From: Chloroflexota bacterium
GTDB taxonomy: Bacteria > Chloroflexota > UBA6077 > JACCZL01
Length of the DNA stretch: 43,743 nucleotides
Assembly: GCA_020845495.1 (NCBI GenBank)
Contig: JADLFM010000075.1
Location: forward strand, 1 to 43,743
Direction: 5' to 3'
Shown: in pieces, positions 1 through 43,743 of the stretch
Numbering within the stretch: the first letter of the stretch is position 1
How the letters are laid out: each line of letters opens with the position of its first letter
The notes under the pieces: generated by a model
Databases searched by the model: none
Told to the model about the DNA's origin: nothing
What the model saw: only the letters and a program-made list of their open reading frames with translations
Translations under genes and position numbers: made by a program

Positions 1-480
1 GCCCGGACGATCGCACACCTTCTCAACTGGATGCAAGAGCAGCAGGAGGTGTTCGTCGTCGGCACGGCGAACGACGTCCGGCAGCTCGCCCCCGAACAGA
101 TCAGGCAAGGTAGATTCGGGCAGGTCGTCTTCGTCGACCTGCCGACGGTGGAAGATCGCGCCGACATCTACAGAGTCCACCTGAGCAAGCGCGGTCGAGA
201 CCCGTTCAAGTACGACCTGGAGCAACTCGCTCGCGGCTCCGATGGCTTCTCCGGCGCCGAGATCGAGGCTGTCGTCAAGATGGGGTTGCTCGATGCCTTC
301 ATGGACGGTCCGCGCGAAGTGACGACGTCCGATCTGCTCCGCCGCGCGCAGTCGATCCGGCCGACGTCGGAAGTCAAGCGCGAAGAGATCGACGAGCTCC
401 GACGGTGGGCGCGCGAGCATCTGGCGATCGACGCGGTGCAGGGTCACGTGGCCGACGGCGAGCGTCTGATGGAGTTCTGA
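1..480 (+). CDS. AAA+ ATPase, C-terminal part (5' end outside window)
   Basis: The frame is open from base 1 with no start, so this is the C-terminal 159 residues of a larger protein. It shows a beta-strand plus sensor-1 segment (VFVVGTAND), the arginine-finger region (RQGRFGQVVFVDLP, matching the RxGRFD pattern of classical AAA proteins) and the lid/sensor-2 helix (GFSGAEIEAVV). Established: this is the FtsH/Ycf46/CDC48-type AAA signature; the Walker A and B motifs would lie upstream. The next genes are DUF1257, DUF2997 and a 4Fe-4S protein, and I recall such an ATPase grouped with them in cyanobacteria, plastids (ycf46/ycf35) and other bacteria. Partner role inferred: an ATP-driven remodeller for that module. 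The AAA call is firm, the subfamily less so. Confidence 0.85.
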   Translation, partial: ARTIAHLLNWMQEQQEVFVVGTANDVRQLAPEQIRQGRFGQVVFVDLPTVEDRADIYRVHLSKRGRDPFKYDLEQLARGSDGFSGAEIEAVVKMGLLDAFMDGPREVTTSDLLRRAQSIRPTSEVKREEIDELRRWAREHLAIDAVQGHVADGERLMEF

Positions 481-597
481 CGCCGGAGCTCGGACGCGTC
501 TGCGTACGGCGCGTCTCTTGAGCCAACGCCTCCGCCGGCCAGCCTTCATCTGGTCGGCGGACCGCCTCATGACAGGCTCATCGGAGGGTGAACCCAC

Positions 598-993
598 GTG
601 TCCAAATATCTGACGTTTCCCGAGATTCTCTTCAAGGAACGGCGGCTACTCCTTGCCGCACTCGCAGAGATCGGCTTCGCCGAGGTCGACGAGGGCGACC
701 AACTCCCGCTGTACGGCTACCAGGGTGATCGTCGCCCCGAAACAGCTGAGATCATTGTCCGCCGTCAACTAATCGGCGCGGCCTCCAACGACCTGGGGTT
801 CGCTCGGACTCCTGATGGGTATGTCCCAATCGTGTCCGAGTACGACGAGCGAACATTGCTCGCCGGGCACTTCCTGCCCAGGCTCCGGACAGCCTACAGC
901 GAGGCTGTCGTCGAAGAAGTTCGCCGCCGCCTGCACGGCACCTCCCACCGCGCTGTCGAAGGTGGCGTGGTCAAGATTCGCGTCCGCTATTAG
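598..993 (+). CDS. DUF1257 (Ycf35-like) protein
   Basis: 131-residue protein starting at GTG 598, behind GGAGG near 584. It has the family's short N-terminal helix (MSKYLTFPEILFKERRLLL), a central segment with GYQGDRR and a hydrophobic strand EIIVRR, and the LGFARTPDGYVPIVSEYD block typical of DUF1257/Ycf35. Length fits the family. Function is unknown; the family is recurrently next to DUF2997 and an AAA ATPase, and exactly that neighbourhood is seen here. The stop at 991-993 almost abuts the next gene's ribosome-binding site, so the two are surely co-transcribed. Confidence 0.8.
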   Translation: MSKYLTFPEILFKERRLLLAALAEIGFAEVDEGDQLPLYGYQGDRRPETAEIIVRRQLIGAASNDLGFARTPDGYVPIVSEYDERTLLAGHFLPRLRTAYSEAVVEEVRRRLHGTSHRAVEGGVVKIRVRY

Positions 994-1001
994 GAGAGGA
1001 C

Positions 1002-1202
1002 ATGCCGGAGATCGAGTTCACGATCGACGTCACAACCGGCGATCTCACGATGCACGTCAAGGGCATCGCCGGTCCGGCCTGCGAGGATCTGGCCAGGCTG
1101 GCCAGGGAGCTCCTTGGAGAGCCCGCCCTTGACCAGAGTACGAGCGAATACTACGTCCGACCCCGGGTGCAACGGCAGATCCGGCCGAGGCAAGGGAGCT
1201 GA
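1002..1202 (+). CDS. DUF2997 small protein
   Basis: 66-residue protein, ATG 1002 preceded by AGGAGAGG at 992-999. The pattern MPEIEFTIDVTTGDLTMHV followed by KGIAGPAC and an amphipathic helix, then a SEYY segment, is what I know of DUF2997: a small beta-beta-alpha protein found with DUF1257. Function unknown. The ubiquitin-like cassette further down the same run invites asking whether DUF2997 is also a small protein tag, but nothing in its tail (RPRQGS, no GG) supports that directly. Gap to the next gene is 5 nt. Confidence 0.75.
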   Translation: MPEIEFTIDVTTGDLTMHVKGIAGPACEDLARLARELLGEPALDQSTSEYYVRPRVQRQIRPRQGS

Positions 1203-1207
1203 CGTCG

Positions 1208-1909
1208 ATGGCGGCCGAGTTGTCAATCGTCATCGACACGACGAACGGCACCCTCCTGATCGACGGGCCGGACCGGCTCCCCCGCGAGCTCCGAGACACA
1301 ATCGAAGGCCTGGCAGGGCCGGCCCAGTTGATCGCGTGCGCCGCACCCACCGAAGTGCGGACGCTCACGCCGGCCTCGGGTGGTGAGCTGACAGGTTCTA
1401 TCTGTGTTCGAATCGCCGGTTTTTGGCACGGCAGCCTGATAGAAGGGCCTGGTCGACGATCGGTCGCCAAGCTCCAGGGGTGTCCTGTCCGATGCCTCGG
1501 ATGCATTGCGCCGGAGACCTGGGACTCAAGCGGCGGGTTCGTCGTACCGGTGGAACGCCTCGCCGATGCGTTGCTCGACCCCGCCTACGAGCGAGATGGC
1601 GTCAGCATACTCGGGGGCGAACCGTTCTCCCAGCCGGAGGCGCTGTCGTCCCTCGTGCGTGAGCTTCGCTCGCGTAGCTGTCGTCACATCCTCTGCTACA
1701 GCGGCTACACCTACGAGACCCTGCTCCTTCGATCGAAGGCTGAACCGGCCGTCGCGGTCGTACTCGACGAGATCGACATGCTCATCGACGGTCCCTACGT
1801 GGCCGCCCGTGCCGACGGCGCCGGCCCCTGGACGGGAAGCGCCAATCAGCGTGTGTTGGCATTGAAGGCCTCGCCGCGGGCGCACAGTTCGGCGGGTGGC
1901 GCGTCATAG
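1208..1909 (+). CDS. 4Fe-4S single-cluster / radical-SAM-activase-like protein
   Basis: 233 residues. A cysteine cluster GCPVRCLGC (C-x3-C-x2-C) at about residues 95-103 is the radical SAM motif as found in NrdG/PflA-type activating enzymes, followed by a SILGGEPF segment (the GGE SAM-binding motif). The C-terminal GSANQRVLAL matches activase-type ends. The N-terminal roughly 60 residues are extra and resemble the preceding DUF2997 protein (E-hydrophobic-IDxTxGxL). RefSeq-style naming would be 4Fe-4S single cluster domain protein. The target of any radical chemistry is unknown; DUF1257, DUF2997 or the AAA protein are candidates by context. Confidence 0.75.
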   Translation: MAAELSIVIDTTNGTLLIDGPDRLPRELRDTIEGLAGPAQLIACAAPTEVRTLTPASGGELTGSICVRIAGFWHGSLIEGPGRRSVAKLQGCPVRCLGCIAPETWDSSGGFVVPVERLADALLDPAYERDGVSILGGEPFSQPEALSSLVRELRSRSCRHILCYSGYTYETLLLRSKAEPAVAVVLDEIDMLIDGPYVAARADGAGPWTGSANQRVLALKASPRAHSSAGGAS

Positions 1910-2087
1910 CTGAAGGATCCAGACACGACACGTCATCAGGTACGCCCGTGTGGCACCCCGGCGACCTGGCCTGGAGTGGCGATGGACCGTACCTCGCGCT
2001 CTCGGCCGGGGGATCGCGATGCGTGATCGCCGAGGCGCGGGTGAGCAGCCCGCGCCTACCCTTCTCTCGCTCAGCGGAGGATTGCCC

Positions 2088-3260
2088 TTGAACATCGATC
2101 AAGGTTCAGCGCGCCCCGACGCTCGCGGTGCTTCGGCGGCCATCGGTACCCGGAGTGCCGCGGTGGGTATCGCCGGCGTCAACACGCGTCCACTGATGCG
2201 CGCCGCCGATCCGTTGGTCGGCATCGCCGGCAATTGGGGCAGCACGCTCCGTCCGCATCTTGAAAGCACGCTGGAGCCAGGTGCCTCAATCAGCAAGGCC
2301 CGCCTCGGTGACCAGGCCGCGCTCCACGCATCAAAGAGGGCTTGCCTCTTCCTCGACTACACCTACCTGGCGTGTCCTGGCCGTGAAACCGGACGCATGC
2401 GCTACCCACCGGGATTTGATGCTCTTTGTGCTCCGGAGACGCGACGCCTGCCGATGTTTCTGGACAGCGCCGCCTACCGCGAGTTTGCCGGAGGCGCCCC
2501 GTCGTGGAGCAGTTACGCCCGCTACTGCGAGACGATCGACCTTGTGCGTCCAGATGGTGCGATGGCGAAGGATACGGTAGGTGACCAGGAGGCCAGTCGC
2601 CGAGGGTACGAGCAGATGTGTCGCGACGGCTACCGCGACATGACGATCCCGGTCTGGCAGGTCATGCCATCCTGGACGAACGACCTCTCGGTCGAAGCCA
2701 ACGCCTATCTCGCTGCGCGCGATCCCGTCCTGCGCTTCTACCGCGACCGCGCGCCGCTCGTCGCCATCGGTGGGCTGAACCAGAGTCCATGCCGCCGGAG
2801 CGAACGGCATCTGTACCTGCAGACCCTCTGCCGTGCCGTTCCCGACACCCAGTTCTGGGGTCTCGGTCAGGCGAATCCCGTCGTGGTGAACGGCCTCGGG
2901 CGCGCCGGGCTGCTCGACCGTGCCTGGGTGGACGGTAGCTGGTGGATCCACGACGCGCGAGCGGAAGTGCTAGCCGTGCTGGAGGACGGCCTCATCAAGT
3001 CGATCCGCCTCACGCGGACCGGTGCCCGAAGCTTCTTCCCCCTGCTGGATCTGATGAGCTGTAACCTGCGCTCGCTGCTCTCCGCCTACGCAGGGCTGTG
3101 GACCTTTCCAGGGCCGGCACGAGTTCCTACCAACATGGAGGATCTGGACGCTCGGCTGGAGCTACGGCGACGGCTGGGATCAGTCCAGCTTGACCTCTTC
3201 GACCCGGTTGATCCTCTCGAGGCTAGCGATGGCGTCCTCCCTGCGGCAACTGTCGCTTGA
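2088..3260 (+). CDS. TGT/DpdA-like transglycosylase with C-terminal clamp-binding motif
   Basis: Start chosen at TTG 2088 because GGAGG lies at 2076-2080; an in-frame extension to 1950 exists but is low-complexity and Arg-rich. The 390-residue protein has, in order, the signposts of a tRNA-guanine-transglycosylase TIM barrel: MFLDSAAYREF (TGT DSGGF region), AKDTVGDQEAS, IPVWQVMP, PLVAIGGL (TGT IGGL), FWGLGQANP and VDGSWWIHDA, where TGT/DpdA have a catalytic DS. I do not see the TGT zinc site (CxCxxC-H), which is also absent or altered in DpdA-type DNA enzymes. The protein ends VQLDLFDPVD, a perfect QLDLF beta-clamp-binding pentapeptide. Inference: a DNA base-exchanging enzyme tethered to the clamp encoded 1 kb downstream. 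Substrate unknown. Confidence 0.6.
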   Translation: MNIDQGSARPDARGASAAIGTRSAAVGIAGVNTRPLMRAADPLVGIAGNWGSTLRPHLESTLEPGASISKARLGDQAALHASKRACLFLDYTYLACPGRETGRMRYPPGFDALCAPETRRLPMFLDSAAYREFAGGAPSWSSYARYCETIDLVRPDGAMAKDTVGDQEASRRGYEQMCRDGYRDMTIPVWQVMPSWTNDLSVEANAYLAARDPVLRFYRDRAPLVAIGGLNQSPCRRSERHLYLQTLCRAVPDTQFWGLGQANPVVVNGLGRAGLLDRAWVDGSWWIHDARAEVLAVLEDGLIKSIRLTRTGARSFFPLLDLMSCNLRSLLSAYAGLWTFPGPARVPTNMEDLDARLELRRRLGSVQLDLFDPVDPLEASDGVLPAATVA

Positions 3261-4113
3261 CCTCACGCCACTGGAAGTGTCCCCATCGAGCGAGTGGTGT
3301 CAGCGCTGGCGTGACGGGCGTCCGCGCTGGCGGCACCGATCAGAGGGTGGGTTCGACGCAACGCAATACGAAGCCGGGCCGATCGACGACCGCACCGCCA
3401 AGGCGTATGTGGAGCGCAATCACTACGCCCGCACGTACGTTGCCAGCCGACTCCGGTACGGACTCTGGGATCGGCGAGGAGCCCTACTCGGCGTGGCCGT
3501 CCTGAGCATCCCTGTTCGCAAGGAGGTCTTGACTCTGCCCTTCCCAGACCTTGTGCCCTTCCACGAGTCACTCGAGCTTGGACGGCTCGTTCTGGCGGAT
3601 CGTGCACCGGCAAATTCTGAGAGCTGGTTTCTGGGTCAGGCGTTCCGGCTGGCAGCCCAGCAGGGCGTTCGCGGCGTGGTCAGCTTCTCCGACCCGGTCG
3701 CTCGATGCGACGCGACCGGCCAGCTCGTCTTTCCCGGACACATTGGCATCGCGTACCAGGCCAGCAACGCGATCTACGCCGGTCGCGGCACTGCGCGCAC
3801 CATCCTCATCCTGCCGGATGGTCGGGTGCTCAACGAGCGCGCCGTCTCGAAGCTCCGCAACCTCGAAGTGGGGCACGAGTATGTCGAACAGCTCCTGCGC
3901 CGATTCGGCGCACCTCCCCGACGGGGCGCGGCACCTTCGGAATGGATTCCCCGCGCTCTCACGACTGCCGGCATCAGGCGCCTGCGCCATCCTGGCAATC
4001 ACCGCTACCTGTTCCGACTCGGCGATCGGGCTGCCAGGCGGTCTGACGTGATAGCGCTGCCGAGCCTGCCCTACCCGAAGTCGACAGACCGGCCAGCGAC
4101 AGGCGCAGCGTAG
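3229..4113 (+). CDS. Mom-like GNAT-fold DNA-modification protein with N-terminal clamp-binding motif
   Basis: Start taken at ATG 3229 (294 aa), overlapping the previous gene by 32 nt; TTG 3190 is an alternative. The N-terminus SLRQLSLDLTPLE is very like the QLSLPL clamp-binding hexapeptide of Hda. The body has ERNHYARTY, LRYGLWDRRGALLGVAVLS, ESLELGRLVL, VVSFSDPVA and GIAYQASNAIYAGRG. That order (strand-helix core, LxRL segment, Y-x-A-[ST]-N, GxG) is the pattern of phage Mu Mom-type proteins, GNAT-fold enzymes that modify adenine in DNA. Family call is from memory of the fold pattern. Next to a TGT-like protein and a DNA methyltransferase it suggests DNA hypermodification, classically an anti-restriction strategy. 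Confidence 0.6.
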   Translation: MASSLRQLSLDLTPLEVSPSSEWCQRWRDGRPRWRHRSEGGFDATQYEAGPIDDRTAKAYVERNHYARTYVASRLRYGLWDRRGALLGVAVLSIPVRKEVLTLPFPDLVPFHESLELGRLVLADRAPANSESWFLGQAFRLAAQQGVRGVVSFSDPVARCDATGQLVFPGHIGIAYQASNAIYAGRGTARTILILPDGRVLNERAVSKLRNLEVGHEYVEQLLRRFGAPPRRGAAPSEWIPRALTTAGIRRLRHPGNHRYLFRLGDRAARRSDVIALPSLPYPKSTDRPATGAA

Positions 4114-4246
4114 CCAGGTCGTTCTTGGGGTTGCGGGCTCTCCATGCATGCCGCCGAGTCGCCTGCGAGCGGGCGGCTTGTGCCGCGGCGAGGGCGCTCA
4201 CAGACGCGTGGGTGTCCATCGCTTCAGATCCAATGGAAGAAAGCCT

Positions 4247-5389
4247 ATGGAGATCGCGGTCGATCAGTCCAATCTGAGCCGTGCGTTGCGGCTCGCTTGC
4301 CGGGCGCTCTCGACCAGGGCGCCTCTCCCGATCCTGCAGAACGTGCTGCTCGTGGCCGAGGCCGGTACGCTGACCCTGACCGCGGCCGATGGCGAGATCG
4401 TCCTGGTCACGACGGTGCCCGCCGATGTGACCCATCCAGGCCGGACCGCTGCTCCGGCTCGACTGCTCGCCGAGTACGTGTCGCAGCTTCCGTCCGAGCC
4501 TCTGCGCCTCCTCCTGGACGGCCCGGGGAAGCGTCTGCGCGCGACCTGTGGCCGCTTCGACGCCGGACTCTCAACGGCCGATCCTGACGACTTTCCGGTC
4601 TTGCCTCCCGCCGACCAGTCGACGGCTCTGGATCTTGACGCTCACCATCTGCGGCGAGCCATCGAGCGGGTGGCCTTCGCCGCCGCTCGGGACGACAGCC
4701 GTCCGATCCTGGCGGCGGTCTTGTTCGAGCTTGGCGAGCAGGGCTTGACGGTCGCGGCGGCCGACGGCTTCCGCCTGGCCCGGGCGGTTGTGGCCGGCGT
4801 CGCCGGGGACGATCGGCATCTGCTGGTGCCCGTGCGCGCCGTCGCAGAGTTTGGTCGGTTGCTGGTCGACGCCGACACGGCTCGTTTGATCGTCACGCCT
4901 GACGGCGGCGGCGTGCATCTCGTGGCAGGTGGCACGCGGCTGTTCAGTCGGCTCATCGACGGGCGCTTCCCCGACATCGATCGCGTCATCCCGCGCGAGG
5001 CGCGCACACGTGTGGTCGTGCAGACGGCGGGCTTCCGACAGGCCGTGCGTGTCGCCGGGCTATTCGGCAAGGATGGCCAGGTCCGACCCGTCGTCTTCGA
5101 GGCTCGACCGGGCGGTCTGCGGCTGATGGCACGTGGCGACGAAACCGGTGAAGCAGAGGGTGAGGTCGCGGCAATCGTGGCGGGGGAGGCACAGTCAGTC
5201 GCCCTGAACAGCCGGTTGCTCGTCGATCTTCTCGACACGGTTGATGGGTCTCAGCTCGAGCTCTCCTGGACGAGTCCACAATCGCCGGTTGTCGTCCGCG
5301 AGGTCGGGCATGAGGATTCTCCCGACCTCTGGTTGGCCATGCCGCTTCATCTGCCCCAGCTGGCCCGGCCGCTAGCCGAGGCCGCCTGA
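4247..5389 (+). CDS. dnaN: DNA polymerase III beta-subunit-like sliding clamp
   Basis: 380 residues from ATG 4247, with GGAAGAAA just upstream; a longer in-frame start at 4148 lacks support. All three clamp domains are recognisable: RAPLPILQNVLL in domain 1, DDSRPILAAVLFEL and VAAADGFRLA in domain 2, LIDGRFPDIDRVIP (near-invariant in DnaN), ALNSRLLVDLL in domain 3 and the closing AMPLHLP matching the MPMRL end that forms the peptide-binding cleft. The clamp encircles DNA and recruits proteins bearing QLxLF-type motifs. It sits inside a run of accessory genes with no dnaA, recF or gyrB nearby, so it is most likely an element-encoded extra clamp rather than the chromosomal one. Four neighbours carry such motifs. 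Confidence 0.9.
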   Translation: MEIAVDQSNLSRALRLACRALSTRAPLPILQNVLLVAEAGTLTLTAADGEIVLVTTVPADVTHPGRTAAPARLLAEYVSQLPSEPLRLLLDGPGKRLRATCGRFDAGLSTADPDDFPVLPPADQSTALDLDAHHLRRAIERVAFAAARDDSRPILAAVLFELGEQGLTVAAADGFRLARAVVAGVAGDDRHLLVPVRAVAEFGRLLVDADTARLIVTPDGGGVHLVAGGTRLFSRLIDGRFPDIDRVIPREARTRVVVQTAGFRQAVRVAGLFGKDGQVRPVVFEARPGGLRLMARGDETGEAEGEVAAIVAGEAQSVALNSRLLVDLLDTVDGSQLELSWTSPQSPVVVREVGHEDSPDLWLAMPLHLPQLARPLAEAA

Positions 5390-5451
5390 GACGTGTTTGC
5401 CGGTGGCCAGAGCGTCATCCGTCCATCGGCAAGCCTATCAGGAGCAATCCG

Positions 5452-6018
5452 ATGGAGCATGAGATGATGAACCACGTGCCGACGAGCGGACCTGACACGA
5501 ACGATGCCTGCGGCTGTACGCCGCCGGCAGGGTCGAAGGTCAGTCTGCTCGGTACCAGCAATCAGCCGTCGGAGCCGCTACCGACACCTGTGGCAGCCGT
5601 CGATCCCCCGGCGGCACGGCGGCCACTGAAGCTGGTCGTGACGCTCACGCCGATCGAGGGCGGAGCGTACCGAGCCGCCATCGCCCTGGGCGCCGACGGG
5701 TGTGACCCGCTGCTGAGGTCGATGACCGCATCAGGGCTTGCGGCAGCCCTCGAAGCGGTACCCCCGCTTCTGGAAGAGGCCGTGGCGTACTGGCAGGCCC
5801 ACCCAAGGAATCCGACGGCTGGGCGAGCCCCGGCCCGGCGGGCTGCCATCGATCGCCAGGAAACCCGTTCCGCGTCGGCGTCGTCCGCCACGGTCGAGCC
5901 GTCCTCCGAAGAGCGAGTGAGTGAGCGATCCGATGGCGACCCGACAGCGCCAGCGCCGGCTGAGCCCGTGGCCATGCGAGAGCGGCCAGCGGGTGGTCAG
6001 CTCACCTTGTTCGGCTGA
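5452..6018 (+). CDS. PRTRC protein E-like, with C-terminal clamp-binding motif
   Basis: 188 residues, ATG 5452 behind AGGAG at 5440-5444. A Pro/Ala-rich N-terminus (about 55 residues) precedes a compact domain LKLVVTLTPIEGGAYRA ... CDPLLRSMTASGLAAALEAV ... EEAVAYWQAHP. The rest is a disordered Arg/Ser/Glu-rich linker ending GGQLTLFG, a QLTLF clamp-binding pentapeptide at the extreme C-terminus. The position just before the Ub-like C protein and the predicted strand-strand-helix pattern suggest PRTRC system protein E, whose biochemical role is unknown. The domain call is moderate; the terminal motif is plainly visible. Confidence 0.5.
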   Translation: MEHEMMNHVPTSGPDTNDACGCTPPAGSKVSLLGTSNQPSEPLPTPVAAVDPPAARRPLKLVVTLTPIEGGAYRAAIALGADGCDPLLRSMTASGLAAALEAVPPLLEEAVAYWQAHPRNPTAGRAPARRAAIDRQETRSASASSATVEPSSEERVSERSDGDPTAPAPAEPVAMRERPAGGQLTLFG

Positions 6019-6037
6019 TCCTAATAGGAGGCGTAGG

Positions 6038-6445
6038 ATGCCGCGAGTCTTCGTCTACGACGGCCGCGAGTTCCCAGACCCCGACCCCAGCCTCTCCGTC
6101 GAGGATGTCCGCAAGCAGCTCGGCGACTTCTTCCCTGAGCTAACCAACGCTGAGACCCGTGAGGAGCGGCGGGGCGACGATGACGTGCGCTACACGTTCG
6201 CCAGGCGCATCGGCACCAAGGGGGCCGGCGGCCCCGACATTGTGGCGATCCTCCGACAGGTGCCGGAGAAGCACCTGGCAGTCTTCGGTCTTGCGGCTGA
6301 GCTGATCGACTCCGACGGCGAGCTGGATGCTGAGGCAGCAGCGGCACGGCAGCCTGAGATCAACCTGGCGATCGTCGAAGCCGAGTCGTACGCTCGTGCG
6401 ACGCGCCCGGCCGTAGAGGCACTTCGCCGCATTCCATCGCGGTGA
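6038..6445 (+). CDS. Ubiquitin-like PRTRC protein C with C-terminal extension
   Basis: 135 residues from ATG 6038, with a strong TAGGAGG at 6025-6031. The N-terminal 65 residues (MPRVFVYDGREFPDPDP, VRKQLGDFFPEL, YTFARRIGTKG) match PRTRC system protein C, which Aravind and colleagues classed as a prokaryotic ubiquitin-like (Prok_Ub) domain. The usual family member ends at GTKG at about 70 residues; here the chain runs on through AGG into another 65 residues of helical, Ala/Glu-rich sequence. E2-like, JAB and E1-like genes follow in order, so this is the presumed modifier. The GTKGAGG stretch could be a JAB cleavage site that exposes a Gly-Gly tail (inference). Confidence 0.7.
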   Translation: MPRVFVYDGREFPDPDPSLSVEDVRKQLGDFFPELTNAETREERRGDDDVRYTFARRIGTKGAGGPDIVAILRQVPEKHLAVFGLAAELIDSDGELDAEAAAARQPEINLAIVEAESYARATRPAVEALRRIPSR

Positions 6446-7302
6446 TCCCGCGCCCGACGACAGTTGGGCATGCGCTGCGACGGTCGCCGGTTATGCCGAC
6501 GTCCGTCGCAGCGCTGCTCGATGGCCATGCCGCTCAGCTCGAGTTCCGCCGCATCGTTGAAGAGATATTTCCCGACACGGCAACCGAGATTCTCGCCACC
6601 CGTCGGCCGGGTGAACGTCGAGAGCAGGCCCGGGTCGCGGCCTTCCTGAATCGGGTCGGCGCCGAGCTGTTCCCAGTCTACGAGGTGGAGGAGTACGAGC
6701 AGATCGTTGGTGGCGTGCCCTTCATTAGGAACGGATGGAGCTATGAGCGCCATCACGACTTGGATCTCCACCCCGGAGAGCTGCTGCTCTCCGCACTGTG
6801 CGCGCCGGCCTACGATGACGGTGCTCGGCTGGCGCTGCTGGACGCGGCTGAACAGCACGTAACCCGCGTGTTACTGGCCGCGATTCCGGAGGGAGGGTTC
6901 ACGCCGACAGATCTGCATGCCCGGCTCGACGGCACGCCGTACGTCGCGGCTGCCGAGTTCGCCGACTGGCACTGGGGCCAGACCGAGACCATCTTCCTCG
7001 ACGCTGACGACGAAATCGACGTCGACGTCGAGTGGACACACGAGAACGTCTCCGTGCTCGCCGAGCAGTGGCAGCGCGCCGAGGAGATCCTTGACCGCAT
7101 CACGGCCTTGACAAGCTGGATCGAAGCCGACCTGCCGACTCGGTTCGCACGCCTCGTAGATGCTGTGCTCGAACGAGATCACCACCTCACCTACCGACAG
7201 GAGCGGAGGTGCTATGCCTTCGAGATCACCCCAGAAGGGATCGTCGCGGTCCGGCTCGACGACTCCGACGCCATCCCCCTACCGATTGGTGCTGCCGTCT
7301 GA
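6442..7302 (+). CDS. Unknown protein of the PRTRC-like cassette
   Basis: 286 residues from GTG 6442, overlapping the previous stop by 4 nt (GTGA); ATG 6493 is an alternative start. I do not recognise the family. It is acidic and mostly helical: an N-terminal stretch EFRRIVEEIFPDTATEIL, a middle segment YEQIVGGVPFIRNGWSYE, a block FADWHWGQTETIFLDADDE with many acidic residues, then a long helix-rich region and a C-terminal strand RCYAFEITPEGIVAVRLDD. No signal peptide, membrane span or cysteine motif. Its fixed place between the Ub-like and E2-like genes, with overlaps on both sides, makes it a structural or adaptor member of the same system by inference. Confidence 0.7.
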   Translation: MIPRPTTVGHALRRSPVMPTSVAALLDGHAAQLEFRRIVEEIFPDTATEILATRRPGERREQARVAAFLNRVGAELFPVYEVEEYEQIVGGVPFIRNGWSYERHHDLDLHPGELLLSALCAPAYDDGARLALLDAAEQHVTRVLLAAIPEGGFTPTDLHARLDGTPYVAAAEFADWHWGQTETIFLDADDEIDVDVEWTHENVSVLAEQWQRAEEILDRITALTSWIEADLPTRFARLVDAVLERDHHLTYRQERRCYAFEITPEGIVAVRLDDSDAIPLPIGAAV

Positions 7303-7951
7303 CCTGGAACTGGAGGACGACCCGCTCCGACTTCGGCTCGATTTCCACGACGAGTCCGTGGTCATGCACGACTTCGCCGACGGGCCCATCCGGACCCGGC
7401 TGGTCTCGGCGCTCGACATCGCTCACGCCCTCGCGCGCGAGCTTGACCTGGACACTGGGCTGCTCCCGCGTGAGTGTCTCTGGTGGGCCAAGACGGCCGC
7501 CGGGGTTCGGATCGCCGTATGGCGCGAGCCGAAGGTTTGGACTGTCCGGCTGCGCGAGCGGTTCGACGCTCCGCCACGGCGACTACGCCTGCCGATGCCG
7601 GGTCTGGTGTTCATCTGCCTACCGGGGCGCCAACCACCGTACGTATTCGCGGCGAAGGAGCGGCCCTCAGCGATGACCGACGTGCTATATCGCTGCCCGA
7701 CCTACAACGTATTCGACACCGGGCGTGTCTGCACGGGATCGCACGAGTTTCCGTCTGACGCTTCGAAGGTGCCAGAGGCGTTCTTCGAGAGTTACTTCTC
7801 GGCTGTCGAGAGCACTGGCCGAGGGCGATCTCGACGCCACCCCGAGGACGTTGGTCAGCTCTGGGCTGAGCTACGGGGACAGGCATCGTTCCCGCTCGAC
7901 GATCTCGCGCCGCACGGCACCGTCGCCGACGTCATGCTGATCGGTCAGTGA
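7214..7951 (+). CDS. E2-like protein (PRTRC protein B, Prok-E2 family D)
   Basis: 245 residues from ATG 7214, chosen because GGAGG lies at 7205-7209; this overlaps the previous gene by 89 nt. GTG 7289 would reduce the overlap to 14 nt and keeps the whole conserved domain. The core LPMPGLVFICL ... YVFAAKERPS ... LYRCPTYNVFDTGRVCTGS matches PRTRC protein B, described in the literature as an E2-like fold; the Cys of GRVCTGS is the predicted conjugating cysteine. A C-terminal helix follows. Neighbours are a Ub-like protein upstream and JAB and ThiF genes downstream, the complete order of a bacterial Ub-like conjugation cassette. Stop overlaps the next GTG (GTGA). Confidence 0.7.
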   Translation: MPSRSPQKGSSRSGSTTPTPSPYRLVLPSDLELEDDPLRLRLDFHDESVVMHDFADGPIRTRLVSALDIAHALARELDLDTGLLPRECLWWAKTAAGVRIAVWREPKVWTVRLRERFDAPPRRLRLPMPGLVFICLPGRQPPYVFAAKERPSAMTDVLYRCPTYNVFDTGRVCTGSHEFPSDASKVPEAFFESYFSAVESTGRGRSRRHPEDVGQLWAELRGQASFPLDDLAPHGTVADVMLIGQ

Positions 7952-8580
7952 CGGTGAGCATGGTCGAGTACCTGATTGCTCGTGATGGCGTGCCGCCCCG
8001 GGAGGGTCTGGCCTTCGACTACCTGTTAGCGGGCGACGGCATTTACCTTGTCGCCGAGAACGACGACCTGGCGGTCCGCGTGCCGATTGCCGGCTGCAAT
8101 GTCCGAGGTCTGCCGCCCGTGTATCCGGCATGTACCCTGGAGCATGGTCGGCTCCCCCAGTGGATCTGGGATGCGATCGTCTGGGCGGCACACGTCGGTT
8201 ACATGAGCGCCCGTGAGGTGCTGGTAGCGGTCACGTTTGATCCGAATGTCGGATACTGCCTGACCGTCCCGCCACAGATCGCCGGGCCGGAACGGGTCGT
8301 GTACCGGCCGCCAACGTCGGCGGTGCTGGAAGTCCACTCCCACGGGCCGCACCCCGCAGTGTTCAGTTCGACCGACGATCGCGACGAGCAGGGGCTGCGC
8401 CTGTACGGCGTGATTGGCTGCCTGAACAGATCCCGGCCTGAAGTCGCCCTCCGCGTCGGCGCCTATGGCCACTATCTGCGAGTGCCATGGGAGTCCATAT
8501 TTGATGGCGACATTGGGCCGTACCACGACGGCCACAACGGGTCAAACACAGAGTGTGCGATCGATGGCGTATGTGATTGA
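7948..8580 (+). CDS. JAB/JAMM metallopeptidase (PRTRC protein A-like)
   Basis: 210 residues from GTG 7948 (4-nt overlap); ATG 7960 is also possible. The JAMM zinc motif is visible: a Glu (LEVHSHG), HxH, then SSTDD giving the S-x-x-D. It is preceded by VVYRPPTSA and followed by RLYGVIGCL, as in PRTRC system protein A (Mov34/MPN/PAD-1). JAB peptidases cut ubiquitin-like proteins after the terminal glycines, either to mature the modifier or to remove it from targets. About 115 N-terminal residues precede the JAB core, longer than a minimal JAB. Gene order supports action on the Ub-like protein at 6038-6445. Confidence 0.8.
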   Translation: MTVSMVEYLIARDGVPPREGLAFDYLLAGDGIYLVAENDDLAVRVPIAGCNVRGLPPVYPACTLEHGRLPQWIWDAIVWAAHVGYMSAREVLVAVTFDPNVGYCLTVPPQIAGPERVVYRPPTSAVLEVHSHGPHPAVFSSTDDRDEQGLRLYGVIGCLNRSRPEVALRVGAYGHYLRVPWESIFDGDIGPYHDGHNGSNTECAIDGVCD

Positions 8581-9424
8581 CGCTCACGGCGACCCGTCCG
8601 GGCCGAGCGCTGGCGATCACGGCGCGACCATCGTGCTCGTCGGCTGCGGCGGGACCGGCGGGTTCCTGGCCGAATCGGTCTGCCGATTGCTCATCGGATG
8701 TCCGGCGCGGCTCTACCTGGTCGATCCAGACCGCGTCGAGCCGCACAATGTCGCACGCCAGGCGTTCGATCACCGAGATGTCGGCCGCTTCAAGGCGGAG
8801 GTGCTGGCCGAACGGTTCGCTCGTCGCTTCGAGCGCGAGGTGAGCTACTCGGTCCTGCCCTACGGCCGTGAGTTACACGCCGGTGTCTTTCGCGATACAG
8901 CCGGGAGTCTCCGGCTGCTGGTCGGTTGCGTCGACAACGCCGCTGCCCGTCGGGCGATTGCCTCGACGCTCGACGGTGCCGCGCGGGCCGGGGCGCGCTC
9001 GCATGGTTGCTGGTGGTTGGATACCGGCAACAACCGCAACTCCGGCCAGGTACTTCTCGGCAACACAACGCGACCCGAAGCGCTGCGGCGCGCCTTCGTC
9101 CCCGCCGACGGGAGATGCCGAGCGCTGCCGGCCCCGAGCCTCCAGCGCCCCGACCTGCTGAGCTCCCCGCCCGAACCGACGCCGCAACCGGATTGTGCGG
9201 AGGCGGTCGCCGCCGCGGAGCAGGGTCGGACGATAAACCAGGTCGTCGCGTCGATCGCCGCGAGCTACGTCGAGAAGCTGCTGGCCGACACGTGTCGCTG
9301 GATGGCCACGTACTTCGATCTGGACGACGGGATGTTCCGCTGCCTGCCGGCTGACCCGAAGCTGGTCGCCGACCTTGCCGGACTGCACCTGAACGCCGTC
9401 GCGCCGCCGACCGCTCGACGTTGA
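8564..9424 (+). CDS. ThiF/E1-like adenylyltransferase (PRTRC ThiF family)
   Basis: 286 residues from ATG 8564, overlapping the JAB gene by 17 nt. Rossmann nucleotide-binding loop VLVGCGGTGGFLAES, then LVDPDRVEPHNVARQAF and DVGRFKAEVLAERF, the standard ThiF/MoeB/E1 series: the Asp that binds ATP ribose, the N-x-x-RQ arginine and the Lys. A later VGCVDNAAARR matches the family's CVDN/D-NxxAR segment. PDCAEAVAAAEQ near residue 210 contains a Cys that could form the thioester. Established family role: adenylation of the C-terminus of a Ub-like protein. With Ub-like, E2-like and JAB genes adjacent, the conjugation pathway is complete on paper. Confidence 0.85.
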   Translation: MAYVIDAHGDPSGPSAGDHGATIVLVGCGGTGGFLAESVCRLLIGCPARLYLVDPDRVEPHNVARQAFDHRDVGRFKAEVLAERFARRFEREVSYSVLPYGRELHAGVFRDTAGSLRLLVGCVDNAAARRAIASTLDGAARAGARSHGCWWLDTGNNRNSGQVLLGNTTRPEALRRAFVPADGRCRALPAPSLQRPDLLSSPPEPTPQPDCAEAVAAAEQGRTINQVVASIAASYVEKLLADTCRWMATYFDLDDGMFRCLPADPKLVADLAGLHLNAVAPPTARR

Positions 9425-9488
9425 GCGGTACCCGACAGACGATCGAGCAGGGAGCCCCTCACTCGGGCTTCTTGCTCAAGGGGCCATC

Positions 9489-10205
9489 ATGCATGATGAA
9501 CATGAGCGCGACGGCGGTCATGCGACGAGCTTGCCGATCGGGACGACCGAATCCCTCTCCCTGCCGGTCCTCCAGGCGGGCGGCTTCGGTGCAAGCGTCG
9601 ATGCCTTTGCCTGGGAGCCCGATTCAGACGCCAATCCTCCCAGGATGCGCCTCTGGCTCGTGTCACTCCTGGGATCGCAGCAGGCCGTCAAGGCCCTCTG
9701 GGCTCAACTCATCCAGGGCGAGACGGCCACGCTGAGCAACGACCACGGCAGCTCTCGATTCTGTGTGCTGGCTCCGGAAGGTGCGCGCGGCTGGCGATGC
9801 TTCAGGGCCTCGCTGCCGGCATCGGGCGGCTACCACGGCCTGCTCGTCCCGGAGTTGGCGCTGTTCACCGCCGAGCACACCGACTTCCTGCTTCTGCGGC
9901 GCCCTGACGATGACGTCGCGACGCTTCACTATCGCTTTCTCAACCGGAGGGTGATCCTGCCACTCCATCCGAGCTGGGCCGACTGGCTCTGGAATCGGGC
10001 TCTCCGATCCGGCGAGGCTCGGACGCTGGAGTCGCGTGGGCTGGACGCGTACCGCTGCGTCCCGGACGAGGCCGCACTTGCAGCGGATCTGGCGGCCGAC
10101 ATCCGGCGAGGCGTGCTGAGTATCACCGACGAGAACGTCGGACACGCGCAGCCTCGGATCCCGATCGAGACCATCGTGGAGAAGATCGGACATGGCGCGA
10201 CTTGA
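9489..10205 (+). CDS. Unknown cassette protein
   Basis: 238 residues from ATG 9489 with AAGGGG about 6 nt upstream. Family not recognised. It reads as a soluble alpha/beta protein: RMRLWLVSLLGSQQAVKALW near the N-terminus, a strand-turn series SSRFCVLAPEGARGWRCF and GYHGLLVPELALF, then FLLLRRPDDDVATLHYRFL and a helical C-terminus with SWADWLWNRALRSG. No metal or nucleotide-binding motif is evident. The stop overlaps the methyltransferase start by 14 nt, so the two are translationally coupled, suggesting a partner of that enzyme or of the helicase. Confidence 0.7.
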   Translation: MHDEHERDGGHATSLPIGTTESLSLPVLQAGGFGASVDAFAWEPDSDANPPRMRLWLVSLLGSQQAVKALWAQLIQGETATLSNDHGSSRFCVLAPEGARGWRCFRASLPASGGYHGLLVPELALFTAEHTDFLLLRRPDDDVATLHYRFLNRRVILPLHPSWADWLWNRALRSGEARTLESRGLDAYRCVPDEAALAADLAADIRRGVLSITDENVGHAQPRIPIETIVEKIGHGAT

Positions 10206-11241
10206 GTCCGTTGCTCGCGCGGGCTACTACCCGACTCCATCTCGCGTGGCAGCAGCCGTTGCTCAGCACCTCAGCCGCTCGGTCGGCGGTGCGAGGCGCG
10301 TCGTCCGCCTGCTCGACCCGTGCGCTGGCACCGGCGAGGCGGCGGCATGGGTCGCAGATTCCCTTGGCGCGGAGAGCTTCGGCATCGAGCTGAACGAGGT
10401 GCGCGCCGTCGCAGCCCGCGATCGGCTCGACCACGTGCTGCACACGTCCGCTTTCTCGGTCCGTTTGACGAACGGCGCATTCTCCTGCCTCTATCTGAAC
10501 GCGCCGTACGACCACGACGATGAGGCCCGTCGCCTTGAGCACGCATTCCTGACCAGCCTGACACGAGCGCTCTGTGTAGGCGGCCTGCTCATCTACGTCG
10601 TCCAGCAATCTCGGCTGGTCGTGTCCTCTCGTTACCTCTCGAGCCACTACACCGGCTTTCAGGCGTTCCGGTTTCCCGACCCGGAGTACGGTGCTTTTCG
10701 GCAGATGGTGCTCTTCGCGAGCCGCAAGCCGAAGGGCATCAACGATGCGTTCGCGCGGGCGCAGTTGGACGAGTGGAGCCGCGGCGACCTTGCGCCGCTA
10801 CCGGAGGCTCCAGCCGCACCAACGGTGGTCGTGCCGTCGCTCCCCGTCGACGACGTCCTGTTCGCCTCGCTCACGGTCGACCCAGAGCAGGCTGCGTCAG
10901 AGGCAAGACGGCGCGGTGCCTGGATCCAGCCCGAGCTGGCCGAGCAGCTCTGGCCGCCCGACGAGCGTCCGGTCCGTCCGTTGATGCCGCTGCGACGGGG
11001 GCACCTGGCGTTGCTGATCGCGGCCGGTATGCTGAACAACTGCGCCCTGGACCGGCGCGATCGGCGCGTGCTCGTCAAGGGCAGGACCTACAAGGAGTCG
11101 GTGCGCATCGACAGCGATGACGATGACGTCGAGATACAGCGCGAGGTGATCCGGACGTCAATCGCCGTCCTCGATCTGGCGACCGGAGACTTTGAGATCG
11201 TCGAACAGGACGATCGGGTCCCTGCGGAGCGGGCGGCATGA
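10192..11241 (+). CDS. DUF6094-like SAM-dependent DNA methyltransferase
   Basis: 349 residues from ATG 10192. The N-terminal half is a class I methyltransferase: GYYPTPSRVAAAVAQ, motif I LLDPCAGTGEAAAW, GIELNEVRA (ribose-binding acidic residue), and the catalytic tetrapeptide region LYLNAPYDHDD, i.e. NAPY in place of the NPPY of amino-methylating DNA methyltransferases. After about residue 180 there is a Pro/Arg linker and a beta-rich C-terminal domain (LMPLRRGHLALLIAAGM). This matches my memory of DUF6094 proteins on plasmids and integrative elements. It overlaps the downstream helicase by ATGA; such pairs occur in DNA-modification or plasmid-maintenance modules. Target base and sequence cannot be read from this. 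Confidence 0.75.
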   Translation: MARLESVARAGYYPTPSRVAAAVAQHLSRSVGGARRVVRLLDPCAGTGEAAAWVADSLGAESFGIELNEVRAVAARDRLDHVLHTSAFSVRLTNGAFSCLYLNAPYDHDDEARRLEHAFLTSLTRALCVGGLLIYVVQQSRLVVSSRYLSSHYTGFQAFRFPDPEYGAFRQMVLFASRKPKGINDAFARAQLDEWSRGDLAPLPEAPAAPTVVVPSLPVDDVLFASLTVDPEQAASEARRRGAWIQPELAEQLWPPDERPVRPLMPLRRGHLALLIAAGMLNNCALDRRDRRVLVKGRTYKESVRIDSDDDDVEIQREVIRTSIAVLDLATGDFEIVEQDDRVPAERAA

Positions 11242-13496
11242 ATTTGTCCGAGCTGCTCGATCAGTACGGGGAAGCGATCACCAGGACGGTCATCGATACC
11301 TACCCGCCGATCTACGATGTCGAGGCTCGTCGCACGGGCGGCACCGACCTCGGGCGACTCCTGCGCCGGCCGCTCGCAGCGCAGGCCGATGCAATCAACG
11401 CCACGGTCCTCTCGCTCAAGCGACACCCGGGCACGATCGTGGTCGGCGAAATGGGCACCGGCAAGAGCTACATCGCCACCGCGGCGGCCTACCTCGCCGG
11501 CTGCCAGCGCATACTGATTTTGTGTCCACCTCACCTCGTCAAGAAGTGGCGGCGCGAGATTTTGCAGACCGTCCCCGGCGCGCAGGCTACGGTCGTGCGG
11601 ACGGCCACCGATCTCGAGCACGTTAGGCGACTTGGTGGCGCGACTCACTTCGTCATCTGCTCGCGCGAGCGGGCGAAGCTCGGCTACCGCTGGGTGCCGG
11701 CCACCGTGGAGCGACGCAGTCGTGCGGTCGGCGAAGGGCTCGCTCCGGCGGACGACGGGCGAATCGCCACGCTCCTGTGCTGCCCGACCTGCTTCGTGCC
11801 GGCGACCGACGACGAGGACGTGCCCCTGACGTGGGCTGAGCTTCGGACGAAGAAGCGCCGCTGCCGCGCCTGCGACGGGCCGCTCTGGCAAGCCGACCGC
11901 ACCGGTCCACGTCGGGTCGCGCTGGCCGACTACGTTCGGCGCCGGATGTCGAAGTTCTGGGATCTCCTGGTGATCGACGAGGCGCACGAGTATAAGGCCC
12001 GGGGCTCTGCGCAGGGTCTTTCCGCTGAGGCGCTCACCGGCGTCTGTCAAAAGACGCTCGCACTGACTGGAACGCTTCTTGGTGGGTACAGCTCGACGCT
12101 GTTCTACCTGCTCTGGCGATTCTCGCCGACCGTGCGCCGTGAATTCGGCTACAAGGATGAAGCCAAATGGATCAGCCGGTACGGCGTCGTCGAGCGCATC
12201 AGGAAGAAGGTCCCGGACGCCTACAGCGAGGATGGACGCTACTCGAAGCGTCGAAGCTACCTGACCCGGACGGTCGAGAAGCCAGGCATCTCGCCGGCAG
12301 CGCTCTTCCACCTGATCGGCAACACGGTCTTCCTGCGCCTATCGGATGTGGCCAATGACCTTCCGACCTACACCGAGCAGGTCGCCGTCTGCGCACTCGA
12401 CCGGGGCCACGATCACGAGACGCCATCGCAGGCGAGTTGCTACCAGCGCCTGGCGGGCGAGCTTCGCCAGGCGACAGGTGCCGCCCTGGCAGCGGGATCC
12501 AAACGTTTGCTCGCGGCCTACCTCCAGGCACTCCTGGCGTATCCCGACGCCTGCACTCGGGGCGAGACGGTCCTGGATCCGCTGACCGGAAATGTGATCG
12601 CCCATGCGCCGGCCCTGCCCGAGGATTGTCTCTATCCGAAGGAGCGGGCGCTGGTGGATCTGGCGCTTCGTGAGCGCTCGCGAGGGCGGCGCTTGTTGGT
12701 GTACATCACCCACACCGAGCGGCGCGACCTCAGTCCACGCCTGCGTACGGTCCTGGAGCGAGCCGGCCTCACGGTCGCCGCCCTCAAGTCCGATACGGTG
12801 GCCGCCGATCGGCGCGAGGAGTGGCTGGCGGAACGAGTACACGAGGGAGCAGACGCCCTCATTTGTCACCCGCGCCTCGTCCAGACGGGGCTCGACTTGA
12901 TCGACTGGCCCTCAATCTCCTGGTACCAGACCGACTTCAGCGTGTATGTGATGCGGCAGGCGAGCCGGCGCTCGTGGCGCATCGGGCAGCGTCAGCCAGT
13001 CGAGGTCACGCATCTGGTCTATGAAGAAGCGCTCCAGGCCGAGGCGCTGGCACTCGTGGCAGCCAAGATGCGCTCGGCGCTGATGCTCGAGGGGGAGATC
13101 CCCGAGGATGGTCTCGCCGCATTGGAGGGAGATAGCCAGGACGTCCTGCTAACGCTGGCACGCCGGTTGACGGACCAAGCCTCGGCTCATCCGGAGTCAC
13201 TCGAAGCGCTATTCTCCCAGAGGCGAGAGGTCGATGCACAAACAGACAACTTCCTCGCACCTGGTGACTGGCGTGTTTCCGAATCGTCACCCGCGTCTGA
13301 CGACGGCGGCATCGCGGGTCCGTCGCAGCTTGGGCTCGGTGACGAGACAGTGGGAGATGAAAGTGATCCAGCTCGAGCCGTCGGGGGCGGCCGTGGTCGT
13401 CTGGTCACCTTCCAGGAGATCGCCCGATTGATTCGCCGACCGACATCGCGAGGTCGACGGATCCCGGCTGAGCAGATGTCGCTCTTTGACGAGTAA
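11238..13496 (+). CDS. SNF2/DEAH superfamily-2 helicase with C-terminal clamp-binding motif
   Basis: 752 residues from ATG 11238, coupled to the methyltransferase (ATGA). Walker A GEMGTGKSYIA, motif Ia LILCPPHLVKKW, DEAH box LLVIDEAHEY, motif III LALTGTLLGG and motif VI RQASRRSWRIGQ are all present, so the ATPase is intact. A zinc-ribbon-like insertion (CCPTC ... CRACDG) lies between motifs Ia and II near residues 178-215. The last residues are EQMSLFDE, a QMSLF clamp-binding pentapeptide at the extreme C-terminus. The clamp tether suggests the motor works at replication forks or on newly made DNA. The stop at 13494-13496 is followed 24 nt later by a strong hairpin, the end of the run. Confidence 0.9.
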   Translation: MNLSELLDQYGEAITRTVIDTYPPIYDVEARRTGGTDLGRLLRRPLAAQADAINATVLSLKRHPGTIVVGEMGTGKSYIATAAAYLAGCQRILILCPPHLVKKWRREILQTVPGAQATVVRTATDLEHVRRLGGATHFVICSRERAKLGYRWVPATVERRSRAVGEGLAPADDGRIATLLCCPTCFVPATDDEDVPLTWAELRTKKRRCRACDGPLWQADRTGPRRVALADYVRRRMSKFWDLLVIDEAHEYKARGSAQGLSAEALTGVCQKTLALTGTLLGGYSSTLFYLLWRFSPTVRREFGYKDEAKWISRYGVVERIRKKVPDAYSEDGRYSKRRSYLTRTVEKPGISPAALFHLIGNTVFLRLSDVANDLPTYTEQVAVCALDRGHDHETPSQASCYQRLAGELRQATGAALAAGSKRLLAAYLQALLAYPDACTRGETVLDPLTGNVIAHAPALPEDCLYPKERALVDLALRERSRGRRLLVYITHTERRDLSPRLRTVLERAGLTVAALKSDTVAADRREEWLAERVHEGADALICHPRLVQTGLDLIDWPSISWYQTDFSVYVMRQASRRSWRIGQRQPVEVTHLVYEEALQAEALALVAAKMRSALMLEGEIPEDGLAALEGDSQDVLLTLARRLTDQASAHPESLEALFSQRREVDAQTDNFLAPGDWRVSESSPASDDGGIAGPSQLGLGDETVGDESDPARAVGGGRGRLVTFQEIARLIRRPTSRGRRIPAEQMSLFDE

Positions 13497-13519
13497 GCCG
13501 AGCATCTCGGTCACCAGCG

Positions 13520-13563
13520 GACTCATGCTTGGGGCAGCGACACCTGCTGTCCCTGCATGAGTC
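13520..13563 (+). terminator. Hairpin terminator-like structure after the helicase gene
   Basis: Arms GACTCATGC (13520-13528) and GCATGAGTC (13555-13563) pair perfectly; inside, GGGGCAGC (13531-13538) pairs with GCTGTCCC (13546-13553) with one G-T wobble. The 3' side runs into a T-rich stretch (cttctttatttctg). It fits a factor-independent terminator for the long plus-strand operon, though the T-run is imperfect. Confidence 0.6.
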
Positions 13564-13794
13564 GTCGCTTCTTTATTTCTGTTGAGGTGTCAAGTGGTGG
13601 CTCCCGTTCGGGTGACGACCGAGTACATGGACCGCCAGGGCGATGGAACGACCGGGCAGGACGGATCGCCGAGTTGTTGATAGATCGAGCGCACGGCAGG
13701 GCGGAGTGCGTCATCCTGCGTTGAGAACAACGGTTGTGGCCGCTCGCGACCGGAGGTAGGTTCTCCTCGCCTGGCCGAAAATAGGGCCTTTCTT

Positions 13795-14181
13795 TGTGTC
13801 CGGCGAGCGTCAGGCGGTGGTCGGCGGGCCGCTCACCGCGAGGAAGCGAGCCGGCGTGCAAACGTCGATGCGGTCGGCCCTCGCATGGACGCCCTGCGAG
13901 TGGCGGAACTGGGCCGCCTGATTCCGGTCGATGGCACCGCGCAGCAGCCCTGATCGTCAGAATCTCCACGATGGTCGGAGGGTAGCGGCCGGTCGCCTCG
14001 AGACCGATCAGCATGGCATGGGCCTCCGAGGCGAGCCCTTCCAAGCACGCCTGGAGGCGCTCGAAGCCGGCATAGCTGACCGGGAGGACGATCCGACCGA
14101 CGACGCGATCTCTCGCGGGATCGTAGACGGCGCCTGAAGGCTGCGCTCGCCAATGTTGATGCCGACGGTGATGCGAGGCAT
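13795..14181 (-). pseudogene. IS110-family transposase remnant (N-terminal half, frameshifted)
   Basis: Read on the minus strand from ATG 14181, three frames carry successive pieces of an IS110 DEDD transposase: MPRITVGINIGERS, then in another frame EGLASEAHAMLIGLEATGRY, then in a third NQAAQFRHSQGV followed by ADRIDVCTPARFL. The first catalytic Asp (GIDxG) is Asn here. The C-terminal Ser-containing half is absent. It is a dead fragment marking an old insertion just beyond the operon end. The edges are approximate. Confidence 0.75.
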
Positions 14182-14802
14182 CCCCTCACCCGCACACGGG
14201 ATGTCGGAAACGTGCGGGGCTACCTCAACCCACTGCCGAACACGCCGGGACAGGACTGACGACGATCGCCGCACCACACTTCTCGAGCAGATGTCTTTTC
14301 GGTGGTTGCCACCAAAAAGACAGAGGTAGCCTGAGGGCCACACTCTTTGACCGTTGACAGGAGTCCCCCACGCATCGCCAACTCCACCTTCCGGTGGGCG
14401 GGCTGGCCGACAACGGTGGCGAAATTCTCTACGTGCTTGTCCTCATCGCTCCGGGACTGTGCGCTGTTACGAAGCCGCGCTTGGCCGGCATCGCAGTGCG
14501 GTGACCGCGCGGGTCGGCGCGCGAGTATTCACCAGCAATCGGATCAGGCACGGACGGAAACCAGGCGTGGACCTGGCGAGAGATGAGCTAGTGCATATGG
14601 CCTGCGCTCAGGACCTGTCACCGATAGACGCGCCGCCGACACGAGGCGTCTCATCACGCTTGCCGACGACGTAGGCGTGATTACGGTGCTTGCGCGTTTT
14701 CAGTCCTAGCATGGTCTCAGACTCGGTGCCGCTAGCTGGTAGCCGGGCGGAGACCGTCAGTTCGCCGCAGGAAAGCTCGGGTTATGATCGCAGAGGTGTA
14801 GC
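14182..14802. other. Region without a convincing gene; contains a stem-loop
   Basis: The six-frame reading frames here are short, Arg/Ser-rich and lack ribosome-binding sites or family resemblance. The one clear structure is a stem-loop at 14295-14319: arms cttttcGGTGG and CCACCaaaaag, one mismatch, with loop ttg. The stretch next to the IS110 remnant may be decayed mobile DNA. The last 50 bp must hold the promoter and the AGAGGTG ribosome-binding site of the gene at 14803. Confidence 0.5.
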
Positions 14803-15609
14803 ATGTTCGCGCACATCCCCTACATTGTCCCAGGTCCATTCGGCCGCACGCGTGAGGCGTGCTTGGCCAGGGCGATCCTGTCTGGGTTCGCAGCCACGTT
14901 TGCGATGTTGATGGCGTTCCTGGTGGCGCACGTTGGGGGCCGGGTGGTCGTCGCCAGCCTTCCCGTTGAGGCGCCGGTCCTCGGCGCCCTACGCGTCTGG
15001 CTCTATAACCTGACCCACAATCCGCTTATTGATGCTGGTCAGGCTGACGTCTTCATCGCCACGGCCATCTATCTGCTCGGCGGACTGGTCTGGGCCATGC
15101 TCTACGCATTGCTTTTCGAGCCGCGACTCACCGGTCCGGGCTGGCTCCGGGGCCTGCTGTTCTCTCTGGCCCCTGCCCTGCTCTCGGTGATGGTGTTCTT
15201 GCCGTTAGTTGGCGGTGGCCTGTTCGGCGCGGCGTTCAATGCCGGGCCCCTGCCGACGCTCGGAAACTTCATCCTCCACGCCATCTATGGCCTTGTCGTT
15301 GGGCAACTCTACGGCCCATTTGGCAGTCTCGACGCCACAACTCTGGGCGCCCGGGTCGACGTTGCCCCGGGTGCCCAGAGTGGCGCCGAACTGATGGCCG
15401 CGCGTGGTCTAATCGGCGGCCTGCTTGTGGGTCTTGGGATCGGCATCGTCGCCACGCTCGTGGCGGGAGTGCCGCTCGAAGGACGCCTCGTGGGACAACC
15501 AGTCGTCGCGGTCCTGCTCGCGAGCGCTGGCATCGGGGCTGCGTTCGGATCGACCGTTGGCGCGTTCGTCGGCCTGGATGGCCACTACGATCTGCCCGCA
15601 CGGCCGTGA
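14803..15609 (+). CDS. Multi-spanning membrane protein, function unknown
   Basis: 268 residues from ATG 14803 (AGAGGTG upstream). About six hydrophobic spans: AILSGFAATFAMLMAFLVAH, a middle ATAIYLLGGLVWAMLYALLF, LLFSLAPALLSVMVFLPLV, a FILHAIYGLVVGQLYG helix, then two Gly-rich spans in GLIGGLLVGLGIGIVATLV and VVAVLLASAGIGAAFGSTV. The layout (N-terminal block, histidine-bearing helix, LYG motif) resembles the smaller membrane protein at 18549, and both belong to poorly described bacterial membrane families. No transport motif is visible. Its stop codon is the first base triplet of a 24-bp perfect inverted repeat. Confidence 0.8.
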   Translation: MFAHIPYIVPGPFGRTREACLARAILSGFAATFAMLMAFLVAHVGGRVVVASLPVEAPVLGALRVWLYNLTHNPLIDAGQADVFIATAIYLLGGLVWAMLYALLFEPRLTGPGWLRGLLFSLAPALLSVMVFLPLVGGGLFGAAFNAGPLPTLGNFILHAIYGLVVGQLYGPFGSLDATTLGARVDVAPGAQSGAELMAARGLIGGLLVGLGIGIVATLVAGVPLEGRLVGQPVVAVLLASAGIGAAFGSTVGAFVGLDGHYDLPARP

Positions 15610-15665
15610 ACCAGTGAAAGCTCGGCGTGCGTAGCGGGTGGGCACGCCGAGCTTTCACTGGTTCA
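15607..15665. repeat. Perfect 24-bp inverted repeat (terminator-like), includes a stop codon
   Basis: Left arm 15607-15630 and right arm 15642-15665 are exact reverse complements, 24 bp each, separated by 11 nt. The TGA of the membrane-protein gene is the first three bases of the left arm. There is no T-run on either side, so if it terminates transcription it is an unusually long, tail-less hairpin; it lies between plus- and minus-strand genes, where a bidirectional terminator would be useful. Confidence 0.85.
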
Positions 15666-15737
15666 TCTCATAGGTCTCGTGCCCGGAGCGCCGTTCTGAG
15701 TCTCGCTGCCCAAGGCAGACTCACGGCGGCGGTCATG

Positions 15738-15947
15738 TCAGTCTTCGTGGCCGAGCACCGATTCGGTCGGATGAGCTCCGCTCAGCTCGACAATCTCGAC
15801 GAGTGGTTGGCTGGTCTGCTGCGTGAATTCGACGAGCATTCTCTGGCTCGTCACCCACGCGTACAGGACAACCGCTACCGCAATGGTTGCCAGAGCGAGC
15901 CAGAGAGCCGGGCGCTCCCAGCGGTCGTGATCAACGCCGACGCTCAC
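15738..15947 (-). CDS. Possible small single-span membrane protein
   Basis: A minus-strand frame gives, from GTG 15947, a 69-residue protein with one clear transmembrane helix (PALWLALATIAVAVVLYAWV) and a polar tail rich in Glu, Gln and Thr. No good ribosome-binding site is seen, and the frame continues open upstream, where it overlaps the better-supported gene at 16111-16320, so the start is a guess. It is downstream of that gene on the same strand. Reported as a candidate only. Confidence 0.3.
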   Translation of the reverse strand: MSVGVDHDRWERPALWLALATIAVAVVLYAWVTSQRMLVEFTQQTSQPLVEIVELSGAHPTESVLGHED

Positions 15948-16110
15948 GCTCGGCGCGCTCGCTGAGTCGCGGCACGCCAAGTTGACGCTCGGCGCCAGCG
16001 CACGCACGGGAGGCTGTGCCTGTTGACAGATGTCGATGTCACCTGCCTTCCCTCTCTGGCGGCCGCGGGGTGTAAGCTCCCTCGACAGACACAAACAGTC
16101 GCGCATCCAC

Positions 16111-16320
16111 TCATGGTGTGGCGCTTGACCAGAGACCGCTGACGCCCGATCTCGAATGCTTTGAGGCGGCAAACGGGCCGACGGGGGCACCCATGGGGTG
16201 ATGCTCGAGCCGGCCCCGTTCGGCCAGCCAGCGAAGGAACTCAAGATGTCGCTGGTTGGGTAGTCGCGGCGCCTGAACGAACATCTGCAGTTCTCCGTCA
16301 TACAGTTGTGGCGAGCTCAT
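16111..16320 (-). CDS. Small conserved-looking protein
   Basis: 69 residues from ATG 16320 with an excellent ribosome-binding site (AAGGAGGT, 8 nt upstream). The segment RHLEFLRWLAERGRLEHHPMG followed by APVGPFA resembles a short protein I have seen in Chloroflexota and Actinomycetota, with a conserved helix FLRWLAERGRLEH and a G-P-x-G-x-[FY/L]-A end. Function unknown. The quality of the translation signal makes it a real gene despite its size. The last 15 or so residues look less conserved. Confidence 0.6.
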   Translation of the reverse strand: MSSPQLYDGELQMFVQAPRLPNQRHLEFLRWLAERGRLEHHPMGAPVGPFAASKHSRSGVSGLWSSATP

Positions 16321-16653
16321 GTCTCGACCTCCTTGTCAAGACGAACCTGAGGCCCTGCCATGTGCCAGTGCCTCCACAGTCAACGTACGCTGCCAGGCCG
16401 ACGCTGACTGTAGGTGCGGACACAAAACTCGGATGTCACGCGCTTGAGGCTCCGGCCAGAGCAGCTTCTGCGGATCAGGAATGAGCCGTGATGCGGCATT
16501 CGGTAAGGTCGCTTACAGCCAGCACCAGCCATCCTCGGAGTAGGCTGGTACTGGCGGTGGACTCCGTCATCGATTCCGGATGGATCGATTGGAGTGACCG
16601 GTGAAGGCTGGCAGCGCTGAGCGCCACAGATCGACGAGACAGGGGGCTGGTAC
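16321..16653. other. Intergenic region with an imperfect hairpin
   Basis: Between a minus-strand small gene and the plus-strand GH15 gene. It should hold two divergent promoters, but no clear -35/-10 pair stands out. A hairpin at 16519-16554 has 12-bp arms (CCAGCACCAGCC against GGCTGGTACTGG, one mismatch) and a 12-nt loop. An AGGGGG near 16642 serves the GTG start at 16654. Confidence 0.5.
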
Positions 16654-18552
16654 GTGCAAACTGAGCAGCGACGAGCGCAGGACGTGGCTGCCCGGTACGC
16701 ACCAATCGGCGAGTACGCCATCATTGGCGACTGTCGGACGGCGGGCCTCGTGTCGCGCGACGGATCGCTCGACTTTCTCAGCCTGCCTCGCTTCGACAGC
16801 CCGACGATCTTCGCGGCGCTCCTCGACGCAGACGCTGGCGGCCGGTTCCGGGTCCGCCCCGTCGGCAGCTTCCGATCCGAACGAAGCTACAGAGCCAACA
16901 CCAGTGTCCTCGAAACGACCTTCATCGCAGCGGGTGGTACCGGTGTACTCCGCGACCTGATGCCGGTGATGTCGGAAGACGAGAAGCGGACGGCTCCGCT
17001 TCCAGAGCACCTCGTCCTTCGTGAGCTTGAGGGGCTGGAGGGCACGATTGACATCGAGGTGCTGTACGAGCCTCGCCCGAACTACGCCCGGCAGCAGCCG
17101 AGAATCGAGTCGCGCGGGGCGCTGGGATTCTGGATTGAGATCGACGGAGCCGCGTGCGTGCTTCGCTCCGACGTTCCCCTCACAGTCACTGACGATGGAC
17201 AGTCTGCCGTTGGCACGTACCAGTTGCAGGCCGGCGAGCGGATCCATCTCGTGATGGCGTACAGCCGGGAGGGGCCGTCAATCGTGCCGCTGCTCGGCCT
17301 GGCCGCGCGGGAGCACGTCGAGCGATCCATCCGCTGGTGGCAGGCATGGAGCGCCCGCGGCGCCTACGATGGGCCGTATCGTGACGCCGTCATCAGGAGC
17401 GCGCTGACGCTCAAGCTGATGACCTGCGCACCCTCGGGTGCAGTCATCGCCGCGCCGACCACCTCGCTCCCCGAGGCGATCGGTGGGGCGCGCAACTGGG
17501 ACTACCGCTACTGCTGGCTTCGAGATGCCTCGCTGACCCTTCGGGCGCTGTTCGCACTCGGCTACGACGAAGAGGCCACGGCGTTCCTGGACTGGATGCT
17601 CCACGCCACGCGCCTCACGTCGCCGGAGCTCCAGGTCATGTACGACGTCTTTGGCGAGTCCCGTGTCCAGGAGCGGGAGTTACTGCACCTGGAGGGCTAC
17701 GCTGGCTCACGTCCGGTGAGGATCGGAAATGGCGCGCAAGGCCAGCTTCAGCTCGACGTGTACGGCGAAGTGATCGACGCCGTGGCGATGTTTGCCAGGA
17801 GAGGTGGGCGCTTCAGCCGTGATACTGTGAAACTGCTAGACAGCCTCGGACACACGGTCTGCAAGCGCTGGCGCGAGCCAGACGAGGGCATCTGGGAGGG
17901 GCGCTCTGGCCGATCCCACAACACGCATTCGAAGGTGCTGTGCTGGGTCGCTCTCGACCGTCTCGTGCGGATGCATGAGGCGGGCTCGATCCAGATCTCC
18001 GTTGACGAGATGCGGACTGAACGGGACGCCGTGCGCGTCGAGATTGAGGCGCGCGGCTTCAGCGACGAGCTCGGGAGCTACACTCGGACGTTCGACGGGA
18101 ACGACCTCGACGCCAGCCTACTGACGCTGCCCTACTACGGCTACGTTGACGGCGCCGATCCGCGCATGCGCTCCACCTGTGCCCGCATTCGGGAGCGCCT
18201 CGGTCACGGAGCCCTCGTCTATCGGTATCAGGAAGTTGACGATGGCCTCCCGTCCGGCGAGGGAGCGTTCGGCATCACGAGCTTCTGGGCAGTCGAGTGT
18301 CTGGCCCGTGGCGGCGACCTCGACGGTGCGACGGCGGCCTTCGAAGAGCTCCTCGGGTTCGCCAACGACGTTGGCCTGTACGGTGAGGAGATCGATCCGA
18401 CGACCGGCTCCGCGCTCGGGAGCTTCCCTCAAGCCTTCACGCATGTCGGGCTGATCCATGCCGCCCTGACGCTCGCCGAAGCGCGGGATGGACGCCGACG
18501 CACCGGCCCGAGTGACACTGCCACAGCCATCAACAGGGAGTCACGACTATGA
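16654..18552 (+). CDS. GH15 family glucoamylase/trehalase-type hydrolase
   Basis: 632 residues from GTG 16654. The N-terminal beta-sandwich opens with the family signature PIGEYAIIGDCRTAGLVSRDGSLDFLSLP-type block (IGDCRTAGLVS, SLDFLSLPRFDSP). The (alpha/alpha)6 domain has NWDYRYCWLRDASLTLRAL, GNGAQGQLQLDVYGEVIDA, EPDEGIWEGR (general acid Glu) and YGEEIDP (general base Glu), so it appears active. GH15 enzymes of this length cleave alpha-glucosidic bonds, often acting on trehalose or maltooligosaccharides in the cytoplasm. No signal peptide. It overlaps a small membrane-protein gene by ATGA. Confidence 0.92.
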   Translation: MQTEQRRAQDVAARYAPIGEYAIIGDCRTAGLVSRDGSLDFLSLPRFDSPTIFAALLDADAGGRFRVRPVGSFRSERSYRANTSVLETTFIAAGGTGVLRDLMPVMSEDEKRTAPLPEHLVLRELEGLEGTIDIEVLYEPRPNYARQQPRIESRGALGFWIEIDGAACVLRSDVPLTVTDDGQSAVGTYQLQAGERIHLVMAYSREGPSIVPLLGLAAREHVERSIRWWQAWSARGAYDGPYRDAVIRSALTLKLMTCAPSGAVIAAPTTSLPEAIGGARNWDYRYCWLRDASLTLRALFALGYDEEATAFLDWMLHATRLTSPELQVMYDVFGESRVQERELLHLEGYAGSRPVRIGNGAQGQLQLDVYGEVIDAVAMFARRGGRFSRDTVKLLDSLGHTVCKRWREPDEGIWEGRSGRSHNTHSKVLCWVALDRLVRMHEAGSIQISVDEMRTERDAVRVEIEARGFSDELGSYTRTFDGNDLDASLLTLPYYGYVDGADPRMRSTCARIRERLGHGALVYRYQEVDDGLPSGEGAFGITSFWAVECLARGGDLDGATAAFEELLGFANDVGLYGEEIDPTTGSALGSFPQAFTHVGLIHAALTLAEARDGRRRTGPSDTATAINRESRL

Positions 18553-19028
18553 ACTGGCGCGGCGGCATGCTCTGGGGCTTCGTCGGCACCGTCGTGCTGA
18601 CGGGTCTGATGTCGGGCAGTCAGGCGATTGGCCTGACTCGGATGAGCCTGCCCTACATGCTGGGCACGATGTTCACTCCAGACCGGGATCGCGCCAAGTT
18701 GATCGGGTTCATGGTGCATGTCGTCAACGGCTGGCTGTTCGCGTTCGTCTACGCTGCCGCCTTCGAGGGCTGGCGTCGGGCTTCCTGGTGGCTTGGGGCG
18801 GTCATCGGCCTGGTGCACGGCTCGTTCGTCCTACTGGCCGGGATGCCGCTCATCCCCACCATGCACCCACGCATGGCCAACGAGCAGCACGGTCCGACGC
18901 CGACGCGGCAGCTTGAGCCGCCGGGAGTGTTGGCCCTGAATTACGGACGGCGGACGCCGATCTCGGTGCTCGTCGCGCACATCATGTATGGCGCGATTCT
19001 CGGCGCCTTCTATCGTCCGAAGCGGTGA
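18549..19028 (+). CDS. Small membrane protein coupled to GH15
   Basis: 159 residues from ATG 18549, overlapping the GH15 stop. Four hydrophobic helices: MLWGFVGTVVLTGLMSGSQA, FMVHVVNGWLFAFVYAAAF, WWLGAVIGLVHGSFVLLAG and ISVLVAHIMYGAILGAFY. Conserved-looking features are TMHPRMANEQ and ALNYGRRTP between helices 3 and 4. I have seen this arrangement in hypothetical membrane proteins of Chloroflexota and Actinomycetota; function unknown. The coupling to a cytosolic glucosidase is probably incidental. Confidence 0.8.
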   Translation: MNWRGGMLWGFVGTVVLTGLMSGSQAIGLTRMSLPYMLGTMFTPDRDRAKLIGFMVHVVNGWLFAFVYAAAFEGWRRASWWLGAVIGLVHGSFVLLAGMPLIPTMHPRMANEQHGPTPTRQLEPPGVLALNYGRRTPISVLVAHIMYGAILGAFYRPKR

Positions 19029-19149
19029 AGTCGATGAGCACGCCTACCTCAGCGGAGATGATCCACCCCCGGAACCGTACAGCCAGAGCGACTCGGCGCA
19101 TCTGCGCGATCGTATCGGACCAGACGAATCGACCAATGGAGGACTGTTG

Positions 19150-20358
19150 ATGCCTCGACTCGACTATCTGCCGGAGCTCCAGCGGAACGTCATCCTGACG
19201 TTTCCCTGCCAGATCAACGACGAGGTTCCCTGGACGCCCTCGCCAGCACCGCTCGCCACTCGGCGCGTCGCGATCGTGACGACCTCGGGTCTCCATGTGC
19301 GTGGCGACGTGTCGTTCGTCTCTGCGCATGCCGGAGAGGATGTCTCGTTTCGAGTGATCCCGTCCGATGCGCCTGCGGGCGAGCTCCTCCTGAGTCATCC
19401 GAGTATCAGCTTCGACCGGTCGGGGATCCAGCAGGATCTCAACGTGACCTTTCCAATCGACCGACTCCGCGAACTGCGCGACCGGGGAGTGATTGGCTCG
19501 GTGGCGACGAACCACTATTCGTTCCATGGCGCCGTGCGGGACCATCGTCGGTTGCAGGAGACGACCGGCGCCGAAGTCGCGCGCCTGCTCAGCGCCGATC
19601 ATGTCGATACGGTCGTGCTTACCGGGCCTTGACCGCTCTGCACGCACACCGGTGGTGTGCTCGCCCGTGTCATCGAGAGCCACGGGATCGCGACCGTCCA
19701 AATCTGCCTGATCCGCGAACACGCCGAGAAGGTGAAGCCGCCCAGAGCACTCGTCGTGCGCTTCCCGTACGGAGTGCCGCTCGGGCGCCCCAACGATCCC
19801 GACTTCCAGCATCGGGTGCTGCGGGCTGCCTGGGATCTGCTGGAGCGGCCGTCCGGACCGGTGCTTGAGGAGCTCGCCGAGGAGATCCCTGGTAGCGGTG
19901 TGGCTGCGCCCGGCCGCGGCGCGCCGACGCCAGTGGTCGACCGGTCCGCTGACGTTGCGTTTGAGGTCACGACGCTCCGTCCGTACTACCGTGCTTTCGT
20001 GGAGTCCCAGGGCGGACGAACGATGGTCGGCCTGACGGGAGTGCCCGCCGACCGATTCCGAGGACTGGTGAGATTGCTTGAGGCGTACGTCCGGGGTGAC
20101 CCTGATCTGCCGGCCTGGCCTGGCCAGTTCAGCCGCGCCCAGTACCTGCGCCTCGCCGCCGACGATCTCAAAGCGTTCTATATTGAGGCACGACTCGGCC
20201 AGCGACCGGCCTCAAGCGGTGAGGAGCTTCAGGACTGGCTCTGGACCGAGACCGCGCTTGCCGGCCTGCTCCGGCGCGTGCGGGACGCCATGCTGGAACA
20301 AGAACCTCCCGCCGAGGCCGCACTCGGAAACGGCGTCGTGCGCTGGACGGAGCGCTAA
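19150..20358 (+). CDS. Glycine/sarcosine/betaine/D-proline reductase-like selenoprotein B family (UGA = Sec161)
   Basis: 402 residues from ATG 19150 (GGAGGA upstream) if TGA 19630-19632 is read as selenocysteine. Before it, the frame has TFPCQINDEVPW, HVRGDVSFV and DLNVTFPIDRLRELRDRGVIG; directly after it, GP-U-PLCTHTGG gives a UxxC redox motif followed by VLARVIESHGIATVQICLI. This is the order in the GrdB/PrdB-related family. A hairpin sits 11 nt after the TGA. The downstream frame continues for 241 residues with normal codon use; its C-terminal part (from about residue 285) is extra compared with the shorter paralogue at 39123-39902. The substrate is unknown; such stand-alone B-like proteins occur widely without the reductase partners. 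Confidence 0.85.
19644..19660 (+). promoter_or_regulatory. SECIS-like hairpin for the UGA at 19630
   Basis: Seven-bp perfect stem GCACACC / GGTGTGC with loop GGT, starting 11 nt after the TGA. Bacterial SECIS elements sit just 3' of the UGA within the coding sequence and have a short apical loop with an early G. Confidence 0.65.
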
Positions 20359-20376
20359 GGTCTTCGCATGCCGGCG

Positions 20377-20411
20377 GCCTGTCGCCTCGGGCATCGTCCG
20401 GGGCGACAGGC
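20377..20411. terminator. Hairpin between convergent genes
   Basis: Arms GCCTGTCGCC (20377-20386) and GGCGACAGGC (20402-20411) pair perfectly over a 15-nt loop. It lies 18 nt after the stop of the plus-strand selenoprotein gene and 40 nt beyond the stop of the minus-strand redoxin gene, so it could serve both. No strong T-run. Confidence 0.5.
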
Positions 20412-20451
20412 TGCTGGTGGACTCGCGATGTGCCCGGGATCGGCCGCGCGA

Positions 20452-21222
20452 TTAGCCAGGTGGTCGAGGGCCGGTCTCGCCGGGCAGCTCGATCCTCCCC
20501 GGACCGCGCGACCCGCTACGCGTCCAGCGTTGCGTGGCCCGGGCGAACTCCTCGACGGCGCTCGGCCCGGCGCGTTCGAGCCCCTCCTGGAACTTCGCCT
20601 GATCGTTCCAGCGTTGCCCTACGATCTCGGCGTAGAACGGGGCCAGCCGCAATCCCTCACGCCGACGTGCCCTGCACGAGAGCACATACTCAAGCGCGGT
20701 CGCGATGGTCGGTGGGTCGGTCCAATCGGCCCGGAACAGTACCCGCCCACCACGGCCAACCAGGTACGTCATATTTGGCAACATCCCGTACTGCCGGTGG
20801 CCTGTGCCTTCGAGATCGTCCACCAGGATGGGCCTTTCCACGTTGAGAAGCGACTGGAACGCGTGTGCCTGCGCGAGCTTCTGGTCCATGCTCCGATGGG
20901 CCGGATAGTGCTCGCCGGGATGGGCCTCGCGCGTATAGACGAAGAGGAAATCGATCCCCTTGTCGGCATACTGATGAGCCATCGGCTCCAGCGCTGGCGC
21001 CGCCAGCGAACAGTATGGTCAAGTCAGCGAGCCGAACTCGATCAGCACATCGCGCTCGCGCCAGTAGTCGCTGACACGAACGGTCTCGCCGGTTGCCAGG
21101 AGCGTGGCGGCGAAGTCCGGCGCTGGCGAGCCGACCGGCAGCGCCGTTCGGAACGCCAGGAAGTCCTCGGAGCCCACAAATTCTTCGTAGTTGTACGGCT
21201 CGGCGTCAGGACGGTCGTTCAC
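20452..21222 (-). CDS. Deiodinase-like redoxin selenoprotein (UGA = Sec68)
   Basis: Two same-frame minus-strand pieces join into 256 residues if TGA at 21021-21019 encodes Sec. The junction reads LIEFGSLT-U-PYCSLAAP, matching the GSxTUPP active site of iodothyronine-deiodinase-like redoxins, here with a UxxC pair. Upstream: GSPAPDFAATLL, a thioredoxin-fold start. Downstream: DFLFVYTREAHPGEHY (family hallmark), PILVDDLEGTGHRQYG, MLPNMTYLVGRGGRVLFRADW. The start ATG 21222 is preceded by GGAGGAGA. Established: bacterial homologues are thiol- or selenol-dependent reductases and not hormone enzymes. A SECIS-like hairpin follows the TGA. The C-terminal roughly 30 residues are Arg/Pro/Gly-rich. Confidence 0.85.
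20992..21008 (-). promoter_or_regulatory. SECIS-like hairpin for the UGA at 21019-21021
   Basis: On the minus strand: 7-bp perfect stem CGCTGGC / GCCAGCG with loop GGC, beginning 10 nt after the TGA. Geometry nearly identical to the hairpin at 19644. Confidence 0.65.
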
Positions 21223-21523
21223 GTGGTCTCCTCCATTGGAGTCGCGACTGACAAGGCGCCTCCAGACGATCCGAAGACACAGTCAGCCAATCGACGCCCC
21301 ATCAGACAGAGCAATCTGACGGTACGTCGTTCGGTCGCCCCGACGCGGCCATGCAGAGCATACCACCGGCCGAAGACCCGGCGCGCATGGAGCCAACCCT
21401 GCGTTTGTCTGCGGGCACCAGCCTGCCGAACCGTCGTCGCTGGCCGCCCCACACGCTCCTACCAGATCGCGCCTCACGCCAGGGCGCCAGGTGGTACGAT
21501 GCGGGCGAACTGGAGGTCTTGCC

Positions 21524-22378
21524 GTGACGACGTTGCCACTGCCCGACCCACACAACACGACAGGCCGCACACGCGAAGCGCTGGAGCTGGCCGCGCGGCG
21601 CGGCGGCCTCCCACTCGAAAACGTGTCAGCGATCCACCGAGCGATGTCCCACTGGCCGGAGTGGCTTGAGGCGAATCTCGCGCAGACGGCGGCAACGTTC
21701 AAGGGGCAGGGGCAGCTGTCGGCGTTGACACGCGAGTGTCTTCACATCGCCATCTCGGCGAGCAACAACTGTCGCTTTTGACTGGGCACCCATGTAGCCG
21801 CCGGGTCGCGGCTAGGATTGACCCAGCGCGGGTTCGCTGAGGTGGTTGCCGTCGCGGAGCACGTGGCCGGTCAGAGCCGGGCCGCAAACGCGCTCGGCCT
21901 GACATCCGAACGGTCCGCGGGGACTGATGCACTCGTACAGCTCGTCGGCGAAGATGCCGCCGAGCCGGCCGTCGCAACACGGTTTGTCGAAATCCGAACC
22001 TGGGCGAATGAGCGTCTAGGCTGGGATCATGTGCCGGCGTTCTGGCGCGGGATTGCCCGGCGGCCAAAATACTTGGCAGCGGCCTGGGAGAAGACGAAAC
22101 TGGTCCTTGGTCCCGGTGAGATCGATGAGCTCACCAAGTTTGCCGTCGCACTGGCCTGCGCGTCGCTCGCCGGGAACCGCTACTTTGTCGAGTACTATCA
22201 GGCCGCCTTTCGTCGGTTTGGATTCGACGACGAGACGGTGGTCGAGCTCGCTGGCCTGGTCAACCACTACGCCTCGTTCAACACCGTCGCGCACGCGTTC
22301 CAACTTGAGTCGCCCGGCGAGACCACTTTTTCGGAGCCAGCCGTTGACGGTGTCGCTACCGCCTCACGGCCTGATTGA
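21524..22378 (+). CDS. AhpD/carboxymuconolactone-decarboxylase-like selenoprotein (CxxU, UGA = Sec86)
   Basis: 284 residues from GTG 21524 (GGAGG at 21512-21516) if TGA 21779-21781 is Sec. The family helix LTRECLHIAISASNNC leads into CRF-U-LGTH, i.e. C-x-x-U-x-x-x-H, where AhpD-like proteins have CxxCxxxH. After it, GSRLGLTQRGFAEV continues the helical bundle, and a second CMD-like repeat follows (ELTKFAVALACASLAGNRYFVEYY), which lacks the Cys pair. AhpD-type proteins pass electrons to peroxiredoxins; several thiol peroxidase-like genes lie nearby. A strong hairpin starts 13 nt after the TGA. Confidence 0.85.
21795..21814 (+). promoter_or_regulatory. SECIS-like hairpin for the UGA at 21779
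   Basis: Seven-bp perfect stem TAGCCGC / GCGGCTA with 6-nt loop CGGGTC, 13 nt after the TGA. Slightly larger loop than the other hairpins of this set. Confidence 0.6.
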
Positions 22379-22395
22379 GCTGGGCCAGCGAGGCG

Positions 22396-23583
<1,188 letters not shown>

Positions 23584-23756
23584 CGGCCCCCCGCGCTTCG
23601 AGGCCGGTGGGATGCAGGCCGAATAGCGTCGATCTCGGTATGCGCTCTTACAGCCACGATGTCTCCGAGCGCCATACAGTGAGGATGCCGGGACGCGTAC
23701 CACCACGCGGATGGCCAGGGTATCCGCGTACGTGAATCGCCGGCGCCGGAGAGATT

Positions 23757-24332
23757 ATGACGTTGGGCGCCCCGGTTGGTGACCTGTTTTCTGCCGAAGT
23801 GGAGCCGCATATCCACTTCCTGTTCCGGATCGCCTTGCGCCTGACGCATGACGTTTCGTCCGCTGAGGATCTGCTACAGGATACGCTCGAGCGTGCCTTG
23901 AGGAACTTTGAACGGTACGAGCCGGGGACGAATGTTCGTGCGTGGCTGCTCCGCATCATGCACAACCTTCGAATCAACTACCATCGAGCACGTGCGTGCC
24001 GTCCACGGGCCGTCTCCCTCGAACAGATCGAGGCGCCATCGGCGCATCAAGGACGTGGTCAGCGAGGAGGCGACGCGCAGGGCGTCGAGTCAGTCATCCT
24101 CAGTCAGCTTGGCGAAGAGGAGATCTTTCGCGCGATCGACGATCTCCCCGACAGGTTCCGGGAGGTGATCTCACTGGCCGATGTCGAGGAGCTTGACTAC
24201 AAGGACATTGCTGCGCGCCTCCGAATACCGGTCGGAACGGTCGCCTCTCGGGTCTATCGTGGCCGTCGGCAACTCCGGCAGATGCTTCCTGAGCAAGCAG
24301 GTGATCATCCCTTCCTTTCCGCTACGGGCTGA
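23757..24332 (+). CDS. ECF-type RNA polymerase sigma factor
   Basis: 191 residues from ATG 23757 (GGAGA 8 nt upstream). Region 2: PHIHFLFRIALRLTHDVSSAEDLLQDTLERAL and YEPGTNVRAWLLRIMHNLRI; region 4: FRAIDDLPDRFREVISLADVEELDYKDIAARLRIPVGTVASRVYRGRRQLRQ, all in the standard order (quoted in short pieces from a continuous match). A 25-residue Gly/Gln/Arg linker separates them. No anti-sigma gene is adjacent: the next gene is convergent and encodes a transpeptidase, so partner and regulon are unknown. The divergent TlpA-SurA gene starts only 174 bp away and may be a target (inference). Confidence 0.9.
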   Translation: MTLGAPVGDLFSAEVEPHIHFLFRIALRLTHDVSSAEDLLQDTLERALRNFERYEPGTNVRAWLLRIMHNLRINYHRARACRPRAVSLEQIEAPSAHQGRGQRGGDAQGVESVILSQLGEEEIFRAIDDLPDRFREVISLADVEELDYKDIAARLRIPVGTVASRVYRGRRQLRQMLPEQAGDHPFLSATG

Positions 24333-24493
24333 CGGTCACGTTGGTTCCCCCCAGAATGACGTGGTGACCCCAGACGCGCTCAGGCGCCACCGCAGAGCCG
24401 GCGGTTCAATGCCAAGCACGATGTCGATTCAGGTCGCGCGACACGACGGAGACCAACCGAAACCGCTTCGCGCGGTGAGTCGTCGGTCACTGG

Positions 24494-25729
24494 TCAGGAG
24501 TGGACGCTCAACGGGGTGCCTCTCGCAGCCCATTCCCAGAACCAGCGCGCATCACCGGCGCCCAGGCCCAGACAGCCGTGGCTGCTCGGGATCCCAAAGA
24601 GCTTCGAGTCGCGCCAGAAGTTCTCGTGGAACGCCTGGCCGTCCTGGGTGAAGTATTGCGTCCAGCGGATATTCTCAATGCGGTAGCTCGCTCTTGAGGC
24701 GTCCTGACCCAGCAGCGAGGCGCTGTCCATCGTCTCAACCTCTTTTCGCCAGTAGATCTCGTGGACGCCCTCGTGTGTCTCCCAGCCAGGACGGCCGCTC
24801 GACGTGAGTGCGAGATAGACGGGTAAATCATCCTCATACGCGGTGACCGTCTGCTGTGTGAGGTTGACATCGATCCAGCGAGCGGCGAGCGGGCCGTGCG
24901 ACGGCATCGGCGGCGGTGTCTCGATCCGGGCCTTCCGTAGCAGCGGACCGTAGATATGCACGCCTTCGCCAAGCTTCGCCCATCCCGGCTGATCGTTCAG
25001 CACCTCCTCACCCTCGATCCACGTCTCGACGACCACCGGCAGTCCTTGAGCGAGCGTGCCGAGGATCGCACTCTCGTCGGTGGGGTCCGTGCGTACGTTG
25101 ATGTCGTCGACGCCAACGTATCCCCACCAGCGAGGGGGCACCAGGGAATCGGGTGGAGGCCCGACCGGTCCCACCGATTCGGCCTCCACATACGCCCGCC
25201 CAGACGTGATAGGGTCTTCCACCCACAGGCGAGGCCCACGTTGCGGCTCGAGGAGCTTGAAGTAGTGGCGCGCTGGAGCCTCTCCCAGCATGAGCCCTCT
25301 TGGCGTCGGCGCAGACCAGAGGCGGGCGGGCACGAAGTTGGATACCCACAGCTCGGAGGAAGAGCCGAGAGACGGAACGATGAGCGGAACCGCCGTCGAA
25401 CTCTGGGTCTGTGCAAATGCCCAACCTGAGGGCGGAGGCCCGGAAGGTCCGACGGCAACGGCATCCACAAAGACCGTCTCACGAGTCATTGGATGCTGCA
25501 CGGGGATGCGCGCGCCATCCTGGGGGCCGACTTGCCTGAAGTAGCTCCAGGCTGGCGCCAGATCAGTGACCGTTCCCTGGCGCGATGCGGACCACAGTTC
25601 CGTCTGGCGCGTGGCCTGAAGCCAGACATCCTCATCAGCCAAGACCTGTCGGCTGCTCATGGCTGATCCGGCCAGCGCCAGTCCCGAAAGATAGAGTAGT
25701 CGACGACGCGAGAAGCGTGCTAGACGCAA
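24494..25729 (-). CDS. YkuD-type L,D-transpeptidase with Tat-like signal and duplicated module
   Basis: 411 residues from TTG 25729, chosen because GGAG lies 6 nt upstream and it puts the signal peptide RFSRRRLLYLSGLALAG at the N-terminus; ATG 25873 would be a longer alternative. Two copies of a roughly 60-residue module (YFRQVGPQDG ... SVGP-type VGPSGPPPSG; YFKLLEPQRG ... VGPVGPPPDS) are followed by an SH3b-like domain (VGVDDINVRTDPTDESAILG) and the YkuD domain with AFHENFW and SSHGCLGL, the catalytic His and Cys. These enzymes make 3-3 peptidoglycan cross-links or anchor proteins. Exported, acting outside the membrane. Confidence 0.88.
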   Translation of the reverse strand: MRLARFSRRRLLYLSGLALAGSAMSSRQVLADEDVWLQATRQTELWSASRQGTVTDLAPAWSYFRQVGPQDGARIPVQHPMTRETVFVDAVAVGPSGPPPSGWAFAQTQSSTAVPLIVPSLGSSSELWVSNFVPARLWSAPTPRGLMLGEAPARHYFKLLEPQRGPRLWVEDPITSGRAYVEAESVGPVGPPPDSLVPPRWWGYVGVDDINVRTDPTDESAILGTLAQGLPVVVETWIEGEEVLNDQPGWAKLGEGVHIYGPLLRKARIETPPPMPSHGPLAARWIDVNLTQQTVTAYEDDLPVYLALTSSGRPGWETHEGVHEIYWRKEVETMDSASLLGQDASRASYRIENIRWTQYFTQDGQAFHENFWRDSKLFGIPSSHGCLGLGAGDARWFWEWAARGTPLSVHS

Positions 25730-25921
25730 GACAGTCTCCGATATGAATCTGGGCGCACCTGCCTGGAGTGGGAGGCCGTGCCCGAACGTGCCCGGGCGAT
25801 CACGCTCCGCGGCCCGACGGGTCTCAGCGTGCCAGAACATGCTGCGATGGCCCGATTGCGACACGCTTTGCAAGATTGCTCTGCATCGTCCGATTCGAGC
25901 ACACGGGTTGGGGCGCGGGCT

Positions 25922-26143
25922 CTAGGCGTCCTGGCGGGCCTTCCTGCGTTCGGCGGTCTGCTCGACGGCCTCGAGGATCTCCGCGGCCATCTTCTGGAAT
26001 CGCCCGACCTCGTCCAGGTAGGCCCGGCGCGCTTCGGGGGGCAGGCTGCTCGTGCGTCCCTTCAGGGCGGTCGTGCTGAAGAGGGCGCCTCGATAGAACG
26101 ACGCCAGCGCTTCAAAGGGCATCGGTGGCGAGCCGCGTGGCAT
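25922..26143 (-). CDS. Small helical protein at the end of a redox operon
   Basis: 73 residues from ATG 26143, with GAGGAGGTT upstream, only 4 nt after the stop of the peroxiredoxin gene. Sequence is mostly one amphipathic helix (LDEVGRFQKMAAEILEAVEQTAERRKAR). No cysteine, no recognised family. Co-translated with the peroxiredoxin, methyltransferase and radical SAM genes; could be a subunit or adaptor, which is conjecture. Confidence 0.7.
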   Translation of the reverse strand: MPRGSPPMPFEALASFYRGALFSTTALKGRTSSLPPEARRAYLDEVGRFQKMAAEILEAVEQTAERRKARQDA

Positions 26144-26147
26144 GGTG

Positions 26148-26624
26148 TCAACCTCCTCGCGCTGCGTCTAGCGCCGCGAACAACTCGGCGTCGAGCGGCC
26201 GATCTGCGAAGTCTCGACCGGTGTAGGACCAGCGAATGGTTCCGTCCTGACCGACGACGACTATTGACGGCTGGGCGATCCGGCCCTTTTCATCCCAGAC
26301 GCCATACCGTTTGATCACGTCGTCACCTTCAGGGTCACTGACGATGGAGTAGGGCAGCAGCAGTTTCCCGATCATGGCCTGGTTCTGCTCAGGCGTGTCT
26401 ACGGTGATGCCGATGATCTCGGCGCCGCGCCCGGTGATCTGGTCGTACTTCCTGGCAAAGCTCACGGCTTGCCCATTGCAGTACGGTCGCCAATCGCCCC
26501 GATAGAAGAACAGCAACTGCGTACTCCGGGCGAGGGCGTCAGCGAGACGCCATGCGCGACCATCCTGGTCGATGGCGGTGAAGTCTGGCGCCTGGACGCC
26601 GACTGACAGCGGATTCTGCGTCAT
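26148..26624 (-). CDS. Peroxiredoxin (AhpC/TSA family), first active-site Cys replaced by Arg (CGA)
   Basis: 158 residues from ATG 26624, overlapping the methyltransferase stop (ATGA). Thioredoxin-fold peroxidase: GVQAPDFTAIDQDG, LFFYRGDWRPYCNGQAVSF, EIIGITVDTPEQN, YSIVSDPEGDDVIKRYGVW. In this subfamily the motif is usually GxWCPYC; here residue 46 is Arg, codon CGA, while Cys49 (the position aligned with the usual peroxidatic Cys) is kept. The Arg codon is one transition from TGA, notable in a genome that places Sec at such sites. Likely still a one-Cys peroxidase. It sits in the radical SAM operon. Confidence 0.85.
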   Translation of the reverse strand: MTQNPLSVGVQAPDFTAIDQDGRAWRLADALARSTQLLFFYRGDWRPYCNGQAVSFARKYDQITGRGAEIIGITVDTPEQNQAMIGKLLLPYSIVSDPEGDDVIKRYGVWDEKGRIAQPSIVVVGQDGTIRWSYTGRDFADRPLDAELFAALDAARGG

Positions 26625-27484
26625 GACGCTCCTCCCATCTCGGTCTGTGCGGTGCTTTCTGCTGGAGGGCTGCTCGCGCCGGGCGGCAGCGATGTGACCA
26701 ACAGTACATAGCCAAATTGGCCGGCTTCGACGGCAATGTGAGCCGCTTCTGCCATGCGTTGCGCATCCGTCAAGCTCCCCGTCGGCAGCGCAACCTGCCC
26801 CAGCTTCGCGAGGAGGTCGACCGCCATCAGACGGCGACGCACCAGACGCGCCATGTCGAGGAGCGCATCGTCATGTCGCTCAACGATGGGAGGCTCGAAG
26901 CCGGCAGCTTCAAGAAGTCCCGCGTACTCCTCCACCGGTCGGGCGTCGCCCAGGCAGGCGACCCAGGCCACCAGCCCGGACAATTCCAGTGGCAGCTCGC
27001 CGCGGCGGGTCAGGTCAGAGAGGCCCAGCCGACCGCCGGGGCGGATCACCCGCGCAAGCTCACGCGCGGCGGTCGGCTTATCCGGAAAGGTGCAGAAGGC
27101 GCACTCACAGATCGCTGCATCTACCTCGCCGTCGCCAATCGGCAGTTGCTCGGCATCGCCCTGTCGAAAACTGACGAGGTGTTCCACGCCGCCGGCGCGA
27201 GCCGCCTCGCGCGCCATCTCGATGTTCTCCGCGCTGTAATCGACGCCGATGACCCGGCAACCGATCATCTGCGCGAGATGGATCGCCGAGGCGCCACGCC
27301 CCGTGGCAACGTCGAGCACCGTGGACGATGCATCCAGGCCGAGCAGCTGGCCCAGCCGGGTGGTGAGCGCCAGGCCACCGGGGTGGAAACTGTCGCCGAG
27401 CAGGAGCTTCGCCCAGTCGCTGGCGTAGACGTTCGCGCAGCAGGCCTTGACGGCGTCAGCCTCAAGAGCGGCCAGATCGGTCAT
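26621..27484 (-). CDS. SAM-dependent methyltransferase, ArsM-like cysteine pattern
   Basis: 287 residues from ATG 27484, overlapping the radical SAM stop (ATGA). Class I methyltransferase: motif I VLDVATGRGASAIHLA, GVDYSAENIEMA, FRQGDAEQLPIGDGEVDAAIC, RVIRPGGRLGLSDL. Cysteines appear at places used for metalloid binding by arsenite methyltransferases: KACCANVY near the N-terminus, ICECAFC in mid-domain and AWVACLGDA before EYAGLLEAAGF. That pattern, plus the partner genes, makes a metalloid or thiol substrate worth considering, but lipid or small-molecule C/O-methylation is equally open. Coupled at both ends to neighbours. Confidence 0.75.
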   Translation of the reverse strand: MTDLAALEADAVKACCANVYASDWAKLLLGDSFHPGGLALTTRLGQLLGLDASSTVLDVATGRGASAIHLAQMIGCRVIGVDYSAENIEMAREAARAGGVEHLVSFRQGDAEQLPIGDGEVDAAICECAFCTFPDKPTAARELARVIRPGGRLGLSDLTRRGELPLELSGLVAWVACLGDARPVEEYAGLLEAAGFEPPIVERHDDALLDMARLVRRRLMAVDLLAKLGQVALPTGSLTDAQRMAEAAHIAVEAGQFGYVLLVTSLPPGASSPPAESTAQTEMGGAS

Positions 27485-29025
27485 TGCGGCTTGCCCCCTT
27501 CGCCGTGCTGGCGAGACTCCGGCCGGTCGAACGAGAACCGGAGCGGTGGCGCCGCGTAGGCGCGCCCTTCGCGCTCGGCGCGCCGCCGCTCGCGCTGATG
27601 CTGCAGCATCTGGGTTCTCGCCTGCTCGCGGTACCCGAGCGTGTTGTAGGCGCAGAACGGAATCTGCTTGCCGTCCGGCAGCAGAAACTCCTTGCAGCAC
27701 TTCATCAGGTTCTTCTGGTTGAAGGTCCAGGGATCCATGAAATCCTGGAACATCACCATGAACATCTTGCGCGAAAGCTCGCCGAGGTTCAGCCCGGCCG
27801 GCAGATTGCAGGATGTGCAGGTCAGGCGGAACTGCTCGGCCGCCTTCTCGGAGCCGGGCACGACCGACGAGGACCAGAGCCCTTCCAGCGCCGCCCGCAG
27901 CGCCGCGCCGGCATCCAGCAGGACCCGGTTGGTGACGTAGTCCAGGTAGTCGTCCACGTTGACGAGGCGCGTGAGCGGCGTGACGGTGTCGCCATCGATG
28001 TAGGCGTAGGTGACCGAGTTGCAGGTCGGGAAGCAGCACGGCACCGGTACGAAGTCGGACGTGACGAACAGCCCATCGGTCTGCGTCTCGATGTGGCGGA
28101 TCAGGTCCGGGATGGTGATGCGCTGGAGCGGATCGTGTTCGGTGAATTGGCCGGCATGGAAGGCGGGTTGGAAATTGATCCCGCGCACGGCCGGGTGGTC
28201 GAGGGCGAAGCGGACGATGCGGCCGATCTCGTGCTCGTTGACGCCGCGCTCGATGGCCGGCACCAGGATGACGTCGCAGTCGATCCCGGCCAGCCGGTCC
28301 AGCGCGCGCAACTTCTCCGGCAGGATGTCCGGCTCGCCGCGAATGATGCGGTAGGTCTCCGCCTCGAAGCCGTCGAACTGGAAGTAGATCGACGGCCGAA
28401 GCTCCGCCAACTCGGCCACGAACGCGTCGTCGTGGGCGATGCGCTTCCCGTTCGTGTTGATCATGACGTGCGGGATGCCGCGTGCCTTGGCAGCCCGCAG
28501 CATGGGGATCAACTCCGGATGAATCGTCGGTTCGCCGCCCGAGAACTGCACCATCTCCGGGCTGCCCTCGGTGGCGATGAGTCCGTCAAGGATACCCTCG
28601 ACCTCACCAAGCGTCAGGCTGAACCCGGCGCCGGCGTTGGCGAAGCAGAGCGGGCATGCCATGTTGCAGGCCGAGTTGATCTCGATGATGCCGAGGCAGG
28701 TATGCTGCTGATGGTCCGGGCAGAGGCCGCAATCGTGTGGACAGCCGCGCTCGACCTCGGTGCTGAACTTCAGCGGGATCGTGCCGGGCTTGTTGAATCT
28801 CGCGGCCGAGACGTACGCCTTGGCGTCGCCGTAGACCAGCGCCTCGACACGTCCGTGGTCCGGGCAGGTTCGTCGCAGATAGACCTTGTTGTCTCGGAGG
28901 AGGACGTGGCCGTCGAGCACCCGGCGACAGGTTGGGCAGATCGTCCGGATCAGTTCGAAGAAGACGTAGTCGGCGTCCTGCTTCGCCTGCATGGCTGACG
29001 GGGTGACATGGGGGTCAACGGTCAT
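27481..29025 (-). CDS. Radical SAM enzyme, MJ0619/tetraether-synthase (Tes)-like
   Basis: 514 residues from ATG 29025 (GAGGAG upstream). An N-terminal zinc-ribbon-like part (ICPTCRRVL, RTCPDHGRVEALVYGD) is followed by CPHDCGLCPDHQQHTC, the radical SAM cluster NSACNMACPLCFANAG (CxxxCxxC), FSGGEPTIHPELI and a C-terminal Cys-rich part (CTSCNLPAGLN, MDPWTFNQKNLMKCCKEF, PFCAYN). This domain plan is that of the MJ0619 family, which includes the archaeal tetraether lipid synthase that joins lipid tails. Inference only: a C-C coupling or lipid-modifying enzyme. First gene of a four-gene operon with a methyltransferase and a peroxiredoxin. Confidence 0.85.
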   Translation of the reverse strand: MTVDPHVTPSAMQAKQDADYVFFELIRTICPTCRRVLDGHVLLRDNKVYLRRTCPDHGRVEALVYGDAKAYVSAARFNKPGTIPLKFSTEVERGCPHDCGLCPDHQQHTCLGIIEINSACNMACPLCFANAGAGFSLTLGEVEGILDGLIATEGSPEMVQFSGGEPTIHPELIPMLRAAKARGIPHVMINTNGKRIAHDDAFVAELAELRPSIYFQFDGFEAETYRIIRGEPDILPEKLRALDRLAGIDCDVILVPAIERGVNEHEIGRIVRFALDHPAVRGINFQPAFHAGQFTEHDPLQRITIPDLIRHIETQTDGLFVTSDFVPVPCCFPTCNSVTYAYIDGDTVTPLTRLVNVDDYLDYVTNRVLLDAGAALRAALEGLWSSSVVPGSEKAAEQFRLTCTSCNLPAGLNLGELSRKMFMVMFQDFMDPWTFNQKNLMKCCKEFLLPDGKQIPFCAYNTLGYREQARTQMLQHQRERRRAEREGRAYAAPPLRFSFDRPESRQHGEGGKPQ

Positions 29026-29247
29026 GCCCGCTCCTCGTTCGGACCGATCGGATCTCGGCGTCCGCGGTCCGAGTTCACGGTATCCTGCCCGTCCTACGTC
29101 TGACTGTAAGCACGCTCACCGCCAGCAGCGCCGACTGCCGCCAGACTGGGAGACTGTCACGGCACCTGAGGGCAACTGAGGGCCGACGCGCGTGGTATCG
29201 GCAGTCTTGCATCGCGCCGGAAACAGTCGAGAGATCGTGGGGAAAGC
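29026..29247. other. Divergent intergenic region (radical SAM operon / flavoprotein gene)
   Basis: 222 bp between divergently transcribed genes. It should carry both promoters; I see no unambiguous -35/-10 pair or symmetrical operator. A GGGGAAAG just upstream of ATG 29248 is the ribosome-binding site of the flavoprotein gene. Confidence 0.4.
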
Positions 29248-30750
29248 ATGTCACAGTCGTTCGATGTCCTGGTTATCGGTGGGGGCGGGGCCGGCTACGC
29301 GGCGGCGAGCACGGCCGCGCGGCTCGGGAAGCAGGTCGCGATGGCCGAACGGTGGAAACTCGGCGGCACCTGCCTGAACGTCGGCTGCGTGCCGACGAAG
29401 GCGCTCTTGCGTTCCGCCCATGTGGCCGAGACCGTCCGGCGGTCTGCCGAGTTCGGAATCGACGTGGACGGCTGGAAACCCGACTACCCGCGGATTGTGG
29501 CGCGGGCACGCAGCATCATCGAGTCCTTCTCCGGGGAGGGGCCGGAGACGAGCCTCGCCAGCCAGGGCATCACCTTGCTGACTGGCTCCATCACCTTTGT
29601 CAGCCCGCACGACGTGGAGTGTGACGGTCAACGGTACACAGCAGACCGCTTCGTCATCGCGAGCGGCTCCACGTCGCAGATACCGCCGCTCCCCGGCCTG
29701 GACGATGTCCCGTACCTGACGAGCGACCAGGCGCTCTGGCTTGAGAATCTTCCCACGTCAGCCGTCATCATTGGCGGCGGCATCATCAGTTGCGAGTTCG
29801 CCTCCCTCTGGGCGGCGCTCGGAACTGACGTGACCATCGTCAGTCGCCGGCTCCTTTCCGGGGAGGATCCGGAGGTTGGAGACGCGCTGCGAACCGCCTT
29901 CGAGGCACGGGGCATTCGTGTCGTCGGCGGCCGGGCCGTGGGACTCGAACAGGTCAGCGGTCGCCCAGGCGTGCGGGTCAAGACGGCAGAGGACGGCGAC
30001 CTCAGGGTGGCGGCCGAGGTGCTGCTGATGGCGACGGGCCGTCAGCCGCTGTTTCACGACCTGAATCTGTCGGCGGCCGGCGTCCGGACCGGCGAGCGCG
30101 GCATCGTCGTCGATGACACGATGCAAACGAGCGCGCCGCACATCTGGGCCGCCGGCGATGTGACCGGCCGCCACATGTACACCCACGCTGGCGACTACGC
30201 CGCTGAGGTGGCCGGGTGGAACGCCGCCGGTGGCGAGCCAGAACGCTCGGTGGACTGGCGGGTCGTCCCTCGTCCCGTCTACGCCATTCCTGAAGTTGCA
30301 GCCATCGGCCTCGTCGAGGCGGAGTCGCGTCGTCAGGGGCTGGACATTGAGGTTGCGAGCGTTTGCTACGCTGACATCACGCGGGCGGTGCTGGAAGGCG
30401 CGCCGGAGGGGTTCGCGAAGATCATCGCGGAACGGTCGACCGGCCAGATCGTCGGTGCGTCAATCGTCGGCGTGCAGGCCTGCGAGTTGATCGGCGAAGT
30501 GGCCGTCGCGATGGCCGGTCGGGTCAGCGCCTGGCTCGTCGGCGATACCCAGCATCCGTACCCGACCCTGTCGGAGGTCGTGCGCTGGGCGGCGGACCAG
30601 ATCGGCAAGACCTCTCGTCCGGAAGGCGACCAGGCGGCCGGCCAGCCCGTGGCGATCGAGCACACCCACCCGCTGGGGTCCTGGCCGACGGAGGGCTCGC
30701 AGGGGCGCGCTGTCGAGCACGCTTCTGGTGCATCATCGCTCAAAGGCTGA
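29248..30750 (+). CDS. FAD-dependent pyridine-nucleotide disulfide oxidoreductase (MerA/Lpd-like)
   Basis: 500 residues from ATG 29248. FAD-binding GGGGAGYAAASTAARLG, redox-active GGTCLNVGCVPTK (C-x4-C), NAD(P)-binding AVIIGGGIISCEFASLWAALG, second FAD motif IWAAGDVTGRHMYTHAGDYAA, and a dimerisation domain with AEVAVAM-type end; QHPYPTLSEVVRWA replaces the lipoamide-dehydrogenase H-P-H-P-T-x-S-E by H-P-Y-P-T. There is no N-terminal metal-binding domain and no C-terminal Cys pair, so mercuric reduction is doubtful. A roughly 40-residue disordered tail follows. Probably a thiol/disulfide or metalloid reductase serving the nearby redoxins (inference). Confidence 0.88.
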   Translation: MSQSFDVLVIGGGGAGYAAASTAARLGKQVAMAERWKLGGTCLNVGCVPTKALLRSAHVAETVRRSAEFGIDVDGWKPDYPRIVARARSIIESFSGEGPETSLASQGITLLTGSITFVSPHDVECDGQRYTADRFVIASGSTSQIPPLPGLDDVPYLTSDQALWLENLPTSAVIIGGGIISCEFASLWAALGTDVTIVSRRLLSGEDPEVGDALRTAFEARGIRVVGGRAVGLEQVSGRPGVRVKTAEDGDLRVAAEVLLMATGRQPLFHDLNLSAAGVRTGERGIVVDDTMQTSAPHIWAAGDVTGRHMYTHAGDYAAEVAGWNAAGGEPERSVDWRVVPRPVYAIPEVAAIGLVEAESRRQGLDIEVASVCYADITRAVLEGAPEGFAKIIAERSTGQIVGASIVGVQACELIGEVAVAMAGRVSAWLVGDTQHPYPTLSEVVRWAADQIGKTSRPEGDQAAGQPVAIEHTHPLGSWPTEGSQGRAVEHASGASSLKG

Positions 30751-30755
30751 GGTAG

Positions 30756-30788
30756 GACGCGCCCGGCCGCGAGGGAGCCGGGCGCGTC
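30756..30788. terminator. Hairpin between convergent genes
   Basis: Perfect 12-bp arms GACGCGCCCGGC (30756-30767) and GCCGGGCGCGTC (30777-30788), 9-nt loop, with a gttcgtt tail on the plus side. It starts 5 nt after the flavoprotein stop and lies just beyond the stop of the minus-strand bacilliredoxin gene. Confidence 0.7.
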
Positions 30789-30793
30789 GTTCG

Positions 30794-31198
30794 TTAGACC
30801 GCCCTCGCGCGCTCCAGTGCGTCGCGCACGCCGCTGGTGGTGACCGAGCCGTGCGATGCGTGCCAGAAGGTCGCTCCGTCTCGCAGCACGATGATCTGCG
30901 GCGACTCGTGCTTCACCCCGGTCTGGCTGGCCACGTCGAACGACAGGTCGCGGTCCCGAGACACATCGATCATGGCGACCGCCGAGCCGACTCGGGAAAC
31001 CTGATCGTACGCTCTGCTGCTGATCGAACAGAACGGGTCATGCTTGAAGATGACGACCGGCCCTTCCTTCGAGTGCGCGAAGAGCGTATCGAGTTGGCCC
31101 GACTCGGTGAGGATTCGAAACGAGGTGGCAGCCGGCGGGTCGCTGACCGGTTCATCTGGGCGGACCAGGGCTTTTCTGAGGATGTCGAGTAGGCTCAT
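30794..31198 (-). CDS. Bacilliredoxin-like monothiol protein (YtxJ/BrxC family)
   Basis: 134 residues from ATG 31198, with GGGAGGGA upstream; ATG/GTG 31222 adds eight poorly supported residues. The active site IFKHDPFCSISSRAYDQV matches the YtxJ family (FKHSxxCxIS), with a single Cys. VAMIDVSRDRDLSFDVASQ and SPQIIVLRDGATFWHASH complete the thioredoxin-like fold. Family role: removing bacillithiol-type mixed disulfides from proteins. It adds to the density of thiol enzymes here. Whether this organism makes bacillithiol cannot be seen from the window. Confidence 0.8.
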   Translation of the reverse strand: MSLLDILRKALVRPDEPVSDPPAATSFRILTESGQLDTLFAHSKEGPVVIFKHDPFCSISSRAYDQVSRVGSAVAMIDVSRDRDLSFDVASQTGVKHESPQIIVLRDGATFWHASHGSVTTSGVRDALERARAV

Positions 31199-31374
31199 CG
31201 TGTCCCTCCCGAGGCCGCTCACGCGATCTCGTACTGACAGCGTACGTGCCGTGGCAGCTGGCCACTGTATGCGGGCTTACTGCCAATATCGGAGGCAGAA
31301 CATTCAATGAAATAGCGTGAGCCGAGGCAACGGCCTGGATCGGCGCGGTCCTGTATTCCGGAGGCATTCAACAG

Positions 31375-31908
31375 ATGGCACTACGTGTTGGCGACCGCGC
31401 TCCAGACCTCACCGTCACGAGCACAACCGGGGAGCAGATCTCCCTGTCCGCGCTCCGGGGACGGCCAGTGGTCATCGTCTTTCTGCGTTGGCTCGGGTGA
31501 CTGCACTGTGCCGAACACGTGGTGCAGTTGCACCATCGGCAGCACGAACTGGACGCCCGTGGCGCCGGCGTACTCGTTGTCTCCTTCGATCCGGAGGAGC
31601 AGGTCGCACAGTTCCGTCGCCATCACGACCTGGACTTTCCTTGCTTCGCCGACGAGTCTCGCGCGATCTACCGGGCCTACGGCCTCAATCGTGGATCGTG
31701 GCGGCAGACGCTGACCCTGAAGGCGCTTGCGCCGTACGCCCGGATGCTCCTGTCAGGGCGCGCGGTGAGAGCCGCGCCGGGTCAAGACATCCGACAACGC
31801 GGCGGCGACTTCGTGGTCGGGCGTGATGGCCGCCTCACCCTGGCGTACGCCTCGGACGACCCGTCGGACCGTCCGGCCGTTGCCAGCATCATCGCGGCCT
31901 GCCGCTGA
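31375..31908 (+). CDS. AhpC/TSA-like redoxin selenoprotein (GUxxC, UGA = Sec42)
   Basis: 177 residues from ATG 31375 (GGAGG at 31360-31364) if TGA 31498-31500 is Sec. Start: RVGDRAPDLTVTSTTGEQISL, RPVVIVFLRWLG-U-LHCAEHVVQL, then GVLVVSFDPEEQVAQFRR, DFPCFADESRAIYRAYGL, GGDFVVGRDGRLTLAYAS. The family motif is FLRxxGCxxC, so UGA falls exactly on the first redox Cys. A hairpin follows directly. Without read-through the product would be a 41-residue stub while the remaining 135 residues stay perfectly conserved in frame, arguing against decay. Divergent from the bacilliredoxin gene, sharing its upstream region. Confidence 0.82.
31501..31527 (+). promoter_or_regulatory. Possible SECIS-like hairpin for the UGA at 31498
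   Basis: Outer stem CTGCAC / GTGCAG (31501-31506, 31522-31527), inner GTG / CAC with small bulges, and a CCGAA loop. Less regular and closer to the UGA than the others in this window. Confidence 0.4.
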
Positions 31909-31982
31909 GTGTAGGCCGCATCACCAACGGGAATCGGTCGGATCTCGTACGTTGGTCACGGATTGCGCTTGAGGATTCCAGC

Positions 31983-33245
31983 ATGTACGAACGGTTGCGT
32001 CGATTCACTCACGGTCCCCGCCACGATGTGGATAGCGTGACTACACCCGACACCGTCTCCTCGGAAGTCCTGCGTGCGCTCCTGTCAGTCACAGCGGCCG
32101 CAACGCACGCCGAGACTGGCAATCTCCTCGGGCTGATCTGTCAGGAACTCGGCGCAGCGCTTCGCGCGCGGTATGTTTGCGTCCATCTCGACCATCCGGA
32201 CACCGTCTCGCCCGAGACGCTCGCTCACGGCATTGCAGGCTGCCCGGTGGGCGCAGCGCAGCCCTCCGACCGGCCGCGTTTTATGGCGGCTGAGTCCATA
32301 TGGGGTAGAGCGGTTCGTTCGGGGGCGAGTAGGTCCCTGACCACGCGCCTGTCTGACGACGACACGCTCCGCGAACTGTCGCACATCGCCGGGTTCGCGG
32401 GCGGCCTGACGGTGCCGCTCGCATATCAGGACGAGCTGTTCGGGACGATCAACGTCTATACCACGGATGACGGGCCGGAGATAGACGCATCGGTTCTTGC
32501 CAGCATTGGGGCGGTGCTCTACGGCGCGATCAAGCGCCAGGCCTTTGTGAGCGTGCTGACACGGATTCGCGGCACGCTCGAACGCTATCTGCCGGCTGAG
32601 CTGGTCGAGACGGTCATCAATGCGCCGGAGACTCTCGCCACACGAACAACCATCGACCAGGTCACGATCCTGTTTTCCGACATCCGCGACTTCACCGCAC
32701 TTGCCGAGCACGCCTGGCCTGACGTGATTTCCGAGTTGCTCTCGGATCATCTCAGCGAGATGGCCGAGGGCGTACTCGGCCATCAGGGCATGGTGGACAA
32801 GTATCTTGGGGATGCCGTCATGGCCGTGTTCGGTGCGCCGTTCCCGCAGCTTGACCATGCCAGCCGTGCATTCTGCGCCGCGCTGGAGATGCAGCGGCGT
32901 CAGGCAGCCCTCTCGGCGCGCTGGGAGTGTCGACTAGGGCGAAAGATCGAGGTGGGGATCGGCATCCACACCGGCCCGGTCGCGATGGGGAATGTCGGGC
33001 ACGAGCGCCATCGCGAATACGCGGTCACGGGCGACACGGTGAACGTTGCCTCACGCCTGAAGGATCTGGCGCGAGCTGGCGAGATCCTCGTCAGCACATC
33101 GGCCCTTGACGCGGCAGGCCCGGCGTTCGCCGTCGGTGCACGCTCGACGCTGATGATTCGAGGACGGACCGAACCCGTGACGGTCCACCTTCTTCGCGAT
33201 ATTGGCGACGTGACCACGGGCGGCCATCGGTGCGTGACGGCCTGA
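31983..33245 (+). CDS. Class III adenylate/guanylate cyclase with N-terminal GAF domain
   Basis: 420 residues from ATG 31983. N-terminal about 190 residues form a GAF-like sensor (LGLICQELGAALRARYVCVHL, GGLTVPLAYQDELFGTINVYTT). The cyclase domain has VTILFSDIRDFTALAEH (first metal Asp), GMVDKYLGDAVMAVFGAP (second metal Asp), EVGIGIHTGPVAMGNVG and YAVTGDTVNVASRLKDLA (transition-state region). All key residues seem present, so cyclic nucleotide synthesis is expected. No membrane span, so cytosolic. It converges with a GGDEF-EAL gene. Confidence 0.9.
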   Translation: MYERLRRFTHGPRHDVDSVTTPDTVSSEVLRALLSVTAAATHAETGNLLGLICQELGAALRARYVCVHLDHPDTVSPETLAHGIAGCPVGAAQPSDRPRFMAAESIWGRAVRSGASRSLTTRLSDDDTLRELSHIAGFAGGLTVPLAYQDELFGTINVYTTDDGPEIDASVLASIGAVLYGAIKRQAFVSVLTRIRGTLERYLPAELVETVINAPETLATRTTIDQVTILFSDIRDFTALAEHAWPDVISELLSDHLSEMAEGVLGHQGMVDKYLGDAVMAVFGAPFPQLDHASRAFCAALEMQRRQAALSARWECRLGRKIEVGIGIHTGPVAMGNVGHERHREYAVTGDTVNVASRLKDLARAGEILVSTSALDAAGPAFAVGARSTLMIRGRTEPVTVHLLRDIGDVTTGGHRCVTA

Positions 33246-33337
33246 TCTCCGATCCTGGCATCGGGCGCGGCCCTGCGGCCGGGTCACCTGCGTCCATGGC
33301 CTGCCTGCCCGCTGCTGTGCCTCCCTCAGCTGACCTG

Positions 33338-35779
33338 TCAGGCCGACCGTGCCAGACGCAACGCTTGCTTCCGTAAGAACTGAACGAACGCGTCCGGTGC
33401 AAGCGGTCGTGAGAAATAGTAGCCTTGCCCGCGCTCGCACCGTAGCGCCTTGAGAAGCGTCGCCTGCTGCGGCGTCTCGATCCCCTCGGCCGTCACGGTC
33501 AGGCCGAGCGCGTGTGCCAGCGACGCGATCGCCTCGACGATGGCCCGGTCCTTCTGCCCGCCAAGGGCGCGCACAAACGACTGGTCGATCTTCAACGTAT
33601 CGACCGGCAGGCGCTGAAGATAGCTGAGCGACGAGTAGCCTGTGCCGAAATCGTCGATGGCAAGGCTCACCCCGGAGTCCTTCAGAGCCTGAAGCTTCGC
33701 CAAGATCTCGTGCCCATCGCCGACCAGCATGCTCTCCGTAATCTCAAGCTCCACACTTGCTGCGTTGATGCCCGTCTCGCGCAATGCGTCGGCAACGATA
33801 TCCACCAGATCAGCCCGCTGGAACTGACGCACCGAGAGATTGACGCTGACGAAGAATGGAGGGGGTGTGATTCCTGAGGCTCGCCATCTTCCAAGCTGGG
33901 CACATGCTTGCCGCAACACCCACCAGCCCAGCGGCACGATCAGCCCGTTCTCTTCGGCCATCGGGATGAACTCAGATGGCGGGATGAGGCCACGTCGAGG
34001 ATGCTTCCAGCGGACCAGGGCTTCGGCTCCCAGCACCCGGCCGGATTCGAGATCGACCAGCGGCTGAAAGTGCAGGCGCAACTCATCACGCTCGACGGCC
34101 CGTCTCAGCTCGCTCTCAAGGTCAAGCCGATCAACGGAGAACTGGCCGGTGCTCGGGTCAAAGACGCTATGGCGTGCCCGCCCGGCATCCTTGGCACGGT
34201 ACAGCGCCAGGTCAGCCGCACTGAGAAGATCGCGCGATGTCGCAAGCTCCGGTGTGCTCAAGGCGATGCCGATGCTGGCGGTCACGAACACTTCGTGCCC
34301 GTCGATGGTGAACGGAGCGCTCAGCGCCTCGAGCAGGTGATCGGCGACCATGGCTGCATGAGGCGCGCCGTCGATCTCCTCGATCAGCATCGTCAGTTCG
34401 TCGCCGCCGAGCCGCGCGAGCGTATCGCCCGGTCGCAACGTAGCTGCGAGCCGGTGCCCCGTAGCAACAAGGAGCGCATCGCCGGCGGCGTGTCCGAGGC
34501 TATCGTTCACGACCTTGAATCGGTCGAGATCGAGGAAGAGCACCGCGATTTGTCCACCGCTGCGCTGTCTCCGAGCAAGTGCTTGCTCGAGCCGATCGAG
34601 AAACAGCGCACGATTTGGCAGGCCAGTCAGCGCATCATTGAATGCCTGTCGTCGAAGCTGCTCCTCTAACTCCTTGCGCTCGGTGATGTCGCGGCAGTTG
34701 AGCACCAGGCCGCCCACGCTCCGATCCTGAAGCAGGTTGCTGGCCGTCACTTCGATCTGCCGCCAACTGCCGTCCGCGTGGCGCAACCTCAAATCAAACG
34801 ACGCATTGCCCCCCTGGGCCGGGAGTCGCGCCTCGAACGTGTCGAGCAGGTGGGCGACGTCCTCATCGTGGACCAGATCGCGGAAGTGTCGGCCGACAAT
34901 CCCGTCCGGATCAATACCAAGCACAGACCAGGCCGCGGGGCTGACGTAGCTCACGGCTAACGCAGAGTCGAGAATCAGAATGACGTCTGAGGAGTGCTGG
35001 ACCAGCGATCTGAACCGGCGCTCGCTGCTCTCCACTCGGTCGAACAGCTGGCGGTTCAGCCGCGCCTTTTCCGTCAATTCGTGTGCGGCGGCCCGCACGA
35101 GCCGGAACAGCAGCAGATAGAGCAGCGCGCTGAAGCCGACCATGCTCGCGGCGGCAAACATCTGCATCTCATGAACGTGGTCGGCGAGCGGCTCGAAAGG
35201 CTCCTCGGCCTCGAAGTACCCCAGCAGGCGGTCGTCTTGTACGATAGGTTGAAACGCCCGCAATCGGCGGTCTTCCCCACGTGTCTCGATGACGTGACGC
35301 GCGGGCGGAATACCTACGGTGCCAACCGGCATTGCCGGTGCAGCGAAGGGTGACGGCCGGCTCTCGTAGAGCACCTGGCCAGATGCATTCCAGATGGCTG
35401 CTCGTTCGATGGGCGGACCGAGAACGCGATCCTGAACACGCACATGGAGCGCGTCAAGATCGTCACCCCGGAACGTAATCGTGCCGTCAGCGATCGGAAG
35501 CGCCGGACGGATGACACGCTCGAACCGGTCCCCGGCCTCCGCCACGGCCTTCCCGAGCAGATACTGTTCGACCACGACGCCCATGGCGAAGAGCACAATC
35601 CCGGTCGCGGCAACGGTGATGATCAGGCTAATGAGATGAAACGAGCGTAGAAGATTGACGCTGCCGTCAGCGAACGCCTGACCACCGCCCGTCGTCGGGC
35701 CGGCGTGGGCTCGCCCGACCGGTGCTGTGCGTCGCACTGGGCGCTGGTCGGAAGGAGTGTCGCGGCCGGTATCAATCAT
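33338..35779 (-). CDS. Membrane sensor PAS-GGDEF-EAL protein (c-di-GMP turnover)
   Basis: 813 residues from ATG 35779; a GTG at 35833 is possible. A transmembrane helix (LISLIITVAATGIVLFAMGVV) and a second one (MVGFSALLYLLLFRLVRAA) bracket an extracellular sensor of about 170 residues. A PAS domain (VQHSSDVILILDSALAVSYV) follows, then GGDEF with ARLGGDELTMLI (GGDEL, close to consensus) and EAL with GAEALVRWKHP, EITESMLVGD, DDFGTGYSSLSYL and KIDQSFV. Both catalytic domains look intact, so it could make and break c-di-GMP. A single-gene unit. Confidence 0.92.
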   Translation of the reverse strand: MIDTGRDTPSDQRPVRRTAPVGRAHAGPTTGGGQAFADGSVNLLRSFHLISLIITVAATGIVLFAMGVVVEQYLLGKAVAEAGDRFERVIRPALPIADGTITFRGDDLDALHVRVQDRVLGPPIERAAIWNASGQVLYESRPSPFAAPAMPVGTVGIPPARHVIETRGEDRRLRAFQPIVQDDRLLGYFEAEEPFEPLADHVHEMQMFAAASMVGFSALLYLLLFRLVRAAAHELTEKARLNRQLFDRVESSERRFRSLVQHSSDVILILDSALAVSYVSPAAWSVLGIDPDGIVGRHFRDLVHDEDVAHLLDTFEARLPAQGGNASFDLRLRHADGSWRQIEVTASNLLQDRSVGGLVLNCRDITERKELEEQLRRQAFNDALTGLPNRALFLDRLEQALARRQRSGGQIAVLFLDLDRFKVVNDSLGHAAGDALLVATGHRLAATLRPGDTLARLGGDELTMLIEEIDGAPHAAMVADHLLEALSAPFTIDGHEVFVTASIGIALSTPELATSRDLLSAADLALYRAKDAGRARHSVFDPSTGQFSVDRLDLESELRRAVERDELRLHFQPLVDLESGRVLGAEALVRWKHPRRGLIPPSEFIPMAEENGLIVPLGWWVLRQACAQLGRWRASGITPPPFFVSVNLSVRQFQRADLVDIVADALRETGINAASVELEITESMLVGDGHEILAKLQALKDSGVSLAIDDFGTGYSSLSYLQRLPVDTLKIDQSFVRALGGQKDRAIVEAIASLAHALGLTVTAEGIETPQQATLLKALRCERGQGYYFSRPLAPDAFVQFLRKQALRLARSA

Positions 35780-36236
35780 GGCATGAAGGCTCTCTTCCAC
35801 TAACGTCCCGGCGCCCGCCAAGAGTGTCGACACTGCTCGCGAGATCAGCCCCTGATGCCGTGAGTTCCCAGGATAATCAACTCTCGCCGCATACGTCGGT
35901 AGGCTCCATTACAGGCCGTAGCCCTGCTACAGGCCGTGGCCCTGCGGCTCGCGCTGGGATCGCGCGGCTCGTCATCGGCAGCCGCAATGCCCCCCCGGCG
36001 ACGGCGCTCCGGTTCCCGTTCATGCGCCAGTTCAGGCCCAGAGTGCCGGCAGGCGCTGTCCAGGCGATCCAGAGACCGACGATGGCGCGCCGTGCGGGCA
36101 TGACTCCGGTCATGCCCGGCTGACCTGTTGACATGACTCCTGTCACGTCAGCAGGCCATTCCAGGTGACCGGCCGCACTCGCCCTGTCTCTCGATGCTAT
36201 GTACGCTGGTGACAGCCAGTGCTCGGAGGTCGGTCG
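35780..36236. other. Long intergenic region with tandem repeat and hairpin
   Basis: Divergent region between the GGDEF-EAL gene and the P460 gene. An 18-bp unit (tacaggccgtRgccctgc) is duplicated head-to-tail at 35910-35927 and 35928-35945 with one A/G difference. A hairpin at 36096-36117 has 9-bp perfect arms (GGGCATGAC / GTCATGCCC) and a TCCG loop, followed by another tgac...gtca repeat near 36121-36142. No convincing gene: the long minus-strand frame across it is Arg-rich antisense shadow. These elements may bind regulators. Confidence 0.55.
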
Positions 36237-37097
36237 ATGCGCCGCCTGTCGCTGCGTGCCGCGTTCGCCGTTGTTGCCGTGGCCTTGACCACGCTCGTCA
36301 CGTGGGGTGGGATGCCCCCGCTCGCGACGGCCCAACAGCCGCCGCCCGGCCCGGCCCCGACCGAGGACCGCGTCGGCTTCCCCGAAGGGTACCGCGAGAC
36401 ATACACAGTTATGTTCGTGCTGGACCGTCCGGACAACAAGCAGGTCCGCGTAATCTACGGCAACAGCGCGGCGGTCTCCGGCCAGTATGGCGCGCCATTC
36501 CCATACGGCTCGATCATGGTGATGGAGACCTGGAGTACGAAGAAAGACGAGGCCGGGAACGTCCTGCTGGACGCGAACGAGCGGTACGAGCGCGATGCCC
36601 TCCAGGGAGTCTTTGTCCAGCGCAAGGAGCCGGGCTTCGGCGAAGCGTACGGTGTTCAGCGCAGCGGCGAGTGGGAGTACGTGGCGTTCCGGCCTGACGG
36701 CAGCTACTCCAGCCCGCCCCAGAACACGAACGCGTGCGCCTCGTGCCACCAGGACGCCGGCAAGACGCGCGACTGGTCGTTCCGGACGAATCTGTTTTTC
36801 CTCGGACGGAGCGGCGCGGTCCCGACCGCCCCGCCCGGCCTGGTCGACGCCGGGCGCGCGCTGGTTGCGCAGTACGTGTTCCTACCGGGCACGGCCCCCG
36901 TCAAGCGGGGGACGACGCTGACCTGGGCCAACGAGGACGAGGCCGTGCATACCATCGTCGCCGACGATGGATCGTTTGGGTCCGGGCGGCTCGGGCTTGG
37001 CGCGACCTTCTCGCACACGTTCGAGACGGTCGGCACGGTCAGCTACTCCTGCACGATCCACCCGAGCATGAAAGCGCAAGTGGTCGTGATAGACTGA
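36237..37097 (+). CDS. Exported cytochrome P460-like / cupredoxin fusion
   Basis: 286 residues from ATG 36237 (GGAGGT at 36225-36230). Signal peptide MRRLSLRAAFAVVAVALTTL to TAQQ. The first domain has GYRETYTVMFVLDRPDNK and the haem c site CASCHQD (CxxCH at about residue 166), as in cytochrome P460-like proteins. From about residue 205 a cupredoxin follows: TLTWANEDEAVHTIVADDG (first Cu His) and SYSCTIHPSMKAQVVV (Cys, His, Met ligands), a type 1 copper site. The fusion would move electrons between haem and copper outside the membrane; the substrate is unknown. Confidence 0.82.
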   Translation: MRRLSLRAAFAVVAVALTTLVTWGGMPPLATAQQPPPGPAPTEDRVGFPEGYRETYTVMFVLDRPDNKQVRVIYGNSAAVSGQYGAPFPYGSIMVMETWSTKKDEAGNVLLDANERYERDALQGVFVQRKEPGFGEAYGVQRSGEWEYVAFRPDGSYSSPPQNTNACASCHQDAGKTRDWSFRTNLFFLGRSGAVPTAPPGLVDAGRALVAQYVFLPGTAPVKRGTTLTWANEDEAVHTIVADDGSFGSGRLGLGATFSHTFETVGTVSYSCTIHPSMKAQVVVID

Positions 37098-37164
37098 GCC
37101 GCGCCTGATCCCGTAGCGCCTCCAAGATAGTCCGAAGTCGGGCTCCGCAGGGCCGGGCCCGACG

Positions 37165-38382
37165 ATGCTCCACCACGAGGAGAGGATGGCGGATGAACGT
37201 CGCCTGCTGCGGCTGATCGGGCTCGGCCTGCCGCTGGCCGTCTGGATCCTGGGCGTGGTGACGCCCCTGCCGGGCGGATGGTCGGCGGGCGGCCTGGGGC
37301 TGTACAGTGCGCTGCTCCTGGGCGTCGCCGTCGCGGAGCGCGCTGCTCCGGACGCGTCGGCTCCGCTCGGTCGCCGTCTGCTGTGGCTCCTTCTGGAAAT
37401 AGCGCTCTGCTTTGCCGTCGTCCGGACGCACGGCACGCTGATCCGTCCGGCATTCGTCTATCTCGTGCCCGCTTGCCGTGCGCTGCCAATGTTCGGCGAG
37501 CGCCGAGGGATCCTGCTCGGGCTGTTGATCTGGCCGGCCTACCTGCTCAACGTCGGGCTCGACATCTGGCCCGACCGCCTCCACGAGTACCCGAACTACG
37601 TGTTGATCCTGCTCGTGGTCTGGGCCGCCGCAGTCATCCCGGTCGTCGCGAGCCTGAAGCAGGCGACGGCGCGCCGACATGCCGAAGCGCTGTACGCCGA
37701 ACTCAGCGTTGCTCATGAAGAGCTAGCCGCTCTGCACCGGCGAGCGCGCGAGGCCGCCGTCGCCGAGGAGCGGAATCGGCTGGCTCGCGAGATCCATGAC
37801 ACGCTCGCCCACTACCTGACGGTCGTGAACATTCAGCTCGAGGCCGCCGAGAAGCTGGCGTCAGACCAGCCCTCCCGCTCGCTCGACGCCGTCGGCAGGG
37901 CGCGTCGAGTGACCCTCGAATGCCTACGGGAGGTCCGGCGGTCGGTCGTTGCGCTGCGGGCCGCGACTATCGAGGAGCTTGCTCTGCCCGGGGCGCTCGC
38001 AAAGCTCACACGCGAGTTTGGTGAGAGCACCGGCATCGACGTGACCCTGGACCTCGGAAGCGTCGATGCGCTCCATCTCGCTCCCGAAGCGACCCAGGCA
38101 CTCTATCGGACCGTTCAGGAGGCGCTCACGAACGTCCAGCGCCACGCCCACGCGAGTCGCGCCCGGGTCGCGCTCGAGGCGTCGAATGGCGCTGTCACGC
38201 TGCGAGTCGAAGACGACGGCGTCGGCCCTCGTACCGGGAACGGGGATGTGGGCGGTGGAGGTTTCGGGCTGACCGGGCTGCGCGAGCGGGTGGCGCTGAT
38301 CGGTGGGCGACTCGACTTCGGACCGGGGCGCCATGCTGGCGCGTGCTTGATGGTTACGCTGCCCGTGGAGGCCCGATCATGA
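37165..38382 (+). CDS. Sensor histidine kinase, NarL/DesK type (HisKA_3)
   Basis: 405 residues from ATG 37165; ATG 37186 (AGGAG close upstream) is an alternative. Four to five N-terminal transmembrane helices (LIGLGLPLAVWILGVV, GLYSALLLGVAVAE, LLWLLLEIALCFAVV, GLLIWPAYLLNVGL, VLILLVVWAAAVIPVV) without a large external domain, then AEERNRLAREIHDTLAHYL with the phospho-accepting His, and a HATPase_c domain with QEALTNVQRHAHAS (N box) and RVEDDGVGPRTG. Overlaps the response-regulator gene by ATGA, forming a cognate pair. Confidence 0.92.
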   Translation: MLHHEERMADERRLLRLIGLGLPLAVWILGVVTPLPGGWSAGGLGLYSALLLGVAVAERAAPDASAPLGRRLLWLLLEIALCFAVVRTHGTLIRPAFVYLVPACRALPMFGERRGILLGLLIWPAYLLNVGLDIWPDRLHEYPNYVLILLVVWAAAVIPVVASLKQATARRHAEALYAELSVAHEELAALHRRAREAAVAEERNRLAREIHDTLAHYLTVVNIQLEAAEKLASDQPSRSLDAVGRARRVTLECLREVRRSVVALRAATIEELALPGALAKLTREFGESTGIDVTLDLGSVDALHLAPEATQALYRTVQEALTNVQRHAHASRARVALEASNGAVTLRVEDDGVGPRTGNGDVGGGGFGLTGLRERVALIGGRLDFGPGRHAGACLMVTLPVEARS

Positions 38383-39110
38383 CCGTCGACGTGCCAGAGA
38401 CCACGGATGGCCGCCGCAAGATCTCTATCTTGCTGGTCGACGATCAATCGCTGTTGCGCGAGGGGCTGCGGACGCTCCTGGAACTGCATCCAGACTTACA
38501 CATCGTCGGCGAGGCCGGGGACGGTATCGTGGCCGAAGCGCTGGTCGAGCGTCTCTGCCCCGATGTCGTGCTCATGGATCTCAGGATGCCCCATCGCGAC
38601 GGTGTCGAGGCGACCAGACGGATCGTCGAGCGGTGGCCGAGTGTCCAGGTGCTGGTACTGACGACCTTCGACGACGATGACCTGGTCTTCCGGTCGGTCG
38701 AGGCTGGCGCCGCCGGCTATCTGCTCAAAGACGTCGGCTCGGACGCGCTCGCCGACGCGATCCGAGCGGCCCACCGTGGCGAGTCGCCGCTCCAGCCGAG
38801 CGTGGCACGGAAGCTCCTGCATCGCCTCCGCACCGAGCCTCACCGCCATGACCAGCCGCCCGGCAGTTCGCAGGAGGCACACGCCGCTCAATTCGGACGC
38901 CCTTTGCACGACCAGGCAGAGCCGCTCACGCTGCGTGAGCTTGACCTCCTGCGACTGCTGGGGCGCGGCGCGACGAATCACGAGATCGCCCAGAGCCTGT
39001 CGCTGACGGATGGGACCGTGAAGAACTACGTCTCGACACTGCTCGGCAAGACTGGCCTCCGCGACCGGACGCAGCTCGCCGTCTGGGCCATCCGCGAGGG
39101 ACTCTCGTAG
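38379..39110 (+). CDS. NarL/FixJ-type response regulator
   Basis: 243 residues from ATG 38379. Receiver domain: ILLVDDQSLLREGL (acidic pocket), VVLMDLRMPHRDGVEATR (phospho-Asp), VLVLTTFDDDDLV and GYLLKDVGSD (Lys). After a 40-residue hydrophilic linker comes the LuxR-type helix-turn-helix: LTLRELDLLRLLGRGATNHE and IAQSLSLTDGTVKNYVSTLL. The linker is longer than usual. Target genes unknown; the P460-cupredoxin gene immediately upstream of the kinase is a reasonable candidate. Confidence 0.93.
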   Translation: MTVDVPETTDGRRKISILLVDDQSLLREGLRTLLELHPDLHIVGEAGDGIVAEALVERLCPDVVLMDLRMPHRDGVEATRRIVERWPSVQVLVLTTFDDDDLVFRSVEAGAAGYLLKDVGSDALADAIRAAHRGESPLQPSVARKLLHRLRTEPHRHDQPPGSSQEAHAAQFGRPLHDQAEPLTLRELDLLRLLGRGATNHEIAQSLSLTDGTVKNYVSTLLGKTGLRDRTQLAVWAIREGLS

Positions 39111-39122
39111 CTGGCGTGCAGC

Positions 39123-39902
39123 TCAGTCGGCAGGTGTCCAGTCCACGGTAGTGAACGGCTCTAGTGCGGTCTCCAGCATCGTCAACGCAGCCCGCACGAT
39201 CTCCCGTTGAAGGTCCGCATCTCCCGGTGTGCCGAGGTTCTTGCCGCGCTCGTGCGGCGTGAACAGCACCCGAGGCGGCATCACCAGAGAAGTTGGCCCG
39301 CGATTCGTCGCGATCTCGACGGTTGGGATACCGGCCTCTTCAAGGGCGCGAGCAATCAGTCCACCGGACTGATGGCACCGTGGTCACACCGGGACCAGCA
39401 GCGCCCCATCAGCGCCGGCCTCTCGCAGCGTCTCTACGACTGCCGGTGCGACCTCATCGCGCATGCGGAACACGTTGGAGAAGTAGCCCATGAAGCTGAC
39501 GGCCCTGGGAGCGACCCTGCCGATCACGCCCTCCGCAGCCAGCTCCTTCAGGCGATCGATCGGATAGACCACGTTGACATCGGCTTGTGCCGTCGAGATG
39601 TCGAAATGCGTGTGCCAGATCTTGAGCGATCGTGGGTCGGCATCGACGTCGAGGACGCGGATCGTGTAGTCGCCTTCGATGTTCGGGCCATCCATGGGAG
39701 GCTGATCGGGCATGCTCAACGCAGCTGAGGTCACTAGCGCGATGGTGGCGTCGGCGAGCGGCTTCGCCAGCGGACGCGGCGCTGCCGGTTCGAGTGCGAG
39801 GCGTGGGACGTCTCGCATCGCCTCACCCCACTGGGCGGCCTCGAGCAGGGGGCGCGCTCGGCGTAGCCACTCGTCGTACGTGCGCTGTTCGTCGACCGTC
39901 AT
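39123..39902 (-). CDS. Second GrdB/PrdB-like selenoprotein B family protein (UGA = Sec173)
   Basis: 259 residues from ATG 39902 if TGA at 39386-39384 is Sec; the true stop is TGA at 39125-39123. Upstream: TIALVTSAALSMPDQPP, NIEGDYTIRVLDVDADP, THFDISTAQADVNVVYPIDR and LAAEGVIGRVAPRAVSFMGY. The junction GALLVPV-U-PRCHQSGGLI gives UxxC exactly as in the family's VUPxCHQ site; then ARALEEAGIPTVEIATNRG, PPRVLFTPHERGKNLG. The best SECIS-like hairpin of the window follows. Shorter than the paralogue at 19150-20358, which carries an additional C-terminal region. Reductive cleavage of C-N or similar bonds is the family theme; substrate unknown. Confidence 0.87.
39355..39373 (-). promoter_or_regulatory. 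SECIS-like hairpin for the UGA at 39384-39386
   Basis: On the minus strand: 8-bp perfect stem ATCAGTCC / GGACTGAT, loop GGT, beginning 10 nt after the TGA. Same loop and spacing as the element of the paralogue at 19644. Confidence 0.7.
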
Positions 39903-40135
39903 GACTACTCCCGTTGATGCGCGAAGCTGCTGATGGCGACATGATAGCCCATCGGCTGATCGACTCGGCCGGTCCCCGCGAACGCTGAGTCGGTCGGAGT
40001 GTCAATGTGGAGGCGAGTTCAGTGAACCGATGCCACTGCCTCAGGGGGCACCCGGCGATCTCAGTTTGAGATTGCGCCAGCAGAGAACATCTGGTCGAGC
40101 CAGCCCAACCGCTCCACCGTGCCTACCACCTCGAC

Positions 40136-40159
40136 GCCCGGCGAACGAATCCGCCGGGC
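40136..40159 (-). terminator. Hairpin downstream of the CGNR regulator gene
   Basis: Perfect 8-bp arms GCCCGGCG / CGCCGGGC with an 8-nt loop, 31 nt past the stop of the minus-strand regulator. No T-run, so the terminator role is tentative. The rest of 39903-40189 shows no gene. Confidence 0.4.
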
Positions 40160-40189
40160 CCAAAGGCCGCACCGTCGAGCGACTGGGGG

Positions 40190-40846
40190 TCATGGTGTCG
40201 CTGGCGCGTCGTCCCGCGTCGCTTCACCGGTGGCGGGAGCGGCATCTGGCTGGCGCCGACGCCGGTAATGGCGGGCGACTCGTGCGCGGTTGCCACAGGT
40301 AGCCGTCGAGCACCAGTGGCGTCGCGGATGTGTCGCGAGGAAGAGCAGGACACAGCCGGGCCCCGCGCAGGCGCGCAGTAGCTGCCGCTGCTCGCTGGCG
40401 AGCAGGTCGATGCACGAGCGGGCGACGAGCGCCAGGGGTAACGCGACGGTCCCCTCCGTTCGGTGACGAGTCAGCGCGCGTGGCGGGACCCCGGCCTCCC
40501 ACTCCAGCGCCGGGTAGCACGGCGCGGCGGCGCTCGCCGCGTTGACATGCGCCAACGCTGCGGCATCGGGCGGCTCGTCGCGCATGGCGGCTCGGAACAG
40601 CACGCGGATCGCCTCACGCATCACAAGGAGACTCGGCAACTCCCCCAGCAGGGCGTCGGCCGAATCTCGATCAGCGCCCATCCGATCAGCCTGAGCGCTA
40701 AGCCAGGCTCGCAGCCCATCAGGCGTGGCGATCAGATCGACCACGCTGCCGCCGGGACCGACTGCCGCGACCGTGTTGACGAGGTCAATCGCCAACGGCT
40801 CGCCGAGCAGCGGGAACACCGGCACAGGGAGCAGATTCTCAGTCAT
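40190..40846 (-). CDS. ABATE-domain / CGNR zinc-finger transcriptional regulator
   Basis: 218 residues from ATG 40846; an earlier in-frame start at 40876 would lie inside the promoter region. The N-terminal ABATE domain opens FPLLGEPLAIDLVNTVAAVG; the C-terminal zinc finger has CAGPGCVLLFLATHPRRHWCSTATCGNRARVARHYRRR-type order (C-x4-C ... WC-x4-C then GNR), the CGNR signature seen as CGNRARVARHY. These are stress- or ligand-linked DNA-binding proteins. Divergent from a VOC gene, with matching ACCATTAG sites in both leaders; it may regulate that operon and itself. Confidence 0.88.
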   Translation of the reverse strand: MTENLLPVPVFPLLGEPLAIDLVNTVAAVGPGGSVVDLIATPDGLRAWLSAQADRMGADRDSADALLGELPSLLVMREAIRVLFRAAMRDEPPDAAALAHVNAASAAAPCYPALEWEAGVPPRALTRHRTEGTVALPLALVARSCIDLLASEQRQLLRACAGPGCVLLFLATHPRRHWCSTATCGNRARVARHYRRRRQPDAAPATGEATRDDAPATP

Positions 40847-40850
40847 GTCC

Positions 40851-40927
40851 CTAATGGTACCAAACACCCTTGACATATTAGAATCGCATGACTAGACTAA
40901 TGTATGAGTGGTCTTCCGAACCATTAG
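40851..40927. promoter_or_regulatory. Paired ACCATTAG sites in the leaders of the divergent genes
   Basis: CTAATGGT at 40851-40858 and ACCATTAG at 40920-40927 form an inverted pair, so each divergent gene has the same 8-mer in its own sense orientation just upstream of its start. One site abuts the ribosome-binding region of the regulator, the other follows the VOC promoter by about 20 nt. Candidate operator sites, probably for the CGNR protein (inference). Confidence 0.5.
40870..40898 (+). promoter_or_regulatory. Sigma-70-type promoter of the VOC/PNPOx operon
   Basis: TTGACA at 40870-40875, 17-bp spacer, TAGACT at 40893-40898; the region is A+T-richer than its surroundings. The -35 is a perfect consensus. 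A minus-strand TAATAT nearby could be the -10 of the divergent regulator promoter. Confidence 0.65.
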
Positions 40928-40945
40928 ATCACCAGGAGGCCTTGC

Positions 40946-41437
40946 ATGAGCACTGCATCTTCCGACCCTACCGTTTCGACCCGCTCCGGCCTCGGAGCGT
41001 TCCTCACCGGGCACATTGGCCTGAACGTGAGCGAGCTTGATCGCTCCAGGGCGTTCTACGAGCGCGTGTTCGGCTTCGACATTCTGGGAGAGTCCCAGCA
41101 GGACGGTCGCCGCTTCGTCTTCCTGGCGAAGGAGGGCAAGCTGGTGCTGACCCTCTGGGAGCAGGCCGAGGGCCGTTTCGACGCCGGTCGCCCCGGCCTC
41201 CACCATCTGTCGTTCCAGGTTGAGAGCATCGACCAGGTTCGCGCAGCCGAGCGGACGCTCCGGGAGCTTGGCGCTGCCTTTGCTCACGACGGCATCGTGC
41301 CGCACGCGGAGGGCGCCGACTCCGGCGGCATCTTCTTCGAGGATCCCGACGGCATTCGCCTGGAGATCTACGCCCCGACCGGCGCGGCTGGCAATCCTGC
41401 CCCGACGTCCGGCGCGCCGACCTGCGGGTTCTTCTGA
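40946..41437 (+). CDS. VOC-family (glyoxalase/dioxygenase-fold) protein
   Basis: 163 residues from ATG 40946 (AGGAGG at 40932-40937). Two beta-alpha-beta-beta-beta modules: TGHIGLNVSELDRSRAFYER with VFGFDILGE, and PGLHHLSFQVESIDQVRAAE with FFEDPDGIRLEIYAP. The metal ligands expected are the His of TGHIG, the His of HHLSF and the Glu of RLEIY, all present. Substrate unknown: the fold covers glyoxalases, fosfomycin/bleomycin resistance proteins and dioxygenases. Co-transcribed with a flavin-barrel protein (1-nt overlap TGATG), a frequent pairing in detoxification. Confidence 0.88.
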   Translation: MSTASSDPTVSTRSGLGAFLTGHIGLNVSELDRSRAFYERVFGFDILGESQQDGRRFVFLAKEGKLVLTLWEQAEGRFDAGRPGLHHLSFQVESIDQVRAAERTLRELGAAFAHDGIVPHAEGADSGGIFFEDPDGIRLEIYAPTGAAGNPAPTSGAPTCGFF

Positions 41438-42384
41438 TGTCTCCATACCACGCAGGTGAGCTCGCCGTGCAAGCGCGCGCAGGCGTGCAGGAGTTGGCCC
41501 GCCGCGTCGGCGCCAGCATCCACCCCTCGATTCCGCTGGCCGCGCAGGAGTTCCTGCGCGATCAGCCAATGCTGGTGGTGGCGAGCCTTGACGCCAACGG
41601 GCGGGTGTGGGCCTCACTGCTTGCTGGCCCCCCGGGCTTCGCGCAGCCGCTCGACGAGCGGACGGTGCTGATCACGGCCACACCGGCTGCGGGCGATCCG
41701 CTCAGCGACAATCTCCGCACGGGGGCGCAGGTCGGGCTGCTGGCGATTGAGTTTGCCACCCGGAGGCGCATGCGCCTGAACGGCATGGCCGAGGTACTCT
41801 CGGACGAGACGGACGGCAGGCCGGGCACGGACCTGTCGTTCCGCGTGCACGCCCAACAGGTGTACGCCAACTGCCCCAAGTACATCCAGGCGCGCGAATG
41901 GACAGCCTTCCCCGACGGCAGGGCAGGCGGCGACTGCGCCGGCTCGGGCCCAACCGTGTCTCGCAGTCGCGCGCTCACCGGCGACCAGCAGCAGTGGATT
42001 GAGCGCGCAGACACGTTCTTCATCGCCAGTGCCCATCCGGAGGGCGGCGCCGACGCTTCGCACCGCGGCGGCCGGCCTGGATTCGTGCGGGTCCAAGACG
42101 ATGGTCGGCTGCTCTTCCCAGACTACGCTGGCAACACGATGTTCAATACGCTCGGCAACATCCTGGCCAGTCCACGCGCGGCCCTGCTGTTCGTGGACTT
42201 CGAGATCGGGGCGACCCTCCAGCTGACCGGTCGGGCCGAAGTGATCTGGGATGCCGAGCAAACAGTGGAGCTCGCCGGGGCCGAGCGCCTCGTGGCGTTC
42301 GATATTGACGAGGTGATCGAAATCGTGGGCGCCTATCCGTTGCGCAGCCGCCTCGTCTCCTACTCGCCGTTCAACCCGGCCTGA
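41437..42384 (+). CDS. Pyridoxamine-5'-phosphate-oxidase-like flavin/split-barrel protein
   Basis: 315 residues from ATG 41437, overlapping the VOC stop by one base. A split-barrel of the PNPOx type appears twice: QEFLRDQPMLVVASLDANGR, then VWASLLAGPPGF, RTVLITATPAAGDPLSDNL, and later ERADTFFIASAHPEGGADAS, GFVRVQDDGRLLFPDYAGN with TMFNTLGNILASPRAALLF. CPKYIQAREW matches the NCPKYI signature of this family. Binds FMN, F420 or haem depending on subfamily; which one is not evident. Probably a stress or detoxification oxidoreductase under CGNR control. Confidence 0.87.
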   Translation: MSPYHAGELAVQARAGVQELARRVGASIHPSIPLAAQEFLRDQPMLVVASLDANGRVWASLLAGPPGFAQPLDERTVLITATPAAGDPLSDNLRTGAQVGLLAIEFATRRRMRLNGMAEVLSDETDGRPGTDLSFRVHAQQVYANCPKYIQAREWTAFPDGRAGGDCAGSGPTVSRSRALTGDQQQWIERADTFFIASAHPEGGADASHRGGRPGFVRVQDDGRLLFPDYAGNTMFNTLGNILASPRAALLFVDFEIGATLQLTGRAEVIWDAEQTVELAGAERLVAFDIDEVIEIVGAYPLRSRLVSYSPFNPA

Positions 42385-42634
42385 AACCGCTCCGTGCAGG
42401 CTGCTTCGTCGGTGTCCAGTCGGCGATGCCGTTGCCCGAACCCGAGACCGGCGAGGAGGCGGATCTCTCCTTGCGGGTGGGCCGAGGTCTCTTTTCGGGT
42501 CCGGAGAGCGTGCCTGTAGCTTTGCCAGGGGTTCACAGATGACCGTCAGATGATCTCTCAGTAAGCGCGCTTACCGTCGCAGCGTGCCGGGTACCCGCAC
42601 AATCAGATGGACATCCGTCATTGGAGGCCATACA
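42385..42634. other. Intergenic region before the DsbA-like gene
   Basis: 250 bp with no convincing gene. The last part holds GGAGG at 42623-42627 serving GTG 42635. A tgaccgtcagatgatctctcag stretch near 42540 has minor symmetry only; no firm promoter call. Confidence 0.4.
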
Positions 42635-43113
42635 GTGCATCGTCGATTGGTGGGCCTGTTGCTCGCCGCCACGACATCACTCGCCCTGGCGTGCACCCCC
42701 GCATCCGCGCCAGCCACCCCAACGAAGCCGGCGGCAGGCCCGGCAACGACCGCACCCGCCGCCAGTCCGGCCGTGAGCGCGCCGACAGTTGCCACATCGC
42801 CGGCCGCCGCCGTAAGCCCCGCGACAATGGCGGCATCTCCGTCGGTGATGGCGGCATCCGCGCCGTCATCATCGCCTGCTGCCGCCGCCAGTTCGGCAGC
42901 CTCGCCCATTGCCATCGCCCTGGCTGACGGCCGGACCCACCCAGGCCCGTACTTCCTCGGCAAGGCCGACGCACCGGTCACTTTGGACGAGTACGCAGAC
43001 TTCCAGTGACCCGGCTGTGGACAGTTCACCCGTGTGGTGGCACCAGAGATCATCAAGCGATACGTTGAGACCGGCAAGGTCAAACTGGGTCTGCCTCACT
43101 TTCGTCAAGTGGC
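42635..43113 (+). pseudogene. DsbA-like lipoprotein selenoprotein gene (UGA = Sec125), cut by an IS
   Basis: From GTG 42635 the frame gives a signal/lipobox region (LVGLLLAATTSLALAC), an 85-residue Ala/Pro/Ser/Thr-rich linker and the start of a DsbA-type thioredoxin fold: GPYFLGKADAPVTLDEYADFQ, then TGA 43007-43009, then PGCGQFTRVVAPEIIKRYVE and GKVKLGLPHF. Family members read DFQCPxC, so the UGA sits on the first redox Cys (UxxC). About 35 residues later, after HFRQVA, the homology stops where an insertion sequence begins, so the enzyme is truncated. No clear SECIS hairpin could be found. If the IS copy is recent, the intact gene may continue beyond the window. Confidence 0.75.
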
Positions 43114-43743
43114 GGGATCGGGGATGCTTGAGGGATCAAAGGAGGCCGCCGCCGTAGGCGCGGCGGCGGCCGGTGAGGACGGGGCGCATGAACCGCCGCA
43201 TCCCCGCGAGCATCGTAGCGGTAACCGAGGAGTTGGCGTCGAGTCTGGCGGCGTGGTGTGGCGAGGGGCGAGGGCGTGACCTGGCGACGCACGAGGCGGC
43301 CGTGCTGGAGCGAGTGCGCGGTGTGCTGGGGCGGCTGTTGGGCGCGGTGCTGGTCGAGGCCACGCCGGGGCTGGATCGTGGGCAGCGGTGGGGGAAGGCG
43401 GCGTGCTCGGGGTGTGGGGAGGCGCGGGCGCCCGGGGGCTGGCGTGAGCGGACCCTGGCCACGCGCTGCGGGACGGTGACGCTCCCGACGCTGCGGTATC
43501 ACTGTGGGCCCTGTCGGCGCGGATGGAACAGCCTGGAGGCGACGCTCGACGTGCCGTCTCGGGCACGGATGAGCCCCGGCCTGGAGGCGTGGGTGGCACG
43601 CCTGGGCGGGGTGACCGACTTCCGCGAGGCGGCCGACCTGCTCGCGGAGTACACCGGGATCGCGGTGGGGGCCGAGACGGTGCGGCGGCACAGCGCGCAG
43701 GTGGGGCACGCGCTAGCCGACGCCGAGGATGCCGCCCTGGCCC
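43114..43743 (+). mobile_element. ISKra4-like insertion sequence, left part (runs off the window)
   Basis: Homology of the DsbA-like gene breaks near 43114 at GGGATCGGGGATGCTTGAGG, which is taken as the left end, about 75 bp before the transposase ATG. GC-rich palindromic sequence (gccgccgccgtaggcgcggcggc) lies between. The right end and target duplication are outside the window, so the exact edge is approximate. Confidence 0.6.
43188..43743 (+). CDS. ISKra4-like transposase, N-terminal part (incomplete)
   Basis: Open from ATG 43188 to the window end, 185 residues. Two zinc-knuckle pairs (CSGCGEARAPGG; YHCGPCRRGW) flank RTLATRCGTVTLPTLRYHC, the usual N-terminal pattern of ISKra4/UPF0236-like transposases. 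Then LEAWVARLGGVTDFREAADLL and GAETVRRHSAQVG follow. The catalytic DDE part lies beyond the window. Base composition is even more G+C-rich than the surroundings, as expected for an incoming element. Confidence 0.75.
   Translation, partial: MNRRIPASIVAVTEELASSLAAWCGEGRGRDLATHEAAVLERVRGVLGRLLGAVLVEATPGLDRGQRWGKAACSGCGEARAPGGWRERTLATRCGTVTLPTLRYHCGPCRRGWNSLEATLDVPSRARMSPGLEAWVARLGGVTDFREAADLLAEYTGIAVGAETVRRHSAQVGHALADAEDAALA

What the first reader, a model, noticed from the sequence alone, without database searches (positions are those of the whole stretch)
2088..13496. An element-encoded sliding clamp whose neighbours carry four separate clamp-binding motifs
Seen: a DnaN homologue (4247-5389) lies among genes whose products end or begin with QLDLF (TGT-like, C-terminal), RQLSLDL (Mom-like, N-terminal, like Hda's QLSLPL), QLTLF (PRTRC-E-like, last residues) and QMSLF (SNF2 helicase, last residues). 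Established: QL[SD]LF and QLxLxL are the beta-clamp-binding consensus. Inference: a dedicated clamp acts as a tool belt for a DNA-modifying, Ub-like-regulated and helicase-driven system. I know of no description of such a set. Four independent matches, three at the extreme C-terminus, are unlikely by chance.
Basis: partly seen in the sequence, partly recalled or inferred. Interest (0 to 1): 0.92.

Follow-up and report, generated by a model that had tools for sequence, protein, structure and literature searches.

The report
Clamp-docking ubiquitin-like DNA-modification cassette
A bacterial mobile element appears to carry its own DNA sliding clamp together with a ubiquitin-like protein-tagging cassette and DNA-modifying enzymes, several of which bear the short peptide by which proteins dock onto such clamps, suggesting a clamp-centred machine.

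Summary
The window encodes a true DnaN (4247-5389). Four co-directional neighbours carry consensus clamp-binding motifs: TGT-like QLDLF, Mom QLSLDL, E-like QLTLF, helicase QMSLF. 4 of 12 ORFs in the block have a terminal motif, 0 of 36 elsewhere in the window; shuffles average 0.04. The motifs are conserved: 56 of 62 E homologues besides the window's own, 77 of 90 TGT-like proteins reaching the tail (shuffles 1.0), 6 of 6 complete helicases of window-type loci, 3 of 3 Mom N-termini. The cassette is PRTRC-related: ubiquitin-like protein, E1, E2 and JAB with active-site residues kept. Cyanobacterial plasmids carry relatives near their own dnaN, dnaX and holA. A motif on E or F and a replicon-borne DnaN go together, 17 of 18 against 3 of 14 loci, though few contrasts are independent of kinship. 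I conclude that the motifs are probably real clamp tethers and that the Ub-like cassette and DNA-modification enzymes work on clamp-loaded element DNA. Binding, the clamp used and the Ub-like target are untested. A PCNA-style lysine switch on this clamp is disfavoured.

The parts
1950..3260 (+). TGT/DpdA-like protein; real start probably about 2124; QLDLF motif at 3186-3200
3229..4113 (+). Mom-like DNA modification protein; QLSLDL motif at 3247-3264
   Evidence: PF25680 84.9 bits, cut-off 27.1; PHROG 1384 Mom-like 1.7e-30; N-terminal motif also in L114 (QLPLDL) and L112 (QLSLDL, in a decaying copy)
4247..5389 (+). element-encoded beta sliding clamp (DnaN)
   Evidence: TIGR00663 222.8 bits; 11 of 19 tabulated cleft positions identical to E. 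coli, among them L155, G174, R176, L177, P242, R246, V247, M362, P363; related genomes carry such a clamp plus another, presumably chromosomal, DnaN
5452..6018 (+). PRTRC-E-like adaptor: folded core about 57-120, low-confidence linker, C-terminal QLTLF at 5998-6012
   Evidence: Model: core blocks pLDDT 79-97, linker about 50; Q 36/38, L 37/38, F 37/38 at motif columns; 56 of 62 other homologues keep the motif. No hit to TIGR03741
6038..6445 (+). ubiquitin-like protein (PRTRC C) with C-terminal extension after the GTKG end of the core
   Evidence: PF14454 and TIGR03738 above cut-off; G101 in 33 of 39 aligned
6442..7302 (+). PRTRC F-position protein, function unknown
   Evidence: Conserved in position in many related loci; in L005, L011 and L076 the homologue carries the terminal motif
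7160..7951 (+). E2-like protein (Prok-E2_D, PRTRC B)
   Evidence: PF14460 63.3 bits; C191 in 43 of 44
7948..8580 (+). JAB-type peptidase (PRTRC A)
   Evidence: PF14464 28.3 bits, cut-off 25; E90, H130, S131, H132 and D143 in 39 of 39
8546..9424 (+). ThiF/E1-like adenylating enzyme
   Evidence: PF00899; TIGR03736 117.8 bits, below its cut-off 144.75; R98, K110, D157 and C244 (numbered from 8465) in 46 of 46
9489..10205 (+). conserved protein of unknown function (X238)
   Evidence: Homologues in L001, L002, L004, L069, L070, L071, L082; no Pfam hit
10192..11241 (+). DUF6094 methyltransferase, first half of a possible split DarB-like pair
   Evidence: PF19587 83.5 bits
11238..13496 (+). SNF2/DEAD-type helicase, second half of the pair; QMSLF at 13473-13487
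   Evidence: phrog_62 DNA helicase 6.1e-32; terminal motif in 6 of 6 complete copies of window-type loci

Best explanation
The block is a mobile-element module built round its own beta clamp. The terminal QL[ST]LF-type peptides are genuine clamp-binding tethers (strongly supported by conservation, not measured). E is an adaptor: a small folded domain on a disordered leash ending in the tether, which brings the PRTRC-related Ub-like cassette (Ub, E1, E2, JAB) to clamp-loaded DNA (inferred). The TGT-like enzyme, the Mom-like enzyme and the methyltransferase-helicase pair dock on the same clamp in turn, so that newly copied element DNA is modified behind the fork before host restriction can act (inferred). 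The Ub-like cassette would then mark or release proteins on that clamp platform; its target is unknown. The cleft used is most likely that of the replicon-borne clamp (inferred from co-occurrence).
For: Motif conservation in otherwise variable tails: E; TGT-like, including 9 hexapeptide replacements; helicase and Mom. Cleft largely conserved. DnaN beside the cassette in Chloroflexota MAGs and, with dnaX, holA and in some a polymerase and delta-prime, in cyanobacterial plasmids, where the polymerase end (QLSLF) and the delta-prime start (QLDLL, QLELL) carry the same kind of motif as E. Co-occurrence 17 of 18 against 3 of 14. At least 27 of 37 plasmids with the E1 gene also carry a DnaN match. 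Clamps of the two phyla lie with different chromosomal relatives, so recruitment probably happened more than once. In L005, L011 and L076 the neighbouring F carries a motif where E has none. L001 has an SspD/PAPS-reductase-like gene with QLTLPL near its C-terminus beside the TGT-like gene.
Against: No binding data and no complex model. The co-occurrence is confounded by kinship: 3 independent contrasts on supported branches, sign test p 0.25. DnaN absence is not established for L006, L007 and L087, whose whole genomes were not searched. The L083 clamp is divergent and below the family cut-off. A Pseudanabaena plasmid has the E motif without a DnaN match. tblastn with the Anabaena plasmid's dnaX, polB, holA and delta-prime found none within 20-50 kb of window-type elements, so the clamp would need the host loader; other polymerase types were not sought. 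Twelve of 32 sampled loci lack the motif on E and F. The fused methyltransferase-helicase of L082 and the large helicases of L096 and L100 lack a terminal motif. No DNA modification has been seen.
Confidence: 0.6

Rival explanations
1. The tails are real clamp-binding motifs but dock on the host chromosomal clamp; the element DnaN serves only element replication.
For: The E motif also occurs on a complete plasmid without a DnaN match (L099, QMTLL). Presumed host and element clefts share key residues. A DUF3102 protein next to a clamp-less cassette starts with M..QLTLF (L078, Pfam; L079 and L081 look alike).
Against: The E/F motif tracks replicon-borne DnaN (17 of 18 against 3 of 14). Six genomes whose cassette lacks the motif have a single DnaN match at E up to 1e-10: G029, G039, G048, G066, G114, G250.
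Confidence: 0.22
2. Ordinary neighbours: a plasmid-type replisome plus cargo, where each protein has its own routine reason to touch a clamp and the Ub-like cassette has nothing to do with it.
For: Polymerase and delta-prime in cyanobacterial plasmids carry motifs for ordinary reasons. Clamp and cassette are 15-59 kb apart in 10 of 25 plasmids.
Against: The most conserved motif is on E, encoded directly upstream of the Ub gene, in two phyla. In three loci where E lacks it, F in the same cassette has it. DnaN was probably recruited separately in the two phyla.
Confidence: 0.12
3. The tails are recognised by something other than a clamp, for example by the cassette's own E1/E2 or F, and resemble the clamp consensus by convergence.
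For: No binding has been measured; the E motif occurs without a nearby DnaN in some loci.
Against: Four unrelated proteins share it. The TGT-like tail swaps QLDLF for QLALDL, QLPLEL or QLPLGL at one place, the two known clamp-motif forms. Known clamp binders (a polymerase, delta-prime) in the same plasmids carry it.
Confidence: 0.06

Closest known systems
PRTRC cassette (ParB-related, ThiF-related cassette; NCBIfam TIGR03735-TIGR03741)
   Same: Gene order E-C(Ub)-F-B(E2)-A(JAB)-ThiF and homologous A, B, C and ThiF
   Different: No TIGR03741 match for E; E and F correspond to the classic ones by position only. A clamp, DNA-modification enzymes and consensus clamp motifs are added. The one classic plasmid searched (Hydrogenophaga) has no DnaN match, and classic E tails end in xSLF/xALF without the Q
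Beta-clamp-binding proteins (Pol II, Pol IV, Hda, delta; review PMC11139829, passages seen)
   Same: QL[S/D]LF or QLxLxL peptides, several in terminal tails
   Different: Borne here by DNA-modification enzymes and a Ub-cassette adaptor, next to an element-encoded clamp
DarB-like antirestriction methyltransferase-helicase (phrog_10089)
   Same: Methyltransferase plus helicase; the fused 1749-aa relative in L083 matches DarB-like strongly and ends QLTLF
   Different: Two genes in the window, which do not themselves match phrog_10089
Plasmid replication-associated methyltransferases M.EcoGIX / M.BceJIII (PMC7736820, start of abstract and passages seen)
   Same: Plasmid-borne modification tied to replication; the authors mention the sliding clamp when discussing a possible intermediary host protein
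   Different: Different enzymes, single-strand specific; neither an element clamp nor a Ub cassette appears in the passages seen
PCNA ubiquitylation in eukaryotes (recalled)
   Same: Ub-like machinery meeting a sliding clamp
   Different: No conserved lysine acceptor here: the L001 clamp has 0 lysines, the L071 clamp 0-1

Membership tests
Beta sliding clamp (DnaN) | Three clamp domains and equivalog score | tested here: met
   PF00712, PF02767, PF02768; TIGR00663 222.8 bits, cut-off 137.65
Beta sliding clamp (DnaN) | Peptide-binding cleft residues | tested here: met
   11 of 19 tabulated positions identical to E. coli; changed ones include T172A, Y323L, S346P, V360L, M364L. The choice of positions is recalled
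Clamp-binding motif proteins | Conserved consensus peptide near a terminus | tested here: met
   E motif follows a low-confidence linker; the TGT-like motif lies at the end of the last helix (block pLDDT 59) before a low-confidence tail
Clamp-binding motif proteins | Physical binding to a clamp | not testable with these tools
   No complex prediction or assay was available
PRTRC cassette | C (Ub-like) above curated cut-off | tested here: met
   TIGR03738 50.5 bits, cut-off 45.95
PRTRC cassette | ThiF, A and B above curated cut-offs | tested here: not met
   All hit (4.6e-34, 2.4e-12, 2.3e-17) but below cut-off: related, not filed as members
PRTRC cassette | E matches TIGR03741 | tested here: not met
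   No match at E up to 1
PRTRC cassette | ParB-related protein | tested here: inconclusive
   tblastn with one cyanobacterial ParB found none in the window; the window is cut on the left
Mom DNA modification proteins | PF25680 above cut-off | tested here: met
   84.9 bits, cut-off 27.1
TGT/DpdA transglycosylases | TGT TIM-barrel fold | tested here: met
TGT/DpdA transglycosylases | 7-deazaguanine exchange into DNA | not testable with these tools
   No PADLOC match for this protein; the substrate is unknown
DarB antirestriction | Match to DarB-like family | tested here: inconclusive
   The L083 relative matches phrog_10089; the window's methyltransferase matches phrog_9133 and phrog_6263 and its helicase phrog_62 and others
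PCNA-type clamp ubiquitylation | Conserved acceptor lysine on the clamp | tested here: not met
   Window clamp 2 lysines, L001 0, L071 0-1

The most novel reading that the evidence does not exclude
A bacterial ubiquitin-like conjugation pathway that is physically organised on a dedicated sliding clamp: E (or F) docks the E1/E2/JAB cassette on the element's own clamp, and the same clamp hands nascent element DNA to transglycosylase, Mom and DarB-like enzymes. It would be a clamp-Ub connection that arose separately from eukaryotic PCNA control, assembled more than once with different host-derived clamps.
Probability: 0.35. Interest if true: 0.93.

Novelty: new variant of a known kind. Interest (0 to 1): 0.8.

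Why it matters
PRTRC-type Ub-like cassettes occur on many plasmids; the searches I ran showed no assigned function, though I read none of the 26 listed PRTRC papers. A conserved clamp tether on E, and on F in some loci where E lacks it, gives a concrete place of action that can be tested. If true, it links bacterial Ub-like conjugation to the replication fork and shows DNA-modification enzymes being delivered by a sliding clamp, which would explain how a replicating element keeps its new DNA protected from restriction.

Tried and rejected

Rows dropped: the 32-locus table left out loci with no E/Ub/F in view, truncated contigs, near-duplicates (L079, L091, L095), L069 (E with an in-frame stop), L097 and L100 (incomplete cassette), and L028 (classic; counted). 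L096 was labelled DnaN-less; one search then found a divergent DnaN there (126 bits, below the cut-off of 137.65), and the corrected table is. The tree and independent-pairs result were not recomputed. Only 60 of 106 DnaN plasmid rows and 120 of 141 TGT-like hits were visible. The E set of 63 contains the window's own protein. In one search, G082 was included by slip and is not counted. One fetched flank read as N throughout and another in part; the background was recounted without such ORFs (314 instead of 316). E-values of the home-made profiles are inflated for sequences that went into the profiles.

Literature: (26 papers with PRTRC; listing only, none read). Passages read in PMC11139829, PMC7736820, PMC1779556, PMC7824862 and PMC7159879. 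No description of a clamp-linked PRTRC cassette was seen, but the library lacks most subscription papers.
Full report
What is in the window. From base 31 to 13496 all the genes I assign run in one direction, many with overlapping ends. They encode an AAA ATPase fragment, a DUF1257 protein, an NrdG-like radical SAM protein, a TGT-like protein, a Mom-like protein, a sliding clamp, and a PRTRC-related Ub-like cassette: E-like, Ub, F-position, E2-D, JAB and ThiF. A conserved unknown, a DUF6094 methyltransferase and an SNF2/DEAD-type helicase follow. No whole genome is held for the window.

The four motifs. They meet the consensus quoted in a 2024 review, which also cites studies that found QLDLF the strongest binding peptide (PMC11139829, passages seen). 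Terminal motifs occur in 4 of 12 block ORFs and 0 of 36 others in the window; shuffled proteins gave a mean of 0.039 and never 4 in 5000 trials. Of 314 usable ORFs in flanks and plasmids of related elements 8 had one, all in element genes.

Conservation. Relatives of the ThiF gene were found in 10 genome loci, 5 virus-collection loci, 32 of 400 Chloroflexota and 9 of 292 cyanobacterial genomes at E up to 1e-15 (the weakest of these are probably other ThiF families), and 198 plasmids at E up to 1e-5. In the E alignment of 14 sequences, with 15-50% identity to the window, the invariant columns include Q183, L186 and F187 of the motif. In 38 sequences Q is kept in 36, L in 37 and F in 37, while the linker before it is the least conserved part. 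Of 63 E homologues in the protein database, the window's own included, 57 have the motif in the last residues; the other six look truncated or frame-shifted by eye. The TGT-like tail: of 120 listed homologues 90 reach the tail by a sequence anchor I chose, and 77 carry the motif (68 five-residue, 9 six-residue forms), against 1.0 expected from shuffles; several of the 13 misses keep a near form such as QFELF or QMDLW. The helicase tail is kept in 6 of 6 complete copies of window-type Chloroflexota loci: window QMSLF, L001 QLALF, L113 QLTLF, L069 QLSLF, L070 QLTLF, L071 QLGLF. It is also at the end of the 1749-aa DarB-like fusion in L083 (QLTLF), but not in the fusion of L082 nor in the large helicases of L096 and L100. 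The Mom start is kept in 3 of 3: window, L114 and L112, the last a decaying copy.

The clamp. Against E. coli DnaN (L119) the element clamp is identical at 11 of 19 tabulated cleft positions, among them L155, G174, R176, L177, P242, R246, V247, M362 and P363. The five genomes searched first each have two or three DnaN matches; one of the three in G005 is a short fragment. In the tree, Chloroflexota element clamps sit near the presumed Chloroflexota chromosomal clamps and cyanobacterial plasmid clamps with the presumed cyanobacterial chromosomal ones; well-supported branches force at least two changes between element and chromosome, and several branches are long or open. So the association with the cassette probably arose more than once.

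Context in cyanobacteria. Plasmids of Anabaena, Chroococcidiopsis, Trichormus and Gloeothece carry genes of the cassette with dnaN, dnaX and holA, in some an annotated polymerase and delta-prime, and in Anabaena an SSB. The Anabaena polymerase matches family-B models. In Chroococcidiopsis only A and ThiF of the cassette are annotated. Terminal motifs in these plasmids fall mainly on the polymerase C-terminus, the delta-prime (or AAA ATPase in its place) N-terminus, and E where it is present; in Trichormus also on an R-M subunit and a hypothetical protein. Leptolyngbya pLBX has dnaX, delta-prime, holA and a divergent DnaN beside the cassette. Of 37 plasmids with the E1 gene at E up to 1e-20, 25 are in the visible DnaN list; two more were found by profile, two have none, and eight are unresolved. 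In 15 of the 25 the two genes are within 10 kb. tblastn with the Anabaena plasmid's dnaX, polB, holA and delta-prime found none within 20-50 kb of the window-type Chloroflexota elements, only ssb.

Does the motif go with the clamp? Among 33 loci, all 13 with DnaN in the fetched stretch have the motif on E or F, and 7 of 20 without. Four of those 7 turned out to have DnaN elsewhere on the same contig, and L096 has DnaN with a degenerate E tail, QRSLF. Corrected, and without the classic L028: 17 of 18 with DnaN, 3 of 14 without; Fisher p 2.9e-5 ignoring kinship. For three of the 14 (L006, L007, L087) the rest of the genome was not searched for DnaN, and several others are fragments. On the ThiF tree only 3 independent contrasts exist on supported branches; none goes the other way, and the sign test is not significant (p 0.25; made before the L096 correction). 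In six genomes whose cassette lacks the motif only one DnaN match exists. In L005, L011 and L076 the motif sits at the end of F.

The Ub-like cassette looks active. The JAB E, H, H and D residues are kept in 39 of 39, the E2 cysteine in 43 of 44, and key E1 residues in 46 of 46. The Ub core ends in a conserved K-G (G in 33 of 39); in L005, L087 and L090 the protein stops there, so the extension seen in the window is probably trimmed, perhaps by the JAB peptidase (the trimming is inference).

Reading. The tails are very probably clamp tethers. The best explanation is a clamp platform of the element serving DNA modification and the Ub-like cassette. Host-clamp docking and mere co-residence remain open. 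A PCNA-style lysine acceptor on the clamp is disfavoured: window clamp 2 lysines, L001 0, L071 0 in the aligned part and 1 in the whole ORF.

Novelty. I saw no held paper that describes a clamp-linked PRTRC cassette (open-access library only, the PRTRC papers seen as a listing). The window cassette is PRTRC-related but fails several curated cut-offs, so I call it a variant rather than a member.

Noticed in passing
L001:2474-3727: A PAPS-reductase/SspD-like protein directly upstream of the TGT-like gene has QLTLPL 16 aa from its C-terminus: a possible fifth tethered DNA-modification enzyme.
   Followed up: partly
L078:8278-9186, L081:10896-11813: A protein encoded next to ThiF starts with M..QLTLFDYNALD in clamp-less cassettes; the L078 one is DUF3102 by Pfam.
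   Followed up: partly
window 31-993; L008:359-2747; L096:22640-25065: An AAA ATPase and DUF1257 pair recurs near these cassettes in Chloroflexota and cyanobacteria (annotation only for L096).
   Followed up: no
window 1208-1909: NrdG-like radical SAM protein upstream of the TGT-like gene, also in L001, L003 and L071; its role is unknown.
   Followed up: no
L005:5795-5977, L087:6058-6444, L090:761-1147: Ub-like proteins that stop exactly at TKG, while others carry an extension that in many ends in G-F or G-W.
   Followed up: partly
P0064-P0087 (classic PRTRC E): 21 of 24 classic E proteins end in LF (for example DESLF, SAALF), resembling the Q-less clamp motif of delta.
   Followed up: partly
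L069 and L112 (one copy in G093): One of two element copies in this genome is decaying: E and Mom each have an in-frame stop.
   Followed up: no
L003:3455-4747: Ub and F are one open reading frame.
   Followed up: no
window 13523-14343: Reverse-strand ORFs bordering the block on the right; the one scanned (13523-14044) had no NCBIfam match; a decayed mobile-element gene is possible.
   Followed up: no
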